Below are positions 1-64,000 of a DNA stretch of 64,000 nt, in pieces; the stretch's first letter is position 1, and every line of letters starts with the position of its first letter. The position numbers were made by a program, and so were the translations under genes. The stretch covers positions 2,799,505 through 2,863,504 of the forward strand of contig NZ_CP056123.1 in assembly GCF_018219155.1 (NCBI RefSeq). Direction: 5' to 3'. The notes under the pieces are model-generated. The model searched no databases. It was not told the origin of the DNA and worked only from the letters and a program-made list of their open reading frames with translations. The DNA comes from Moritella sp. 24 (GTDB lineage: Bacteria > Pseudomonadota > Gammaproteobacteria > Enterobacterales > Moritellaceae).

Positions 1-47
1 AAAACCATAATAGACCCATAAAGCCAATTAACTCGTGGAATAACACA

Positions 48-716
48 ATGAACATTAATAATGACCTCACTAAAAACGCCAGCGTATTCTTTAATGATTC
101 AACGTGGGTCCCCTCTCCACTTAAAGGCGTATCACGAAAAATGTTAGAACGTGATGGTGCAGAGTTTGCAGCAACACCGACAACACTCGTCGTTTATGAA
201 GCGAACAGTTATTTCACAGAGCATGTTCACACAGGGGGTGAAGAGTTCTTTGTGTTAGACGGAGTATTTGCAGACGAACACGGTGATTATCCAGTTGGCA
301 CTTATAAACGTAATCCAGTGGGTAGTAAACATGCACCGGAGGTTAAAGACGGTTGCATGATCATTGTGAAACTTGGCCAATATCAAGACGGTGATGACCA
401 AGATGTAGAAATCAACACCGCTAGCCAAGAGTTCATCCAAGATGAAGAGCGTAATGCAGTTCAATACCAAGCTCTTCACTCTTATAAACAAGAAACGGTA
501 CGCTTAGAACGCTGGCAGCATGATTCAGTCATTACTCTCGATAATACAGGTGGTATCGAAGTACTGGTTATTGACGGTGAGATCAGCTATCAAGGTAAGA
601 CTTATGCACAGTTAGACTGGTTAAGATTATCCATTGGCGAAGCGCTTAATGTCACAACGAGTTCTGACAATTGCACCGTTTGGATCAAAACAGGTCATCA
701 CACTTACCGTTTATAA
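48..716 (+). CDS. ChrR-like cupin domain protein
   Basis: 222-residue cytoplasmic protein with no signal peptide. A cupin metal-site pattern is visible: H59-x-H61 followed by GGEE (E65/E66) and a later H95 in GSKHAPE. This is the arrangement of the C-terminal cupin of ChrR, the zinc anti-sigma factor that senses singlet oxygen. A second, weaker beta-rich half (about residues 145-222) suggests a bicupin. The N-terminal zinc-binding anti-sigma domain of true ChrR is absent, so an anti-sigma role is not supported. It lies 90 bp upstream of a flavin amine oxidase gene on the same strand and may be co-transcribed with it. Substrate unknown. Confidence 0.75.
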   Translation: MNINNDLTKNASVFFNDSTWVPSPLKGVSRKMLERDGAEFAATPTTLVVYEANSYFTEHVHTGGEEFFVLDGVFADEHGDYPVGTYKRNPVGSKHAPEVKDGCMIIVKLGQYQDGDDQDVEINTASQEFIQDEERNAVQYQALHSYKQETVRLERWQHDSVITLDNTGGIEVLVIDGEISYQGKTYAQLDWLRLSIGEALNVTTSSDNCTVWIKTGHHTYRL

Positions 717-806
717 GAAGTCGTTTATAAGCGGCGTTTATAATTTTCTATGTATAACATTCGATTTAAAGTAAGTCGTCTGTGATCCACATTTTAAGGT
801 ATTATC

Positions 807-1913
807 ATGAAAACTGAATTTGTTATTGTTGGCGGTGGATTGAGCGGTTTATATACGGCTTATTTATTAGAGCAGCAAGGTAAAGACTACATTTTATTAG
901 AAGGTCGAACACGACTCGGTGGCCGTATTTATACCGAAGATAAATTTGATATGGGCCCATCATGGTTTTGGCCTGATATGCACCCCCGCATTACTAAATT
1001 GATTAACGAGCTGAATTTACCGGTATTCCCGCAACATGACAAAGGCGCTTTCTTGTTTGATAAATACCAGAATCAAGCACCGTTACGCTATGAATCAGGT
1101 TATGCAGGTTCACCACAATCAATGCGTGTCGCTGGTGGACTACAGCAAGTTACCGATGGTATTGCGGATAAACTAACAAATAAGAACATCATCTGTAACG
1201 CAATAGTCACGCAAGTGACTCACCATGCCGCCAATGATAAAACCCAGCAAGATAGTCACTCTATCATTACCGTTGATGTTGATGGTACACAACAAATAAT
1301 ACAAACTCGACAGGTTATCTTTGCTATGCCGTTGCGATTACTCGCCAATAGCATTGTGTTTTCGCCTGCGTTACCGACAAAAATACAGAGTAAATTTAAT
1401 AAAACAGCGACTTGGATGGCAGCACATGCAAAGTTTTTTGCTATTTACGATACCCCATTCTGGCGTAAAACGGGACTGTCTGGTTCAGCAAGTAGCCAAA
1501 TAGGTCCATTAGCCGAAATCCATGATGCCAGTACATTTGATGGTAAAGGTGCGTTGTTTGGTTTTGTCGGTGTCGATGCACACACTCGACAATCGGCAGG
1601 AGAAGAACACATTAAAACATTGGCTGTACAACAACTTGTCCGAATTTATGGCAAGCAAGCTGCTAATCCTATCGATGTTAAATTAGTTGACTGGAGCCAA
1701 GAGACAATGACAGCAACCAACGCTGATAAAAATGCACCAAGTGCCCACCCACACTATGGGTTACGTGATATGCAATCAGCACTCCCGTCTGTTTATCGAC
1801 AAGGTTGGTACTTTGCAGGAACTGAAGCTGCCGAAGAAAATGGCGGCTATATTGAAGGTGCACTAGAAGCCGCTGAGGCCGTTAATTCTCGAATTCTAAG
1901 TTCGATTTCTTAA
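807..1913 (+). CDS. flavin-containing amine oxidase family protein
   Basis: 368 residues. The N-terminus has the Rossmann FAD-binding signature VGGGLSG (about residues 8-14), then the acidic LLEG end of beta-2 and the GGR motif (LGGRIYT) typical of the monoamine oxidase/protoporphyrinogen oxidase superfamily. The C-terminus has YFAGTEAAEENGGYIEGA, the second FAD-contacting motif with the GYIEGA helix. Expected to be a cytoplasmic FAD-dependent oxidase or dehydrogenase of an amine or related compound; the substrate cannot be read from sequence. It follows the cupin gene on the same strand. AAGGTATTATC precedes the ATG. Confidence 0.85.
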   Translation: MKTEFVIVGGGLSGLYTAYLLEQQGKDYILLEGRTRLGGRIYTEDKFDMGPSWFWPDMHPRITKLINELNLPVFPQHDKGAFLFDKYQNQAPLRYESGYAGSPQSMRVAGGLQQVTDGIADKLTNKNIICNAIVTQVTHHAANDKTQQDSHSIITVDVDGTQQIIQTRQVIFAMPLRLLANSIVFSPALPTKIQSKFNKTATWMAAHAKFFAIYDTPFWRKTGLSGSASSQIGPLAEIHDASTFDGKGALFGFVGVDAHTRQSAGEEHIKTLAVQQLVRIYGKQAANPIDVKLVDWSQETMTATNADKNAPSAHPHYGLRDMQSALPSVYRQGWYFAGTEAAEENGGYIEGALEAAEAVNSRILSSIS

Positions 1914-2051
1914 GCTAAAACGGTTGTAGTGCAGGCAATTAATCTTCACCACATCTTCCATATAATAACTTACTGTTTATACCAGAATGACGATTAACGA
2001 TATTAAAGTTAAAGCGTAACAAATTCGCGGCTAGTGCTCGTTACACGAAAA

Positions 2052-2079
2052 GGCGATCGATTTATCTCTATCTATCGCC
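2052..2079. terminator. possible terminator between convergent genes
   Basis: GGCGAT-c-GAT pairs with ATC-t-ATCGCC around an 8-nt loop, between the converging amine oxidase and beta-lactamase genes. There is no clear T run on either side, so termination is inferred mainly from position. The rest of 1914-2108 shows nothing recognisable. Confidence 0.35.
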
Positions 2080-2108
2080 CTGCCGCACCCGCTTACATAA
2101 ATAAACAT

Positions 2109-3149
2109 CTACTCATCAATAAACTGTGTTAGTAATTGATTACGCAGTTGATCATGGTAATAAAATACCCGCGTCATATCTTTCGGGTACCAAGATATAT
2201 TTTCAAGTAAGATCATACTCGTATCCGATTCTGGATAATAACTCAGTGTCGAAATATAACCGAGTACATAACCGCTATGGCTCCACTCTTGTACAGCCCT
2301 ACTGTCTGATAGCTGTAAACCAAAACCATAACCTAACTCACCCCATCGGTGCTTTCTTGTCGCCGCTTTCAATACCATTTGCACATGAGATTTAGTCGAC
2401 ACTAAATCACTGTTATGCAAACACTGAGTCCATGAAACCAAATCCTCTGCCGTTGAAATAATACCGGCACTCGGCGTGAACCTAAGGGGTAAATCTTTAA
2501 TTATCGTCACTAACTCCCCAACAGACTTTTCATGATAACGAACTGCATGATTAGTATTACCCGATGCAAACGTATTGTCCATATTACAACGTTCGAACAT
2601 GTCGCTTGCTAGCGCTTCATAATCTTGACCAGAGGTTTTAGCAACTAATTCACCTAACAAGTTATAGCCTGTATTAGAATAAGCAAACGCTTCACCCGGT
2701 GCTGTCTTAAGTGGCTTATCGATAGCCACAATACCCGATAAATGATTCAGTAATTGCCTCACGGTAATCACCGCGCCCCACTTTTCTGCTAAATAGCGAA
2801 GATATTGAGTAATGGGAGCATCCAAATCAATTCGACCTTTGTCAACTTCTCGCATGACTAATGCTGCGGTCATTTGCTTGCTTAATGACGCCACGACAAA
2901 TGGTGTTTGTAATGTAAATGCGGGGGAAATCAGATCAGCGGTAACTGGCTGGAATGTTGACGTATAGCTAAAAGTAATATCGCGACCTTTTGCGATAACA
3001 GCAACGCCACTAAATGCTCTTGGCATATCCGCATGAGTAAATATTGATTTAAACTCAACCACATCATTTTGTGCAGCAACACTGACCATTGGCAACGTCA
3101 TCACTAAGCTATACGCCAAACGACAGGCAAGTACATTCGTTTTCATCAT
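2109..3149 (-). CDS. serine hydrolase, class C beta-lactamase fold
   Basis: 346 residues with an N-terminal signal peptide (hydrophobic stretch to about residue 26, ending VSVAAQ), so periplasmic or secreted. The three penicillin-binding signatures are visible: S88-L-S-K91 (nucleophile and general base), Y157-S-N159, and HSG near residue 291 in place of KTG. This pattern fits the AmpC-like/EstB/D-Ala-D-Ala peptidase superfamily (PF00144). HSG rather than KTG is usual in the esterase-like and peptidase-like members, so beta-lactam hydrolysis should not be assumed. ATGATG at the start allows initiation one codon later. Confidence 0.82.
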   Translation of the reverse strand: MMKTNVLACRLAYSLVMTLPMVSVAAQNDVVEFKSIFTHADMPRAFSGVAVIAKGRDITFSYTSTFQPVTADLISPAFTLQTPFVVASLSKQMTAALVMREVDKGRIDLDAPITQYLRYLAEKWGAVITVRQLLNHLSGIVAIDKPLKTAPGEAFAYSNTGYNLLGELVAKTSGQDYEALASDMFERCNMDNTFASGNTNHAVRYHEKSVGELVTIIKDLPLRFTPSAGIISTAEDLVSWTQCLHNSDLVSTKSHVQMVLKAATRKHRWGELGYGFGLQLSDSRAVQEWSHSGYVLGYISTLSYYPESDTSMILLENISWYPKDMTRVFYYHDQLRNQLLTQFIDE

Positions 3150-3197
3150 TTTATAAATCCATTTATAACGTTGTTAGGAATAATCTAAAGGCTGTAT

Positions 3198-3629
3198 TTA
3201 TTGACGAGACATATAAACAAATTGGCTATCACTGTTATCGATGACAAAGCCAAAACGTGCATATAACTCCCCGACTCGATTCCCCTGTAGGTGGCTCAGT
3301 TTACAAGGTAATTGTTTTTCTTTGGCAAGTGTTATGAGTTGTTTCAACACCTGACTACCAAGGCCTTTACCTTGATGCTCAGGTAATAAGAAAAAACGAC
3401 AGAAATGAATGTGGTCTGCGTTTATTTCAACCTTATAGCTGCCAACGGCGATACTATCAATACAAATCAACATGGGTTTACCGTCAATCCACTCTTGCGC
3501 ATGCATTTGTTGCTGGACGGCTTCATCCCAACCAAAAATAGCTTTAATAGGGCCGTATTCAGCGGACTTTTTTAAGGTAAACGCGAAATCATAATCTTGA
3601 TCAGTCGCAAGTCGGTATTCAATATTCAT
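3198..3629 (-). CDS. GNAT family N-acetyltransferase
   Basis: 143 residues, the size of a single GNAT domain. The acetyl-CoA pyrophosphate-binding motif A is seen as LPEHQGKGLGSQVL (about residues 82-95: Q-G-K-G-L-G). The C-terminus GELYARFGFVI is the usual Y-x-x-x-GF end of the fold. Transfers an acetyl group from acetyl-CoA to an unknown amine. It lies 48 bp upstream of the beta-lactamase-fold gene on the same strand and may share its transcript. Confidence 0.85.
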   Translation of the reverse strand: MNIEYRLATDQDYDFAFTLKKSAEYGPIKAIFGWDEAVQQQMHAQEWIDGKPMLICIDSIAVGSYKVEINADHIHFCRFFLLPEHQGKGLGSQVLKQLITLAKEKQLPCKLSHLQGNRVGELYARFGFVIDNSDSQFVYMSRQ

Positions 3630-3678
3630 GAGGTCTACATTCTGGCGTATTTAAAAACATGTTACATAACTAAAACGA

Positions 3679-4890
3679 TTAACTACATAAATTATTACGG
3701 CCTTTCGCTTTACTGCGATACAGTGCATTGTCCGCTAAACGCAGTAATTGTGAGTAATCAACATCATGTAATGCTTGTAACGTCGCTACGCCCATGCTGC
3801 AAGTTACATATGACGAACAACTTGAGTAAGCATGTAAAATAGCCAGTTCTTCAATCTCCTTCACTAAGGTGGTCATAAACCTTGCGGCGTCTTGTTCTTC
3901 ACAATCAACCATAATAATCACAAACTCTTCACCACCATATCTCGCGACAGTGTCGGAGGCGCGCTTTACTTTCATCTTCAAGTAATCCGCGACTTTTTTA
4001 ATCACTTCATCACCCGCTTGGTGGCCATAGTTATCGTTATACAGTTTGAAAAAATCAATATCGAGCATCGCTAATGATAATGTGCCGCCATTGCGTAATG
4101 CACGTTTCCATTCTTTTTCTAATTGCTCATCAAAATAGCGTCTATTGGCAAGAGTCGTTAATCCATCTGTACGCGCTTGATATTCTAATTTAGATTCAAA
4201 CGAACGCTCTACAATTCTCACCGCAAAGGTACCGATTGCGATAATAATTAATAATGCAGGAATGATAACCGCGCCAATCGCCATCATGACTTTTTCTGTT
4301 TTTTGGTCCAATACCCTCACATCAATATGCAGCCACAATGTCGCGCCAATATCCGGTAAAGGATATTGATAAATGGCTTCCATATAACCATCACCTGCAT
4401 ACTTAACAACACTGCGAGAAGGTAAGTTATCGGCACTAAAATAACTATTAAGTTCGGGCATACTCAGCGAAATACTCACGTAGGAATTTAATCGCGCTGC
4501 TAATTCTTCTTTACGCTCATAACTAATATCAATTTCATTGCCGACATAAGTAACCTCAGGGTGAGCAATCACTTCTCCATTTTCATCCACCAAGCAAACA
4601 TAGTTACTCGGATCATAACTGCTTCCTTGAAAAATGGTTTGGAACTGTTTCACAACATCTTTAGGTGCGATGCCTTGACGAATACTCGATTCAGCAAACG
4701 CTTCAAATTTTAATGCTTGCTGTTCATTTTGCTCCATAGCAACATCAAACAGCGCGTTCCATACCAAGTCATATGTCACTGGTGTCGCAATTGCAACGAC
4801 GCCTGATATCACTAATGTAAGCGCGACAAATGTAGCTACGATCGCTTGTTTGGCATTATTTATCGAACACCTGAACTGTTTATTCCACAT
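3679..4890 (-). CDS. membrane-bound diguanylate cyclase (GGDEF)
   Basis: About 403 residues. One transmembrane helix near residues 12-32, a periplasmic sensor region of about 165 residues, a second helix (VIIPALLIIIAIGTF), then a C-terminal GGDEF domain. The active-site motif is GGEEF, with an RASD inhibitory I-site exactly five residues upstream, so an active cyclase with c-di-GMP product inhibition is expected. The periplasmic region looks like a Cache-type sensor but no ligand can be named. The open frame extends to a GTG at 4905; the ATG at 4890, with AGG six bases upstream, is preferred. Confidence 0.85.
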   Translation of the reverse strand: MWNKQFRCSINNAKQAIVATFVALTLVISGVVAIATPVTYDLVWNALFDVAMEQNEQQALKFEAFAESSIRQGIAPKDVVKQFQTIFQGSSYDPSNYVCLVDENGEVIAHPEVTYVGNEIDISYERKEELAARLNSYVSISLSMPELNSYFSADNLPSRSVVKYAGDGYMEAIYQYPLPDIGATLWLHIDVRVLDQKTEKVMMAIGAVIIPALLIIIAIGTFAVRIVERSFESKLEYQARTDGLTTLANRRYFDEQLEKEWKRALRNGGTLSLAMLDIDFFKLYNDNYGHQAGDEVIKKVADYLKMKVKRASDTVARYGGEEFVIIMVDCEEQDAARFMTTLVKEIEELAILHAYSSCSSYVTCSMGVATLQALHDVDYSQLLRLADNALYRSKAKGRNNLCS

Positions 4891-5144
4891 AACCAACCTA
4901 ATCACGACAACCTTGAAACAAAAACATTGTCGGATATTAGCAAATACAAGCCACTATCACCATGATTCAAACCAACAAGTTAGAGATAGCATTCAATATG
5001 TTAGCGTTAACCATCACAATTAAATAACACTATAAAATTTAATATTTTATATAATAGTTCGATATGAAACGTAGAATATTTAAACAAACCTCTGCGAAGC
5101 CCTATTTCCGTCACTACAATTATTACAGAGCCATCATTTAAACG

Positions 5145-6053
5145 GTGAAAACAGAAATGCTGATATCTATTTGTATGTGTACGTACCAAAGAGATCATGT
5201 TGTCGACACCCTTAAAAGCATCGCGAAATTAAGATTGCCAGAACATGTGAAATTAGAAGTGATCGTAGTTGATAATGACGAACAAGGTTATGCTAAAGAA
5301 CTCGTTACAGACCAAGCTGAATTAATGGATATACCCGTTTTCTATCGTCAAGAAAGCGCTAAAAATATCGCCCTCGCACGTAATTGCTCGATAAATAATA
5401 CGAATGGCGAGTGGGTCGCCTTTATCGATGATGACGAAGTCGCTGACCCCCACTGGCTCGCGCAACTATTATCAACAGCGCAAACCTATCAAGCCGATGC
5501 GGTGTTTGGTCGTGTGAAATCAACCTATCCGAATAACACGCCAGAGTGGATCATTGAATCAGGTGTATTTGAGCGACCGCCAGTCAGTAATGGACAAGAA
5601 GTCACAAGTGGCGCAACAAACTCAACATTAGTCAGCCAAGCAGCGATTAAAAAATATCAACTCAAGTTTGATTCTAACTATGGTTTAACCGGGGGGGAAG
5701 ACGCCGACTTCTTCTACCGTCTCTATCAACATGGCGGTAAACTGGTCTGTTCTAATGAGGCATTTGTTTCTGAAGAGGTTGCAAGTAACCGTTTAAACAT
5801 ACATTATTTATTGAAAAGAGCGATTCGGATCGGTGAAACCTATACCCGCTATCGCATACAAAAAACAGCACTGGCCAATAAGTTAGCGTACTTTACTGAC
5901 GTATTATTAAAACTGATCACATTGCTCTTTATTGTGTTAATTAAGTTACCTTTTGGGCAGTCTAAATACGCAAAACCCTTACTACAACTTGTCGATAAAT
6001 ACGGTAAAATAAAAGCATTATTTACAACAAAAACCGTCAAGCTTTACAGTTAA
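5145..6053 (+). CDS. family 2 glycosyltransferase
   Basis: Up to 302 residues. GT-A fold N-terminus (ISICMCTYQRDHVVDTLKSI), then the DDDE metal/nucleotide-sugar motif in WVAFIDDDEVADP, and GGEDADFFYR, typical of GT2 enzymes. A hydrophobic segment near residues 252-272 and a basic C-terminus suggest membrane association. Starts at GTG 5145 or ATG 5157 (MLISICMC); neither has a strong Shine-Dalgarno sequence. It faces the end of the minus-strand polysaccharide cluster and probably contributes to the same glycan. The 254 bp upstream (4891-5144) are AT-rich and hold the divergent promoters; no site was recognised there. Confidence 0.85.
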   Translation: MKTEMLISICMCTYQRDHVVDTLKSIAKLRLPEHVKLEVIVVDNDEQGYAKELVTDQAELMDIPVFYRQESAKNIALARNCSINNTNGEWVAFIDDDEVADPHWLAQLLSTAQTYQADAVFGRVKSTYPNNTPEWIIESGVFERPPVSNGQEVTSGATNSTLVSQAAIKKYQLKFDSNYGLTGGEDADFFYRLYQHGGKLVCSNEAFVSEEVASNRLNIHYLLKRAIRIGETYTRYRIQKTALANKLAYFTDVLLKLITLLFIVLIKLPFGQSKYAKPLLQLVDKYGKIKALFTTKTVKLYS

Positions 6054-6183
6054 GCAATACCGTAAAATAATACCTTAAAACAATAGCTTAAAATAATACA
6101 GCAAAGCAATGCTAAACGAGTCATGTCACACGACCCGCCTGTATTGTTAACGACTTCATTGGCTATACCTTAGGTTAATATAA

Positions 6184-7455
6184 CTAGCCTAAGTTAGCCT
6201 GTTTAACATCACTAAACTCTGCTAATCGATTCTCTAATACCATCTCACTAAAACGCTCACGTAATTCGCAGCCATCTTTATGACCCTGAATGTTCACATG
6301 TTGAAACAAGATTGGCTCACCTTGTTTAATATCAACTAACAAGGTTGCGCCTGTTGCTAACCCTAGTGGTAATGCCTTGTCGTTCACAGAAATGTCAGCA
6401 GCCGTCATTTCACCGAAATAATCATAACCACCAATGCAGTCCAGTTTGTCCCCTTTTTTCAGATCACGTTTCGCTCGCGTAATCACATCTGAAACAGGCG
6501 CCCCTATCGGGCGGACAACAGATTGGTGCTCTACGACATTCACGTATAAACCATATAAGGCTTCAATACCAGGCATGTGATAAGGTAAATACAATAAGTA
6601 ATTAGGACCGCTGCCCATTTTATAATAAGACAATGAGTTTAATATCTCAGGTTTGTCCGTGGTGATGACAGCAAATACGCCACCGCTAGGCTCAACCCCG
6701 CATACAACTTCAATAATACCGGTTCTATTTAAAATACCGCCATCTTCTTTTAACTGTAGCAAGTCGACAATATCTTCTAATGTGCCTTTGGGTAAATGCA
6801 TACCCGCTACATCCGCAACCAACCCTGTCGCATTGGAAACGATTGTCATTTCCATGGACATCTTAGACCCATCGGCAAATGACGCGATCATAGCGGGCTT
6901 TTGTCCTGACTTTTCAGCCCAAGGCAGTACAGTGTCTGGATTAGCAAACGAATCATGAAAGCCTTTAAACTTACCAACGGCTACAATGCCAAAACCAAGT
7001 ACATCCGCATAATTATATAAATGCTTAATTAAACCCGGCTCATCCCCCCACATATTACTGTAGATCAGCTCTTTTTCACGGAATAATTCAGCAAGCACTG
7101 GTCCCACTAACGCATCCGTTTCTGCACTCACAACAAAGTGCTTATCTGCAGCTAAAGTGGCAAGAGCAAGTTCACAGCCGAACTCAGTGTCTCCCGTCAG
7201 CTCAATCACAATATCAGCATCACTTTCACAAAGTTCTTCAACATTGTCAGCAATAATAGATAAAGGCAAATTGGCATCCTTTAACAAGGCTATAATGGGT
7301 GCACGGCTTTTTGAATAGATCGAGACGACATCAACAAAGTCGAGTAATGTGATTTGCTGTACCAAGCCTTTACTAATATAGCCAGCACCAGCGATGGCAA
7401 CTTTGATACTCCCATGCTCTATTTTATATGCATCTAATAAATTACGATTAATCAT
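6184..7455 (-). CDS. NAD(P)-dependent oxidoreductase with C-terminal SAF domain
   Basis: 423 residues. N-terminal Rossmann domain (VAIAGAGYISKG, about residues 19-30) related to homoserine dehydrogenase/Gfo-Idh oxidoreductases. The C-terminal 80 residues (RAKRDLKKGDKLDCIGGYD...LPLGLATGATLLVDIKQGEPI) resemble a SAF (antifreeze/NeuB-like) domain. Such dehydrogenase-SAF proteins recur in surface-polysaccharide clusters, but their substrate is not established to my knowledge. It is the last gene of the minus-strand rfb cluster, 9 bp after rfbD, and GAGG precedes its ATG. Likely modifies a sugar or polyol precursor of the glycan (inference). Confidence 0.75.
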   Translation of the reverse strand: MINRNLLDAYKIEHGSIKVAIAGAGYISKGLVQQITLLDFVDVVSIYSKSRAPIIALLKDANLPLSIIADNVEELCESDADIVIELTGDTEFGCELALATLAADKHFVVSAETDALVGPVLAELFREKELIYSNMWGDEPGLIKHLYNYADVLGFGIVAVGKFKGFHDSFANPDTVLPWAEKSGQKPAMIASFADGSKMSMEMTIVSNATGLVADVAGMHLPKGTLEDIVDLLQLKEDGGILNRTGIIEVVCGVEPSGGVFAVITTDKPEILNSLSYYKMGSGPNYLLYLPYHMPGIEALYGLYVNVVEHQSVVRPIGAPVSDVITRAKRDLKKGDKLDCIGGYDYFGEMTAADISVNDKALPLGLATGATLLVDIKQGEPILFQHVNIQGHKDGCELRERFSEMVLENRLAEFSDVKQANLG

Positions 7456-7464
7456 TGATTTACC

Positions 7465-8361
7465 TCAGCTGTGAAAACTGTTGTTCATTGATTTTTTAAC
7501 GACGTACTGAAGCCCTACACGCCAATCAGACGGGCTAAATATCGATGATATTTTATGGCAATTTAATATGCCATTTTTAGGCCTTTTCGCGATTGAAGCA
7601 TACTCTTCACTGCTCACGCCTTTGACATTTAAACGCTTACCTTTAGACTCGTATTTATCTGATTCTTCAAAAATAGCGCAAGCAAAATCAAACCAACTTA
7701 CCTCTACATCACCACAGAAATTATACTCACCAAAATGATATCGTTCTGTTTCCTGTACATGGTCCTTAGCAATATCAAGTGCTAAATTAGCTAAGTCTCC
7801 AGCATAAGTCGGGCAACCATGCTGGTCATTAACAACTCTAATTTCATCGCTATGACGGCTAATGGCTAACATAGCAGTGACAAAATTACGTCTGTATTCG
7901 CTAAAAACCCACGACGTTCGAATAATAATGTGTTCGGCTAAATAGGACTTTATATACTGCTCACCTTGAAGTTTTGTTTTACCATAAACATTCAAAGGCG
8001 CTGGCTTATCTGTTTCTAGGTAGCTCTCTTCATCATGTCCGCCAAAGACATATTCGGTAGAAAAATGAATTAATAACGCCCCTACCTTATGACACTCTTT
8101 TGCTAATAAATAAGGGCCGAAAGCATTAACCGCTTCAGCTGCTGTAATATCTTTTTCCGCTTTATCAACTTCTGTATAAGCGGCGGTGTTGATCACGACA
8201 TCAGGATTAAATTCTGAAAATAAAGTCGATACTTGTGCTGAATTCGTTATATCCAGAGTATCAATATCAGTTAGTAGTACGTCCCACAACTGGTTATCAA
8301 CACGTGCTTTTATCGATTGACCAACCTGCCCTTTTAATCCCGTAACAAGTAATCGATTCAT
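7465..8361 (-). CDS. rfbD: dTDP-4-dehydrorhamnose reductase
   Basis: 298 residues, normal length for RmlD. N-terminal NAD(P)-binding motif LLVTGLKGQVGQS, the STEYVF segment with the active-site Thr, and the Y-x-x-x-K pair in NVYGKTKLQGE. Catalyses the last step of dTDP-L-rhamnose synthesis, NADPH-dependent reduction of dTDP-4-dehydrorhamnose. It lies downstream of rfbC, rfbA and rfbB, so the four rhamnose genes are contiguous on one strand. Confidence 0.93.
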   Translation of the reverse strand: MNRLLVTGLKGQVGQSIKARVDNQLWDVLLTDIDTLDITNSAQVSTLFSEFNPDVVINTAAYTEVDKAEKDITAAEAVNAFGPYLLAKECHKVGALLIHFSTEYVFGGHDEESYLETDKPAPLNVYGKTKLQGEQYIKSYLAEHIIIRTSWVFSEYRRNFVTAMLAISRHSDEIRVVNDQHGCPTYAGDLANLALDIAKDHVQETERYHFGEYNFCGDVEVSWFDFACAIFEESDKYESKGKRLNVKGVSSEEYASIAKRPKNGILNCHKISSIFSPSDWRVGLQYVVKKSMNNSFHS

Positions 8362-8393
8362 ATGATGCCACCTTGCAAGGTTTTAAAAATAAT

Positions 8394-8927
8394 TTAAAAC
8401 AAGTCCTTAAATTTAAATCCCATTTTATCTTTGTCTGAAAGCAAAGGACGATCACAGGGCCAGTTAATATTGAGTTCAGGATCATTCCAAATAAGGCAAC
8501 CCTCATCCCTTGAATCATAGTAATTCGTACATTTATATTCAAAATCAGCGACATCAGACAAGACTACAAAACCATGTGCTAAACCCGGAGGTAACCAAAA
8601 TTGCAGCTTATTTTCAGCATTTAATCGCACACCATGGCACTGCCCATAAGTTGGCGAATCCAAACGAATATCAACGGCAACATCGTAAACTTCACCTCTG
8701 ACGACACGAACTAACTTCCCTTGCGGTTTTGTTTTCTGAAAATGTAATCCGCGTAAAACACCTTGTGTTGAGCGTGAATAATTATCTTGTAGAAACTCAA
8801 ATTCATCGCCAATAACATCGCGATAGCGTGCTGCTTGAAACGTTTCCATAAAAAAGCCGCGCTCATCACCAAATACATCCGGCTCTATAACCAACGCACC
8901 ATCAATCGGGGTTTTAGATATCTTCAT
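8394..8927 (-). CDS. rfbC: dTDP-4-dehydrorhamnose 3,5-epimerase
   Basis: 177 residues, the typical RmlC length. Signature segments are present: [31 protein letters not shown] (with the catalytic His) and [15 protein letters not shown]. Converts dTDP-4-keto-6-deoxyglucose to dTDP-4-dehydro-L-rhamnose; cytoplasmic cupin-fold dimer. Its start overlaps the 3' end of rfbA by 14 bp, suggesting translational coupling. Confidence 0.95.
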
Positions 8928-9816
8928 CTATAGTGCCCTCGTTGAGTAGACGATAAAGATATTGACCATACTCTGTTTTCTGTAGCGAAAACGCTTGATC
9001 TTCTAGTTGGCCCCTTGTTATCCAACGTTTTGAATACGCTATCTCCTCCAAACACGCCACTTTTAACCCTTGATTATGTTCAATGGTCTGCACAAACATA
9101 GATGCTTTTAATAAAGAATAGTGAGTACCGGTATCAAACCACGCAAAACCACGGCCAAAGCGCTCTACAAACAAATCGCCAGTATCTAAATACATATTAG
9201 TAATATCGGTTATCTCGACTTCATTACGCGCTGATGGTGTTAACGATTTCGCCATATTAATAACGCGGTTGTCATAAAAGTATAGACCTGTCACAGCTAT
9301 ATTTGACTTAGGATGCTCAGGCTTTTCTTCAATACTGATGACGTTATCCTCACTATCAAACTCCACAACCCCAAATCGCTTGGGATCCGGCACTTGATAC
9401 CCGAAAATAGTGGCTCCTTCATCTCGATTTGTTGCACTCAACAATTTGCTCGTAAAATGCTGACCATAAAACACGTTATCACCTAATATTAAGCAAACAT
9501 TGTCATCACCAACAAAATCTTCTGCAATAATAAACGCTTGTGCAATCCCTTCTGGCCTAGGCTGCTCTGCATATTCAATATTAAGCCCAAATGTCGTGCC
9601 GTCGCCAAACAAGTCTTTAAAATGCGGTAAATCATCTGGTGTCGAAATAATTAATATATCTTGAATATTTGCCAGCATGAGTACTGAGAGTGGATAGTAA
9701 ATCATCGGTTTATCGTAAATAGGTAATAACTGTTTTGACACAGCTTTCGTAATGGGGTGTAAACGCGTACCAGAGCCTCCCGCTAACACAATACCTTTGT
9801 ATTTTTTATTGCCCAT
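8914..9816 (-). CDS. rfbA: glucose-1-phosphate thymidylyltransferase
   Basis: About 300 residues, the RmlA length. The nucleotidyltransferase signature [13 protein letters not shown] is followed by [17 protein letters not shown], with the downstream EKPEHPKSN segment. Makes dTDP-glucose from glucose-1-phosphate and dTTP, the first step to dTDP-rhamnose. Two ATGs lie close together; the one at 9816 has GAGGAGG eight bases upstream, whereas the ATG at 9822 is too near the same sequence. Overlaps the end of rfbB by 11 bp and the start of rfbC by 14 bp. Confidence 0.95.
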
Positions 9817-10879
9817 TCGCATTTCCTCCTCGACGTGTTAACTGATAATCACCACTTAGAACTCGCTGCCACCACATCGTATTATCTAAATACCATTGCA
9901 CCGTTTTTCTGATACCAGTCTCAAAAGTTTCTTCCGGTTGCCAGCCTAATTCGAGTTGAATTTTACTCGCATCAATCGCATACCTAAAATCATGTCCAGG
10001 TCTATCGCTAACAAATTGGATCAAATCTCGGTAATACTTAATACCATCTGGTTTGTTTGGTACGAGCGTTTCCAATACATCACATAAAGTATTAACGACA
10101 TCAATATTACGCTTCTCATTATGCCCACCAATGTTATAGCTTTCACCAACGATACCTTTTGTTGCAACCAACACTAACGCCTTCGCGTGGTCATCAACAT
10201 ACAACCAATCTCTAATTTGTTTGCCATCGCCATAAACAGGTAATTCTCGGCCGCTTAGCGCATTCAAAATCATATGGGGAATGAGTTTTTCAGGGAAATG
10301 ATAAGGCCCATAGTTATTCGAACAGTTAGTGATTAATGTCGGTAAACCATAAGTTCTCAACCATGAACGGACTAAATGATCAGAACTGGCTTTCGTGGCA
10401 GAATAAGGCGAACTGGGATCGTAAGCCGTGGTTTCTACAAATAAACCATCTTGCGTCTGTAGATCACCGAACACTTCATCTGTCGACACATGATGAAAAC
10501 GAAAAGCGGCTTTTTTTTGAGTGTCTAATGAAGACCAATACAGTCGCGCAGCCTCTAACAAATTGTATGTACCAATAATGTTGGTTTCGACAAAACAATT
10601 CGGACTTTCTATTGAACGGTCAACATGCGACTCGGCAGCAAGGTGCATGACAATATCAGGCTTATGCTGTTCAAAAACGGCCATCACCGCGTCTTTATTA
10701 CAAATATCAACACATTCAAACGCATATTGAGATGAGAGTAACCGTGCAGGTATTGAGTCCAAATTACCTGCGTATGTCAGCTTATCTACATTCACGACCT
10801 GATGTGGTGTGTCGATTAATATATGTCTAATAACGGCACTACCAATAAACCCAGCACCGCCTGTCACTAATATCTTCAT
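9806..10879 (-). CDS. rfbB: dTDP-glucose 4,6-dehydratase
   Basis: 357 residues. N-terminal NAD-binding motif TGGAGFIGS, the [11 protein letters not shown] segment, the STDEVFGDL active-site region with Thr-Asp-Glu, and Y-S-A-T-K catalytic Tyr/Lys, all diagnostic of RmlB in the extended SDR family. Converts dTDP-glucose to dTDP-4-keto-6-deoxyglucose. First of four contiguous rhamnose genes; its stop overlaps the rfbA start. Confidence 0.95.
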
Positions 10880-10885
10880 CTTATG

Positions 10886-11752
10886 CTACTCGTAGTTAAC
10901 GCTTGAAGAGCCTTGTACCTGTAACTTTCGTGCTCGCGGTACACTTGGTTTTAATAAATATTGAAAATGATAAATACAGGCGTCTCGAATATGAAAACGT
11001 AATACGCGATTACGCAATACATCACGAAAACCACCCGCACTACAGCGTAAACCATCTGCGCCCACAACAATGTCGCTCTCGTAATGCACTTTATATCCAA
11101 GTTCCCAGCACTTATAACAAATATCGGGATCGGCCATAAAGATGAAATATCGGTCATCAAAACCACCAATTTTCTCCCAAACACTACGGCTTATCGCCAT
11201 AAAAGAGGATTGTATCCAATCAACATTGCCCGGCTTGTAATAGTCAAAGTCGACATATTCATAATGTTCCGCCACTCCCTTTAACAGAGGCCAGTGCCGT
11301 AAAGAACTCCGACGTACGACTTGTGCTAATAAATTGGGAAAACGACGTACGGTATCAGGTATTGAACCATCGTCATTTAGCTGTCGCGTTCCCACAATAC
11401 CAATGCCTGCGTCCTTTTGATAAACAGCAATAACATCTGCGAGTGTTGCCTCAGATTTCCACTCAATATCTGGATTAACAAAAAAGAGATAATCACCTCG
11501 GCATAAGTCTGCACCTTGATTACACCCACGGGTATACCCATTGTTTTCTTGATTAAAGATCAAGGTAACATTGTCAGTATCATCATATTGAGACAATAAC
11601 TGCTGATTTTCAGCATCCACTGAATTATCAATAATAATCACTTCAGTATCAAAAAAGCCTTGTTGAGTCAGGATCCTTTCGACATTATCAACTACACGTT
11701 CCGCTTTAAAAAAATCAACAATAACAATAGAAATAAGTATTTTCTTAGCCAT
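10886..11752 (-). CDS. family 2 glycosyltransferase, rhamnosyltransferase-like
   Basis: 288 residues from the ATG of MAKKILIS. GT-A fold N-terminus (ISIVIVDFFKAERV), the GYTRGCNQGA segment, the VNPDI metal-site region and FMADPDICYKCWELGY. This layout is shared with many rhamnosyltransferases, and its position directly before rfbB supports rhamnose transfer from dTDP-rhamnose, but acceptor and linkage are unknown. The frame extends to a TTG at 11773; the ATG at 11752 with AGGAAAGAG upstream is preferred and leaves an 8-bp overlap with the upstream gene. Confidence 0.85.
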   Translation of the reverse strand: MAKKILISIVIVDFFKAERVVDNVERILTQQGFFDTEVIIIDNSVDAENQQLLSQYDDTDNVTLIFNQENNGYTRGCNQGADLCRGDYLFFVNPDIEWKSEATLADVIAVYQKDAGIGIVGTRQLNDDGSIPDTVRRFPNLLAQVVRRSSLRHWPLLKGVAEHYEYVDFDYYKPGNVDWIQSSFMAISRSVWEKIGGFDDRYFIFMADPDICYKCWELGYKVHYESDIVVGADGLRCSAGGFRDVLRNRVLRFHIRDACIYHFQYLLKPSVPRARKLQVQGSSSVNYE

Positions 11753-12758
11753 AAGAATCTTCTCTTTCCTCAACGAATAGTTTTTTGTCTATAACAGACG
11801 CAAAATTATGATTCGTGATATCAATTGTTTTGTCATATCTTGGTATCGAGATTAACTCCGCCACACTGTATTCAGGCAATAACTCATCTGGATAAACGAC
11901 TGACATATTGGGATTACATAACTCTTTCGCTATTTGTAACTGGTGATCATCAGAAAACTCACCAAACTGTTCTAACCTTGGAACAAATATCACTTTTTTC
12001 TGAAAAATCAGCATATGATTAATACTGCCAACACCACAATGACTTATCACTAGACTGCTTTCCTTTACCAGCGAGTCCATCTTATCCTTTGCGACCATCG
12101 CCACAATCTCACCGTTAGCCGGTTTATCCTTCACGTCAAAACCACCCGTTTGAATAAACCAACGAACATTGGGGTCGTTATAAATAGCGAGTTTCGCCAT
12201 GGCTTCAATCAAACGCGGGAAAGGGTAAGCATTGGTCCCCGTCGTCACCAAAACCAACGGTTTCTCTGGTGCAAGCAACGGCTCAATTTCCTTATTCGCC
12301 TTACCTTCTAAATCAAATGTTTTACCGGCATACTCAACGCCATATTCCCTTGCAACAGCTTCCCATTGCGACATAAATTCATCATACAATTTATATTTAT
12401 GAATCAACTTTCCGGTATTTGAAAGCTCAACTACTCGTGATAATGTGTCTAAATAAACAAACCTCAGAGGTAAAAATTTACACACTAAGGCAAAAGGCAA
12501 AACAATAGGGCCACCCGTCGTAAAGACAGCGTGGGGTCTTTCACGTGCTATCACGTACAACGCATAAAAAATATTAACGAAGTGAATAAAGGCGTTTTTT
12601 TGTGTTGTCCAAATAGTGTATATCTTCTTAATTTTGTCATCATTGACTAATGCCCGCGTCGTCACGAGTACAATGTCATCAACATGATTACAAGCACAAA
12701 GCGCTTGAGTTAAATGCCCACCTGCTGAAGCGATAACAAGCACTTTTCTATTTGACAT
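11745..12758 (-). CDS. fused PssD/PssE-like (Alg14-Alg13-like) glycosyltransferase
   Basis: About 337 residues. The N-terminal half (VLVIASAGGHLTQA, then TTGGPIVLPFA, roughly residues 5-160) matches PssD/Alg14, the membrane-anchoring partner. The C-terminal half (LVLVTTGTNAYPFPRLI, SHCGVGSINHMLIF, EFSDDHQLQIA) matches PssE/Alg13, the catalytic partner. In many bacteria these are two adjacent genes; here they form one frame. Expected to add a sugar to a lipid-linked repeat unit at the inner membrane. Start chosen at 12758 because GGAG lies seven bases upstream; the frame extends to 12785. Confidence 0.82.
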   Translation of the reverse strand: MSNRKVLVIASAGGHLTQALCACNHVDDIVLVTTRALVNDDKIKKIYTIWTTQKNAFIHFVNIFYALYVIARERPHAVFTTGGPIVLPFALVCKFLPLRFVYLDTLSRVVELSNTGKLIHKYKLYDEFMSQWEAVAREYGVEYAGKTFDLEGKANKEIEPLLAPEKPLVLVTTGTNAYPFPRLIEAMAKLAIYNDPNVRWFIQTGGFDVKDKPANGEIVAMVAKDKMDSLVKESSLVISHCGVGSINHMLIFQKKVIFVPRLEQFGEFSDDHQLQIAKELCNPNMSVVYPDELLPEYSVAELISIPRYDKTIDITNHNFASVIDKKLFVEEREDSYG

Positions 12759-13917
12759 TTGGACACTCCAATTTAAGACCATCAACTAAGCCTTGATAAT
12801 GGCTAACCACTGTTTTTTTCTCAAACATATCCAATGCATTCGTTTCTAAAGCACATTTAATACGGTGATGAAAAAAATCATGTCGCACAATTAACTCTTC
12901 CACTTTATCCGCTAATTCATCTACTGCTTGGCTTTGCACCTTAATACCAACATCAATGCCATCTAAGTAGCCGTCAATACCGGTATTCGCGTGATACAAA
13001 ATTGGTAGACCAGAAAATAAGGCTTCCACAAAGACCATACCAAACGATTCGTTTTTACTGGGTAATAAAAATGCAGAATATGTTTTTAATTTTTGCTGTA
13101 AAAGCGTGTTATCAATACGACCTTTTATCGTTACTTGCTTCTCTAAAGATAATGCGGATATTTTATCTTGCACTATCTTCATCTTTTTATCTGGCCCTGA
13201 ACCATATATATCCAGCCTAATATCTGGGTAATTAACGCTAAGTTTAGCGATAGATTCTAACAATGGCATTATGCCTTTTCGGTCATATTGGTCGAAACGA
13301 AAAACGGTCACAAAATTAGCTGCACGGCTTATACCACGACTCGCCGATAACTGGCTCATTTCACAGGGGTTAGGCAATAAACTCGATTTATTTGTTGATT
13401 GATTAATGCTTGCATTGAGCATTTTTTTAATTGGATTTTGTGCCCAAGAGCTCACCCAAAATATATGTTCAGCTTCTTCAAGTACTTTCTTCCAACGTGG
13501 ATGCAATAAAGCCTTGTGCTGTAAAATGCGTACATCCGAACCGCCTCTAACGGATAAAAAATACGGTATACCGATAAGGTTCGCGATAGCAGCGCCCAAG
13601 GTGCCATCAATAGCGAGTTTGTGACCATGAATAAGTTGACACTTTATTTGTTGCTTTTTAATCAGATTAAACAAGAGATTTCGGGTAAGAAATAAAGACA
13701 GACTAAGCGCAAGACCAAACGGTAAACCCCAATAATAAATGGTATACAATTTTTCATTATGCGGAATAACACGCACTTGCCAAGGCCATGGCGTACGGTG
13801 AATAACAAAGACGGTATTCGAGATCCCAGAGGTGGCATCTAATAACGATTTAACAGCTGGCGTACTGGCATTATTACGGCCATCGGGGTAATCAGAGTGT
13901 ATATGTAAGATATTCAT
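12748..13917 (-). CDS. GT4-type glycosyltransferase
   Basis: About 389 residues with the GT-B layout. N-terminus MNILHIHSDYPDG, a central RGGSDVR, and a C-terminal nucleotide-sugar domain with KGRIDN and the E-x7-E motif (ESFGMVFVE) of GT4 enzymes. The most upstream gene of the minus-strand polysaccharide set; its stop overlaps the next gene. ATG 13917 (AGG upstream) is preferred to ATG 13929. Donor and acceptor unknown. Confidence 0.85.
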   Translation of the reverse strand: MNILHIHSDYPDGRNNASTPAVKSLLDATSGISNTVFVIHRTPWPWQVRVIPHNEKLYTIYYWGLPFGLALSLSLFLTRNLLFNLIKKQQIKCQLIHGHKLAIDGTLGAAIANLIGIPYFLSVRGGSDVRILQHKALLHPRWKKVLEEAEHIFWVSSWAQNPIKKMLNASINQSTNKSSLLPNPCEMSQLSASRGISRAANFVTVFRFDQYDRKGIMPLLESIAKLSVNYPDIRLDIYGSGPDKKMKIVQDKISALSLEKQVTIKGRIDNTLLQQKLKTYSAFLLPSKNESFGMVFVEALFSGLPILYHANTGIDGYLDGIDVGIKVQSQAVDELADKVEELIVRHDFFHHRIKCALETNALDMFEKKTVVSHYQGLVDGLKLECPNVK

Positions 13918-14233
13918 ACAACCTGCCATAGTTTCATGTTTTAGCGGATAATCTTCACTAAATAGGAATTATAGGCATAAATATCTAAATTGATTTTATT
14001 ACGCGGAGTTAACACTGAGGGGAGATGAAAGTTAACTTTATAAACACAATGTAAACAATTGATAAATCATCATTATAATTTATCCATTACATAATCAATA
14101 AAATCAAAATAATTATCGACAAGAGCGAGTTATAAAATTACATATAGTGGTAAACCGAGTTATCACACGGTCTGTGATAAATCGATTTACCATTGAGTAT
14201 TACAACGCTTTAACTTAACTTTACTTCCTTCAA
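13918..14233. other. intergenic region between T1SS and glycan genes
   Basis: 316 AT-rich bases separate the HlyD stop from the first glycosyltransferase start, both on the minus strand. Apart from the palindrome at 14149-14191 I see no gene. The remaining 230 bases probably contain the promoter of the polysaccharide operon. Confidence 0.5.
14149..14191 (-). terminator. long palindrome after hlyD, possible terminator
   Basis: GGTAAA at 14149-14154 pairs with TTTACC at 14186-14191. Inside, TTATCACA (14160-14167) pairs perfectly with TGTGATAA (14173-14180) around a 5-base loop, with a partly paired 5-base internal loop between. It sits 43 bp beyond the hlyD stop. No T run follows, so it may be a processing or Rho-related structure, or an operator, rather than a classical terminator. 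Confidence 0.45.
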
Positions 14234-15532
14234 CTATACTTCCTTAAATGCGCGATAATATGTATTAAGTAAAGGAGCCGTGAGATAATCCCAAAGTGTA
14301 CGACTCTCTAGAATAACAAACACTTCCGTTGGCATACCCGGATATAATTTAATATCATCCATGCTTTCCAGTTGTTTATCATCAAGTCTAACTTTAATTA
14401 AATAGCCTCCCTCTTTTGAAGAGTCCTCTGCAATTTTATCCGCAGCAACATATATGACCTCACCTTGTACCGGTGGTGTTTTTCTAACATTGTATGCACT
14501 GAGCCTTACTTTAGCAGTCAAACCTTGACGAACGACATCAATATCCTTTGCGTTAATCATTGCTTCAACGATTAATTCATCGCTCTCAGGAACAATTTCC
14601 ATAATTACATCACCAGCATTAACGACCCCACCAATCGTATGCACGTTCATACCAACAACCGTACCATTATGCTTACTTCTTATTGTAATCCGATCTCTTA
14701 CTTCACGTGCCGCAATTAAGGCTTTCTCAGTATCCCTTAACTCTCTGCCAACACTCTCGAGTTCACCAACTAATGAAGACTTAAGATCCGCAGTCTCCGT
14801 TTTGTAATCATATTTTAGTGACGATATTTTTTGTGAGGCTAATTCAGTGTCCGCCTTTAATTCAGCTAACCTTGCTTCAACTGTCGCACGTTTTCTCTTT
14901 AACTCTAACATCTTCGTTTTTGATACAAATCCTTTTTCAGCTAACCCTCGAGTCATCTCAATTTCTTCATTAATCAACTCATACTGCGTTTTAATCGCAG
15001 TGACTTGATAACGGTTCCCCTGAAGTTGCTCCTTAAGTAATTGTTCCTTTTGCTTGTGATAACCTTCACGCAATTTATTCTTCAGTGTATTTTGTTGATG
15101 CTTAATGATTTGTGTACGTAAGATACTATCGCTATCAGAATCTGAGATTGCCCCAACTTCCAATCGGTTTGGCCAGTTAACCATTTCTTTATTCTCTAAA
15201 TCAGCTTCAATCTCTGCCCTTTTCGTTAATAAGGTGAAATATTTAATCGACAATCGAGAAAAATCAGCTTGTGCTTTACTGTTTTCTAATTCAACTAGCA
15301 CATCCCCTTTTTTAACCGATTGTCCTTCCGTGACATAGATCGCTTTTACCCAGCCACCTTGTAAATGCTGAACTTTTTTACGCTGGCTTTCTACAACAAT
15401 AGTGCCGTTGGCAATCGATGCAGCGCTTAACTTGGCTGTTACAGACCAAAATACAAAACCACCAAGGCCCAAAAGAATAATTAAACAACCAATAATGATT
15501 GGTCGATTGGTGTTAAAATTTACTTGTTTCAT
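14234..15532 (-). CDS. type I secretion periplasmic adaptor, HlyD family
   Basis: 432 residues. One N-terminal transmembrane helix (about 12-31), a lipoyl-like beta segment (HLQGGWVKAIYVTEGQSVKKGDVLVEL), a long coiled coil (about 90-290) and a C-terminal barrel region with the HlyD segment DELIVEAMINAKDIDVVRQGL. Bridges an inner-membrane ABC exporter to a TolC-like outer-membrane channel. Its ATG overlaps the stop of the ABC gene by 4 bp. No TolC-type gene is in the window, so that part must be encoded elsewhere. The likely cargo is the RTX protein encoded just upstream. Confidence 0.93.
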   Translation of the reverse strand: MKQVNFNTNRPIIIGCLIILLGLGGFVFWSVTAKLSAASIANGTIVVESQRKKVQHLQGGWVKAIYVTEGQSVKKGDVLVELENSKAQADFSRLSIKYFTLLTKRAEIEADLENKEMVNWPNRLEVGAISDSDSDSILRTQIIKHQQNTLKNKLREGYHKQKEQLLKEQLQGNRYQVTAIKTQYELINEEIEMTRGLAEKGFVSKTKMLELKRKRATVEARLAELKADTELASQKISSLKYDYKTETADLKSSLVGELESVGRELRDTEKALIAAREVRDRITIRSKHNGTVVGMNVHTIGGVVNAGDVIMEIVPESDELIVEAMINAKDIDVVRQGLTAKVRLSAYNVRKTPPVQGEVIYVAADKIAEDSSKEGGYLIKVRLDDKQLESMDDIKLYPGMPTEVFVILESRTLWDYLTAPLLNTYYRAFKEV

Positions 15533-17253
15533 GCTGCGCCTCCTCGCTTTATTAATACATTATTAGATTTAGATTTTGCAACAGCTTTAGAATCATCAAT
15601 ACCACCGATTGCACCTAAGAATTTATCGCATGTACCGGCTTTTTCAATCTTTCCTTCATTAAGAAATACGACCCAATCCATTTGGCGTAAGAAACCAGGG
15701 CGGTGACTGATCATAACCACTGTTATCTTATTCTCTTTACAATATTGCAGCACAATAGAGAGTGCGATCTCACCTTCAGGGTCGAGATTGGAGTTAGGTT
15801 CGTCCAAAATAAGTATGCTTGGATTTGAGAATACAGCTCTTGCTAAACCAATACGCTGACGCTGACCACCGGATAACTGCGCACCACCTTCACCTAAATA
15901 TGTGTCATATCCCTGAGGGAGCGAAATAATAAGCTCATGGACACAAGCAAGCCTTGCAGCATGCACAATATCCTTATCATCCGCATCAGAGAATCGGCAG
16001 ATATTTTCAGCCACGGTACCCGCTAACAAGCCCACATCTTGTGGTAAAAAACCAATGTGACGACCAAACTGCTCTTCTGGCCACAAATCAATATCCGCGC
16101 CATCGATTTGGATACTACCTGATGATGGTTTCATAATACCCATGATCACCGACGCTAGCGTTGACTTGCCCGAACCAGACCCACCCATAATCGCTAAGGC
16201 ACGTCCTGCACCGAGTTTAAAGTTAATATTTTGTAATACCGGTTTTTTATGTCCTTTTAATCTCACACCAATATTTTGTAAATTAAGTTCCCCTGTTGGC
16301 TCTGGCAATGCTGTTTTGTTTGGCGCGATATCATCTTCCATAGCACTTAAACGTTGATATGATTTAAAACCACTTAACCAATTTTTCCAGCCCATAACAG
16401 CTTGTTCGAAAGGTGAAAGTACCCTAGACATAATGATTGAACTGGCGATGATGGCACCTGCACCAATCTCTTGGTGGATAGCTAAATAAACACCTGCGGT
16501 TAATACCGATATTTGTAAAATAGTTCTCGCAAAACGGCTAAACGTGAGTACTTTGGCGATTTTAGAATTCAGTGACCATTGTAGTTGTAACAGATTTGAA
16601 TTCTTACTCTGCCAAATTCGTCCTATATCACCAGCCATTCCCATTGCACGTAACATGGGTGCATTACGTAAATAATCATTAAGCTCCATATTGGATTTAT
16701 TGCTAAGCGTTTGCGATTCAAAATTAGGTTTTTTCGCAGCAAACATTACTACCGTTGATAAACCAATAAAAACAATCATACCAGCGAGTGCAATACTGCC
16801 GATTAATGGATGTAACATGAATAAAATAAAGAGGAATATCGGTACCCAAGGAATATCAAATACCGCAGAAAGCGAAGGGTTAACAAGTAAGTTTTTAATT
16901 TCGCTTAAGTCTTGTAAACCCTGTTTCTGAATACAGTTCGCATTAGAAGAACGGCGTATACTTTCAGATAACATAAATGGGCTTAAACGCTCATCCAATT
17001 TTAGCCCTGATTTTTGCAGTAACTCAGTACGAGTATGCTCAAGAATTGCTTGTATTAATAGCAGCGAGACTGCAATAACAACCAAAGCAACTAATGTATC
17101 AATGCTGCTACTACCCATAACCCGATCGAATAGTTGTAAGCTATAAATGGGTAAGGTTAAAACTAAAAAATTAATTGCAAAACTAAAGAAAGCGACAAAT
17201 CTTAAGTCTCGCTTACAATGCCCTAAAGCTGATTTCAATTCACTATTACGCAA
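15529..17253 (-). CDS. type I secretion ABC permease/ATPase (PrtD-like)
   Basis: 574 residues from the chosen start. N-terminal membrane domain with about six helices, then an ABC ATPase: Walker A GGSGSGKS (about 357-364), signature LSGGQ (about 460), Walker B LILDEP (about 481-486), switch His in ISHRPG. There is no C39 peptidase domain, so the cargo should be an uncleaved RTX substrate with a C-terminal signal. The frame runs to an ATG at 17283 without a ribosome site, but a TTG at 17253 (M-RNSELKS) has a strong GGAGG six bases upstream, so a TTG start is preferred. Confidence 0.9.
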   Translation of the reverse strand: MRNSELKSALGHCKRDLRFVAFFSFAINFLVLTLPIYSLQLFDRVMGSSSIDTLVALVVIAVSLLLIQAILEHTRTELLQKSGLKLDERLSPFMLSESIRRSSNANCIQKQGLQDLSEIKNLLVNPSLSAVFDIPWVPIFLFILFMLHPLIGSIALAGMIVFIGLSTVVMFAAKKPNFESQTLSNKSNMELNDYLRNAPMLRAMGMAGDIGRIWQSKNSNLLQLQWSLNSKIAKVLTFSRFARTILQISVLTAGVYLAIHQEIGAGAIIASSIIMSRVLSPFEQAVMGWKNWLSGFKSYQRLSAMEDDIAPNKTALPEPTGELNLQNIGVRLKGHKKPVLQNINFKLGAGRALAIMGGSGSGKSTLASVIMGIMKPSSGSIQIDGADIDLWPEEQFGRHIGFLPQDVGLLAGTVAENICRFSDADDKDIVHAARLACVHELIISLPQGYDTYLGEGGAQLSGGQRQRIGLARAVFSNPSILILDEPNSNLDPEGEIALSIVLQYCKENKITVVMISHRPGFLRQMDWVVFLNEGKIEKAGTCDKFLGAIGGIDDSKAVAKSKSNNVLIKRGGAA

Positions 17254-17320
17254 AGTACACCTCCACTGTGTGCTTAATAACATAAATAATTAGCATGTGT
17301 ATTTAAAAGAGGGGGAAAGA

Positions 17321-17350
17321 GAAGCCTAAAAAATCGTCCTCGTAGGCTTC
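17321..17350 (-). terminator. hairpin between RTX gene and its exporter
   Basis: GAAGCCTA (17321-17328) pairs perfectly with TAGGCTTC (17343-17350) around a 14-base loop. It sits 26 bp beyond the RTX stop and about 70 bp before the exporter start. On the minus strand it is followed by TCTTTC rather than a T run, so a weak attenuator is more likely than a full terminator. That would fit high RTX and lower exporter expression. Confidence 0.5.
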
Positions 17351-17375
17351 ATCATTGTCCGTTAAGAACTGTTAA

Positions 17376-20300
17376 TTAGATATCAGAGCCATTAAAGCTA
17401 ATACTATCGGCGTCACTGTCACTCCAGATAGTCACTTCTTGTCCTTCTTCATTCGTGAAGTTGTAGCCATTTAAGCTTTCAACATCAATATCACTACCTT
17501 CAAATGTATCCAGTAGATCTTGTGACATGTCATTATTCATACCCGTTAACTGCCAACCGTCGCCTTCCAACTCAACGGCATCCGCACCTTGGCAAACAAA
17601 CTGACCACTTGCATCGCCCGCCCCGTCATTTTCTAATACCTTGTCCAATGCGATTTTGATTTGCGCATCAGTCGCTTCTACAGTAACCGCCTCAATATCT
17701 TGGAAAGCGGTCTGTGTCATATCAATTGATACACCACTCGATTCAGCACCAACAGTTAATACATCAAAGCCCTCACCACCACTATAGTGGACAGTATCAC
17801 CATTGCTCCCCTCTAGATCGGCGCTATCAAAGACAATGAAATCATCCCCGCTACCAGCGAACAGTTGGTCAATACCACTACCACCATCAAGCGTATCATT
17901 ACCACCATCAGCGAAGACTAAATCGTCACCTGCACCAGCATTGATAACGTCATCACCGCTACCCGCTTTAATGGTATCATCACCTTCGCCACCACTTAAT
18001 GTATCGTTACCTTCACCGCCAATAATATAATCATCACCAGCACCACCATCTATGGTATCGTCACCAGCCTGACCGTATAGACGATCATCACCTTCACCAC
18101 CAGCGATTTGATCATTACCATCACCAGCATAAATCGTATCACGGCCTTCACCAGCATCAATAACATCATCGCCAGCACCAGAGCGGACTACATCATTACC
18201 AGCACCCGCTTGAATACTGTCATTGCCAGCGCCCGTCATGATCGTGTCTTTACCTGCACCTGCAGTAACCTGGTTATCACCATCTCCGGCATTGATTACA
18301 TTCGAACCATCACCCGCATTAATCACATCATCACCTGTACCTGAAGTGATACGATCATTTCCTTCACCCGCGGTAATTTGATTTTGACCATCTCCAGCAT
18401 CAACTAAGTTATCACCAGTGCCAGCATCAATCACATCATTGCCCGCCCCAGTAGTAACAACATCATTACCTTCTCCTGCTAATACTGTATTATTACCTGT
18501 CATCGATGTGATGGTATCGCTACCTCGGCCCCCTGATAAGGTATCATCGCCTTCACCCCCATCAATAACATCATCGCCATCGCCGCCACTGATATTATCA
18601 TTACCAGCGCCACCTTCGAGCTGATCATTACCAGCGCCGCCATCGATGGTATCATTACCCGTACCGCCATAAACAACGTCATCACCAGCACCTGCTAACA
18701 ACGTATTGTTACCCGATTCGCCGTGAAGTTCATCATTGCCTGCACCACCTTCTAAGCGATCATCACCCGCACCAGCAAAGAGCTTATCATCACCTTCACC
18801 ACCGTCGATTCGATCATCACCTTCTCCACCGAATAACAAATCATCGCCAGCGCCACCAGATAAACTATCATTACCGACACCACCTTCTAAGTGATCATTA
18901 CCTGCACCACCGTCAAGGTTATCATCACCTTCATCGCCGTACATTAGGTCATCACCAGCGCCAGCAACCGCCGTATCATTACCAGTACCACCGTAAAGTG
19001 TATTATCACCTTCACCTAAGTTAATAGTATTAGTACCTGCTTCACCGTAGACAGTATCGTTACCTGCACCCGCGTCAATATTATCATCACCCTCACCGGC
19101 AAAGAGCGTGTCATCACCTGCGCCTGATGTAATCGTGTCATTGTCAGCACCCGCATACAAGGTATCACTTGCATCGCTACCAATCAGCGTATCATCACCA
19201 GCACCACCAAAAATATTATGACTACCACCATCAGCGGCGACTAAGGTATCGTTACCTTCTTCACCAACAAGTACATCCCCACCATCATCAACAAGATAAT
19301 CGTCACCGTCACCACCAGCAAGGAAGTCATTACCTTCACCGCCAATCATGCGGTCATCACCAGCACCACCAAAGAGTACATCATTACCTGCACCACCCTG
19401 AACACTGTCATTACCTTCGCCCGCATCAACATAGTCGTCGCCAACGCCAGCATTAATGACATCATCACCCGCGCCAGCATAGACAGAATCATTACCTTCG
19501 CCAGCAGTAATCTTGTCACTATCTACGCCACCGAAAACAAGATCATCACCAGTACCAGCGTCAATGGTATTACTACCAGATACACCATGAATTTCATCGT
19601 TACCGGCACCACCAGACAGGCTATCATTACCTTCGCCGCCAAAGAGCTTGTCATCGCCTTCGCCACCAGTCAGGGTATCGTTACCTGTGCCACCAAATAG
19701 CAAGTCGCTGCCTTCGCCACCCGCTAACGTATCATCACCAGCGCCACCTTCTAAATGGTCATCACCTGCACCGCCACGGAGTTGGTCATTACCCTCACCG
19801 CCATGCATCAGGTCGTCACCACTACCAGCTGTCGCAACATCATCACCAGTACCGCCAAATAAGGTATTGTTACCTTCTCCTAAATCAATCGTATTCGCGC
19901 CTGATTCGCCATAAACAACATCATCTCCAGCGCCCGCATTAATGGTATCGTCACCTTCGCCCGCATAGATCTCGTCATTGCCTTCACCACCCGCAATTTT
20001 ATCATCGCCCGCACCAGCAAATAAGATATCGTCACCAGCGCCGCCATCGACCTTATCATCACCTTCGCCAGCGTAAACAGTATCTTGGCCTTCACCAGCT
20101 GTGATCGTATCGTTACCAGCACCGCCTTCTAAATGATCGTTACCAATGCCACCATCAATGACATCCGCACCCGTACCACCGTAAACGACGTCATCACCAG
20201 CACCAGCAGAGATCGTGTTATTACCTGACTCACCGTGGATCTCATCGTTGCCAGCGCCACCGTCTAGCTGATCATCACCTTGACCACCAAAGAGCTTGTC

Positions 20301-23036
20301 GTCACCTTCACCACCGAGCAGTGTATCGTCACCTTCACCACCAAATAGCAGGTCATTACCCGCTCCGCCTGAAAGCTGGTCATTACCTAAACCACCTTCT
20401 AATTGGTCATTACCTGCACCACCGTCAAGGTTATCGTCACCTTCACCGCCATACATTAAATCATCACCCGAGCCAGCAACAGCAGTGTCATCACCAGTGC
20501 CGCCATATAAAGTATTATTCCCTTCACCGAGATCTATCTTGTTATTACCTGCTTCCGCATAAACTGTATCATTGCCTTCACCGGCATTAATGCGGTCGTT
20601 ACCTTCACCAGCAAAGAGTACATCATCACCGCCGCCAGAAAGGATTGTATCGTCATCAGCCCCACCATAAAGCGTATCACTTGCTTCACTGCCGATTAAT
20701 GTGTCATTACCTGAACCACCATAAATTTGGTGACTACCACCATCAGCAGCGACTAAGGTATCATCACCATCATCACCCAAAAGTACATCACCACCATCAT
20801 CAGTGAGATGATCATCGCCCGCACCACCAGAAAGGAAGTCACTACCTGCGCCACCAACTAGTCTGTCGTTACCCTCGCCACCAAACAGTGCATCATTACC
20901 TGCACCACCCTGCAAAATATCATCACCAGCACCAGCATCAATTACGTCATCACCAGCTCCGCCATCAATAACATCATCACCCGCGCCTGCATAGACAGTA
21001 TCGTTACCATCTCCTGCATTAATCGTATCTGCATCAGAGCCACCATACACAAGATCATCACCAGCTCCGGCATCAATAACGTTCTCACCAGAATCTGCAT
21101 AAATGGTGTCATGACCACTACCGGCATCTATGTTGTCATCGCCTGCACCTGCAATAATGGTATCGTCACCCGCTCCGCCAGCTAAACGATCATCACCTTC
21201 ACCACCATCAATGTGATCATTACCTTCACCACCGCGAATAGTGTCATTACCCGCGCCACCTTCTAAGTGATCAGCACCTAGGCCGCCTTCAATTGTGTCA
21301 TCACCTGCACCTGCATAAACAAGATCGTCACCGTCACCACCATCAATGGTATTGTTACCAGCACCACCATATACTTCGTCATTACCTGCGCCACCAGATA
21401 GCGTATCATCACCTTCACCACCGAATAACTTATCGCTACCGTCACCACCGCTTAATGTATCATCGCCTGCGCCACCGATTAAAATATCAGCACCAATACC
21501 ACCCGATAAGCGATCATTACCCGTGCCACCTTCTAATTTATCTTCGCCAGCACCACCTGTGATGGAGTCATCATCTGCGCCGCCATATAGGGTGTCATTT
21601 TGGTCACTACCAATTAATGTATCATCGCCTTCGCCACCATAAATTTGATGACTACCACCATCAGCTGCAAGCAAGGTATCATCACCAGCCTCGCCTAATA
21701 CCACATCATCGCTATCGCCCACAATGTAGTCATTACCAGCACCACCCGCTAAGAAATCTTGTCCTGCGCCACCCGTTATTTTATCGTCGCCAGCACCACC
21801 GAGAACGACATCATCACCCTCGCCACCAGAAAGACTATCACTGCCTAAGCCGCCTTCAATCGTGTCATTACCAGCGCCACCATCGACAGTATCGTCACCG
21901 TCATTCGCATAAATGGTATCGTTACCTTTTCCGCCTGCAATCGTATCGCTATCAGTACCACCAACAACAAGATCATCACCTGCGCCAGCATCAATTTGGT
22001 TCGCACCAGAATCAGCATAAATACTATCTTGACCAACACCGCCCGCAATCACATCATCGCCTGTCCCTGCATAAACGGTATCATCACCGGCACCAGCATC
22101 GACGTTATCTGAACCTTCACCTGCGTGTAATACGTCATCGCCAGCACCACCCGTAATGGTATCGTTATCAGCGCCACCATAAAGGGTATCATCTTGGCCG
22201 CTACCAATTAACGTATCATCACCATCACCACCGTAAATTTGATGGCTGCCAGTATCAGCAGCAGTCAAGGTATCATCGCCACCTTCACCTAATACTGTAT
22301 CGCCACCTTCATCGGTAATTTTGTCATCACCATCGCCACCCGCTAAGTGATCTTGTCCTGCACCACCAACCAAGGTATCGTTACCCGCGCCACCAGCAAG
22401 AGTATCGTCGCCAGCACCACCCATCAATTTATCATTACCAGCGCCACCATCAAGGTTATCATCGCCCGCATTACCACTCAGGATATCAGCACCAGAACCA
22501 CCAGTTAACACATCGTTTTCTGATGAACCAACCAATTGATCATCACCTTCGCCACCGTGTAACGTTGATGCGTTATCACCCGCACTTAATTTATCATCGC
22601 CAGTTTCACCATAAAGTTCGTTATTACCGCTATCGCCACGAACGACGTCATCACCATCACCTGCATACACGCTATCGTCACCAGCGCCTGCATCAATACT
22701 GTCGTTGCCTTCACCACCAAACACAGTATCGTCACCATCGCCAGCACTGACTAAGTCATCACCCGCATTCCCAGAGATAACATCACCACCACTGCCGCCA
22801 TCAATAGCATCATCACCTTCGCCACCCGCGATCACATCATCACCGGCACCGCCATCTAAAATGTCATCACCAGCTTCACCATAAAGTTGATCGTCACCTT
22901 CTTCTGCGAAGACAATATCATCACCCTCACCAGCCGTTACAACATCATCTTGCTGAGTGCCTACTAATAAATCATCTTGCTCTGTACCTGCAACAAATTT
23001 GCTTTCAGTTACAATATCAACTTTTTGGTTCGCCAT
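17376..23036 (-). CDS. giant RTX repeat protein, putative T1SS cargo
   Basis: 1886 residues. From about residue 18 to 1736 it is almost uninterrupted GGxGxDx(L/I)x nonapeptides, roughly 190 units. Each pair of turns in a beta-roll binds calcium, so the protein should fold on reaching extracellular calcium. No protease, lipase, Ig-like, VWA or N-terminal retention domain is seen. The last 120 residues (from about 1766) are non-repetitive, acidic, contain the only cysteine (C1815) and end in DSISFNGSDI, like a T1SS signal region. Exporter genes follow directly. Function inferred as structural: S-layer, matrix or calcium-binding coat. Start supported by AAGGA eight bases upstream. Confidence 0.92.
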   Translation of the reverse strand: MANQKVDIVTESKFVAGTEQDDLLVGTQQDDVVTAGEGDDIVFAEEGDDQLYGEAGDDILDGGAGDDVIAGGEGDDAIDGGSGGDVISGNAGDDLVSAGDGDDTVFGGEGNDSIDAGAGDDSVYAGDGDDVVRGDSGNNELYGETGDDKLSAGDNASTLHGGEGDDQLVGSSENDVLTGGSGADILSGNAGDDNLDGGAGNDKLMGGAGDDTLAGGAGNDTLVGGAGQDHLAGGDGDDKITDEGGDTVLGEGGDDTLTAADTGSHQIYGGDGDDTLIGSGQDDTLYGGADNDTITGGAGDDVLHAGEGSDNVDAGAGDDTVYAGTGDDVIAGGVGQDSIYADSGANQIDAGAGDDLVVGGTDSDTIAGGKGNDTIYANDGDDTVDGGAGNDTIEGGLGSDSLSGGEGDDVVLGGAGDDKITGGAGQDFLAGGAGNDYIVGDSDDVVLGEAGDDTLLAADGGSHQIYGGEGDDTLIGSDQNDTLYGGADDDSITGGAGEDKLEGGTGNDRLSGGIGADILIGGAGDDTLSGGDGSDKLFGGEGDDTLSGGAGNDEVYGGAGNNTIDGGDGDDLVYAGAGDDTIEGGLGADHLEGGAGNDTIRGGEGNDHIDGGEGDDRLAGGAGDDTIIAGAGDDNIDAGSGHDTIYADSGENVIDAGAGDDLVYGGSDADTINAGDGNDTVYAGAGDDVIDGGAGDDVIDAGAGDDILQGGAGNDALFGGEGNDRLVGGAGSDFLSGGAGDDHLTDDGGDVLLGDDGDDTLVAADGGSHQIYGGSGNDTLIGSEASDTLYGGADDDTILSGGGDDVLFAGEGNDRINAGEGNDTVYAEAGNNKIDLGEGNNTLYGGTGDDTAVAGSGDDLMYGGEGDDNLDGGAGNDQLEGGLGNDQLSGGAGNDLLFGGEGDDTLLGGEGDDKLFGGQGDDQLDGGAGNDEIHGESGNNTISAGAGDDVVYGGTGADVIDGGIGNDHLEGGAGNDTITAGEGQDTVYAGEGDDKVDGGAGDDILFAGAGDDKIAGGEGNDEIYAGEGDDTINAGAGDDVVYGESGANTIDLGEGNNTLFGGTGDDVATAGSGDDLMHGGEGNDQLRGGAGDDHLEGGAGDDTLAGGEGSDLLFGGTGNDTLTGGEGDDKLFGGEGNDSLSGGAGNDEIHGVSGSNTIDAGTGDDLVFGGVDSDKITAGEGNDSVYAGAGDDVINAGVGDDYVDAGEGNDSVQGGAGNDVLFGGAGDDRMIGGEGNDFLAGGDGDDYLVDDGGDVLVGEEGNDTLVAADGGSHNIFGGAGDDTLIGSDASDTLYAGADNDTITSGAGDDTLFAGEGDDNIDAGAGNDTVYGEAGTNTINLGEGDNTLYGGTGNDTAVAGAGDDLMYGDEGDDNLDGGAGNDHLEGGVGNDSLSGGAGDDLLFGGEGDDRIDGGEGDDKLFAGAGDDRLEGGAGNDELHGESGNNTLLAGAGDDVVYGGTGNDTIDGGAGNDQLEGGAGNDNISGGDGDDVIDGGEGDDTLSGGRGSDTITSMTGNNTVLAGEGNDVVTTGAGNDVIDAGTGDNLVDAGDGQNQITAGEGNDRITSGTGDDVINAGDGSNVINAGDGDNQVTAGAGKDTIMTGAGNDSIQAGAGNDVVRSGAGDDVIDAGEGRDTIYAGDGNDQIAGGEGDDRLYGQAGDDTIDGGAGDDYIIGGEGNDTLSGGEGDDTIKAGSGDDVINAGAGDDLVFADGGNDTLDGGSGIDQLFAGSGDDFIVFDSADLEGSNGDTVHYSGGEGFDVLTVGAESSGVSIDMTQTAFQDIEAVTVEATDAQIKIALDKVLENDGAGDASGQFVCQGADAVELEGDGWQLTGMNNDMSQDLLDTFEGSDIDVESLNGYNFTNEEGQEVTIWSDSDADSISFNGSDI
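19218..22244 (-). repeat. 504-residue superrepeat marks inside RTX gene
   Basis: A distinctive module with GGSHQIYGG or GGSHNIFGG interrupts the plain nonamers four times, at His 265, 463, 769 and 1273. Spacings are 198, 306 and 504 residues, all exact multiples of nine. The intervals 265-769 and 769-1273 are both 504 residues, and the sequences following 769 and 1273 align closely. This suggests growth by duplication of a block of about 1.5 kb in addition to nonamer expansion. Confidence 0.75.
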
Positions 23037-23060
23037 TTTACATTCCTTGTTTGCTAATGA

Positions 23061-23090
23061 ATTATACTCATTTTAGATTAGAGTTCTCAA
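23061..23090 (-). promoter_or_regulatory. predicted sigma-70 promoter of the RTX gene
   Basis: On the minus strand TTGAGA (23085-23090) and a perfect TATAAT (23061-23066) are separated by 18 bases. The -10 box ends 24 bp before the RTX start codon, leaving a short leader that contains AAGGA. Confidence 0.55.
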
Positions 23091-23340
23091 AATCAGATTA
23101 GACAGGGGGGAATGAAATGGCAGGCAAACTTGAAGTAAATCTAAGGTTATTAGCAAGTAATAATCAAACATGTGATTAAGCTCGAATTATTAACTCTAAT
23201 TAGGCAGAATATTTGTTGATTAGATGAAAGTAAGTCTATGACTGTGTCACTAAAATGATAAATTCAGTATAAATAATGACAAGTTCAACGTCAGGAGCAA
23301 TGAATGAGCGGTATATGAGGAAGAAAAAGGGATGAGCTTA
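23091..23340. other. intergenic region upstream of RTX gene
   Basis: Part of a 406-bp gap between the RTX start and the RlhA-like stop. AT-rich, with no reading frame of note and no operator I can name. Regulatory sites for the RTX gene, if any, should lie here. Confidence 0.4.
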
Positions 23341-23348
23341 AAATAAAA

Positions 23349-23398
23349 AAGCCAAATGTCACATCCTGTATTTAACTACAATCAGTAACACTTGGCTT
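23349..23398 (-). terminator. Rho-independent terminator of the U32 gene
   Basis: On the minus strand AAGCCAAGTGTTAC pairs with GTGACATTTGGCTT (two G-T wobbles) over 14 bp, immediately followed by TTTTATTTT. It begins 45 bp beyond the rlhA-like stop codon. Confidence 0.78.
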
Positions 23399-23442
23399 CA
23401 ATAATTAATTAAACCTATAGGGTTTAATCTTGTTTATAGTAC

Positions 23443-25686
23443 TTATAAACCTTGCTTGTACTGTGCATTCGTTGCAACTGGTACTAAGTGGTTTAACGCT
23501 GCTTTAGCATCTTCTTCGCCCGCTAGTAGTGCTTCAAAGTGCTTAATTAGTTCAACCTTATCCTGCTCTTCTTTAGAACCAGCACCGATATTTGTTAAAT
23601 CGATAAAGAACTCGTCAAACAAATCAGAGAAGTCATTTATTACGTCAAAGTTTAAGAACTGCTCGTCATTATAAATACTTGGGTAGCCGCCTTTTTGCTT
23701 ATCAACCGCAAATGAAATACCTTTCACATTGGTAATTGTTGTCGCTTTTTCACATTTAAGCATACAACCATCTTCAATCGCTGGTTTTTTACAACCTACT
23801 GTTTGCTGGAAGAAGCATTGACGACTTGTCATCATCAGAATTGGGTGGTAAATACTGTAGAACATTTTAAAGTTCTTCGGACGACTGATCTTTCTGATTT
23901 GAATACGATTAATCTCGTTAGAAATAAACGCACCCGCACAGTTTAACTCTTCTTGTAGCGTTAATAATGCATGAGAGTTGGTTGTATTTAAGAATGGACC
24001 AGCAACCCATTCAATACCCATTTCAAACGCTTTATAAGCAATACCTGTATTGTTAGTCACGATACGTTTAGGTTTCACTTCTTCAAGAATCTTAACTGAC
24101 TCTAAATAATCTTTACCAATAAGAACCGCTGGGAACCAAGGGATCAAACGTGGATTTTCTTGTAGTAGTTTGATGTGCTTAGGACAGTTCTTTTTCAAGC
24201 TTTCAGGGATCTTAAAGTAAATATCTGCATCCGTTACATCAGCAAGGTGTAAGTCTTTTGCATTTGCAATCATCAATGATAATTTTGGTTTTTCTTCTAC
24301 TTTCGGGTGCTTAGGTAATGCAGGTACGTCAACGTGTTTAACAACGTCACGAGAACCATTTAATAAGAAGGCTACTTGGTTCTTAAGCTCTGTTAGTTCT
24401 TTAAATGGTACCGTTAGATTTGCATCAAAATGATCAAACATCATTGGCGCAAGATCAAACGTTGCATTGTTAAAGCTACGGAAACGTTTTTCAACGGTTT
24501 CAGGCGTGATTGAAATTTCATCTGCCACTGTTAATACAGAATCTGTTTTCACTTCCAGTGAGATATTACCCGCAACAACGTTAACGGTTAGTGGGCTACC
24601 TGCTTTAGCAATGAAATCAAATGTTAAAGCAATTTTATCAATGCTTAAATCTTTGATTTTATCGGCCAGTTCAGCACCTAATGCATTTTTATCTGTGTAA
24701 AGTTCTTGCTTCACATCATGGATTTGTACAACCGAGATAGCATCGCTTTTTTCTACTGCGTAATTCACACTGTTATCACGTGGGTTATCAGTAAACATTC
24801 TCTTGTTGAGGTCACCCTGTAAGAATGAGTTCGTGAAACTACGGTTAAATACTTTGTGTAAATTAGCATCGTCAGCTAATAATTTACCCGACTCAACAAA
24901 GTTATTGATCTGTTTACGCCATGTATCGACAACCGTGTAAACATAGTGTGCGCCTTTAATACGGCCTTCGACTTTAAGTGAGTCAACACCTGCGTCTACC
25001 AGTTGCGGTAGATCGTAGTATGCAGAGTTATCTTTTAAATTAAGTGGGAAGCGATGACCTTCAGCTGTTACTTCGTATTCGTCTCGGCACGCTTGGCTAC
25101 AACGACCACGGTTACCCGAGTTACCAACACTTACAGAACTTGAATAACACTGACCAGAGAAAGCAATACACAGTGCACCATGTACAAATACTTCTGTTAA
25201 TACGTCATGATCATGCGCAACTGTTGTTAGCTCTTTAATTTCACCCAGATTTAACTCACGAGATAAGTTGACGCGCGTTGCACCAATTTTCTGTAAGAAT
25301 AAAATCTGACCTTCGTTATGAGTTGTTAACTGAGTAGACGCATGAATATGCAGCGATGGGAAATGCTTCTTAACAATATTGAACACACCTAAATCTTGTA
25401 CGATGATGCCATCAATACCGCTGTTAACTAGCTTGTTAAGCAGTCGAACTAAACTAACAACTTCGTGCTCTAAGATCACAACGTTAAGCGTTAAGAAAAC
25501 CTCACAGCTATGTTGGTGTGCAAGTCGTAATACGCCATTCAGCTCATCAAATGAAAGATTGGACGCACGGTTACGGGCATTAAACATATCTAAACCACAG
25601 TAAACCGCATTTGCACCGGCAACAATAGCCGCTTTAATTGCTTCTACATCACCGCCCGGTGCCAATAATTCTATTTTTCTACTCAT
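23443..25686 (-). CDS. rlhA: U32 family protein, RlhA-type 23S rRNA hydroxylase
   Basis: About 747 residues. The N-terminus MSRKIELLAPGGDVEAIKAA is the U32 barrel signature, followed by ANAVYCG and a cysteine cluster GQCYSSS...RGRCSQACRDEY that in characterised U32 proteins helps bind an Fe-S cluster. The long C-terminal half with further cysteines matches the RlhA (YdcP) branch, which hydroxylates C2501 of 23S rRNA in E. coli using prephenate, rather than the shorter TrhP, UbiU or UbiV. The frame extends to 25734, but alignment with the family favours the ATG at 25686. A perfect FNR-like box lies 90 bp upstream. Confidence 0.8.
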   Translation of the reverse strand: MSRKIELLAPGGDVEAIKAAIVAGANAVYCGLDMFNARNRASNLSFDELNGVLRLAHQHSCEVFLTLNVVILEHEVVSLVRLLNKLVNSGIDGIIVQDLGVFNIVKKHFPSLHIHASTQLTTHNEGQILFLQKIGATRVNLSRELNLGEIKELTTVAHDHDVLTEVFVHGALCIAFSGQCYSSSVSVGNSGNRGRCSQACRDEYEVTAEGHRFPLNLKDNSAYYDLPQLVDAGVDSLKVEGRIKGAHYVYTVVDTWRKQINNFVESGKLLADDANLHKVFNRSFTNSFLQGDLNKRMFTDNPRDNSVNYAVEKSDAISVVQIHDVKQELYTDKNALGAELADKIKDLSIDKIALTFDFIAKAGSPLTVNVVAGNISLEVKTDSVLTVADEISITPETVEKRFRSFNNATFDLAPMMFDHFDANLTVPFKELTELKNQVAFLLNGSRDVVKHVDVPALPKHPKVEEKPKLSLMIANAKDLHLADVTDADIYFKIPESLKKNCPKHIKLLQENPRLIPWFPAVLIGKDYLESVKILEEVKPKRIVTNNTGIAYKAFEMGIEWVAGPFLNTTNSHALLTLQEELNCAGAFISNEINRIQIRKISRPKNFKMFYSIYHPILMMTSRQCFFQQTVGCKKPAIEDGCMLKCEKATTITNVKGISFAVDKQKGGYPSIYNDEQFLNFDVINDFSDLFDEFFIDLTNIGAGSKEEQDKVELIKHFEALLAGEEDAKAALNHLVPVATNAQYKQGL

Positions 25687-25775
25687 GCGAAATAACCCAC
25701 TTAATGCTTTTATTGTAATTTTTTGAGGGGGCATTCTACCTGTATATGCGGGTCATTGCTATGAATTCGGGTTTA

Positions 25776-25789
25776 TTGATCTAGATCAA
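25776..25789. promoter_or_regulatory. perfect FNR/CRP-type palindrome TTGATCTAGATCAA
   Basis: TTGAT-N4-ATCAA is an exact match to the FNR consensus. It is 90 bp upstream of the RlhA-type start codon, a position compatible with oxygen-dependent activation or repression. FNR binding is inferred from the consensus; CRP would prefer TGTGA half sites. Confidence 0.65.
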
Positions 25790-25835
25790 TATTGTAAAGG
25801 CGGCATTCTGGCGTATTATTTCTGAATGTGTCGTG

Positions 25836-25877
25836 GTGATGCAACGGGCTAAATCAGCATTTGGCCCGTTGCATCAC
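25836..25877 (-). terminator. strong hairpin after membrane protein gene
   Basis: A perfect 14-bp stem (25836-25849 with 25864-25877, GTGATGCAACGGGC and its complement) is extended by a T-G wobble and AAA/TTT to a 6-base loop. It starts 12 bp beyond the stop of the minus-strand membrane protein. A T run (GTTTT) lies on the plus-strand side only, so termination on the minus strand is positional inference. Confidence 0.5.
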
Positions 25878-25888
25878 GGTCGTTTTAA

Positions 25889-26902
25889 CTACTTAGAATC
25901 AGGGACTAACTGCTTTATCGCGTGAGGTAACACAGTAACAATCAAGCCACGAACAGGGTGCCATAATGCAGACAACATTAATAATGCCGCACCAATCGCA
26001 ATACCAGTGATCGCAAAATTAGTACCAACATCACCGTACATACTCATCAAACTTGATAATGCATAAAGTACGTATACTAACGAAGACACCATAAAGGCAC
26101 GGCGGTCGATAATAATAGAAACCAGTGACATCAATAAGTACAGCGTAATAATAATCGCAATACTGCTCATGCTTTCTTCACCGTTTAAAATACCCACACC
26201 TAAAAATACAGGATGAATAATCAATGGTGCTGATAATAAATGTAACCAGAATGCTGTATCGGTACGATTCGTAACACGTTCGCGATCAGAAGAGTCCCAA
26301 TACATAGCAAATAAGAACGTTGCAATACCGCAGGCAAATATGACCACCAATATCCAATCTGTTAATACGTTGAGCGTTTCAGCGGTTGTAAATGTCGATA
26401 TGAAAGAAGAAACAATAAAACCTATCGTTGCAGCGGTACCTGCTGCAATCGTAATTGGCACATTGAAACGACGCCAGTGACAGAAAGCGGCAATAACCGA
26501 TGCACCAGTCGCAGCTATAATCGTTTGTTCATCAAGCGCTGAAAATACTTCCATTGATAACTTAAACACACCACCAATAAAGGCAAGTAATAACATAATA
26601 GCAGGAAACGCCATTTTTCTTTTAAGTACAAAAAATTCGGCAAGTGCCCATGACAATGCAGCAAACGTCGCAAGTCCTAAGCGAGGATCAACGGTTCTAA
26701 CAGCCCAGAGTGATGAAAACAGTAATAACGCACAAGCAATCACGATAAAGATATCGTTAAACCCGCCTATTAAGCGAATATTTTCTTCGTCAGCTATCGT
26801 CACTTTCTTTGATAACAATTGGTCACGTCGAAACTCATCAACGGACGAAGCAGTAAAAATACCTTTATCTACTGCACTGTTAAGGTCTTCATCTGTATAC
26901 AT
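25889..26902 (-). CDS. multipass inner-membrane protein of unknown function
   Basis: 337 residues from ATG 26902, which has AGGA a few bases upstream; the open frame extends to 26944. A soluble N-terminus of about 48 residues (MYTDEDLNSAVDKGIF) precedes roughly ten hydrophobic helices. The organisation recalls DUF2157/DUF4401-type membrane proteins, but I cannot assign a family with confidence. No catalytic motif seen. It is transcribed alone, away from the divergent M3 peptidase gene. Confidence 0.7.
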   Translation of the reverse strand: MYTDEDLNSAVDKGIFTASSVDEFRRDQLLSKKVTIADEENIRLIGGFNDIFIVIACALLLFSSLWAVRTVDPRLGLATFAALSWALAEFFVLKRKMAFPAIMLLLAFIGGVFKLSMEVFSALDEQTIIAATGASVIAAFCHWRRFNVPITIAAGTAATIGFIVSSFISTFTTAETLNVLTDWILVVIFACGIATFLFAMYWDSSDRERVTNRTDTAFWLHLLSAPLIIHPVFLGVGILNGEESMSSIAIIITLYLLMSLVSIIIDRRAFMVSSLVYVLYALSSLMSMYGDVGTNFAITGIAIGAALLMLSALWHPVRGLIVTVLPHAIKQLVPDSK

Positions 26903-27255
26903 AGTGGTCCTAAAAGTGTTATTAATAATACATATTATAAGCAAAGCACTAAAGTGTATTAACTTTGCTTATATGGGACAAGAGAAGTGGTCAATAATTC
27001 TAAAAAAACAAGTAAACCAATCAAAAATACAGCACACCATGACCTGTTTTAGTTAAAATGTGACGTGTAGCATGCCACAGGATATTCATTAAGTCGTATT
27101 TTCTACTTTGTTTTTCTACTATATGTAATTGAGCCTTTCTCGAACCGAATAACTTTTTTTAATAAAAATTAAATTAGCGTATACATTCACCCAGTGCCCA
27201 CATGCACTATTACCAGCACGACCACAGTTATACGCTGTTTTAACAAGGAGACGTT
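26903..27255. other. divergent intergenic region upstream of M3 peptidase
   Basis: 353 AT-rich bases hold the promoters of the membrane protein and of the peptidase. The only structure I see is the inverted repeat ATAAGCAAAG (26937-26946) with CTTTGCTTAT (26963-26972), a perfect 10-bp stem with a 16-base spacer, 35 bp upstream of the membrane protein start. It could be an operator or a leader hairpin. Confidence 0.4.
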
Positions 27256-29103
27256 GTGAACCCACAAGATTACTTTAACCAACTCAATGATGACTATTTA
27301 ACACTTCACCGCCGTAAAGAAGACCTATTCTGGCAAACCTACATGGGCACCAGTGATGACCATGACGGTTTTGCCGCGGCAGAAGAGGCTCTCAGTGCAT
27401 TTATCTCAGACCCAGCTCATATACAAGAAACACGCAGTAACCTTGATGTGCTATTACAATTAACTGATGAAGACGATGAACTGGTACAGGGCCTTAAAGG
27501 TTGGTTAGCCTTTTTCGATGCCAACGCCATTGAAAGTGCAGAAGGCCGCGATAAAATGGCGGCACTGATTCGCAGTGAGTCAGCGCTATTTGCTAAACGT
27601 CAAGATTACCTCATGTATTGTAATGATGAGAATGGCGACAAGCAGCAAGCTTCTTTAACCGTACTGGCAGCTAATATTCGCACCAGTAACAATGAGAGTG
27701 TACGCCAATCAGCGCATCAAGCATTGTTAGACCTTGAGCAGTGGGTGCTGAATAACGGTTATATCGAACTGGTTAAACAACGTAACGACTTTGCCCGTCA
27801 ACAAGGCTTCCGTAATTTCTTTGATTACAAAGTAAATAAAACTGAGCAGATGACACCTGAACAACTGTTCACTATTTTAGATGATTTTGAATCTCGAACT
27901 CGCGAACAAAATCAAAGCAGTATTAAGCAACTAGCACAAAGCAAAGGTGATAGCGCGGTTCAAGGTCATAACTTTAGCTTTATGTATGCAGGTGATGCAG
28001 CACGTCAACTTAACCCTTACGTACCATTCTCAAAGTCATTGCGTCGCTGGATTGAATCATTCGGCCGCTTGAATATCGATTATTCACAAGCCGACATGAC
28101 CCTCGATTTATTAGACCGTCCGGGTAAATACCAAAATGGTTTCTGCCATGGCCCGATTCCATCGTTTTATGCTGAAGATCAATGGCAAGCAGGTAAAATC
28201 AATTTCACCAGTAATGCGAAACCCGATCAAATAGGCAGTGGCTACGATGGTATTAACACCTTATTCCATGAAGGGGGTCATGCCGCGCATTTTGCCAACA
28301 TTAAATTAAACTCACCCTGTTTTTCACAAGAATTTGCACCCACATCAATGGCCTACGCAGAAACCCAATCTATGTTTTGCGATAGCTTATTAACCGACGG
28401 CGATTGGTTGAAACAATATGCCTATAACGCTGATGGTGAAGTGGTACCCGATGAAGTTATTCAAGCGTTAATCGCAGCAAAACAACCCTTTAAAGCTTAC
28501 GAAGAGCGCAGTATTTTAGTCGTACCTTACTTTGAATGGGCTGTTTACAGTGCGGATGAAGATTTATTAACACCCGAATACTTAACTTCGTTAGCTCGAG
28601 AAACAGAGCAACGTATCCTTGGATTAGCAGCAAGCCCACGCCCACTACTCGCGGTTCCGCACTTGCTATCACAAGAAGCCGCTTGTTCGTACCAAGGTTA
28701 CCTACTTGCACACATGGCGGTTTATCAAACACGCGCTTACTTTACTGAGAAATTCGGTTATCTAACCGATAACCCTGCAATCGGTCCACTGCTTGCTGAG
28801 CATTACTGGAAACCAGGTAACAGTATTAGCCATGATGCAACCTTGCGTAGTCTAACGGATGAAGGTTTCTCTGCGGCTTACCTTGCAGATACCTGTAATA
28901 AAACCAGTGACCAAGCTTGGCAACAGGAGCAAGCTAAGATTGTCGCAGCGCAAGCCCGAGTTCGCGCTAACCCTGCCGCACTGAATGCTAAAATCAGTAT
29001 TGTGGATGGTGCTGATGTTATCGCTGACAATACTATTTCTGATGGTCAGTTATGCGATAACTTCGAGACTTATATTACTCAGCGTTATGGTAGTGATTGT
29101 TAG
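27256..29103 (+). CDS. M3 family zinc metallopeptidase (oligoendopeptidase-like)
   Basis: 615 residues, no signal peptide, so cytoplasmic. The zinc motif is H338-E-G-G-H342 (FHEGGHAAHF) with a following AYAETQSMF segment supplying the third ligand, characteristic of M3 thermolysin-like oligopeptidases such as PepF. Expected to cleave short peptides. GTG start with AAGGAG eight bases upstream. No operon partner: the next gene begins 185 bp later and has its own leader. Confidence 0.85.
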   Translation: MNPQDYFNQLNDDYLTLHRRKEDLFWQTYMGTSDDHDGFAAAEEALSAFISDPAHIQETRSNLDVLLQLTDEDDELVQGLKGWLAFFDANAIESAEGRDKMAALIRSESALFAKRQDYLMYCNDENGDKQQASLTVLAANIRTSNNESVRQSAHQALLDLEQWVLNNGYIELVKQRNDFARQQGFRNFFDYKVNKTEQMTPEQLFTILDDFESRTREQNQSSIKQLAQSKGDSAVQGHNFSFMYAGDAARQLNPYVPFSKSLRRWIESFGRLNIDYSQADMTLDLLDRPGKYQNGFCHGPIPSFYAEDQWQAGKINFTSNAKPDQIGSGYDGINTLFHEGGHAAHFANIKLNSPCFSQEFAPTSMAYAETQSMFCDSLLTDGDWLKQYAYNADGEVVPDEVIQALIAAKQPFKAYEERSILVVPYFEWAVYSADEDLLTPEYLTSLARETEQRILGLAASPRPLLAVPHLLSQEAACSYQGYLLAHMAVYQTRAYFTEKFGYLTDNPAIGPLLAEHYWKPGNSISHDATLRSLTDEGFSAAYLADTCNKTSDQAWQQEQAKIVAAQARVRANPAALNAKISIVDGADVIADNTISDGQLCDNFETYITQRYGSDC

Positions 29104-29288
29104 AACCACGGAATAATAAATAAGTCGGTTTTTATTTTTAATAATAGAAACCGGCCCTCACTTTAACTTTCAATATCGTCATCCTAACTCTTACACGCCC
29201 TTACCTTATACGCTAAAAAATTATAGTAATATCTTTGTCACTCGCAACATTATAGCCCTGCTACATGAACAAATATATTAGGTGTAAT

Positions 29289-30971
29289 ATGAGAACAAAA
29301 TTAGCGACATCCCTTGCTACAGCATTACTATTAACCGCTTGTAATAGTGACAACAAAAACACGGCTTCAACCACTCCGACAAAACCAGTACCAACACCAA
29401 CAGTACCTGTTCCCGCGATTACACACCTAGATAAAAGCGATCTATTTATTATAGGTAAATCACTAACATTACAAACAGTTTGTGTAGATTGTGATGACAG
29501 TAAAACTCAATACCAATGGTTCGTAGACCGTAATAACAACGGTGTTTTTGGTGATGAAATCATTATCGATGGCCAGCTAATTCCTGATGTCAATGTAACA
29601 ACAAATGCATATACACCTGTATCAGATGATTATGGACATAATTTTAAATTATGTGCGACACCGATATCGAAGCAATCCGTTACTGGCACGCAAGTCTGTA
29701 AAACATGGCAGCCAATTAGTGTAAGTAAAATTGCCGTGAACGCCAGTGCTTTTGCCGCAATCAAAAATGATGGTAGCGCTACCGTTTGGGGCTTTAAATA
29801 CGGTGGCGGAGATACCACAGCCATTGATAATGAGTTAACTGATATCAAATCAATTAGCGGTAGTTTTTTAGCATTTGCTGCAATAAAAAAAGACGGTTCT
29901 GTATTAACCTGGGGCAATAAAACCTTGGGAGGTGATAGTAGTGCTGTACAAGCTGACTTAATAAATGTTGAAACCATAACGGCGACAAATGGTGCCTTTG
30001 CTGCATTAAAATCGGATGGTTCAGTGGTCGTTTGGGGAGACAAAACACAAGGTGGGGATAAAGATTCTATCCATAGCCCTCTCACTAACATTAACCGTAT
30101 TTATGCTTCAGACTCAGCCTTCGCAGCACTGAAAAAAGACAAAACGGTTATCACTTGGGGTAATCCCAAAAAAGGAGGCGATAGCACAACTGTCACCAGT
30201 GATTTAACGAATATTAAAACCATATATGCATCAAGCTATGCTTTTTCAGCGCTAACAGAAACTGGCGACGTATATTCTTGGGGCTTTGATATCTTAGGTA
30301 ATGCGATCAATTCACCAACAGACTTGCACAATGTCACCACAATTTACACTGCAGGAAGTGCTTTTACTGCATTGAAACAAGATGGTACGCTAACAACCTG
30401 GGGTCAAGCTCAATATGGAGGTGACAGCAGTCATGTCACAGCTAAGCTTAAAAATATTAAGTCCGTTGTATCGACAGATTTTGCTTTTACTGCATTGACA
30501 AACTCAGGAGAAATCATCAGTTGGGGCACAAGTGATATGTATATCCCGCTAATAGTACCTAATGATACGGACAATTATACTGCTATTTATGCCAATAAGG
30601 GTGCTTTTGCAGCCCTCAAAAAAGACGGTTCAGTCGTCACTTGGGGGCAATATCACAATGGCGCTGACAGCAGCCATGTGAGTGATAAACTCATCGATAT
30701 TAAAACGATTATACCTACCAATTATGCATTTGCAGCTCTAAAGAATGATGGGTCAGTTATAACCTGGGGTGATCCCGACCATGGTGGCGATAGTAGTACT
30801 GTTAGCGATGAACTAATTAACATCGAAAATATCGATACTAATGGCTATGCGTTTGTTGCACGTAGAGCCGATGGTCAATTCATTGTCTGGGGTAATGATA
30901 AGTTTGGCGGCACTATTAGTGATGAGAAAAAAGAAGCCTTAACAGCTAGAGAAATTCTTGTAAGTCCATAA
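29289..30971 (+). CDS. lipoprotein with RCC1-like repeats
   Basis: About 560 residues from ATG 29289 (AGGT upstream); the frame opens at 29265. Lipoprotein signal MRTKLATSLATALLLTAC with lipid-modified C18, then a Pro/Thr linker (STTPTKPVPTPTVPVP). Roughly ten repeats of about 40 residues follow, each with the core AFAALKxDGSVxxWG and often GGDSS, typical of RCC1-like beta-propellers. Such bacterial proteins usually mediate protein binding; the partner is unknown. The linker resembles that of the large lipoprotein upstream of the pilus locus. Confidence 0.8.
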   Translation: MRTKLATSLATALLLTACNSDNKNTASTTPTKPVPTPTVPVPAITHLDKSDLFIIGKSLTLQTVCVDCDDSKTQYQWFVDRNNNGVFGDEIIIDGQLIPDVNVTTNAYTPVSDDYGHNFKLCATPISKQSVTGTQVCKTWQPISVSKIAVNASAFAAIKNDGSATVWGFKYGGGDTTAIDNELTDIKSISGSFLAFAAIKKDGSVLTWGNKTLGGDSSAVQADLINVETITATNGAFAALKSDGSVVVWGDKTQGGDKDSIHSPLTNINRIYASDSAFAALKKDKTVITWGNPKKGGDSTTVTSDLTNIKTIYASSYAFSALTETGDVYSWGFDILGNAINSPTDLHNVTTIYTAGSAFTALKQDGTLTTWGQAQYGGDSSHVTAKLKNIKSVVSTDFAFTALTNSGEIISWGTSDMYIPLIVPNDTDNYTAIYANKGAFAALKKDGSVVTWGQYHNGADSSHVSDKLIDIKTIIPTNYAFAALKNDGSVITWGDPDHGGDSSTVSDELINIENIDTNGYAFVARRADGQFIVWGNDKFGGTISDEKKEALTAREILVSP

Positions 30972-30982
30972 CTTCTCACAAC

Positions 30983-31020
30983 GCGTACGTATTAACTGGC
31001 AGCAGCAAACATGCGTACGC
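30983..31020. terminator. possible terminator between convergent genes
   Basis: GCGTACG (30983-30989) pairs with CGTACGC (31014-31020) across a 24-base loop, followed on the plus strand by AGCTTTTCTC. It lies between the RCC1-like gene and the convergent LysR gene. The long loop makes it weak. Confidence 0.35.
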
Positions 31021-31028
31021 AGCTTTTC

Positions 31029-31907
31029 TCACTCATAACGTAATCGCTCTTTCAAATACTTAATAAAAAGTTGAGTGCGAGTATGTTCATAATCAAGCGT
31101 TGGGTAATACGCACACACCGAGCCATGATCAACAGTAAGTTCAGGTAAAACAGGCACCAACTCACCTACTTCAGTTAAATCTTCAAGCATCTTTTGACTT
31201 GCAAGTAAGATCCCCATACCGCACTTTGCTCCGTAATATAAAGCCTCGGGGTTCGTGGTGGCAAAATTACCTCGTAACGTAATGCGGTTACCCGTCGATA
31301 GTTTCACTTCTCGTATCGGTTTTTCACCCCAAATCAGCATATTATGAGATTCAAGATCATCAATCGTTTCAGGCTTACCGTATTTTTCAATATACTCAGG
31401 TGAAGCAAAAAATTTGGCATCATTTTTAAATAATTCAATCGCTTTATAACTGTGAGAATTCAACTGTTCTAAATCACGGCTAATAAACACATCAACGTAA
31501 TCTTCAGGCATTTGTCCTGGTGAGGTAGTTAACAATTGAATTTGAATTTTAGGATACATCAGTAAAAAATCATTTAAATACTTAATGATAAATTTAGAAC
31601 CAACTGCGGTTGTCGCTCCAATTTTCAATAATCCTGTTGGAGTTTGATTCACCGAGCGTGCTTCATCCACCAGCGCCATCCATTGATCAAGTTGCAGTCG
31701 TGAACGCTGATAAAATAACTGACCCGCTTCAGTTTGGTCTAATGAACGCGTAGTTCGCTTGAGTAATTGCACCCCGACCTTATCTTCTAACCAGTTAATC
31801 CGCTTACTGATTGCTGAGCCAGTCGTATTAAGCTGGTAAGCGGCGCCGTTAAAGCTACCTTCCTCAACCACTTTGATATAACTTCGCACGCACACAATCC
31901 AATCCAT
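31029..31907 (-). CDS. LysR family transcriptional regulator
   Basis: 292 residues, standard length. N-terminal winged helix-turn-helix (VVEEGSFNGAAYQLNTTGSAISKRINWLEDKVGVQLLKR split here as family-typical), then a LysR substrate-binding domain starting near TGLLKIGATTAVG. The closest subgroup is the CrgA/DsdC-like class with RTTRSLDQTEAGQLFY. ATG 31907 preceded by AAGGTAGGTA; a GTG codon directly in front extends the frame. A palindrome 38 bp upstream is related to those in front of the two protease operons, so autoregulation and control of those operons is proposed. Confidence 0.88.
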   Translation of the reverse strand: MDWIVCVRSYIKVVEEGSFNGAAYQLNTTGSAISKRINWLEDKVGVQLLKRTTRSLDQTEAGQLFYQRSRLQLDQWMALVDEARSVNQTPTGLLKIGATTAVGSKFIIKYLNDFLLMYPKIQIQLLTTSPGQMPEDYVDVFISRDLEQLNSHSYKAIELFKNDAKFFASPEYIEKYGKPETIDDLESHNMLIWGEKPIREVKLSTGNRITLRGNFATTNPEALYYGAKCGMGILLASQKMLEDLTEVGELVPVLPELTVDHGSVCAYYPTLDYEHTRTQLFIKYLKERLRYE

Positions 31908-31944
31908 CACTACCTACCTTTTCGCAATATCGCGATTGAAGTAA

Positions 31945-31971
31945 ACATTCAATCCTAATAAGACCTAATCT
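31945..31971. promoter_or_regulatory. candidate LysR operator upstream of the LysR gene
   Basis: Right arm GACCTAATCT matches the 34113 site at 8 of 10 positions. The left arm ACATTCAATC matches at 6 of 10, with the same 7-base spacer. It lies 38 bp upstream of the regulator start. The weakest of three related sites. Confidence 0.45.
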
Positions 31972-32001
31972 AGCATAGATAGTTATTTTACAAATATAAA
32001 A

Positions 32002-32054
32002 AAGCCTTAATCTGATAATCCCCCTACTTTTACAGGGCATCAAGATTAAGGCTT
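32002..32054 (-). terminator. Rho-independent terminator of protease operon 1
   Basis: AAGCCTTAATCT (32002-32013) pairs perfectly with AGATTAAGGCTT (32043-32054). On the minus strand the stem runs straight into a six-T stretch (31998-32003). It starts 20 bp beyond the protease stop. Confidence 0.78.
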
Positions 32055-32073
32055 AGATTATAAAAACGTCAAA

Positions 32074-33258
32074 TTATTTCGCTGCTTTTACCGCAAAGTA
32101 ATCCAATACGATTTTAGTTTTATCAGTCAAATCACCAACCGGTTTAAACTCAACATTGATGTTATCCGTGTCAATTTTGAAGGTATTCACTTTAAGGAAA
32201 AGTGCATCGGTTTTAGCTGTATTAACGTCAATATTGACCGCAACAGCACGACCATTAACAAACAGATCAAACGCAGGTGTATTTTTATCCTTTGGTACTA
32301 CAAATTCGATACTGTAGCTTGAACCTGCATCCGCATAAGCCATGGTTTTTAAACCACCGTCATCAGTCCAAAAGGTCTCAGACATACCAATATTATCTGC
32401 TTTCCAATAACTGAAATACGCATGGTAGTCATCTACATTCTCTGGCGACGCAGAAGTCCACATTACGCTATCAAGCTCCACCTCTTCGGTATAACTAAAG
32501 CCATGTTCTTTCATCATTTTGTCAATCCAAGGTACCTTATCAGCTACATCTTCAAAAGTGTCCGCCCAACCAAACTCGGTATTATATTGCACGCCAATTT
32601 CACCAAACAGATAAGACTCACCATTTTTTTCAAACGTAATACCAGAACCACTATCACCATGAATAACTAACCATTGCAGGTCGCTCTGTTCAAGATATGT
32701 TGGCTTAAAGCTATATTCAGCCACCCATGCCTTTTCAACTTGGCTATATTGAACAAATTTTTGACCACCATTACGGTTATTATAATTACCAAATCCGATG
32801 TTAGTCACTTCATAAAATGCATCCTTAGGGAACATTGAATTTGTTGCTAACTTAGCAGGTTTAATCCCACGAATAGGCGTATCTAAACGAACGAGTGAAA
32901 AATCAGACCCTTTGGGATCTCTAAACGCGTACTCACCAAAATCAGCATCGGGATCTGTTATCGCGTACACATATTTGTCCGTTATATATTTACCATTTTT
33001 GTCTTTTTTATACGTTCCACAACTTACTCTGTTTTCATACCCATCTGCTTTTGAACCAGACACATGATTCGCCGTAATAACCCAATACGGGTCAATTAAT
33101 GTTGCAGAACCAGCATTCATCGCACATGCAAAATCAAATTTGTTCTGTAAAGAAAAAGCTTTGAATTGAGATACTGAACGGTCATAACGTCCAACACCTG
33201 CGTTAGCCGTCATCGAAATAGAAGCCAATATCGCAGTAGCAATAAGTAATTTTTTCAT
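32074..33258 (-). CDS. secreted trypsin-like serine protease, copy 1
   Basis: 394 residues with signal peptide MKKLLIATAILASISMTANA. S1 catalytic triad readable: H65 in ITANHVSGS, D119 in GSDFSLVRLD, S203 in HGDSGSG. The last 150 residues form a separate beta-rich domain (from about DSVMWTSASPEN) ending DYFAVKAAK, probably a carbohydrate- or surface-binding module. Its ATG overlaps the stop of the upstream gene by 1 bp (TAATG), so it is translationally coupled to the partner protein. Paralogue of the protease at 34324. Likely secreted; substrate unknown. Confidence 0.88.
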   Translation of the reverse strand: MKKLLIATAILASISMTANAGVGRYDRSVSQFKAFSLQNKFDFACAMNAGSATLIDPYWVITANHVSGSKADGYENRVSCGTYKKDKNGKYITDKYVYAITDPDADFGEYAFRDPKGSDFSLVRLDTPIRGIKPAKLATNSMFPKDAFYEVTNIGFGNYNNRNGGQKFVQYSQVEKAWVAEYSFKPTYLEQSDLQWLVIHGDSGSGITFEKNGESYLFGEIGVQYNTEFGWADTFEDVADKVPWIDKMMKEHGFSYTEEVELDSVMWTSASPENVDDYHAYFSYWKADNIGMSETFWTDDGGLKTMAYADAGSSYSIEFVVPKDKNTPAFDLFVNGRAVAVNIDVNTAKTDALFLKVNTFKIDTDNINVEFKPVGDLTDKTKIVLDYFAVKAAK

Positions 33259-33938
33259 TATTTAACCTCACTTAAATTGATAGCTTCCAAGCTGTGATAG
33301 CCTTCTGACTGCGAGAAATCCCATTGTCGAGCAACACGTTTGTAAGTCACAGTTAATTGATCATCAATCGAAGTGGTATTAAAGACGATAGTGTTTTGAG
33401 TACCAGTTAAGTGTGTCGCAAAATCATTCTTGATCGTGACGCACTGCAGGCTAATACACGCCGTAACATCCGATGAAGACAGCCAGTTATGGGTATAAAG
33501 ATCAAGCTTGTAACGCCCAATGCCTTCTGCTTTAACGTTAAAACTAAAGCCACCATCATTCAACACCATGGCATGATTAAACTGATCGGCATAATCGGCA
33601 TAACTACCGCCGTCCCAACTATAGCGATTCGCGTGAACGGGTTCATCCCCTGGTATATGTTTAATTGAACCAACATCCGTTAACGAACCAATTTTATCGC
33701 TATTTGGCTTTTCAACAAATGTATCTACACCGTAGAAAAACTGCCAATCAAGACCTTTCAACTCGATATCTTTACGAAGACCAGCCCCCGATAATTCATA
33801 ACCATAAAACTCACTGACTATTGATAGATTATCGCTACCCGCTTTGGAAATATTAGACAGATTGTTTAAATCTACCTCGATCTCACTCGCCACGACAGAT
33901 GAAGAACATAGTAAGATTACTAGCATTGATTTTTTCAT
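33258..33938 (-). CDS. secreted partner protein of protease, copy 1
   Basis: 226 residues with an N-terminal signal peptide (MKKSMLVILLCSSSVVAS). No family recognised. The mature part is beta-rich, has one cysteine pair (TACISLQC) and ends in LEAINLSEVK, reminiscent of a galactose-binding-like or carbohydrate-binding sandwich. It is co-translated with the protease and was duplicated together with it, which implies a joint role such as inhibitor, chaperone or targeting subunit (inference). Confidence 0.7.
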   Translation of the reverse strand: MKKSMLVILLCSSSVVASEIEVDLNNLSNISKAGSDNLSIVSEFYGYELSGAGLRKDIELKGLDWQFFYGVDTFVEKPNSDKIGSLTDVGSIKHIPGDEPVHANRYSWDGGSYADYADQFNHAMVLNDGGFSFNVKAEGIGRYKLDLYTHNWLSSSDVTACISLQCVTIKNDFATHLTGTQNTIVFNTTSIDDQLTVTYKRVARQWDFSQSEGYHSLEAINLSEVK

Positions 33939-34112
33939 AACTTTTCCTTTGTTAGATGAAAGGGATAAGTTTATAGCTAGTATTTAGTTGAACTGTAAGT
34001 CTTTGTAAGAAAATAAACCCTTAGTGCAATGGTGCTAAACCCTTAACATAATTCATATTAATTCTTGCTATAAAGGTGATATTGGTCAGATTTATACGGT
34101 ATGAAATCCAAT

Positions 34113-34139
34113 CAATTAAGTCCACACCAGACCTAATTG
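34113..34139. promoter_or_regulatory. candidate LysR operator, protease operon 1
   Basis: CAATTAAGTC-N7-GACCTAATTG, a 27-bp palindrome with 9 of 10 arm positions complementary. It lies 175 bp upstream of the operon 1 start, against 176 bp for its counterpart in operon 2. Confidence 0.6.
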
Positions 34140-34256
34140 AAAGCCCAATGAAATGATTACGGTAAATTAAGTATTAATATGCACGAAGATAAAGGTCAAA
34201 ATGAACAGTCAATCCGAACGAAAACTGATCTAGCATGATTGTTTTATAGCGAAAAA

Positions 34257-34297
34257 AATCTTAACCCGATAACCCCCATACAACAGACGTTAAGATT
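34257..34297 (-). terminator. Rho-independent terminator of protease operon 2
   Basis: AATCTTAAC (34257-34265) pairs with GTTAAGATT (34289-34297). On the minus strand the stem continues into a seven-T run (34252-34258). It starts 27 bp beyond the stop of the second protease gene. Confidence 0.72.
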
Positions 34298-34323
34298 AAG
34301 ATTTTATTTATAATAGAGTTAGA

Positions 34324-35505
34324 TTATTTCGCTGCTTTTACCGCAAAGTAATCCAGTATGATTTTAGTTTTATCTGTTAAATCACCTACCGGTTTAAATT
34401 CAACATTGATGTTATCCGTGTCAATTTTGAAGGTATTCACTTTAAGGAAAAGTGCATCGGTTTTAGCTGTATTGACGTCAATATTAACCGCAACAGCACG
34501 ACCGTTAACGAACAAGTCAAACGCAGGTGTGTTTTTATCCTTTGGTACGACAAATTCAATGCTGTAGCTTGAACCTGCATCCGCATAAGCCATGGTTTTT
34601 AAACCACCGTCATCAGTCCAAAAGGTCTCAGACATACCAATATTATCTGCTTTCCAATAACTGAAGTACGCATGGTAGTCATCTGTATTTTCTGGCGACG
34701 CAGAAGTCCACATTACGCTATCAAGCTCCACCTCTTCGGTATAACTAAAGCCATGTTCTTTCATTGCCTTTTCAATCCACGGTAGTTTGATAGCCACATC
34801 TTCAAATGTATCCGTCCAACCAAACTCAGTGTAATATTGCAGACCAATCTCACCGAGTAGATAGAATTCACCATCTTTTTCAACCGTGATACCAGAACCA
34901 CTATCACCATGAATAGCCAACCACTGTAAATCACTTTGTTTAAAATGATCTGGTTTATATGAATATTCAGCTAACCACTTTTTATCCACTTCATTGTATT
35001 CAACATATTTTTGGCCACCATTACGACCATTGTAATTACCAAATCCAACTTCGGTTACTTCATAGCGTTTGTCTTTAGGAAACATCGCTTCTGTTGCTAA
35101 CTTAGCCGGTTTAATGCCTCGAATAGGCGTATCTAAACGAACAAGAGCAAAATCATACTTTGGGTCTCTAAATTCATACTCACCAAATTCACCGTTTGGA
35201 TCTGTGGATGCAGACACTGATTTTACCGTTGAGTATTTACCATTTTCGTCTTTTTCATACGAATAACAAGCAACAGTATTTTTATATGAATCTGCTTTTG
35301 AACCCGATACATGGTTTGCAGTAATTACCCAAAACGGGTCGATTAAGGTTGCAGAACCTGCGTTCATACCACAAGCAAAATCGAACTTAGGCTGTAAGGC
35401 AAAAGCTTTATGTTGCGTTACAGAACGATCATAACGACCAACGCCAGCTGTCGCTGTTACTGAAATAGAAGCTAATACCGCTGTGGCAATAAGTAATTTT
35501 TTCAT
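34324..35505 (-). CDS. secreted trypsin-like serine protease, copy 2
   Basis: 393 residues, paralogue of the protease at 32074 with the same signal peptide type and triad (ITANHVSGS, YDFALVRLD, HGDSGSG). The N-terminal protease domain differs at many positions, especially around residues 75-115 and 140-235. The C-terminal 150 residues are identical except for two or three substitutions. Overlaps the upstream partner gene by 1 bp (TAATG). The divergent catalytic half with a conserved C-terminal half suggests different cleavage preference but the same targeting. Confidence 0.88.
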   Translation of the reverse strand: MKKLLIATAVLASISVTATAGVGRYDRSVTQHKAFALQPKFDFACGMNAGSATLIDPFWVITANHVSGSKADSYKNTVACYSYEKDENGKYSTVKSVSASTDPNGEFGEYEFRDPKYDFALVRLDTPIRGIKPAKLATEAMFPKDKRYEVTEVGFGNYNGRNGGQKYVEYNEVDKKWLAEYSYKPDHFKQSDLQWLAIHGDSGSGITVEKDGEFYLLGEIGLQYYTEFGWTDTFEDVAIKLPWIEKAMKEHGFSYTEEVELDSVMWTSASPENTDDYHAYFSYWKADNIGMSETFWTDDGGLKTMAYADAGSSYSIEFVVPKDKNTPAFDLFVNGRAVAVNIDVNTAKTDALFLKVNTFKIDTDNINVEFKPVGDLTDKTKIILDYFAVKAAK

Positions 35506-36185
35506 TATTTAACCTCACTTAAATTGATAGCTTCTAGACTGTGATAACCTTCTGATTGCGAGTAGTCCCACTGACGCGGAACGTGTTTATAGCTCACCGT
35601 TAATTGATCATCAACTGACTGAGTGTTAAATAAAATGCTGTTTTGAGTTCCCGTCATATGTAGTGCAAGATCATTTTTAATGGCCACACACTGCTGATTA
35701 ACACAAGCAGTTACATCAGATGAAGACAGCCATGTATGCGTATAAAGATCGAGCTTAAAACGCCCTACTGCAGCAGGAGAAACAGTAAAGCTAAAACCGC
35801 TATTGCTCAATGTCATGGCATTATTAAACTTGTCAGCATAATCCGCTGAACTGCCACTATTCCACGTATAGCGATTAGCATGTACCGGTTTATCGCCCGG
35901 GTAATGTTGAACAGAGCCCACATCAGTTATAGCACCGATTTTTTCACTATTCGGTTTTTCAACATAGGTATCGACATCATAAAAAAATTGCCAATCAAGC
36001 CCCTGTAGCTCAATGTCTTTTCGATGACCAGCTCCGGACAATTCATAACCGTTAAATTCACTTATAATTGATAGCTGCTCGGTTCCCGCTTTTGAGATAT
36101 TCGATAGGTTATTTAAATCTACCTCAATCTCACTTGCTGCAACAGATGATGAACATAGCAAGAGTGCTAACATCGTTTTTTTCAT
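35505..36185 (-). CDS. secreted partner protein of protease, copy 2
   Basis: 226 residues, same length as and clearly paralogous to the protein at 33258, with signal peptide MKKTMLALLLCSSSVAAS and the same TACVNQQC cysteine pair. Divergence is spread over the whole length, unlike in the neighbouring protease genes. Function unknown. Upstream leader bases are shared with copy 1. Confidence 0.7.
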   Translation of the reverse strand: MKKTMLALLLCSSSVAASEIEVDLNNLSNISKAGTEQLSIISEFNGYELSGAGHRKDIELQGLDWQFFYDVDTYVEKPNSEKIGAITDVGSVQHYPGDKPVHANRYTWNSGSSADYADKFNNAMTLSNSGFSFTVSPAAVGRFKLDLYTHTWLSSSDVTACVNQQCVAIKNDLALHMTGTQNSILFNTQSVDDQLTVSYKHVPRQWDYSQSEGYHSLEAINLSEVK

Positions 36186-36360
36186 AACTTTTCCTTTGTT
36201 AGATGAAAAAACAAGTATAGATCTAATACTTTAGGTATAGTGTAAGGGTATGTAAGAATAAGACTCATTCAAACTATGATGCTAATTACTTAACACTTAT
36301 GAACTTTTTTTAGCCTATAAACATGCTCGGTTTATCATTTTAATTGCACAAAAATAACAC

Positions 36361-36387
36361 CAATTAAGTCTCAAATGGACCCAATCA
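36361..36387. promoter_or_regulatory. candidate LysR operator, protease operon 2
   Basis: Left arm CAATTAAGTC is identical to that of the 34113 site; the right arm GACCCAATCA follows after the same 7-base spacer. It is 176 bp upstream of operon 2 and 79 bp upstream of the divergent transporter gene, so it could influence both. The rest of 36186-36439 shows nothing further. Confidence 0.58.
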
Positions 36388-36439
36388 GTTTCCAATAAAC
36401 CTTATTATCATGTATATCGCCTTAATATAGACTGTTTAC

Positions 36440-37648
36440 ATGATAATAAATAAAACAAAATTCAACAAAATCCCGCTCGCCTTGGCCATGATGATCATTG
36501 CCACAGGACAAGTAGGTGTCAGCATTTATCTGCCTTCACTGCCATTAATAAGCCGTGACTTAGGTGTATCTCAAGCGGACGTCCAGCAACTTGTTACCCT
36601 CTTCTTACTGGGTTTTGGACTATCACAACTTTTCTATGGGCCGCTATCAGATGCAATTGGTCGTCGTCCGGTATTTTTTCTGGGTCAAGGTATTTATTTA
36701 CTGGGTACGCTCATGTGCGTATTACTGCCAGACAGCTATAACGCACTGATTGCAGGACGCTTATTACAAGGTTTGGGCGCAGGCAGTGCATCGGTATTGG
36801 CTCGTAGCGTGATCCGCGATAGTTACAGCGGAAGTCAATTAATACAAGCACTGTCTTATATGTCGATAACCGCATCAATACTGCCAATTGTCGCCCCTGT
36901 GGTTGGTGGTTGGACGGCATGGCATTTTGGCTGGCAGTCAGTGTTTAGCCTTGTACTGGTTTATCTCTTGGCTATTGTCACTTTAGGTTATTTTGTGTTG
37001 CCTGAAACCTTACCTCACCCAGTCAGCAAGTTTAAGATCAAAGAGACAATAAGCGGCTATTGGCACTTATCCAGAAACTACCAAGTGATTTCATCAGCCA
37101 GTTATAATTGGATTGGTTACTTATCGACGCTGGTATCCGTGTCGCTGCTCCCCTTCTTATTACAAGACGGGTTGAAACTCAGTGCTGCAGACTATGGTGA
37201 AGTGATGATCATTCCTTCTGCGGGCCTGTTAATCGGTAGCTTAATATTGAATAAATTAAATAAACGCTTCACCACCAATCAACTGATGTACTTAGCATCG
37301 AGCATTATGATGATGGCGGGTTGCTGGTTGGTATTTAATGAGATGTCGTTAGTCAATCTGATATTTGGTTTTACCCTGTTAACGATCGCACAAGGTATCA
37401 GCTTTCCACTGTCAATAAGCATGCTGCTTGCCCCGCACAGTAAGCAAGTCGGTTCAGTTTCAGCCTTATCTGGTTCAGTGCAAATGTGTTTTTCAGGCGT
37501 TGTTGGTGGGTTCTTGATTAAACACTTTATCGACAGCCAATTAAGTCTAGGCTTGTTCTATTTAATCACTGGATCATCTATTGCTTTAGTGCTCACCCAT
37601 AGTCGTCACAAACAGCGCCTTGCTGCGAGTGCTAAATGTTATCAATAA
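36440..37648 (+). CDS. Bcr/CflA-type MFS drug transporter
   Basis: 402 residues with about 12 hydrophobic helices. Major-facilitator signature between helices 2 and 3 (YGPLSDAIGRRPVFFLGQ) and the drug-antiporter motif region LLQGLGAGSASVLARSVIRD match the Bcr/CflA branch (DHA1 proton antiporters). Probably exports a hydrophobic drug or metabolite. No clear Shine-Dalgarno sequence at the ATG. Its 3' end overlaps the convergent ProXp-like gene by 17 bp. Confidence 0.87.
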   Translation: MIINKTKFNKIPLALAMMIIATGQVGVSIYLPSLPLISRDLGVSQADVQQLVTLFLLGFGLSQLFYGPLSDAIGRRPVFFLGQGIYLLGTLMCVLLPDSYNALIAGRLLQGLGAGSASVLARSVIRDSYSGSQLIQALSYMSITASILPIVAPVVGGWTAWHFGWQSVFSLVLVYLLAIVTLGYFVLPETLPHPVSKFKIKETISGYWHLSRNYQVISSASYNWIGYLSTLVSVSLLPFLLQDGLKLSAADYGEVMIIPSAGLLIGSLILNKLNKRFTTNQLMYLASSIMMMAGCWLVFNEMSLVNLIFGFTLLTIAQGISFPLSISMLLAPHSKQVGSVSALSGSVQMCFSGVVGGFLIKHFIDSQLSLGLFYLITGSSIALVLTHSRHKQRLAASAKCYQ

Positions 37649-38123
37649 CGCGAACGTCATGACCCGTCGACTCTAAGAATAAGTTACTTTGTGCCTTGGT
37701 CAATACGTATGTTTCAGTATTGATCAAGGGATGGCATTGAAATGCCTCTTGCTGCCAAATGTCATCGTCGATTAGCAACTCCACATGACACTCTTTATCA
37801 TTATTCAGCGCCAATAAAGATACCGAACCAGGCATCACACCTAAATACTTATTTAACCGCTCTGAAGAAGCAAAACCTAAACGTGATACCGTCAATTGCT
37901 TAGATAACAGTTTTAAATCAACCTGCTTGTCTGATGTCGTTAATAATAGAAAATGCCGACGACCCGGATTATCTCGTAGAAATAGGTTTTTTATCCGCGC
38001 GCCTTCGCGTTGTAAGTTTAACTTATCAGCGGCATCACACGTGGCCAAAGCTGGGTGTTGGTAACGGAGCGGCTCAATACTAAGCTCGGCAAGTAATACA
38101 TCAAGTGATGCTTTGGTGTTCAT
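37632..38123 (-). CDS. ProXp/YbaK-type aminoacyl-tRNA deacylase
   Basis: 163 residues, single-domain YbaK/ProX length. Family features: RIKNLFLRD with the key Lys, GVMPGSVSLLAL (the GxxPGSVSP loop) and CHPLINTETY near the C-terminus. Closest to the ProXp-ala/PrdX group that hydrolyses mischarged Ala-tRNA(Pro). Cytoplasmic, free-standing. Overlaps the MFS gene tail to tail. Confidence 0.85.
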   Translation of the reverse strand: MNTKASLDVLLAELSIEPLRYQHPALATCDAADKLNLQREGARIKNLFLRDNPGRRHFLLLTTSDKQVDLKLLSKQLTVSRLGFASSERLNKYLGVMPGSVSLLALNNDKECHVELLIDDDIWQQEAFQCHPLINTETYVLTKAQSNLFLESTGHDVRVIDNI

Positions 38124-38210
38124 AGTTTACATAACCCCTTAGATACGCCAATATAATAAATAGAGTCGCACTATACTCGTATTCATTATCAAATTAAATA
38201 AGGGGGCTGT

Positions 38211-38687
38211 ATGTCAACATGGAAGTATCTTGTCGTGGTATGGATTTTATTGCTAAGCGGGTGTACTAACATACAACAACTGCGCGATCTGGAGGTGAGT
38301 TTAGTTAAGATAGAACCAGTACAACCTGTCGGATTATCACCTCGTTTCAACGTGCACTTATTAGTGACAAACCCAAACGCGCAAGATTTAAATATTGAAG
38401 GCATAAGTTTACAGCTTAACTTGGCCGATCAAAAAGTCTTGTCAGGTGTATCTAACCAGATTCCGGCTCTCACCGCTTACGGTGAAACACCAATAGAAAT
38501 ACAAGCAAGCGTCAATCTATTTTATATATTCAAAGTACTTAAATCATTAAACCAACAATCCGCTGAAGGAATTGAGTACCAACTTAAAACAACCATAGAT
38601 CCAGACGGTTTTGTGCCGTTTAATGTGACTAAAGAAGGCATTTTAGATGAAGATATTTTGCAAGGACTGACTACGATATCTAAGTAG
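38211..38687 (+). CDS. LEA14-like (LEA type 2) lipoprotein
   Basis: 158 residues. Lipoprotein signal ends LLLSGC, with lipidated C18. The mature part has the LEA type 2/WHy domain pattern (VTNPNAQDLNIEGISLQLNL then VSNQIPALTAYGETPIEIQASV). Such single-domain lipoproteins are common in Gammaproteobacteria; a role in envelope stress or desiccation is inferred only from the family. Strong AAGGGGG precedes the ATG. Confidence 0.82.
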   Translation: MSTWKYLVVVWILLLSGCTNIQQLRDLEVSLVKIEPVQPVGLSPRFNVHLLVTNPNAQDLNIEGISLQLNLADQKVLSGVSNQIPALTAYGETPIEIQASVNLFYIFKVLKSLNQQSAEGIEYQLKTTIDPDGFVPFNVTKEGILDEDILQGLTTISK

Positions 38688-38733
38688 CAGAATGGCGCAA
38701 TACAGAACGAATAAAAAGTACAGAACTGAATAA

Positions 38734-38769
38734 AAAAATACCGCGCACAATGAAGTGAGCGGTATTTTT
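38734..38769. terminator. bidirectional Rho-independent terminator
   Basis: AAAAATACCGC (38734-38744) pairs perfectly with GCGGTATTTTT (38759-38769), so both strands end the stem in a T run. It lies between the convergent LEA14-like and helicase genes. Confidence 0.88.
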
Positions 38770-38789
38770 ATACGGCTAAAGCCTAACCA

Positions 38790-40001
38790 TTATTTCTTCG
38801 CTGGACGGCGACGACGTGGTGGTTGTGAACGTTTTGGTACATAACCTAAGATAGACTCAGGAATACCAACTTTCGCTTCAAAACCTTCAACTTCTTTACG
38901 TTCGATAACGTGATCTAACAGTTGCTCGATAGCGCATAAGTTACGGAAATCATCACGAGATACAAATGAAATCGCTTCACCCGTTGCACCAGCACGGCCA
39001 GTACGACCAATACGGTGAACATAATCAGCCGCTTCTTCAGGTAGATCGTAGTTTACTACACGATCTAAATCATCAATATCAATACCACGAGAAGCAACAC
39101 CTGTAGCAACAAGCAAGCCTAAATCACCCGCTTTAAATTCTGCTAATAACTGCTCTCGCATCGCTTGACTACGGCCACTGTGGAAAGACTCAGCCTTAAT
39201 ACCACGTTTTTCAAGTTGGCTTACTAACTTAGCTGCACCACGTTTTGTTTCAATAAAGATTAACGCTTGCTTCCAGTCATTTTCAATAATCATGTGACTA
39301 AGCAATGCCGATTTCACATCTTTATCAACAACAGTTAACCACTGTTCAATTTCTTGTGCAGTTGTATGCTCTGGTTCAATTGAGATTTCCATTGCATAGT
39401 TAATTGCTGTTTTTGCCAAGAAACGTACTTGGCTAGACAAGGTTGCTGAGAACAATAAGTTTTGACGGTCTTCTGGTAAACGCTCAATGATTTTATTGAT
39501 GTCGTTAACAAAACCCATGTCTAACATTCTGTCTGCTTCATCGATAACTAATACTTCTAGTTCGTCAAAATGAAGTGCACGTTGATGAGCCATATCTAAT
39601 AAACGACCTGGCGTCGCAACCAGAATATCAACACCTTCAATTAGACGTTGTTTCTGTGGTTCCATATCAACACCACCGTACATCGCCATTGATGTTAGGT
39701 GTAAATGTTTACCGTATTGTTCAACGTTTTCTGCTACCTGAACTGCCAATTCACGTGTTGGAGTTAAGATCAGCGCACGAATACGTTTCGCACGTAATGT
39801 GTGTTTATGGCTGAACTTTTGTAATAGTGGTAATACAAAACTTGCAGTTTTACCCGTACCCGTTTGCGCAGCGGCAATCAAGTTTTTACCCGATAAAATA
39901 GCCGGAATTGCTTTTTGTTGAATCGGAGTCGGTTGCTCGTAGCCTAATTCGGCTACTGCTTGGGTAATTAATTTGTTTAATCCAAACTTAGAAAATGGCA
40001 T
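38790..40001 (-). CDS. rhlE: RhlE-type DEAD-box RNA helicase
   Basis: 403 residues. Q motif (FGLNKLITQAVAELGYEQPTPIQ region), Walker A AAQTGTGKT, PTRELAVQV, DEAD as VIDEADRMLDMGF, SAT, and HRIGRTGRAG of motif VI. A short basic tail (RSQPPRRRRPAKK) fits the RhlE branch. Unwinds RNA duplexes in ribosome assembly or RNA decay. Upstream, AACTGTTA (40032-40039) and TAACAGTT (40053-40060) form an 8-bp leader hairpin that could matter for regulation. Confidence 0.88.
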   Translation of the reverse strand: MPFSKFGLNKLITQAVAELGYEQPTPIQQKAIPAILSGKNLIAAAQTGTGKTASFVLPLLQKFSHKHTLRAKRIRALILTPTRELAVQVAENVEQYGKHLHLTSMAMYGGVDMEPQKQRLIEGVDILVATPGRLLDMAHQRALHFDELEVLVIDEADRMLDMGFVNDINKIIERLPEDRQNLLFSATLSSQVRFLAKTAINYAMEISIEPEHTTAQEIEQWLTVVDKDVKSALLSHMIIENDWKQALIFIETKRGAAKLVSQLEKRGIKAESFHSGRSQAMREQLLAEFKAGDLGLLVATGVASRGIDIDDLDRVVNYDLPEEAADYVHRIGRTGRAGATGEAISFVSRDDFRNLCAIEQLLDHVIERKEVEGFEAKVGIPESILGYVPKRSQPPRRRRPAKK

Positions 40002-40107
40002 TTATAATCTCAGGTGTTTGATAAATAAGATAACTGTTAAGATTGGAATAAGTAACAGTTGGATATTGGCGTGCATTCTAACACGAAGCAGAGACTAACG
40101 GGATAAT

Positions 40108-41088
40108 TTAACGTTTACTGTTTTTATTTCGATACATCAGCTGATCAGTTTCTTCAATCATCTCCTCAAGAAATGTCATGGAGGCATAATTAAATGTCCG
40201 ATGACCATAACTAATCGATGTTATTTCATCCGTATCATATTCTGACACTGCTGTTTTATAACAGTCTAATATACGTAATGACAGTTTTTCTAAATGATGG
40301 TCGTAATCATATTCATCACTAAAAGACGTCATAATAATAAACTCATCACCACCCATACGGGCAATAATATCACTTTCTCGACCATTCACAGTCAGTACAT
40401 TGGCAAGGGTTATAATACATTGATCGCCAATCTGATGACCATGCCTATCATTGATCCGTTTTAGATGATCAATATCGAGATAAACAATGCCAATAGTTTG
40501 TTTGGCTCGTCGCGCTTCTTTAATACGCTGTTCACCTAAAAAAGAGAGTCCTCTACGATTATGAATACCCGTTAACTCATCTGTTAATGCTAAGTCTCGG
40601 ATCTCTTGATAATCACGTAACATTTTTAAATCAGCAGTAATAAGACGACAGAACTGTTCGAGTAATTTGATTAACGCAGGAGAATGTTCGGTTTCTTTCG
40701 TATCAATAATACAGAGAGTACCGAACAACTCACCACAAGGCCAAAATATCGGTAGGCCACAATAAGAACGGATTTGACCTTCGGCAACAAGCGGAGACTG
40801 TTTCCAGCACGCATCCATTTCAGCATGCTCGACAGTAAGTTGCTGCTTCGTTTCAATAATCTTACGACAGAAGCTGTGAATATCCCATGACCATGTATCA
40901 TTACGAGAAAGAAAGTTATCCTTGTTTTGGCTCGCCACCACCACATTAAATTCATTTTCGCGTAATTGCACAATCGTACCACTTGCAGAGCCGAACAACT
41001 CCGCAATCAAATCCGTAATTTGCTGCCACTTATTTAAATCAATGATATTTTGTTCTGAACGAGATAAACAAGCTTGATTATCAACCAT
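40108..41088 (-). CDS. cytoplasmic GAF-GGDEF diguanylate cyclase
   Basis: 326 residues, no membrane helix. N-terminal GAF-like domain (about residues 20-160, with SYCGLPIFWPCGELFGTLCIID), then a GGDEF domain with MGGDEF and an RESD I-site five residues before it. Expected to make c-di-GMP under control of a small ligand or redox signal sensed by GAF. Transcribed alone. A 9-bp tandem repeat lies about 95 bp upstream. Confidence 0.85.
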   Translation of the reverse strand: MVDNQACLSRSEQNIIDLNKWQQITDLIAELFGSASGTIVQLRENEFNVVVASQNKDNFLSRNDTWSWDIHSFCRKIIETKQQLTVEHAEMDACWKQSPLVAEGQIRSYCGLPIFWPCGELFGTLCIIDTKETEHSPALIKLLEQFCRLITADLKMLRDYQEIRDLALTDELTGIHNRRGLSFLGEQRIKEARRAKQTIGIVYLDIDHLKRINDRHGHQIGDQCIITLANVLTVNGRESDIIARMGGDEFIIMTSFSDEYDYDHHLEKLSLRILDCYKTAVSEYDTDEITSISYGHRTFNYASMTFLEEMIEETDQLMYRNKNSKR

Positions 41089-41182
41089 GGAGACTTTCCT
41101 TTCATACCTGAAATAATGATGACGCTAAAATAAGACAATAAATAGAGGGCTTAGTTTCTTAACGATTGTTTCTTTAACTCTT

Positions 41183-41227
41183 AACTTCTTTAACTTCTTT
41201 AACTTCTTTAACTTCTTTAACTTCTTT
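41183..41227. repeat. five perfect copies of a 9-bp repeat
   Basis: AACTTCTTT repeated five times without change, with degenerate partial copies just before. It lies 95-139 bp upstream of the GAF-GGDEF start, where length changes could alter promoter spacing. Confidence 0.85.
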
Positions 41228-41347
41228 AACTAAAGCATAGAAACCAATATCTTGAATGAGTTACACGCTATTTATGTCATATTCTAACAAATTGTTTACG
41301 GAAATGAGTTTATGAAAGGGGGCATTTGTGACAAGTCAGTCAAAACG

Positions 41348-41379
41348 AATGTTGGACAGTTTCTTTACTGCCCAACATT
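41348..41379 (-). terminator. terminator of the redox operon
   Basis: AATGTTGGACAGT (41348-41360) pairs with ACTGCCCAACATT (41367-41379) through one G-T wobble, with a 6-base loop. On the minus strand CGTTTTGAC follows. It is about 67 bp beyond the dsbD stop. Confidence 0.65.
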
Positions 41380-41446
41380 TAAATATACCTAAAGTAATAC
41401 AATATGCTGTATCGATACTCATTAAGTCATATGCAGATACTCACGA

Positions 41447-43378
41447 TTAGCTCAGTGGCACCGCCTTAGCGACCAACTTAAGGTGCGCTAAGAACTGTTG
41501 CTTGTCCATCTCACCCACAACACGCAGCTGTTTAATTTCTTCACCGTCAGCATCAAAAAACAGCATACTTGGTGGGCCAAATAACTGCGCTTTCGCCATC
41601 CATGTTGATTGAAGATTAGTATTGTCGGTAATATCAAACTTCAACGCATTAATAGATCTCATTTTAGCGGCGACGTTCATATCCGAAAAGACTTGCTTAT
41701 CCATCACTTTACACGACGTACACCAGTCCGCATAAAGGTCAACCATAGTCACGACTTTAGGCGCAGTTAAGTTATCAATAGCCTTATCGATAACTGCTAC
41801 TGATGCTGTTTTAGTAAATAACGGTTGCCTCGCTTGCGCGATACTTCCACCATTCACATTTTGCGTATTACGCTGACTAATATGCTGTAGTGGATCAGCG
41901 AGATCATCAGCGCCAGTCATCATACCAACCAATAACATCGCACCATAAACTAACGACATGAATACCACCACATGACGTAACCATAAACGGTTGGACTGTA
42001 TATCCGCAATACTATGGATGTACATTGCACTACAGATAATCAGTAATGCCCATAACCCTAATGTCACAGCGGGTGCAGAAAAACGGCTCACCAATAATAT
42101 CGCGATAGCCAGCAACATCACGCCAAACCCTTGCTTCACTCGGATCATCCAAGGACCACTGCGCGGTAAGAACTTCCCACCTGATGTCCCTATAATCACT
42201 AATGGTACGCCCATACCTAACGCCATGACAAACAATACACCACCACCGAATAACCAATCCTGAGTGGTCGACACATACAATAACGCCCCAGCTAATGGCG
42301 CTGACACACAGGGTGATACCACTAAAGCAGAAATAGCCCCCATCATGAATACCGTAAATACTTTACCGCCAGTTAATCGCTGCGATTGATTATTTAACGC
42401 AACCTGTAGACGTGATGGCAATTGCAGTTCGTAAACCCCAAACATGGCTAAAGCTAACAACACGAATAATCCAGCAAAGATCACTAACAACCAAGTCTGT
42501 TGCATTGCAGCCTGTATATTAATGCCTTGCCCAACGGTCGCCATGAGTACACCAATAAGAGCATAACTCGATGCCATACCCAGCACATACGCCAACGAGA
42601 TATAAAATCCTTTCCAACCCGTCATCCCCGCACCTTGACCACCAATAATACTCGACAAAATTGGGATCATCGGTAATACGCAAGGGGTAAAAGCAAGCCC
42701 TAACCCTAATATAAAGAACAATAGCAACGCTTGTGAACGACCTGCACCAGCTAACATACTCGCTAATCCTTGGCTGTCATTTGCTGTCTCTGTCACCGTA
42801 TCCATCAACTTATTTGTTGGTGCTATAGCCTGTCCTTTTACAGCAGTAGAAAGTGCAACATCACTCATCTCTATCGCATTTCTATCTATCGCACTTCTAT
42901 CTATCGAATTTATATCAATCGTCTTACGTTGTGGTAGATAACACAATCCACTGTCTGCACAGCCTTGGTAATTCACTTTCACGCTGCCACTGCCAGTGAA
43001 AGGTAAAGTAACGGTTAGTGCTTGATGATAAACCTTAACCAAACCAAAATTAGGATCTTGCTTCTGTTCTGCTTCCACTGAATATTGCGGCTTAGCTAAG
43101 CTAATATTACCATCGACAACTTTAAACGAAAAACGCTTGTGGTAGAGATAATAGCCCGGCTCAGTCGCGAAGCTTAATACCAACTTATCACCCTCGTTTG
43201 AACGTACAATTTGAGACGAAAATGGGAAAGCTTGCTTAACCGTCAAAAATACGGACTCTGTATTACTGTTACTTTGCGCTAACGCAGAAACGCTGGTACT
43301 CATTAATAACATCAGGAAAATACAACACTGTGCAATAACCTTATTTACTTGTAACGATACTTTCAAAAGTGCCTTCAT
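41447..43378 (-). CDS. dsbD: thiol:disulfide interchange protein DsbD
   Basis: 643 residues, full DsbD architecture. Signal peptide, periplasmic alpha domain with the cysteine pair in GCADSGLCYLP, an eight-helix membrane domain with its two cysteines in FTPCVLPMIP and VSPCVSAPLAG, and a C-terminal thioredoxin-like gamma domain with WCTSC. Carries electrons from cytoplasmic thioredoxin to periplasmic acceptors. Last gene of a five-gene operon; overlaps the ApbE gene by 4 bp. In this setting it may supply reductant to the TlpA-like protein or the Cys-rich tail of the DUF4266-like protein (inference). Confidence 0.93.
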   Translation of the reverse strand: MKALLKVSLQVNKVIAQCCIFLMLLMSTSVSALAQSNSNTESVFLTVKQAFPFSSQIVRSNEGDKLVLSFATEPGYYLYHKRFSFKVVDGNISLAKPQYSVEAEQKQDPNFGLVKVYHQALTVTLPFTGSGSVKVNYQGCADSGLCYLPQRKTIDINSIDRSAIDRNAIEMSDVALSTAVKGQAIAPTNKLMDTVTETANDSQGLASMLAGAGRSQALLLFFILGLGLAFTPCVLPMIPILSSIIGGQGAGMTGWKGFYISLAYVLGMASSYALIGVLMATVGQGINIQAAMQQTWLLVIFAGLFVLLALAMFGVYELQLPSRLQVALNNQSQRLTGGKVFTVFMMGAISALVVSPCVSAPLAGALLYVSTTQDWLFGGGVLFVMALGMGVPLVIIGTSGGKFLPRSGPWMIRVKQGFGVMLLAIAILLVSRFSAPAVTLGLWALLIICSAMYIHSIADIQSNRLWLRHVVVFMSLVYGAMLLVGMMTGADDLADPLQHISQRNTQNVNGGSIAQARQPLFTKTASVAVIDKAIDNLTAPKVVTMVDLYADWCTSCKVMDKQVFSDMNVAAKMRSINALKFDITDNTNLQSTWMAKAQLFGPPSMLFFDADGEEIKQLRVVGEMDKQQFLAHLKLVAKAVPLS

Positions 43379-44247
43379 AATAAAAAATCCGTATTTTGAT
43401 GTACATTCAATTGAGCATCAACTAATGCAAAACCTATCTCTTCAGGTACGACTAAACGAGGGTTAATCGTTAATGCAGTACTCATGATCCCAGCTTGCAA
43501 GGCACTATCAGCGACGACTGTCACGGAGATGACTTGTTTGTGGGTATCTTGCGAAGCTAAAATATGAGAACTTTCTTCATCTGAAAATTGCTGTCTACGC
43601 GCATAATGTGCAGATGTGGTGAGCGCTTGATTACACAGGGGTAATGCAAATAAAGCCTGTGTTTGCTCATGAGGGTTAACAACACCAACAACAAAGTCAC
43701 TGCCATCAACTTTGCAGCCTGACGCTCTAATATCACCACCAAAGTTAACCAACACACCACGACTCGTTTGTTCCGCTATCGCTAACGCTTGATCCACAGC
43801 GACTTCTTTGATCACACCACCGAGATCTAATCGTGTAATGGGGTAATTCACGACTAGTGTATTGTCTTCAATGTCCCACACCGCGAGCCCCATATAAGGA
43901 GCCGCAGCTTGATAGACTTGCTCGCGCGTGGACGTGCCATTTTGCAACAGTGCTTTGACCGTACCCACTGTAATATCAAAGATACCTTGTGTTAATGCAC
44001 TGTATTCACGCACTTTAAGTAAAATATCACGGGTTTCCGCATCAATAACGACACGCTTACAACTGCGTTGGTTAATCAGTTTTGTTAACATCGATGTGTC
44101 AGAATAAAAATTAAACTTTTCTTCTAAACGTCGTGTATTCGCTTCAATATCAAGAGCTAATTGCGCCGCATTAGACGCAATTAATGTCACTTCACACGGT
44201 ACAGTCATTGCCATAAAACGATGTACGTAAGGTGTTTTAATAGTCAT
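43375..44247 (-). CDS. apbE: ApbE-family FAD:protein FMN transferase
   Basis: 290 residues. ApbE signatures: FDITVGTV, the RLDLGGVIKEVAVDQAL segment and VNFGGDIRASG. Known members transfer FMN from FAD onto a Ser/Thr of exported proteins with a Dxx(S/T)GA(S/T) motif. No signal peptide or lipobox is visible (MTIKTPYVHRFMAMTVPCEV starts directly with the catalytic fold), unlike classical lipoprotein ApbE, so it may act in the cytoplasm before export. Overlaps the DUF3570 gene by 11 bp and dsbD by 4 bp. The neighbouring DUF3570 protein is its likely substrate. Confidence 0.87.
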   Translation of the reverse strand: MTIKTPYVHRFMAMTVPCEVTLIASNAAQLALDIEANTRRLEEKFNFYSDTSMLTKLINQRSCKRVVIDAETRDILLKVREYSALTQGIFDITVGTVKALLQNGTSTREQVYQAAAPYMGLAVWDIEDNTLVVNYPITRLDLGGVIKEVAVDQALAIAEQTSRGVLVNFGGDIRASGCKVDGSDFVVGVVNPHEQTQALFALPLCNQALTTSAHYARRQQFSDEESSHILASQDTHKQVISVTVVADSALQAGIMSTALTINPRLVVPEEIGFALVDAQLNVHQNTDFLL

Positions 44248-45454
44248 ATGTCACTCCTACGGCCCACCATTTACTCGCATAACCATTACTTTGTTCATAA
44301 TAGGCCGCAAGTGCATTCATCCGCCATTTAGCTGATAGTTTGATGCTGGCACCAAGTTCATAAGCATTCGCATTAAAATCACCGAGTCGAATATCTGACG
44401 TTGCATAACCTGTCGATGCAAATGTAGGATCGGCCGCTTTCGGGTCAATGAAGAAGTTTGCGCCTTGTTGGTTATACCAGAAATAACCCGGTGCGAACGT
44501 TAACCAATCAGTGACTTTTACACTCATTTTACCACCGAGCTGATGCGACATAACCCCCCAGTCATCAGCGAAAAACTTATAACGAGGGCGTACGACAATA
44601 CTGTCACTCACGCTATAAAATGTCTGTACATTTATCCCGCCAGACATGCGTGTATCCGGACGAGAATCCTGCCCTAAAAAGACTTCATCATCACCAATAA
44701 TACCGTCACCATCAATATCAACCTCACGTAATACAGTGAGATAATGGTTACTTAAATAGCCACTTTTATGCCCGCCATAAGCCGTAAAGATGGCATATAG
44801 ATTCGGCGTAAATACTTGTGATACACCGACTTCCACACTAGAGGTCAGAATATCTTCCCATTGCTGGGCATTACCGCCATTTTTATATTCTTGAAATGCT
44901 AATGTTTTATCCGCAAGTATTGAACCGCCAAGACTAAATGAGCGATTTTTACTGCTGTCTGTGTAAAATAACGCTTTCGCATTAGCACCCATGCTTTTGT
45001 AATCTTCTTCTTGCGAATAGTTCACACCAACAGTCCATTCATCTCGGTCTTTATCACGAAAAGTAACATTGGTTGACGCAGAATAACGCGTATCTTCTAG
45101 TTCTACAGGGCGGACTTCATAGTTATCACGGTAAGGGTCATAACCGGCACGGATAACTTCCGAGGTCATATTCTGTGCATCTTGAGTAATCTGATCATGA
45201 GAACCAGATGGCGGTGTAGTTGAAACCCAAGCTGGTGACGCGCCAGATACAGTGTCATAACCCAACTCTGCGGTAATAGTCCAATCCAATCCAATGTTTT
45301 TCTCTACAGACAGGAGGTTATCACCAGCATTTACTTTATCGCCGTATTCTTCAAAACTCATGTGATGGATAGAAATATGATCAGCGGCTGATACTGAACC
45401 AGCAACAAGACCGAGTAAGGTTAAGGGTAATTTTATATTCATTATGTTATTCAT
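44237..45454 (-). CDS. DUF3570 outer-membrane protein with flavinylation-like motif
   Basis: 405 residues. Signal peptide to about residue 24 (AGSVSAAD), then alternating amphipathic strands ending in aromatic VTYDY, as in an outer-membrane beta-barrel. Overall layout fits DUF3570. Residues 67-73 read DTVSGAS, matching the ApbE target consensus Dxx(S/T)GA(S/T), which makes S73 a candidate FMN-bearing residue. An Asp-rich DIDGDGIIGDDE segment may bind calcium. It sits between the DUF4266-like gene and apbE. Start at 45454; an in-frame ATG at 45442 is possible. Confidence 0.82.
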   Translation of the reverse strand: MNNIMNIKLPLTLLGLVAGSVSAADHISIHHMSFEEYGDKVNAGDNLLSVEKNIGLDWTITAELGYDTVSGASPAWVSTTPPSGSHDQITQDAQNMTSEVIRAGYDPYRDNYEVRPVELEDTRYSASTNVTFRDKDRDEWTVGVNYSQEEDYKSMGANAKALFYTDSSKNRSFSLGGSILADKTLAFQEYKNGGNAQQWEDILTSSVEVGVSQVFTPNLYAIFTAYGGHKSGYLSNHYLTVLREVDIDGDGIIGDDEVFLGQDSRPDTRMSGGINVQTFYSVSDSIVVRPRYKFFADDWGVMSHQLGGKMSVKVTDWLTFAPGYFWYNQQGANFFIDPKAADPTFASTGYATSDIRLGDFNANAYELGASIKLSAKWRMNALAAYYEQSNGYASKWWAVGVTYDY

Positions 45455-45561
45455 CTTTAATTAGTTACAACCGTGATTTATCCGCTATTCCTTATAAATC
45501 ACTCACGATAGAATTAGCATCTATTTACAGGCTAATAATGTTAAATGCGGATCATGTGTTT

Positions 45562-46434
45562 TTAGTTACAGCCACAACCGCCACCACCGACGCCATTACC
45601 ACCGATAGAGCCTTGTTTGTAGGCAAAGACTTTTTCAGAAAAGACATCAAATTCAGGTACTTCACCACCCGGCTTCATCGCCTTTTTCGCAAGCGTCCCT
45701 TTTTGCCAAGGTTTAACAGGTTTCACACTAAACCAGTCACTAATCGCCGAGAACAACGATGGCTCTTCGCTCTCATCACGAGGCTCAGGGGCAACAAATG
45801 CTGTCGTATTTAAAATTGGATGAATAGGCACCGAGGTTGGCATCACTGTCGATGTAGGTATCACTGGCGGCTTTAGCACTACTGCTGTTTTTGGTATCAC
45901 AACCGCAGCTAATGGCAGTTGCGGTTTCACTGCCTGATTAACAACAGGCTTAGCCTCAGTCATCGTTGCTGCGACTGGTGAAATAGGTGCAAGTGTCGGC
46001 GTTATTTTTAATGGTAAGGGATGTATCACAGGTGCTTTCGAAGCTGGTTTAGGCTGTACTTGTACCGGAGTAATAACAGCAACAGCAGACGTTTTAGGTT
46101 CAGCAACCACTTTAGCTTCCATAGATGACTCCGTAGTAGGTGCCGTAGTAGGTGCCGTAGTAGGTGCCATAGTAGACTCCGTAGCAGGTGCCGTAATAGC
46201 TTCTGCGTCAACGCGAGACTCTGCGATAATTTCAGGTTTAGGTTCAGGTTTTTGTTTCGCCTGCACAGATGGATGCGCTAGCTCTGCAACAGTTTGTTGG
46301 CTTTTATACACGATACTTGATACAGATTCGGTTACTTGATAGCGACCACTTGGATCCGTTTCAACAACTGCAGCTTGTAATCCGACACTCAGCAAAGCAG
46401 ACGCTAATAATGTTAATTTTGAATAGTGTTTCAT
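45562..46434 (-). CDS. DUF4266-like protein with Cys-rich C-terminus
   Basis: 290 residues. Signal peptide ending GLQAA, a long Ala/Pro/Thr/Val-rich low-complexity middle (about 45-220) and a conserved-looking tail: KPWQKGTLAKKAM, then GGNGVGGGGCGCN at the very end. This tail matches the small DUF4266 proteins that accompany DUF3570 genes, but those are usually short; here the tail is carried on a long flexible arm. The CGC end could bind metal or form a disulfide or thioether (inference). Overlaps the tlpA-like stop by 4 bp. Confidence 0.75.
   Translation of the reverse strand: MKHYSKLTLLASALLSVGLQAAVVETDPSGRYQVTESVSSIVYKSQQTVAELAHPSVQAKQKPEPKPEIIAESRVDAEAITAPATESTMAPTTAPTTAPTTESSMEAKVVAEPKTSAVAVITPVQVQPKPASKAPVIHPLPLKITPTLAPISPVAATMTEAKPVVNQAVKPQLPLAAVVIPKTAVVLKPPVIPTSTVMPTSVPIHPILNTTAFVAPEPRDESEEPSLFSAISDWFSVKPVKPWQKGTLAKKAMKPGGEVPEFDVFSEKVFAYKQGSIGGNGVGGGGCGCN
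46133..46168. repeat. three 12-bp tandem repeats in DUF4266-like gene
   Basis: Three perfect copies of GTAGTAGGTGCC encode a repeated APTT segment in the low-complexity arm. A degenerate fourth copy follows. Length variation here would stay in frame. Confidence 0.8.
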
Positions 46435-46895
46435 TGACTCAACCCCATCGCTGCGAGATCGCTGGTAATCACATCACCGATATGATTAATCGCACCATAG
46501 CGGATCTTTAATACTTGTCCCTGATAAACATAATACAAGGCAGGCATACCTATAGGTTGAAAGTCATCAACGAGCGTTTGCTTATCATCATTTACAACAC
46601 GGAAATTGATCCCCAATGATTGCTGAAAGGCAATACCTGCCGCAGCATCCTCGTCCACATCAACACCAACAACATCAACCCCTAAGGCACTTAATGCAGG
46701 TACAATCTGATTAACTTCAGGTAGCTCGGCACGACAAGACACGCACCACTCGGCAAAGAAATCAATGAGCGAAACTCGATTTGGATCCAACCCAAGTTGC
46801 GCTTGAGCTGACGCAGAAAGCATTTCACCTTCTTGATAAGCATGCGCTTGGCTAGACAACAATAAGGTGAACACCACAAGCCACTTTTTAAACAT
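46431..46895 (-). CDS. TlpA-like periplasmic thioredoxin
   Basis: 154 residues. Signal peptide MFKKWLVVFTLLLSSQAHA, then a thioredoxin fold with FFAEWCVSC (active-site C-V-S-C) and the cis-Pro in IGMPALYYV. First gene of the operon, with GAGG before the ATG. Known TlpA/ResA proteins reduce specific periplasmic disulfides; the Cys-containing tail of the next gene product is an obvious candidate partner, and DsbD a candidate electron source. Confidence 0.87.
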   Translation of the reverse strand: MFKKWLVVFTLLLSSQAHAYQEGEMLSASAQAQLGLDPNRVSLIDFFAEWCVSCRAELPEVNQIVPALSALGVDVVGVDVDEDAAAGIAFQQSLGINFRVVNDDKQTLVDDFQPIGMPALYYVYQGQVLKIRYGAINHIGDVITSDLAAMGLSQ

Positions 46896-46987
46896 AACTA
46901 CCTCTATTACTTTTAATACGATTAATTTATAAAACGGGTTTATAAATCATCACTGATGAATCTAATTGATGAAAAAAGAGAGACAAA

Positions 46988-48178
46988 CTACTCCCCAAAC
47001 ACAATTCTTTCCGTGGTTTTAACGTTGACAGCATCCTTGAAATAAGCCGCTAAGTCAGTGCTATTACTGGCATCAAATACAGCACCACGAGAGCCCGCGC
47101 ATTGTTTGAATTGCTGAATACGATCTGCAGATACCCCAAAACCGATAAAACTCACTTCAATATTTAAATCCTGCTGAATCGCATCACACAAACCTGCAGC
47201 CATTAAGTCATTAAAATAATCTCTTCTGCTGTCGTCACCGTCTGTAAACAAAATCAGACGTTGAGTCAGCGCTTTAGATTGAACAGGCACTACTTTCCAT
47301 TCTTTTTGCCATTGCTCGGTGAGTGTTCTAACCCCCCAGATAAATCCTTGATAAGAGGCTGTGCTACTGCCACTTGTTTCTAACGAATCAACATGACGCA
47401 TGACCTGATCAAGATCGCTGGTTAGCGGTAAAATAAATGAAGTTTCACTACAGCGGTCGAGCCAAGGGTCCGGCGTTATTTCATTAAAATTCAGGCGGTC
47501 AGAGGCATAATTTAACGACTGCACCGTTTTGTTTGCATCTAGATTACCGCCGCTATAGACCAGACTATCGACACACTTAGGACTTGCGCTAGAGTTTGCT
47601 AGCCAAGGGGCGTCCGTTATACCGACACCCGTTTGAAAAGGCACAACAGAAAAACGCACCTGATTACTCTTTGGGTCGATATCATTAATCACGTCAGTAA
47701 TTATTTTTTTCAACTCAGGTAAGTCCCACGTCATTGACCCTGAAATATCCAACACAAGTGAAAAATCAACCGGATTTTGAATAACACTCTGTACTAATTT
47801 AGAGCGTGACAAACCGTTAGAGCTAATTTGAGTGTCGCCATCAACCTCGATAGGAAGTGAACCCGCGATTACGGGGTCAAAACGATACTGCGCCGAAATT
47901 TGACAACCGTTACGACTATTTAACTCAACGCTATTGCCGAGCAAAGGCAGTACAAAGTTAGGTCGGTAATAATCTAAAATACCATCGGTAACAACGGGGT
48001 TGTCACTTTGCTGATACGTACAAGCAAGTACAGCAGAATCAACCGCTTGCCCTGCTCGAATAACAACTTGACTATACATAGAGAAAAACACTGAAATAGC
48101 CAACAAGCTCATTATCGCTGGCAACATAAAGGTAAACGTTAACGCAATCGCGCCTCGTTGATGGGATAGACTAATCAT
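46988..48178 (-). CDS. tadG: TadG-like pilus protein with VWA domain
   Basis: 396 residues. N-terminal prepilin-like/TadG segment (HQRGAIALTFTFMLPAIMSLLAISVF), then a von Willebrand A domain with the MIDAS motif DISGSM and TDGDD. TadG proteins are envelope components encoded at the end of tad loci. Overlaps tadF by 4 bp and is the last gene of the locus. Confidence 0.83.
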   Translation of the reverse strand: MISLSHQRGAIALTFTFMLPAIMSLLAISVFFSMYSQVVIRAGQAVDSAVLACTYQQSDNPVVTDGILDYYRPNFVLPLLGNSVELNSRNGCQISAQYRFDPVIAGSLPIEVDGDTQISSNGLSRSKLVQSVIQNPVDFSLVLDISGSMTWDLPELKKIITDVINDIDPKSNQVRFSVVPFQTGVGITDAPWLANSSASPKCVDSLVYSGGNLDANKTVQSLNYASDRLNFNEITPDPWLDRCSETSFILPLTSDLDQVMRHVDSLETSGSSTASYQGFIWGVRTLTEQWQKEWKVVPVQSKALTQRLILFTDGDDSRRDYFNDLMAAGLCDAIQQDLNIEVSFIGFGVSADRIQQFKQCAGSRGAVFDASNSTDLAAYFKDAVNVKTTERIVFGE

Positions 48179-48777
48179 ATTGTCCGTCCTATGAGTAACG
48201 CGGAACTTTGGTAATAACGTTCACTGAAATTGCTTAGTAACAAAGGAGTAAAGTCACCTGTAAAACTATCAATGCTTTTAAGACAAAGTGTGATTTGAAA
48301 TAGGTCAGCATGTTTACCAGCATTTAGACCTTGTGTTGTGCCCAAGGGTGATAAATCAGTTAAAGACAATAATGACTCCCTTGATAAGCACTCTGCGCCA
48401 GTATTTACATCATATAACTGCGGTTTTTGTGTAATCGGATCAAAAGTGACTTGTTCAAGATGAAGTCCAAGCTCAGCAGAAGACTCAATAAGTAAGGTGT
48501 TGAAATGACGCTGAGCCACCAGCAGTAACGAGTCAGCTAATTCACTTGAGATGATCTTGGTCTTTGGGGCTGATGCCTGCATGGTATTGTCGCAGTCATC
48601 ACAAGCAGCAATTGACGTCAGTGCATAAGTAAGATTATTTAGCTGGTTTTTTTGGTTGATACCCTGATTTATTTTCACGATGAATAAAACCAATACCACG
48701 ATGATTAATGTAATAACGGGTAATTCAATAACGCTGCTGCCACGTTGCAAAGATCGCATATTACGGCTTATTCGCAT
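48175..48777 (-). CDS. tadF: TadF-like pseudopilin
   Basis: About 200 residues. N-terminal pseudopilin signature RGSSVIELPVITLIIVVLVLFIV with a Glu at +5 after a Gly, as cleaved by TadV-type prepilin peptidases. The remainder is unremarkable. Frame extends to GTG 48786; ATG 48777 has GGAG upstream and is preferred. Overlaps tadE and tadG. Confidence 0.75.
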   Translation of the reverse strand: MRISRNMRSLQRGSSVIELPVITLIIVVLVLFIVKINQGINQKNQLNNLTYALTSIAACDDCDNTMQASAPKTKIISSELADSLLLVAQRHFNTLLIESSAELGLHLEQVTFDPITQKPQLYDVNTGAECLSRESLLSLTDLSPLGTTQGLNAGKHADLFQITLCLKSIDSFTGDFTPLLLSNFSERYYQSSALLIGRTI

Positions 48778-49237
48778 AACTCGCACTCCGCTCTAATGTC
48801 ACTAAGACCGTGCGTTGGAACTCAGTTAAGCGGCTAAAACTGTCAATCTGCCCCGAAATAAAGAGCGCTTGATAGGGATACACTAACGTAAACTCAGCAA
48901 AATCCTGACCGTTAAAATCTTCAGCATCAATGTCATTAGCCAGTGATTTCAACGTGTCAAAATAGCGTGCCTGAATGGTGATTTTACTGCTATCCAATAA
49001 CGGTAGGTTTTGCTCCGACAAGGTTAATTGCAATTTACTGGTCAGGTCTTCACTCGCACTTTCTACCACTAACACGCGTGTTGCAGCAGCAAGCGCCACA
49101 TCAATCACACTACTCATCATCATAAAACGGCATATTTCAATCAACGCTAACAACAACACAAAAAACGGTAAGATCGTGACAGCAAACTCAATACTGACAC
49201 TCCCCTGCTGCTGATGCTTGGCTTTACAAAAACTCAT
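48761..49237 (-). CDS. tadE: TadE-like pseudopilin
   Basis: 158 residues. N-terminal QQGSVSIEFAVTILPFFVLLLALIEI, the TadE-like motif (PF07811) with Gly-SVSIE, followed by a short periplasmic domain. Minor pilin of the Flp pilus. Overlaps tadD by 4 bp. Confidence 0.83.
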   Translation of the reverse strand: MSFCKAKHQQQGSVSIEFAVTILPFFVLLLALIEICRFMMMSSVIDVALAAATRVLVVESASEDLTSKLQLTLSEQNLPLLDSSKITIQARYFDTLKSLANDIDAEDFNGQDFAEFTLVYPYQALFISGQIDSFSRLTEFQRTVLVTLERSASYANKP

Positions 49238-50172
49238 TGCTGCACCTGCTGTAGTGGTTGTGGTTGTGGTTGTGGTTGTGGTTGTGATTGTGATTGCTGC
49301 AGGTGTTGTTTCTGAACGGCTTGTAGCTCTTGTACTTGTTGTAACTCTTGTACTTGTTGTAACTCTTGTACTTGTTGTAACTGTTGATAATAGGCGAGAT
49401 TATTTTCTAACTCCGCTTTGGTTAGATCTTGTTTTGCAATGACTTCTGCCGCTTCAACATCCCCTTTCATCGCAAACGCTAATGCCAGATTCTGACGACT
49501 TTTAGATGTTGAACTACCACGTAAATAATGTGAATAAAGTACATCAATCCCTTGCTGTGGTTGACCATCTAAGATCCAAGCCAAGGCTAAGTTATTCCGA
49601 TATTCCAAATTTTCTGGTGCATTCGCTAACGCGCCAGTAAACGCAGTTCTTGCCTGGCGGTAATCCTTAAATAATGCGAAATTAATGCCTAAGCTATTTA
49701 ATGCTTTAGCGTCATTTGGTAATAAGATTACTGCTTGTTTGAGATCTGAAAGCGCACCCTCAACTTGCCCTAAACCCTGTTGTGCATTGCCTTTTTCACG
49801 TAAGATTTGCCCATGAATAAGATCTGATGATTCTGAGTCATCCGCTTCATTACGCAGTACAGATTGTGCTTGGTTAAGATAATGTAGCGCTAAATCAAAC
49901 TCAGACATTTGATTATAAGCAATGCCAACAGCCAATAGCAGCGCCGTGTCATTAGGTTGCAACTCAAGTTGTTTACGGTAAATGGTGATCGCACTATCCG
50001 GTCGTCCACTTTCGAGAGCCAGTTGCGCAAGTTCACGGTCTGAACGCATTTCTTCAACTTGGTTTAGCTGATTTGAACTGCACCCGACTAGCATCAACAA
50101 ACCGCACATCAACAGCATATTTGATAATGAGATTTTCAATGTGCATAGCGTGAATAAATGAGTCATTATCAC
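49234..50172 (-). CDS. tadD: TadD-like TPR lipoprotein
   Basis: 312 residues. Lipoprotein signal ending LMLVGC, then at least four tetratricopeptide repeats (about 40-230) as in TadD, the pilotin-like assembly factor of Tad secretins. The C-terminal 50 residues are pure low complexity: QVQELQ repeats and a QSQPQPQPQPQP stretch, encoded by tandem DNA repeats. Such a tail is unusual for TadD and may vary in length. Overlaps tadC and tadE. Confidence 0.83.
   Translation of the reverse strand: MIMTHLFTLCTLKISLSNMLLMCGLLMLVGCSSNQLNQVEEMRSDRELAQLALESGRPDSAITIYRKQLELQPNDTALLLAVGIAYNQMSEFDLALHYLNQAQSVLRNEADDSESSDLIHGQILREKGNAQQGLGQVEGALSDLKQAVILLPNDAKALNSLGINFALFKDYRQARTAFTGALANAPENLEYRNNLALAWILDGQPQQGIDVLYSHYLRGSSTSKSRQNLALAFAMKGDVEAAEVIAKQDLTKAELENNLAYYQQLQQVQELQQVQELQQVQELQAVQKQHLQQSQSQPQPQPQPQPLQQVQQ
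49255..49296. repeat. hexanucleotide tandem tract in tadD
   Basis: Five copies of TGGTTG followed by two TGATTG, read on the coding strand as QP and QS dipeptides. Slippage changes length in frame. Confidence 0.85.
49329..49382. repeat. three perfect 18-bp tandem repeats in tadD
   Basis: CTTGTACTTGTTGTAACT is repeated three times without change, with a partial copy before it. Encodes the repeated QVQELQ hexapeptide. Confidence 0.85.
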
Positions 50173-51047
50173 AAGCCTCCAAGACTATCTAACAAGGCGA
50201 TAACCGTCGGTGCAACAATAAGCACCACAACAGGTAGCATGATTAACACCACCACAGGTAATGACATTTTCGCGGGGATCTTACCGACCTTTTCTTCTAA
50301 ACGAAGGTATTGATATTGACGACTATCACTGGCAATTAAGCGTATCGTAGGTGCAATTTTACTGCCGTATTTTTCAGCTTGAGATAAAGCGATAACCATA
50401 TTTTCAACTTCCACTAAACCCGTTCGCTGCGCTAAATTATCTAATGCGGTAACACGAGAATTTAATAAACGTAATTCCGCTTCAGTGATTAGCCATTCTC
50501 GGGATAACTCAGGGGTAATCGTCGCCATTTCGTGACCCACACGTTGAAATACCGCTTCTAACGTCAAACCGGATTCAACACAAATAACCATCAGATCTAG
50601 CGCGTCAGGTAACGCGAGGGCAATACGATAATTGACGGTACGAGCACGCCATTTCAGCCAGTGCTCAGCAAGTAAACCACCAGAAATAGCAAAGACTAAC
50701 GTTTTAGCAATTTCAAATTTATCCAAATCAAAATCTATATACCACTGCCATGCCATCGCACTGATTAACATTAAGGTAATTTTGCAGAGCATAAATATCG
50801 CGCCTGCTCGAGGGTCATGAAAACCAGCTTTAACCAGTAATGCAGCGATATCAGGCGCAACGGTCAAACGTAACCAAAGGTTCGACTTGTATCGAGAAGA
50901 ATTAGATAATTCGCCAGTCTGCGTTGCTGAAACCAAGGCAAGTCGTTTTAATAACAATTCTCGACGTTGTGCAGGGCCATTAAATATCAGCGCCATCACA
51001 GCACCACTAATCAGTAAAGTAACGGCAATCCATAGAGATAAAGACAT
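50169..51047 (-). CDS. tadC: TadC-like inner-membrane platform protein
   Basis: 292 residues with a type II secretion F domain (ALPDALDLMVICVESGLTLE) flanked by helices, and a C-terminal helix pair. Partner of TadB in the membrane platform of the Flp pilus machine. Overlaps tadB by 1 bp and tadD by 4 bp. Confidence 0.88.
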   Translation of the reverse strand: MSLSLWIAVTLLISGAVMALIFNGPAQRRELLLKRLALVSATQTGELSNSSRYKSNLWLRLTVAPDIAALLVKAGFHDPRAGAIFMLCKITLMLISAMAWQWYIDFDLDKFEIAKTLVFAISGGLLAEHWLKWRARTVNYRIALALPDALDLMVICVESGLTLEAVFQRVGHEMATITPELSREWLITEAELRLLNSRVTALDNLAQRTGLVEVENMVIALSQAEKYGSKIAPTIRLIASDSRQYQYLRLEEKVGKIPAKMSLPVVVLIMLPVVVLIVAPTVIALLDSLGGL

Positions 51048-51979
51048 TAGGCTCTCACCTTCGTTAACAAATGAATAATAGCCAGACCAATTGTCATACT
51101 AGTCACGACATAACCCAAGACTAAGTGACCACTTGGACTTTCGGTTAAGGTGATAAATGCACTCGGATTTTTGAAAAACATCACACCGATAAGCAGTACA
51201 GGTAAACTCGCTAAAATTGCAGCTGTCATACGCGGTTCAGCCGTTAAGCTTTTAATTTTCATCTTAATCGCCGCATTGTCATGCACTGTACGACTTAAGC
51301 TATGTAGTACCTCTCGAAGCTGACCACCATTCTCTTCATTTAAGATCAGTGCAACACTAAAGAAGTGAAAACTGACGTAAGGTAAGCGAACACTGGCTTG
51401 GCTCAATGCTTGCTTTAAGCCAATTCCAATTTCTAACTTATCGCGGATCAAGGCAAATTCACGCCCCAACATTCCTTGTTGATAATCAGCTATCTGCGCA
51501 ATGGCTTGCGGTACCGAAATACCAGCTGATACAGCACGTGACATTTGGCCAAGTACTTGTGTGAAAGCCGCCTCAAACTCACTATGCTGACGTGTACTCA
51601 TGAACCAATAACTCACACCAGAAACTAGCACAATAGTAATCGCAATAATCATCATTCTTATTAACGGGGCAAAAAAAGACAGCGTAAACCAACCTGCAAG
51701 TGTCATAACCGCTAATGAGATAAGCAACCAACGCTTAGCTTGGCGATCAAATAACGCATCGATACGAGATTGTAACTGCAACCCATACTGTACTAATGGA
51801 TTGGTTCTTTGCGTCCAATGAAAGAGTGTGGAAGCTTTATGTGTAGATGTACCAACAACTGTCGCTAACATGAGTCGACGCTTTAACACCCGTCTTTGCT
51901 GCTGATATTGCAGTACTTTCAAAGTGCTAAACAAGAACACAATCGATAATAGCAAACCTGTAATCATCACCAGCATCAT
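51047..51979 (-). CDS. tadB: TadB-like inner-membrane platform protein
   Basis: 310 residues; N-terminal helix, then a type II secretion F domain (FTQVLGQMSRAVSAGISVPQAI, with GGQLREVLHSLSRTVHD) and C-terminal helices. Forms the inner-membrane platform with TadC. ATG overlaps the tadA stop by 4 bp. Confidence 0.88.
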   Translation of the reverse strand: MMLVMITGLLLSIVFLFSTLKVLQYQQQRRVLKRRLMLATVVGTSTHKASTLFHWTQRTNPLVQYGLQLQSRIDALFDRQAKRWLLISLAVMTLAGWFTLSFFAPLIRMMIIAITIVLVSGVSYWFMSTRQHSEFEAAFTQVLGQMSRAVSAGISVPQAIAQIADYQQGMLGREFALIRDKLEIGIGLKQALSQASVRLPYVSFHFFSVALILNEENGGQLREVLHSLSRTVHDNAAIKMKIKSLTAEPRMTAAILASLPVLLIGVMFFKNPSAFITLTESPSGHLVLGYVVTSMTIGLAIIHLLTKVRA

Positions 51980-53334
51980 CGCACTCCCAATGCTTGTTTT
52001 AACTGTGATTCAAGTTGATAGTAACGGGCCTTTTCAGTAAAGCGCGGGAGTATCTTATTTGACAAGAATTGCCCCACAAGATCGCCATTTACATCCATGT
52101 ATTGATAATCAAAATGGAATAAATCATGAGTCAGATATTGATCGCCTTCAAGGCCCACAACCTCAGTGATATTCACAATACGACGTTTACCATCTCGCAT
52201 ACGTTCTACTTGTACAATCACGTCTAAAGTACTGGCAATTTGACGGCGTAATGCTGATACAGGCAAATTGACTTCTGCCATCTGTAACATATTTTCTAAG
52301 CGAATAAGCGCATCATGTGGGGAGTTAGCGTGAAGCGTTGACATTGAACCATCATGACCGGTATTCATCGCCTGCATCATATCAAATGCTTCAGCGCCAC
52401 GAACTTCACCCAAAATAATACGGTCTGGGCGCATTCGCAGAGCATTACGTAATAATTCACGTTGTCCAATGGCGGTAGACCCTTCTGCATTCGCAGGGCG
52501 AGTTTCAATGCTGACAACATGTGGTTGCTGTAATTTTAATTCCGCAGCATCTTCAATCGTGATAATACGTTCGTCGGGTGAAATACCAAATGACAGCGCA
52601 TTCAATAATGTTGTTTTACCTGCACCCGTACCACCAGAGATCAATACATTTACACGTGAACGAGCAATAATATTCAATACACTCGCCATCTCGCTCGACA
52701 TTGCACCTAATGCAGCAAGCTGTTCTAAACTGTGCTTCTGTTCATTAAATTTACGAATCGAAATACACGTACCATTTAATGCTAATGGTGGAATGAGCAC
52801 ATTCACTCGGCTACCGTTTGGTAAACGAGCATCGACCATAGGTGTTGTTTCATCAACACGGCGGCCAATACGACTCACGATTCTTCTCGCTAAGTTCAAT
52901 ACGTGTTCTTCATCGCGAAAACTCACGTCTGCACGTTTTATCTTACCGCGATACTCAACAAAAACTTCACGATGTCCATTAACCATAATGTCGGTGATCT
53001 CTGGATCATCCATCAACACTTGTAACGGCCCAAGCCCCAGCATTTCATCAACAAGGCGTTGACTAATTGCACGCTGTTCAATACCGCCAATCGGAAATTG
53101 TTGACGTGCAGCTATATCCCCTACTGCTTCAAACGTGCGGACTTCAAGCTCTTCGGGGCTAAGTGTGACAACAACCGCTGGGGCGATAATCGCCATGATT
53201 TCTTTTTGAATAACACGAAAACGCTGTTCTTCAATATGATGATTCGGTGTTACCTCTGCAACAGACGTTAGTACTGACAATGTTGACGCTGATTCAGTCT
53301 CTGGTGTCGATGTTGTTATACGCGTTCCAAACAT
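51976..53334 (-). CDS. tadA: TadA/CpaF pilus assembly ATPase
   Basis: 452 residues. Secretion ATPase of the CpaF/VirB11 group: N-terminal domain with GPLQVLMDDPEITDIMVNG, Walker A GGTGAGKTT, Walker B-like RIILGEVRGAEAFDM and the His box STLHANSPHDAL. Powers Flp pilus assembly. Adjacent to tadZ with a 1-bp overlap. Confidence 0.93.
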   Translation of the reverse strand: MFGTRITTSTPETESASTLSVLTSVAEVTPNHHIEEQRFRVIQKEIMAIIAPAVVVTLSPEELEVRTFEAVGDIAARQQFPIGGIEQRAISQRLVDEMLGLGPLQVLMDDPEITDIMVNGHREVFVEYRGKIKRADVSFRDEEHVLNLARRIVSRIGRRVDETTPMVDARLPNGSRVNVLIPPLALNGTCISIRKFNEQKHSLEQLAALGAMSSEMASVLNIIARSRVNVLISGGTGAGKTTLLNALSFGISPDERIITIEDAAELKLQQPHVVSIETRPANAEGSTAIGQRELLRNALRMRPDRIILGEVRGAEAFDMMQAMNTGHDGSMSTLHANSPHDALIRLENMLQMAEVNLPVSALRRQIASTLDVIVQVERMRDGKRRIVNITEVVGLEGDQYLTHDLFHFDYQYMDVNGDLVGQFLSNKILPRFTEKARYYQLESQLKQALGVR

Positions 53335-54173
53335 TACGCCCCCTTACGCCAGCGAAATAAACGTCGCTTCGATGCTTCAGTATCACCACTAATCAGTGCA
53401 ACTAATTTTTTAAGCGCTTTCGCATTACGGCTTTTTTGCGTTATCGCTAATACGCCTAATGCACTACTCGTGCGCATATAACCTGGTGAATATGGTATTT
53501 CAGCGTCCAGTTTTCGATCTAATGTCGCGGCCACATCTTTCGCTGTAATTAACGATAGAGACTCAGGTGTTGTATGATTCAACACCACTAATGTGCGTGT
53601 TGTTGATGACGTTTCTAACTTCGTCAGTAATTGATTAGTACTGCGAATAGACGCCAGTGTTGGTTCAACGATCACAACACGAATATCGCTACTATTTAAT
53701 GTGTCAAAACCCACTTTATCGCGTAAACAAAACGCGGGAATATCCCAAAGTAAATGCGTTGCTTGTTGTAAACAGAATGCCGATACTTTCGCCATACTTG
53801 TTACATCAGGCCAGAAGTGCTGCTCAAAACCTGACGCATAGCCAGTAAACACATATAAGTCATCATTCACCTTGATGCCACTACGTTGGTAGATAACAGG
53901 TTCTAGACGATCAGGAAATTGCAGCATTTCTAATAATGCATTGTTCGCTTGTACGCTAAATTGCAGATCTAAATCACCGGTGACAAAGTCAAGGTCTGCA
54001 CAAGCAACGCTTGTATTCTGCTGTTGTGATAAACCCCAAGCAATATTCGCTAATAAAGACGTTGTACCCGCGCCACCTTTGGCACTGACTATCGCAATTT
54101 TATTCGTATTAATCGGATTATTCACAACATCACCGACACTATATTCATTCGCTATTGGCTGAGACATATTCAT
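53334..54173 (-). CDS. tadZ: TadZ/CpaE-like pilus localisation ATPase
   Basis: 279 residues. ParA/MinD-type fold with deviant Walker A KGGAGTTS and ADLDFVTGDLDLQF, as in CpaE/TadZ. The N-terminal receiver-like domain of longer CpaE proteins is missing. Directs the Tad machine to the pole in characterised systems. Confidence 0.85.
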   Translation of the reverse strand: MNMSQPIANEYSVGDVVNNPINTNKIAIVSAKGGAGTTSLLANIAWGLSQQQNTSVACADLDFVTGDLDLQFSVQANNALLEMLQFPDRLEPVIYQRSGIKVNDDLYVFTGYASGFEQHFWPDVTSMAKVSAFCLQQATHLLWDIPAFCLRDKVGFDTLNSSDIRVVIVEPTLASIRSTNQLLTKLETSSTTRTLVVLNHTTPESLSLITAKDVAATLDRKLDAEIPYSPGYMRTSSALGVLAITQKSRNAKALKKLVALISGDTEASKRRLFRWRKGA

Positions 54174-54175
54174 GA

Positions 54176-54805
54176 TTATTGTCCCCCTAAACTAGCGGCA
54201 ATAGTCTTATCCGCATTAGAGTCTGTTTTCGTATTACTATTTGCACTCGGTTGGTAATAAGCATCAACCCTTGAAACCGCTTTACGCCCTTCTGTTGCAT
54301 CAAGGGTGCGCCCAACAATCAGATCTCTTGGTGTCGCGACCATTTGCGCTAACGCACTGACATTTGCACACCCAAAATTAGGACTAGAGTTGAATTCATT
54401 CAGCACCATATGCCCCTCTTTACCAGCTTGGCAATGAGGAACAAGGCTACGGTATGACTCAACGATCAAAACAACATCGATTGTTGATGACGTCTCTTTA
54501 ACTTGGCTTGCCACCTGAGATGGATACACGCCAGCCTCTTTCAATAAAGTGATTAATGCAGGTACGACGTTTGTACCTTTATCACTATAACTGTCAATTT
54601 TAACCCTCAGTGCAGACTGCTCGCCACGTTGATAAATAAAGGTATTAATCGCTGCTTTATCACTTTTTGTTAGTCTTGTTGAATCAAGTTTCAACGCAAT
54701 TTTATGTGTCACGGCTTCTACTTGAACCTGTGGTTGTCGCTGTACAGAATCAATGGCACACGCATTCAACAAACCACACATTATTAATATCGAAAATATC
54801 CGCAT
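54176..54805 (-). CDS. cpaD: CpaD-like pilus lipoprotein
   Basis: 209 residues from ATG 54805, with GAGG five bases upstream; the open frame extends to 54838. Lipoprotein signal ending LLNAC. The C-terminal NFGCANVSALAQMVATPRDL is the diagnostic CpaD motif. Outer-membrane partner of the secretin. It begins 7 bp after the secretin stop. Confidence 0.85.
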   Translation of the reverse strand: MRIFSILIMCGLLNACAIDSVQRQPQVQVEAVTHKIALKLDSTRLTKSDKAAINTFIYQRGEQSALRVKIDSYSDKGTNVVPALITLLKEAGVYPSQVASQVKETSSTIDVVLIVESYRSLVPHCQAGKEGHMVLNEFNSSPNFGCANVSALAQMVATPRDLIVGRTLDATEGRKAVSRVDAYYQPSANSNTKTDSNADKTIAASLGGQ

Positions 54806-54812
54806 AACTACC

Positions 54813-56216
54813 TCAGTAATAAAATCCGTTATCGCCAAGCAGTCGCGGTTGGCGATTGTCGGTACGATCTACATTGTCTGTTGAATTTGTTGCTTGTGTT
54901 GATATTGGCCACGCTAATAAACGTTCAACATCGCTCATCGGGATCAAACCATCCGTCGGTAGCGGTAACGAGTCAGAACGTGTTGGTTGCACTAAATAAG
55001 CAGTCGCAATAATAATGAGTTCGGTTTCTTCACGCTGAAATTCTGTTGAACGAAATAGCGCACCAAGTACCGGAATATCACCCAGCAATGGCATCTTTTG
55101 TAACTGCTCAATATCTTTTGATTGCAACAAGCCCCCTAACGCAAAGCTTTGACCACTAGCCAATTCAACCGTCGTTGATGCACGGCGCGTTACAAAGGTC
55201 GGGAATGAAGAACTGCCTTGCTGGCCACCAATTTGCACACTGGTTTCCGATGACACAGTACTGACCTCAGAAGATACTTTTAGACTAATTTGATTAGCAC
55301 TTAATACGACAGGTTTAAAATCTAATTTCACACCAAATTGCTTATATTCAACCGAGGCCGTATCACTGTAAACTAACGGCAGTGGGATCTCGCCACCCAC
55401 TAAGAAGGATGCTTCTTCACCACTCATTGCGGTCAGGTTTGGTTCAGCTAATACCGACATCATGCCATTAGTCGCTAATGCATCAACGATCACCGATAGA
55501 TCAGCCCAACCCGCAGGATTAACACCGCCAAGTTTGCCACCGTAGTTTTCTAAAAATGCAAACGTACCGGTACCAAAACCCTGTGAGCCCCACTTAATAC
55601 CTAATTTATTTGATACTTTACGGGACACTTCAGCAATGCGAATACGCAAGTTAACTTGATTAGGCATGGTGACTTGCAATTGGTTTATTAGCTCATCATC
55701 ATCCGTTTTAGTGGCTGGAGCAGGTGCGGCAGTCGCACCTTTCTCATTATCCCCTTGCTGACCCTCACTCGACTCAGAAACGGCAAGTGAAGAAACATAA
55801 CCTTCAGACAAACGAACAATTTTCTCTGCCATGCTTGGTGTTGGTACTTGCCCTTTTAAGAACAACTTACCCGCTGTCGACTCAGCATTAAATATCGCGT
55901 CAGGAAACTCACTATGAATCAGGTCATTAAGTTCGGTGACATTATGGTTAACCTTCACTGTTGCAGAGTAAATAACATTTTCTTTTGCATCGAGTACATA
56001 CAATGATGTACTGCCTGTTTTCTTACCAAATACCATTATCTTGGTGTTGGTTAATGTTTGATAATCGGCAATACCACTACTGGCAATAAAAATAGATTTC
56101 GCAGTTTTTGGTAACACCACTAATCGGGCTTTGTTTAATACCACATCTAAGGTTTGCGCTTGTAACGCAGCGCTAAGTAATAATAGCGACAATGCACTCA
56201 CTAATTGTTTAATCAT
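54813..56216 (-). CDS. rcpA: RcpA/CpaC outer-membrane secretin
   Basis: 467 residues. Signal peptide, N-terminal secretin-associated domain (ARLVVLPKTAKSIFIASSGIADYQ), a BON-like segment and a C-terminal type II/III secretin domain (LAEPNLTAMSGEEASFLVGGE ... SFALGGLLQSKD ... VPVLGALF region). Forms the outer-membrane pore for the Flp pilus. Overlaps rcpC by 4 bp. Confidence 0.93.
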   Translation of the reverse strand: MIKQLVSALSLLLLSAALQAQTLDVVLNKARLVVLPKTAKSIFIASSGIADYQTLTNTKIMVFGKKTGSTSLYVLDAKENVIYSATVKVNHNVTELNDLIHSEFPDAIFNAESTAGKLFLKGQVPTPSMAEKIVRLSEGYVSSLAVSESSEGQQGDNEKGATAAPAPATKTDDDELINQLQVTMPNQVNLRIRIAEVSRKVSNKLGIKWGSQGFGTGTFAFLENYGGKLGGVNPAGWADLSVIVDALATNGMMSVLAEPNLTAMSGEEASFLVGGEIPLPLVYSDTASVEYKQFGVKLDFKPVVLSANQISLKVSSEVSTVSSETSVQIGGQQGSSSFPTFVTRRASTTVELASGQSFALGGLLQSKDIEQLQKMPLLGDIPVLGALFRSTEFQREETELIIIATAYLVQPTRSDSLPLPTDGLIPMSDVERLLAWPISTQATNSTDNVDRTDNRQPRLLGDNGFYY

Positions 56217-57076
56217 TTTTCGTTTCCTGCATTGCTCATCACTCGTTTATCCTTCGCGCGAAATTCAACTAAACCAATATCAGGTTGAACCTGCTTGATG
56301 GCAGGTAAAATATCGTCGACATTAATCGCAGGAATAGCTGCGATACCTGTTTCATCGTTGTTTTTACTGCGCAGTACCATTGATAACGTACCAAGTTGAT
56401 TTGCTAACGTAATTTGGTTCGCTTGTATTGGCGAAACCTCTAACGTCACGGTACTATTATCTGGAATAACACCTTTGTTACTCTTTTGTTTTTCCATATA
56501 ACGCGTCAATTGTAAGGCGTCGTTAAATGCCAATACTCGGACATTTTGAGCGATGGTTTTAACGTATAAACTCTGGGTTTCATTACCGCGTGAGCGTAAC
56601 TCTTGCGCTTTTGATGCAAGCAATAACACGTCAACATGATCACCGGGACCAATTAAACCCGAATTCGCAGTGACTTCATCAACAGGCACTGAAACCGCAC
56701 GGTAGTTTGGACGTAACATCACGGATAAAAATCCACCTTGTTCCGGTTTCAAAAAGTCTGATGGACTTAATATTTGTCCCGCAGAAAAATCACTGGCTGC
56801 GACCGTATTTTCCAAACGAGTAATAGAGAAAGTCGCTTTATCAATAAAGTCGATACGATCATCTACATCACTTTCATCTACTTTTTTCCAAGCGAATAAC
56901 GAGGCGCTATAGGGGCGACCAATGGTGATATGTTGTGTCGTTACAAGTACTTCATAAGTTTTAACAGTCGTCTGTTTAGGGGTGCTTTTTGCTGGTGCAG
57001 ACAAGCCAAAAAACAACCATACTAATCCCAATAGCGAGATACAAACAGACAGATAAACTAAACGTTTTGCATTCAT
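56213..57076 (-). CDS. rcpC: RcpC/CpaB pilus assembly protein
   Basis: 287 residues. N-terminal membrane anchor (about 7-27), SAF domain (LVTTQHITIGRPYSASLFAWKKV), then the RcpC segment YRAVSVPVDEVTANSGLIGPGDHVDVLL. Periplasmic component of the Tad outer-membrane complex. First machinery gene after flp. Confidence 0.92.
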   Translation of the reverse strand: MNAKRLVYLSVCISLLGLVWLFFGLSAPAKSTPKQTTVKTYEVLVTTQHITIGRPYSASLFAWKKVDESDVDDRIDFIDKATFSITRLENTVAASDFSAGQILSPSDFLKPEQGGFLSVMLRPNYRAVSVPVDEVTANSGLIGPGDHVDVLLLASKAQELRSRGNETQSLYVKTIAQNVRVLAFNDALQLTRYMEKQKSNKGVIPDNSTVTLEVSPIQANQITLANQLGTLSMVLRSKNNDETGIAAIPAINVDDILPAIKQVQPDIGLVEFRAKDKRVMSNAGNEK

Positions 57077-57129
57077 AATTATTGCTTCTATTAATACGGT
57101 CTATACCGTAATGAGCTGAATTAAAAGTA

Positions 57130-57309
57130 TTACTTATCGTCTTGAATCGTTTGAAGCTTCTGAATAACAGACTCATACGTACCATTAATAGCTTCAGTCA
57201 GGTCACCGTTACTGCCTAAAAATTGCAGCATAATAAGTGACATCGCAGCCGCTAAAATGGCATATTCAATGGCTGCTGCACCACGTTGTTTTTGTTTGTT
57301 GTTTTTCAT
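57130..57309 (-). CDS. flp: Flp major pilin
   Basis: 59 residues, a short gene easily overlooked. Begins MKNNKQKQRG, then AAAIEYAILAAAMSL: the Flp prepilin signature with cleavage expected after G10 and the Glu-Tyr pair at +5/+6. Short hydrophilic tail ends QTIQDDK. Placed directly before rcpC, as in other tad loci. No TadV prepilin peptidase gene is in the window. Confidence 0.9.
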   Translation of the reverse strand: MKNNKQKQRGAAAIEYAILAAAMSLIMLQFLGSNGDLTEAINGTYESVIQKLQTIQDDK

Positions 57310-57338
57310 TTTTTATCTCTATTGTTTTTATAATGTGA

Positions 57339-57368
57339 TAAGGCAGTTAACATTCGCTAACTGCCTTA
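57339..57368 (-). other. 11-bp perfect hairpin in the flp leader
   Basis: TAAGGCAGTTA (57339-57349) pairs with TAACTGCCTTA (57358-57368), 8-base loop, 30 bp upstream of the flp start. There is no T run after it on the minus strand, so it may stabilise the flp message 5' end or act as an attenuator. Confidence 0.45.
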
Positions 57369-57376
57369 TAAAAAAG

Positions 57377-57390
57377 CAGGTAAATACCTG
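57377..57390 (-). terminator. terminator of the DUF1566 lipoprotein gene
   Basis: CAGGTAAATACCTG forms a short perfect stem directly after the stop codon. On the minus strand CTTTTTTATA follows. Read-through into flp would need to bypass it. Confidence 0.62.
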
Positions 57391-57391
57391 A

Positions 57392-60300
57392 TTAATCAGA
57401 TGCTGTTAAACGATAAACATACGCTGTACTCCAGCCATACATGATTTTATCAACATCAGAAACCTTATTAGTGTTCATGTTGTAGCACTTTTGACGGCCA
57501 TTCTGTGCGCCGTCGGCAGTCACATAACAAAGCGTTGAACTCGATTTTTCCACATTGTTGTTACGGAATACCGCGCTATCAACAGGTGCTAATAACGCTA
57601 ATTCAGCTAAGCTTGGCACGCGCCAATTATTTTTATTACACAGACCGTCACTATTAATACGAGACACCTCAGCTAATACTGAATCAGCATCCGAGCTAGT
57701 GTTGCCATATTCCTTCGCTCTTGTCGTTGAATCAGCAGAATCAAATAGCTGCCACGTTTTCTTTGTTTCCGGCTGATAAGCACATACAGCATCATTAATA
57801 TTACTCGTCACAGCACCTACACTATCAAGCAGTTGATAAGACAATTTAATTTCACTCACTAAACGTCCAAGTACCACTTCATCTTCATCTCCTTGTTTTG
57901 ATTCAGAGCCGCCTGATGAAGAATTATTAACGGTTCGATAATGATAAGTTTTCTGTTCATCACTACTGCGTTCTTCAGCAGTCCAATACCAAAATTTTGT
58001 TGCAGGTAAAGCACCGGATAGCCAATCATTGATGTCATATTCAGGCTTAAAAGCAAGATGATTGGGGAATACTTCAACATCAATTGTTGCGTTATTTTTA
58101 ACAAAGCCAGTTTCAAGCGAAATTAGCTGATCTTGAGTTGGTAAGACCCAGTTACTACGTCCGCATAATTGCGCTAATTTTGTTGACTCAACTAAGCCAC
58201 CAACACCCATCACACTTGCAATACCAGCACCTGACGCATCAAACGCTAAATCATCAGCACCCTTTGGCAGCCCATCTTTCAGTAATGTCCAAATACGTTT
58301 ACGAATAGGATCACGGTTATCCATCACACAACGCCAACCTTGTGCATACGATGTCGCACTTGGTAAATAATCACCGTTGATATCTAACTTAGCAAAGTGA
58401 GTACCAATAACAGCATCGGCAGCTGCAACGCTATAACCCGCACTTGACGCACGTTCTAACCCTTTAACAGCATATTCAGTCAACGCGTCCGCATCCGCTG
58501 ATGTTGGTAAATGACTAAACATAATAAGTAACTTATTAAGTGCCGAAATTAGGCCAGAGTTATTCGCAGCTGGTAATTCATCAGTCGCCGCTTGCAGGTC
58601 AGCGGTGATCTTGATGTTCGCCTTAATAAAATCATTGATTGCGGCTGTTGCAGCAAATAGGTCTAAACTCTTCGCATGGATATCTGCGCCATTTGTTGCC
58701 GCTAATAATGCATCTTTGGTGGTATTTGCTGCTGTATTTTCATCCGTCAATTTTATAAGGGCTGTTAACGCTGGCGTCACGTTTAATGCCGAATTGAATG
58801 AGGTATGCAGTGCGGTTAAATTGATAAACGCCACTTTAATCGATGCTATATTGGTATTAATTGTTGCTTTCAAAGCATCATCAACGCTGCTATCACTTTC
58901 GAGCATAGTTGAGTAAAGTGTGAATAAATCGAGCTTTTCTTGATATTCAACGAGGGCTAACGTCAATACATCAAATATTGCTTTCGCTTCACCTTCCGCA
59001 GTTGTCACATCAGATAATAATGGCGTCAAAGGTTGACCAGCTAACGCTTCGAGTTTATTGATAACAGCAATTAAGTTAGTCGAGGTTGTTTGCCAATGAC
59101 CATTTTGTAGCGACACTAATGCCTTAATATCCGTATCTGCAGCAGTCATATCAGTGACTATCTTAGCTGTGTCTGGTAATGCCCAGTTTAAAATTACTTT
59201 CGCATTCGTATACGAACTAGTAATTTCTTTGCCCGCACTTATTTTTTTAAACGTCTCAGTATCATTGACAGTTTCAGATGCCCAGTGTGCATCGTATTTG
59301 TCATTACTCACGAGGTAGTCATTAAAAGTACTCGTAATATAGCTTGAATCAATGAGCGTTTTAGCCGTCATGTCTACCGTACTAAGTAACGACCAATTTG
59401 ATATGTCACAGAACGATTTCCCTGACAATTCAGGTACGCTATCTGCGCTAGAGTTACCACCAGCATAAGCCCAAAATTGTGGGTTTTCGCCTTTAGTATC
59501 GTATTCAATATAACAGCCATCACTACCAGCTTTAGACCAGCTACCTGATGATGTTAAATCTCGTGACTGATTCCACTTATTCATTGATACAACACGTATT
59601 ACATAAAAATCAGCACTCGCTGCGGTTGCAAATAAGGTTTCGCCAGCAGGATTCACTTGATTCGCGATTGCGTTTTTCTTAACACGTACACCAACGTTGG
59701 TTTTATCATACGCTTTAGGGCCAACGTGTTGAGGCTTATACGTTACAGCCTGCCAAGTAGTTCCGCCATCATTGGTAAATTCGTAATGTTCGGGTTGATC
59801 ATAAGTAACCTTCGTATTCGAATTCGTCACCCAATCCCAGCTGAAACCATTGGTTTTAACTTCACTTGGGTAACCCGTACTACCAATATTTTTGTTTACA
59901 ATATCAGGTGATGTGGGTGCAGCAATAACAACGGGCACACCCGCTGTAAATGCTTTAGAGCTAATAAGGATAGCGCCCGCTAATGTGTCCGTTGCTGCGT
60001 TTGCTTTAACACGCACTTGTACATGTCCAGCATCAATATCAACATCACCGACTTCTAAGGGTTTGACCGCAACAGTCGTCCAATCTACACCGCCTGTCAG
60101 TGAGTATTCATACTCGCTATCGTTATCAAAACCAGTAACGATATCCCAATCAAAGGTATTTAAATTATCATCTTGAGCAGGGTTTGTCGGTGCTTTAGGT
60201 CTAACAATAACAGCGCTTGCGGTATAAGGGGACGTGCTAATAAGTGCTTCACTCGCCACTCTATTTTGTGTCGAATCAGCTTTTACACGGAGTTGAACAT

Positions 60301-60598
60301 CACCCGCAGCGTATACTGCATCGATCGGTAATTGGTGAGGATTACCATTCACCGTTTTCCATGGCTGATTTTGTATTTTGATTTCGTAAAACTGCTTGCC
60401 GCTGAAGTTATTACTCCAAGTCCAACCAAACTGATCTAAGTCATCGTTAGCGATTGGCACAGTTGGCGCGTCTGGTTTTACGACCGGTTTTGTAGGCGTT
60501 GTCGACTTTGGATCTGCACCCGTTTCATTACAACCCGTCAATACAGTTCCTGCAATCACTGTTAATGCGAGCAGTGATTTGTTTGCTCCTAACAACAT
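57392..60598 (-). CDS. large lipoprotein with DUF1566 (Lcl-type) domains
   Basis: About 1068 residues from ATG 60598 (AGGGATAGGGAAG upstream); the open frame extends to 60697. Lipoprotein signal ending VLTGC (C23), linker with STTPTKPVVKP, then three or four beta-rich repeats of 85-100 residues (cores like FxWDxVTGF and VQVRVKA). A helical region follows (about 440-720), then two DUF1566 modules (LCGRSNWVLPTQDQLISLE and LCNKNNWRVPSLAELALLA). Surface-exposed adhesin-like protein is the likeliest role. Just upstream of flp and possibly iron-regulated. Confidence 0.78.
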   Translation of the reverse strand: MLLGANKSLLALTVIAGTVLTGCNETGADPKSTTPTKPVVKPDAPTVPIANDDLDQFGWTWSNNFSGKQFYEIKIQNQPWKTVNGNPHQLPIDAVYAAGDVQLRVKADSTQNRVASEALISTSPYTASAVIVRPKAPTNPAQDDNLNTFDWDIVTGFDNDSEYEYSLTGGVDWTTVAVKPLEVGDVDIDAGHVQVRVKANAATDTLAGAILISSKAFTAGVPVVIAAPTSPDIVNKNIGSTGYPSEVKTNGFSWDWVTNSNTKVTYDQPEHYEFTNDGGTTWQAVTYKPQHVGPKAYDKTNVGVRVKKNAIANQVNPAGETLFATAASADFYVIRVVSMNKWNQSRDLTSSGSWSKAGSDGCYIEYDTKGENPQFWAYAGGNSSADSVPELSGKSFCDISNWSLLSTVDMTAKTLIDSSYITSTFNDYLVSNDKYDAHWASETVNDTETFKKISAGKEITSSYTNAKVILNWALPDTAKIVTDMTAADTDIKALVSLQNGHWQTTSTNLIAVINKLEALAGQPLTPLLSDVTTAEGEAKAIFDVLTLALVEYQEKLDLFTLYSTMLESDSSVDDALKATINTNIASIKVAFINLTALHTSFNSALNVTPALTALIKLTDENTAANTTKDALLAATNGADIHAKSLDLFAATAAINDFIKANIKITADLQAATDELPAANNSGLISALNKLLIMFSHLPTSADADALTEYAVKGLERASSAGYSVAAADAVIGTHFAKLDINGDYLPSATSYAQGWRCVMDNRDPIRKRIWTLLKDGLPKGADDLAFDASGAGIASVMGVGGLVESTKLAQLCGRSNWVLPTQDQLISLETGFVKNNATIDVEVFPNHLAFKPEYDINDWLSGALPATKFWYWTAEERSSDEQKTYHYRTVNNSSSGGSESKQGDEDEVVLGRLVSEIKLSYQLLDSVGAVTSNINDAVCAYQPETKKTWQLFDSADSTTRAKEYGNTSSDADSVLAEVSRINSDGLCNKNNWRVPSLAELALLAPVDSAVFRNNNVEKSSSTLCYVTADGAQNGRQKCYNMNTNKVSDVDKIMYGWSTAYVYRLTASD

Positions 60599-60668
60599 CT
60601 TCCCTATCCCTTTTAATGTTAGTTTAAATAACTTTATGAAAACTATAGTCAAACATAATTTTTCGCAT

Positions 60669-60698
60669 ATACTAACGGTAATGAGAGTGATTATCAAT
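60669..60698 (-). promoter_or_regulatory. predicted promoter overlapped by Fur-like box
   Basis: Minus strand: TTGATA (60692-60697), 17-base spacer, TAGTAT (60669-60674). A Fur-type sequence TGAGAGTGATTATCA (60682-60696, plus strand) overlaps the -35 and spacer and matches TGATAATnATTATCA at 12 of the 14 defined positions. The region 60599-60802 also serves the divergent lipoprotein gene at 60803. Iron repression is inferred. Confidence 0.55.
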
Positions 60699-60802
60699 TG
60701 TGTTTGATCGATAAGTGTTGATAATTGAGCTTAATAGACTAATGGTGGCCAGAAAACGAACAACATCTGGTATGAAATTTCAACAAATGAAGTGCTAATA
60801 TT

Positions 60803-62806
60803 ATGAATGGAAAGTATAAACTGTCAAAAATAGCGACAATTTTGGCAAGCTGTAGTCTCATCATTAGCTGTGGCGGTGAGCAAACGAGCAAAACAACCGC
60901 TGATATTTATGCCTACAGTAAATTATCTACTTGCTTGGATGCAGACCGAAATAATGCGTGTGGTTCACAGGAAAAAAAAGTGGCAAACGTAGCGACAGTG
61001 CCTAGCAGTAATAACTTGCCCTATCTCATCGATGATGTGAATTATTTACTCACCGCACCAGCGAGTGCAGAAGTCATCAGCCCGTTTACCACCTTGATTC
61101 AAAATGAAGTACTGTTCAACCCACAAATATCAGGGAGTGCGCTGCAAGCCAAAGCATATTTACAACAGTTATTTGGCGACCAGTATGGTATTGATTTTAA
61201 CAAGCTAAATTACGAGCATGGGCCAAAAGAACCAACCGAATTATTACTTGCTTCATTTGAACATGCTCTTTCTTTACAGGGAGATTCAAAGGTACTGAAA
61301 ATATCAGCAGCGGTTGATAAAATGATCAGCACTGCTAATTTTGATATTACCCAAAGCTTGTCACAAGCGGATCTGGACAACCGTTATGTAAACTTAAATA
61401 ACCAGTACCTCATCTCCGGTACTTATCCAGTGAATACATTATTTTCACCTCGTTCTATCACCATAAATGAAAATACAGGGATGCTACTCGCGCTTGTTTA
61501 CGGTGATAAATTATTGCAAGTGGATACTACGACAGGGTCGAGTTCTACATTTTCAACCACAAGTGATAAACCGCTATTACCAAGCATATCGAAGTATGAC
61601 GCTCGCGATCACGACGATTGTGATGACGACGATGATGATTATAGTTATAGCGATGATTGTGACGGCGGTGGTACACAGCCAACATCTACAATGACATACG
61701 CAGCACAAGGTAATCACAACCAGAATGCTTACTTGATTTATCAGCCCACCATATGGGGTGATTATACCGCAACCGACAGCTGTAATAGCACAGGTACTAA
61801 CGGTATTTATCTCACTGAACTAGGTAAAAATAGCAAGTCATCTCGACTATCATCCGAAGTGCATCTTGATACATTAAGCCGCGCATCAGGCGGAACACCA
61901 ACACCTGTCGAACCGACATTACCTGATTCATCTGCCGACTGTAAAAACAACCATATCAAAGACTTAATTGTATCTCACAATCAGGACTTGGTGACCGCAG
62001 TGTTTGCTGGAAATACAAAAGAATTACAACAATTATCAAGTTCAACATTAGCACCAACAGGCAAGCGTTATATGTTATCTTCAACCCAGCCAAAACTCAC
62101 ATTAAGTAAAGAACAAAAATCATTATTGGTATTACAAACATCGGCACCTGAAGCAGTTGTTATCAACGCTGAAACTCTTCAAAGCCGTAGCCGAATAATG
62201 AAAAATAACATCGATCATGCCGCTTTCGTGAACAATGATGAATATTTGATTGTCAGTGATAAAACCAAGACGCTAAGCTGGTTTGACATTGCTCAACCAA
62301 ACTCAGCAGATGCCACCTTGGTACTGGGTGAAAATGTAACGAAACTCGCCTCAGATCCAAGCGGTAAGCTAAGCGCCGCACTCACAGATAAAAACATATA
62401 TCTCATCGATAATGCCTCAAAAGAGGTTATCTACTCACAAGCGTATTCACACCGTAATGTGTATGGCATGAGCATGCTGAGTAACCGTATTATTATTAGT
62501 CGTTCGGGGGCTATTGATTATATTCAATTCGATAATTTAACTGGTTCAGCCATTAAAGTAGCAAAACAGATGTTATCAAAAGACTTGCTAACACGCTGGT
62601 CTGTGGCCTCAGGTCGTTCATTAACAGGTATCACACTGGCCGAATTATTACGCGATATTGGTGAGAAGGATGAAGTTACTCAGCAGTTTAGTGATATTGA
62701 CCTGCTATGGCGTCCAAGTAGCGCTACGTCTGTTGCAGATGTAAAAGAAGTGATTATTACTGGAGATTATCGCGACCAACGTATTAGCGTATCTAAAGCG
62801 ATATAA
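60803..62806 (+). CDS. lipoprotein of unknown function with Asp-rich insert
   Basis: 667 residues. Lipoprotein signal ending LIISC (C23). The N-terminal part (AYSKLSTCLDADRNNACGSQEKKV and ISPFTTLIQNEV) resembles the start of many marine lipoproteins. The later part (about 200-640) has repeated YIVSDKTKTLSWFD-like strands suggesting a WD40/beta-propeller. An acidic cluster near residues 266-290 has ten or more Asp with two Cys, possibly calcium- or metal-binding. Function unknown. Divergent from the large lipoprotein, sharing the Fur-boxed intergenic region. Confidence 0.72.
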   Translation: MNGKYKLSKIATILASCSLIISCGGEQTSKTTADIYAYSKLSTCLDADRNNACGSQEKKVANVATVPSSNNLPYLIDDVNYLLTAPASAEVISPFTTLIQNEVLFNPQISGSALQAKAYLQQLFGDQYGIDFNKLNYEHGPKEPTELLLASFEHALSLQGDSKVLKISAAVDKMISTANFDITQSLSQADLDNRYVNLNNQYLISGTYPVNTLFSPRSITINENTGMLLALVYGDKLLQVDTTTGSSSTFSTTSDKPLLPSISKYDARDHDDCDDDDDDYSYSDDCDGGGTQPTSTMTYAAQGNHNQNAYLIYQPTIWGDYTATDSCNSTGTNGIYLTELGKNSKSSRLSSEVHLDTLSRASGGTPTPVEPTLPDSSADCKNNHIKDLIVSHNQDLVTAVFAGNTKELQQLSSSTLAPTGKRYMLSSTQPKLTLSKEQKSLLVLQTSAPEAVVINAETLQSRSRIMKNNIDHAAFVNNDEYLIVSDKTKTLSWFDIAQPNSADATLVLGENVTKLASDPSGKLSAALTDKNIYLIDNASKEVIYSQAYSHRNVYGMSMLSNRIIISRSGAIDYIQFDNLTGSAIKVAKQMLSKDLLTRWSVASGRSLTGITLAELLRDIGEKDEVTQQFSDIDLLWRPSSATSVADVKEVIITGDYRDQRISVSKAI

Positions 62807-62821
62807 TATAAGCGAAGCACA

Positions 62822-62863
62822 ACGAATAAACCTACTTGAGAATACTAAGGTAGGTTTATTCGT
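62822..62863. terminator. bidirectional terminator-like hairpin
   Basis: ACGAATAAACCTAC (62822-62835) pairs perfectly with GTAGGTTTATTCGT (62850-62863), 14-base loop, between converging genes. T-rich flanks are short on both sides. Confidence 0.75.
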
Positions 62864-62867
62864 CATT

Positions 62868-63410
62868 TCATCGTGTGTTAACGCGATTAACTAACTCGCT
62901 GAGCATCACAGACAAACGCTCAATTTTAATATTGGATAACTGTCGATAATCAAAATAAGGACAGACAATTAAACGGTTTGTTACATCAACCGCAAATTCA
63001 TCGTCTAACCACACTAAATTAGCCTGTAACTGACCAGATGAAAGCAAGGTCTTTGCGTAAGTACGCCCGCATATAATATGTATCGTTGTAGCTTGTTTAT
63101 CACATAAAGGTGGACTAAATAACAACGCAGTTTCACTGCCTGCTTGTAGCAAGTATTCATCACGATATTTCTGCCACGTTGGGGCTCGCTGTGCAAATGA
63201 AAAATCAGCTGGATTTAACGCATACAACAATTTCGCATAGACGTTAAAGACTTTACGCCAACCATTCCCGCACGCTTGACCTATCGCATTAATTTCTCCT
63301 GTCACGAGGGAGTTAACACTCTGTATACCTTGATACTCCAACATGTTTGGCGTATTTGCTAAATACACAGCAAAGGTAAATTTAGAACAGCCAAAACCTC
63401 TATTTATCAT
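62868..63410 (-). CDS. hypothetical protein, possibly DUF6942 family
   Basis: 180 residues from ATG 63410 (AGGG upstream; a GTG in front extends the frame). No signal peptide. Segments such as FAVYLANTPNMLEYQGI, GEINAIGQACGNGWRKVFNVYAKLLYAL and IHIICGRTYAKTLL look like a conserved alpha/beta protein found in marine Gammaproteobacteria. I believe it corresponds to DUF6942, with low certainty. Function unknown. Confidence 0.6.
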   Translation of the reverse strand: MINRGFGCSKFTFAVYLANTPNMLEYQGIQSVNSLVTGEINAIGQACGNGWRKVFNVYAKLLYALNPADFSFAQRAPTWQKYRDEYLLQAGSETALLFSPPLCDKQATTIHIICGRTYAKTLLSSGQLQANLVWLDDEFAVDVTNRLIVCPYFDYRQLSNIKIERLSVMLSELVNRVNTR

Positions 63411-63504
63411 CACACCCTACGCCTATTTCTATCATTAAACAAAATCGTTCATTAAACAAAGCCGTATTATACATGGCTTATGAATAACTTAAAAAACACT
63501 TTGT

Positions 63505-63909
63505 TTAACCTAAGATTGATACACCAAAGGCTTTTGTCATTGATAAAATAAAACCAATAGAGAGCACCAAATTTATCACCAGAAAAATGAATGAAATTGA
63601 TATCGCTAATCCATTATCACGGTATTTACCGACTAAATAGTTAAACACTTTTTGCATCATTGCCAATGCAATAAAAAATAAACTCGTTGCAGATACAATG
63701 CCGATAACGAGTGGTATAAAGTGACTAGTTTTGTCATAGATGACAAATAATAGGCTTGTTGTGCCTAACCACCACAACCATGAAAACCATAAATTGATAT
63801 ACTTTTTATCAAGTGCTAACTCTCCCAAATCAACCAATATTTGAAAAGAAAGCACAGCAATACTTTTGTTTCCTGAGCGACTCTTAAACCTATTCCCTGA
63901 CCTACTCAT
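63505..63909 (-). CDS. small multipass membrane protein, hypothetical
   Basis: 134 residues with a basic N-terminus (MSRSGNRFKSRSGNKS) and three or four hydrophobic helices (about 40-57, 64-85, 100-125). No motif recognised. Transcribed on the minus strand 95 bp upstream of the DUF6942-like gene. The 91 bases from 63910 to the window end hold its upstream region. Confidence 0.6.
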   Translation of the reverse strand: MSRSGNRFKSRSGNKSIAVLSFQILVDLGELALDKKYINLWFSWLWWLGTTSLLFVIYDKTSHFIPLVIGIVSATSLFFIALAMMQKVFNYLVGKYRDNGLAISISFIFLVINLVLSIGFILSMTKAFGVSILG

Positions 63910-64000
63910 CGCAATAACACTCCACGTTATACCAAGTTGTTTATAATTACCTCAGTGCTAACTCAATCATTGAGTCAGTACATTCATCATTACATTACTT

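Follow-up and report, generated by a model that had tools for sequence, protein, structure and literature searches.

Clusters combining DsbD, ApbE, DUF3570, a thioredoxin and DUF4266 have been described, and a Chlorobium DUF3570 protein was flavinylated in E. coli (Meheust 2021, PMC8238504). The five-gene set in the window considered here, i.e. the whole 64,000-nucleotide stretch of Moritella sp. 24 DNA that was analysed, is of this published DsbD-type DUF3570/DUF4266/ApbE kind, with the same five families, a (here predicted) flavinylated DUF3570, a CxC-tailed DUF4266 and DsbD as the proposed electron source. An initial annotation of this DNA had DsbD feeding a thioredoxin-like/flavin system, as in the published proposal; its claim that a flavin-bearing outer-membrane barrel would be new is superseded, the system and its flavinylation having been published in 2021 (PMC8238504). 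By contrast with the system of Meheust 2021, as presented in the sections of PMC8238504 drawn on here, the window DUF4266 has a long linker and no lipobox, the set ends a tad operon, the ApbE is without a signal peptide, and DUF3570 has one FMN motif where that of Chlorobium has two. Neither tad-operon placement nor a signal-peptide-less ApbE is discussed in those sections; these features, together with a predicted 16-strand barrel with an outer FMN site, appear to go beyond the published text.

The five ORFs, all on the minus strand, encode TlpA-like, DUF4266, DUF3570, ApbE and DsbD proteins (ORF calls, with Pfam matches above curated cut-offs; Table 1). Their junctions measure -4 bp (tlpA/duf4266), +107 bp (duf4266/duf3570), -11 bp (duf3570/apbE) and -4 bp (apbE/dsbD), in agreement with the five minus-strand genes and three overlaps of 4-11 bp of the initial annotation; the interval 43375..46895 that it gave spans four of the genes, DsbD falling outside. 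The set closes a run of 17 genes (57309-41447) at its 3' end, the remainder being a tad/Flp-pilus locus with TadA, the secretin RcpA, RcpC, TadE/F/G and a Flp-like pilin (the pilin assigned by eye). As in other tad/Flp (type IVc) loci, the order is flp, rcpC, rcpA, rcpB, tadZ, A, B, C, D, E, F, G; here the tad genes are then followed by the five-gene redox set. This complete locus, directly upstream on the same strand, had been overlooked. Terminator-like sites are about as frequent across the region (17) as in its shuffles (14.4).

Table 1. Positions in the window of the redox set, its putative flavin site and the tad/Flp genes
Feature	Positions	Strand	Basis
Flp-like pilin, 59 aa	57130..57309	-	named by eye from sequence
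RcpC/CpaB	56213..57076	-	PF16976
RcpA secretin	54813..56216	-	PF00263
RcpB/CpaD	54176..54838	-	PF09476
TadZ	53334..54173	-	ParA/CbiA-like matches below cut-off; name by position
TadA ATPase	51976..53334	-	PF00437
TadB	51047..51979	-	name by position; similar protein, same place, in L291 and L292
TadC	50169..51047	-	PF00482; name by position
TadD, TPR protein	49234..50172	-	TPR families; name by position
TadE	48761..49237	-	PF07811
TadF	48175..48786	-	PF16964
TadG-like minor pilin with VWA domain	46988..48178	-	PF00092
TlpA-like periplasmic thioredoxin, signal-peptide-like start, CVSC	46431..46895	-	PF00578/PF00085 above cut-off
DUF4266 protein, window-type	45562..46434	-	PF14086 at residues 240-290, E 1e-16
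DUF3570, predicted 16-strand outer-membrane barrel, predicted FMN site DTVSGAS 67-73	44237..45454	-	PF12094 E 1.5e-78; topology; invariant motif
DTVSGAS codons, S73 = predicted FMN-Ser	45236..45256	-	sequence
ApbE FAD:protein FMN transferase without signal peptide	43375..44247	-	PF02424 E 3.7e-40
DsbD transmembrane thiol reductase	41447..43378	-	PF02683 (DsbD_TM), PF11412 (DsbD_N); NF001419 E 6.6e-171
Terminator-like hairpin, 13 pairs, 3' of dsbD	41348..41379	-	consensus match only

With 14 near-identical DUF3570 proteins (at least 98%) dropped, and linkage defined as two or more tad matches in the flanking DNA, at least two tad proteins lie beside 24/24 window-type DUF3570 genes, compared with 0/129 other DUF3570 loci (0/62 in group F, 0/59 in group N and 0/8 others), the second copy in the window genome (L030) having no tad alongside. 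A far relative, L288 (36% identity), likewise follows TadD-TadE-TadF and a TadG-like protein; L289 and L290, close relatives, have no tad. In a draw of genomes from the order, a TadG orthologue and a window-type DUF3570 occur in the identical 13 of 295, 282 having neither, at limits (E<1e-60 for TadG, E<1e-150 for DUF3570) set after the score gap had been seen; in the genus, 2 of 11 genomes have neither. Downstream of all 13 TadG orthologues come TlpA and DUF4266; at seven other TadG-like loci no such five-gene set was found. The recurrent upstream neighbours of window-type loci are the tad genes; the downstream neighbours vary, no family being common to more than 7 of the 24. What the sequence shows directly is the gene content and order, the motif at the FMN site, and the linkage between this subtype and a single subtype of tad locus. 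That the redox set is the tail of an adhesive-pilus operon and travels with that pilus suggests that pilus and electron outlet work together, although the link concerns one clade and perhaps reflects one ancient event, later kept.

NqrC/RnfG carry the ApbE motif Dxx[ST]GA[ST], are located at the inner membrane and are served by an exported ApbE. The window DUF3570 has a like motif and a linked ApbE; by contrast, the target is a predicted outer-membrane protein and the ApbE has no signal peptide. DTVSGAS was found at residues 67-73, as previously reported, and is the sole [ST]GA[ST] in the protein, with no second flavinylation motif, whereas two or three occur in some relatives. The motif does not vary among the 24 window-type proteins, and a relative has been flavinylated experimentally (PMC8238504), so the earlier assignment of covalent FMN to S73 is very likely correct. 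Across 414 ORFs of window-type loci and their nearest kin, [DE]xx[ST]GA[ST] occurs in 33 (29 loci); the placement of the motif on DUF3570 exceeds chance, because 29 of the 33 are the DUF3570 of their loci, the other four being lipoprotein-like and beside DUF3570 in L289 and L290. The expectation that the motif would be conserved only where apbE is linked was only partly borne out: in the family as a whole, linked apbE accompanies Gly at the fifth motif position (Gly with linked apbE, 69, and without, 19; other residues with linked apbE, 5, and without, 42; Fisher p 1e-14), but an independent-pairs test on the tree, which took in 8 of 24 window-type rows, gave no significance. The association was discarded as independent proof because it comes down essentially to a single split in the tree; the group F Gly count (62/62) holds by definition, and so proves nothing. 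Group F includes L212 and L215, which have lost the motif and are placed in clade N on the tree; clade N retains Dxx[ST]xA[ST], mostly without linked apbE. Eight rows are ungrouped: long fusions (L097, L106, L116) and those misfitting at the aligned site (L149, L167, L207, L217, L220).

The window DUF3570 is consistent with an outer-membrane barrel, with a putative signal peptide, an even predicted strand number (strands drawn by eye) and a C-terminal aromatic residue, the last being present in 24/24 window-type, 59/59 group N and 46/62 group F proteins. From the alignments, the protein parses as a putative 16-strand barrel with the FMN site on its outer face, which fits the barrel assignment of the initial annotation. 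In 145 proteins, tight turns (7/7, medians 13-16) alternate with longer connections (8/8, 17-51), a contrast that is partly circular, the strands having been drawn manually on alignment A1; one of the 'turns' reaches a median of 23 in group N. All 15 residues conserved at 95% or more fall on the loop side, which is that of the FMN site (P=0.003), and the FMN site begins the longest and most variable connection, on the side opposite the C terminus. Automatic strand placement (dynamic programming, profile hydrophobicity) over-predicted, with 19-22 strands among the best solutions, and was unused for polarity.

With regard to the partners, the window DUF4266 has a signal-peptide-like start, no lipobox, a Pro/Thr-rich linker and a C-terminal GVGGGGCGCN; a CxC tail is present in 24/24 window-type DUF4266 proteins, with a lipobox in 0/24, and in 142/142 DUF4266 proteins found. 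DsbD is present in 24/24 window-type loci. We consider it reasonably probable that the five genes form the tad (Flp pilus) operon's redox tail, and that a putative path from DsbD via TlpA and DUF4266 to the DUF3570 FMN and the outside serves the pilus. In such a mechanism, ApbE would stay in the cytosol and attach FMN to Ser73 while DUF3570 is still a precursor awaiting Sec export, the barrel then being assembled with FMN on its outer face. DsbD would carry reducing equivalents from cytosolic thioredoxin to TlpA, which would reduce the DUF4266 CxC tail; this glycine-rich tail may reach into the barrel and pass electrons to FMN, and hence to an external acceptor or a component of the pilus. The pilus might hold the cell on the surface of electron use, or itself be changed by electrons.

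The window ApbE shows neither signal peptide nor lipobox, the signature of a periplasmic lipoprotein ApbE; this had been overlooked in the earlier work. In its gene the ATG is preceded by TGA CAT, which puts a stop codon two codons upstream of the start. By a home-made signal-peptide rule, which calls only 127/167 DUF3570, 138/163 DUF4266 and 144/151 TlpA proteins, 0/67 linked ApbEs look exported (0/24 window-type, 0/43 F-type), compared with 27/30 control ApbEs in genomes with clade-N DUF3570; the window genome's own third ApbE also looks exported. The 0/67 count indicates that FMN is probably attached to DUF3570 before export. It is very doubtful that ApbE is exported by a route lacking a classical signal, with modification in the periplasm as for NqrC, even though the target is itself exported: the 0/67 count and the upstream stop codon both argue otherwise. 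Most bacterial ApbEs are apparently secreted, but Klebsiella pneumoniae has a cytosolic ApbE, acting with a soluble fumarate reductase (review PMC12052999); it likewise has no signal peptide, its target being cytosolic rather than, as here, exported to the outer membrane. The published flavinylation test, per its methods, used signal-truncated proteins in E. coli, which also speaks against periplasmic modification: a signal-peptide-truncated cognate apbE is stated for a DUF2271 pair, and 'a similar cloning strategy' for DUF3570 (PMC8238504). This mention leaves room for a signal peptide on the Chlorobium ApbE, a point against the mechanism proposed above.

With respect to polarity, it is unlikely that the flavin is on the periplasmic side, or on a loop tucked into the barrel, and reduces a substrate there, e.g. 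iron for uptake. The topology is itself a prediction, and Meheust 2021 lists a ferrous iron transporter in 25 clusters and proposes a role in iron assimilation (PMC8238504); against this are the position of the FMN site described above, the motif-bearing lipoprotein-like genes adjoining DUF3570 in L289/L290, and the tad genes as recurrent upstream neighbours. Somewhat less improbable is an ordinary DUF3570/DsbD system that happens to lie behind a tad locus, pilus and electron path not interacting. Other DUF3570 types, including L030, and the close relatives L289/L290 do without adjacent tad, and tadG and tlpA are separated by 92 bp in the window. However, this gap is 9-81 bp in 11 of 12 other TadG loci (in L263 the longest reading frame for tlpA runs into tadG), the link is kept in all 24 loci while downstream genes change, and presence and absence match across the genomes. 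Distinctly unlikely is that the module maintains thiols/disulfides of pilus parts (TadG, TadF), the flavin being an electron valve rather than a route to outside acceptors. DsbD and TlpA belong to families of thiol reductants, and six Cys are conserved in TadG (25-26/26) and two in TadF (26/26); yet at tad loci without the module seven distant TadG-like proteins have 4-12 Cys and 5/6 TadF-like proteins have 2-4, a flavinylated barrel would seem unnecessary for thiol upkeep, and the majority of DUF3570 systems examined are without tad. Disulfide upkeep as the module's special reason was lowered because of the similar Cys at other tad loci.

In porin-cytochrome conduits, e.g. MtrCAB, an electron carrier, in the form of haems, is threaded through an outer-membrane barrel; to our knowledge, haem-free electron export through the outer membrane has hardly been explored. 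The redox tail proposed here has a similar threading logic, using thiols and covalent FMN rather than haems, and no cytochrome is among the identified genes of the window-type cluster. Were the flavin to face outwards, DUF3570 and the DUF4266 tail together would form a thiol/flavin equivalent of such conduits. Attaching FMN to a barrel ahead of Sec export would be an uncommon sequence of steps in flavoprotein biogenesis. More tentatively, the locus may represent a tad pilus with a built-in thiol-to-flavin outlet, FMN being fixed in the cytosol and exported with the barrel, and surface attachment being coupled to the discharge of electrons, whether onto minerals, humics, a host or the pilus itself, a possibility that we rate as modest. 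The tie to one tad subtype provides a concrete context and a testable phenotype (adhesion, biofilm, surface reduction).

A PDB search with DUF3570 gave a single match (E 0.18), and one with ApbE matched known ApbE structures. By tblastn against plasmids, three Vibrio replicons match, one of which was inspected and is without annotation under the match. The contig scan employed two peptide patterns from alignment A2, and hence finds close relatives only. The two further motif-bearing lipoprotein-like neighbours of DUF3570 in the tad-less L289/L290 are as expected of an outward flavin chain. The window Lcl_C lipoprotein was judged not to be homologous to the 1020-aa lipoproteins of L289/L290; its sole match among three proteins compared was that of the tad-linked L292.

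The minus strand of the window encodes, by Pfam and NCBIfam matches, a TlpA-like thioredoxin, DUF4266, DUF3570, ApbE and DsbD, with a terminator-like hairpin (a consensus match only) 3' of dsbD. On re-measuring the junctions, the gene overlaps described in the initial annotation proved correct, and DTVSGAS does occupy residues 67-73 of the DUF3570 protein. The core claim of that annotation, flavinylation of DUF3570 by ApbE, holds for a relative and so is not new, because the gene set and a flavinylated DUF3570 are already described by Meheust et al. 2021 (PMC8238504), where the Chlorobium luteolum protein, with its ApbE, is flavinylated at two [ST]GA[ST] motifs. That study reports 285 flavinylation clusters containing a DsbD protein, with DUF3570 (227), DUF4266 (221) and thioredoxin-like proteins (183) as typical partners, and describes the CxC tail of DUF4266. 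A full-text literature search for DUF4266 or DUF3570 gave no other match; the main text of the 2024 follow-up (PMC11334425), as far as the accessible sections go, does not use the name DUF3570 and refers to the outer membrane a single time, among the locations of flavinylated proteins. The module thus belongs to a described type of system but stands in a setting that is new. Its gene content, motif, linkage to tad genes and signal-less ApbE are established from sequence, while FMN at S73, an outward-facing site, the route of the electrons and cooperation with the pilus are inferences.

DUF3570 was searched in overlapping genome sets (59 relatives, 26 matched; class, 369, 95 matched; phylum, 398, 29 matched), two peptide patterns run over 84,980 genomes of named species gave 27 loci of close relatives (4 Moritella, 3 Photobacterium, 20 Vibrio/Vibrionales), and neighbourhoods were taken for a hand-chosen subset of matches. 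Removal of near-copies reduced 167 full-length proteins to 153, of which 145 were grouped as W (the window type, 24), F (62, partly defined by Gly at motif position 5) and N (59, with [IVP]D[VA] after the motif). On a quick-search DUF3570 tree (129 rows), W forms a single clade (100), N forms another save for two F-labelled rows nested inside it, and F is scattered over several places.

The new setting is a Tad pilus operon, flp-rcpC-rcpA-rcpB-tadZ-A-B-C-D-E-F-G, which lies 5' of the module on the same strand and ends 92 bp from tlpA. At least two tad proteins are encoded near 24/24 W genes versus 0/129 other DUF3570 genes, in loci spanning ~5-7 kb each way (<2 kb upstream in five F and two N loci); four F loci have a single weak RcpA or TadA match. 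Among 295 genomes of the order, TlpA and DUF4266 follow all 13 TadG orthologues, and window-type DUF3570 occurs in exactly the same 13 genomes. The module is seen at none of seven distant TadG-like loci, five of which have other genes next; the other two, L272 and L274, where only 279 and 78 bases are covered past the TadG-like gene, come from genomes with no DUF3570 match anywhere. Moritella sp. 24 has two further TadA homologues (54% and 49% identity). A third line of evidence strengthens the pilus-module link, because at locus L288 a DUF3570 (36% identity) again follows tad genes, directly behind TadD, TadE, TadF and a Tad-domain protein (Pfam 22.8 bits, cut-off 22.3), and a joint role with the pilus is suggested. 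That tad genes are necessary is made less likely by loci L289 and L290, whose DUF3570 proteins (34% and 32% identity) have no tad gene at the locus.

In a literature collection with few subscription papers, no paper joined ApbE with TadG, and of 11 papers containing two of DsbD, tad operon and Flp pili, none contained DsbD. No title on a pilus-module link was among the matches listed for the tad/Flp pilus locus with Vibrio, thioredoxin, DsbD or ApbE, for ApbE with outer membrane or beta-barrel, for TadG and disulfide with tight adherence, or for extracellular electron transfer by way of a Tad pilus. A large Lcl_C-domain lipoprotein-like gene lies upstream of flp and is also conserved at L292, a tad-redox locus (35% over 1070 columns); its product is a possible surface partner. 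Elsewhere in the window is a tandem duplicated gene pair (~394 and 226 aa), the larger gene having, by eye, the look of a trypsin-type protease.

The expectation that the motif would be conserved only where apbE is linked holds in part: in W motif and ApbE (within 4 kb) coincide in 24/24, whereas in N the motif's final Ser/Thr is kept in 59/59 and ApbE is linked in 5/55 testable cases (F, 45/56 testable). Motif position 5 is Gly in 24/24 W and 9/59 N proteins, N having mostly Ser. An ApbE is encoded somewhere in 32/32 N-type genomes checked; in 13 of them it is no more than 30 kb from DUF3570, and in three of these adjacent to it (a hand count from coordinates). Given the retained Ser/Thr and the ApbE in every genome checked, it may be that N-type DUF3570 is flavinylated too, by ApbE in trans; the motif-linkage comparison does not tell the two situations apart.

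By a hydrophobic-stretch rule considering every possible start, no ApbE linked within 1.5 kb looks exported in W (0/24) or F (0/43); as a control the rule passes TlpA (144/151), DUF4266 (138/163) and DUF3570 (127/167), and it passes 27/30 ApbEs of N-type genomes (best match per genome). TGA CAT immediately precedes the ATG of the window apbE. Three of five N-linked ApbEs pass; that of L226 fails, and that of L145 has a hydrophobic N-terminus without positive charge. Among the three ApbEs of Moritella sp. 24, a lipoprotein-type signal is present on the one that lies apart from DUF3570 and lacking on both of those linked to it. A cytosolic ApbE is known from Klebsiella (PMC12052999), but its target stays inside, unlike the DUF3570 of the window. 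Attachment of FMN, here probably to S73, before export is consistent with the Chlorobium test, which, by the methods text of PMC8238504, was done in E. coli with proteins lacking their signal peptides; that text also hints at a possible signal peptide on the Chlorobium ApbE, and this would count against a general signal-less rule.

DUF4266 adjoins 142/145 grouped DUF3570 genes (W 24/24, F 59/62, N 59/59) and has a CxC end in 142/142, with a search profile that includes the tail, so that a tail-less form could escape. A lipobox is present in F (40/59) and N (38/59) and in 0/24 W proteins, in which a Pro/Thr-rich linker brings the whole protein to 154-290 aa; the tail would thread into the DUF3570 barrel. 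Moritella sp. 24 has a second, canonical DUF3570 operon (L030), in which DUF4266 is a short lipoprotein and no DsbD lies within the stretch examined.

Sixteen strands were drawn by eye in the window DUF3570. Over 145 proteins the median anchor distance is 13-16 in seven odd-to-even connections and 17-51 in the eight others; in F, six of the eight longer connections have a length SD of at least 3.4 and the turns all at most 2.6, and the median for N rises to 23 in one of the seven turns. An aromatic residue closes the protein in W 24/24, N 59/59 and F 46/62. The last strand of an outer-membrane barrel ends in the periplasm, so the long connections would face outward, placing the FMN site at the outer end of the predicted third strand. 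With groups weighted equally and the outer side comprising 262/380 positions, residues conserved at ≥95% are on the FMN-site side in 15/15 cases (P=0.003), at 90% in 19/21 (P=0.02) and at 80% in 24/28 (P=0.03); strand residues alone have a weaker outer bias (9/13 vs 88/183). Residues 246-257, DIDGDGIIGDDE, resemble an EF-hand calcium loop (Pfam match under the cut-off, E 0.07) and fall in a connection predicted outside.

Coordinates of genes in the window and at other DUF3570 loci
Feature	Locus	Coordinates	Motif and position
Lcl_C-domain lipoprotein-like gene	window	57392-60697	
Tandem duplicated gene pair	window	32074-36185	
Second DUF3570 operon, Moritella sp. 24	L030	G000:C1:1474712-1475929	
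~1020-aa lipoprotein-like neighbour	L289	4108-7197	DASSGAS, same aligned place as in L290
~1020-aa lipoprotein-like neighbour	L290	10241-13309	DTVSGAS, same aligned place as in L289
~630-aa lipoprotein-like neighbour	L289	9250-11142	DAVTGAT, residue 335
~630-aa lipoprotein-like neighbour	L290	6195-8090	DAITGAT, residue 335
Upstream family member, N-type locus	L198	726-3365	
Upstream family member, N-type locus	L208	3777-4442	

At L289 and L290 two lipoprotein-like neighbours of DUF3570 each bear the flavinylation motif [DE]xx[ST]GA[ST] and are candidate new ApbE substrates; the DUF3570 proteins themselves have two and three motifs, all in the same predicted outer loop. Together these proteins look like an outward chain of flavins, an arrangement that is the best hint of electrons leaving the cell. 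L097, L106 and L116 encode enlarged DUF3570 proteins (~900 aa) that contain a long additional half as well as SGAT motifs. In N-type loci two families lie upstream of DUF3570, each in 55/59 loci; from one member searched of each, the first (L198) combines a hydrazine-synthase-alpha-like domain with two CxxCH, the second is an OMP_myx_plus barrel, and N-type clusters may be a sister system using haem.
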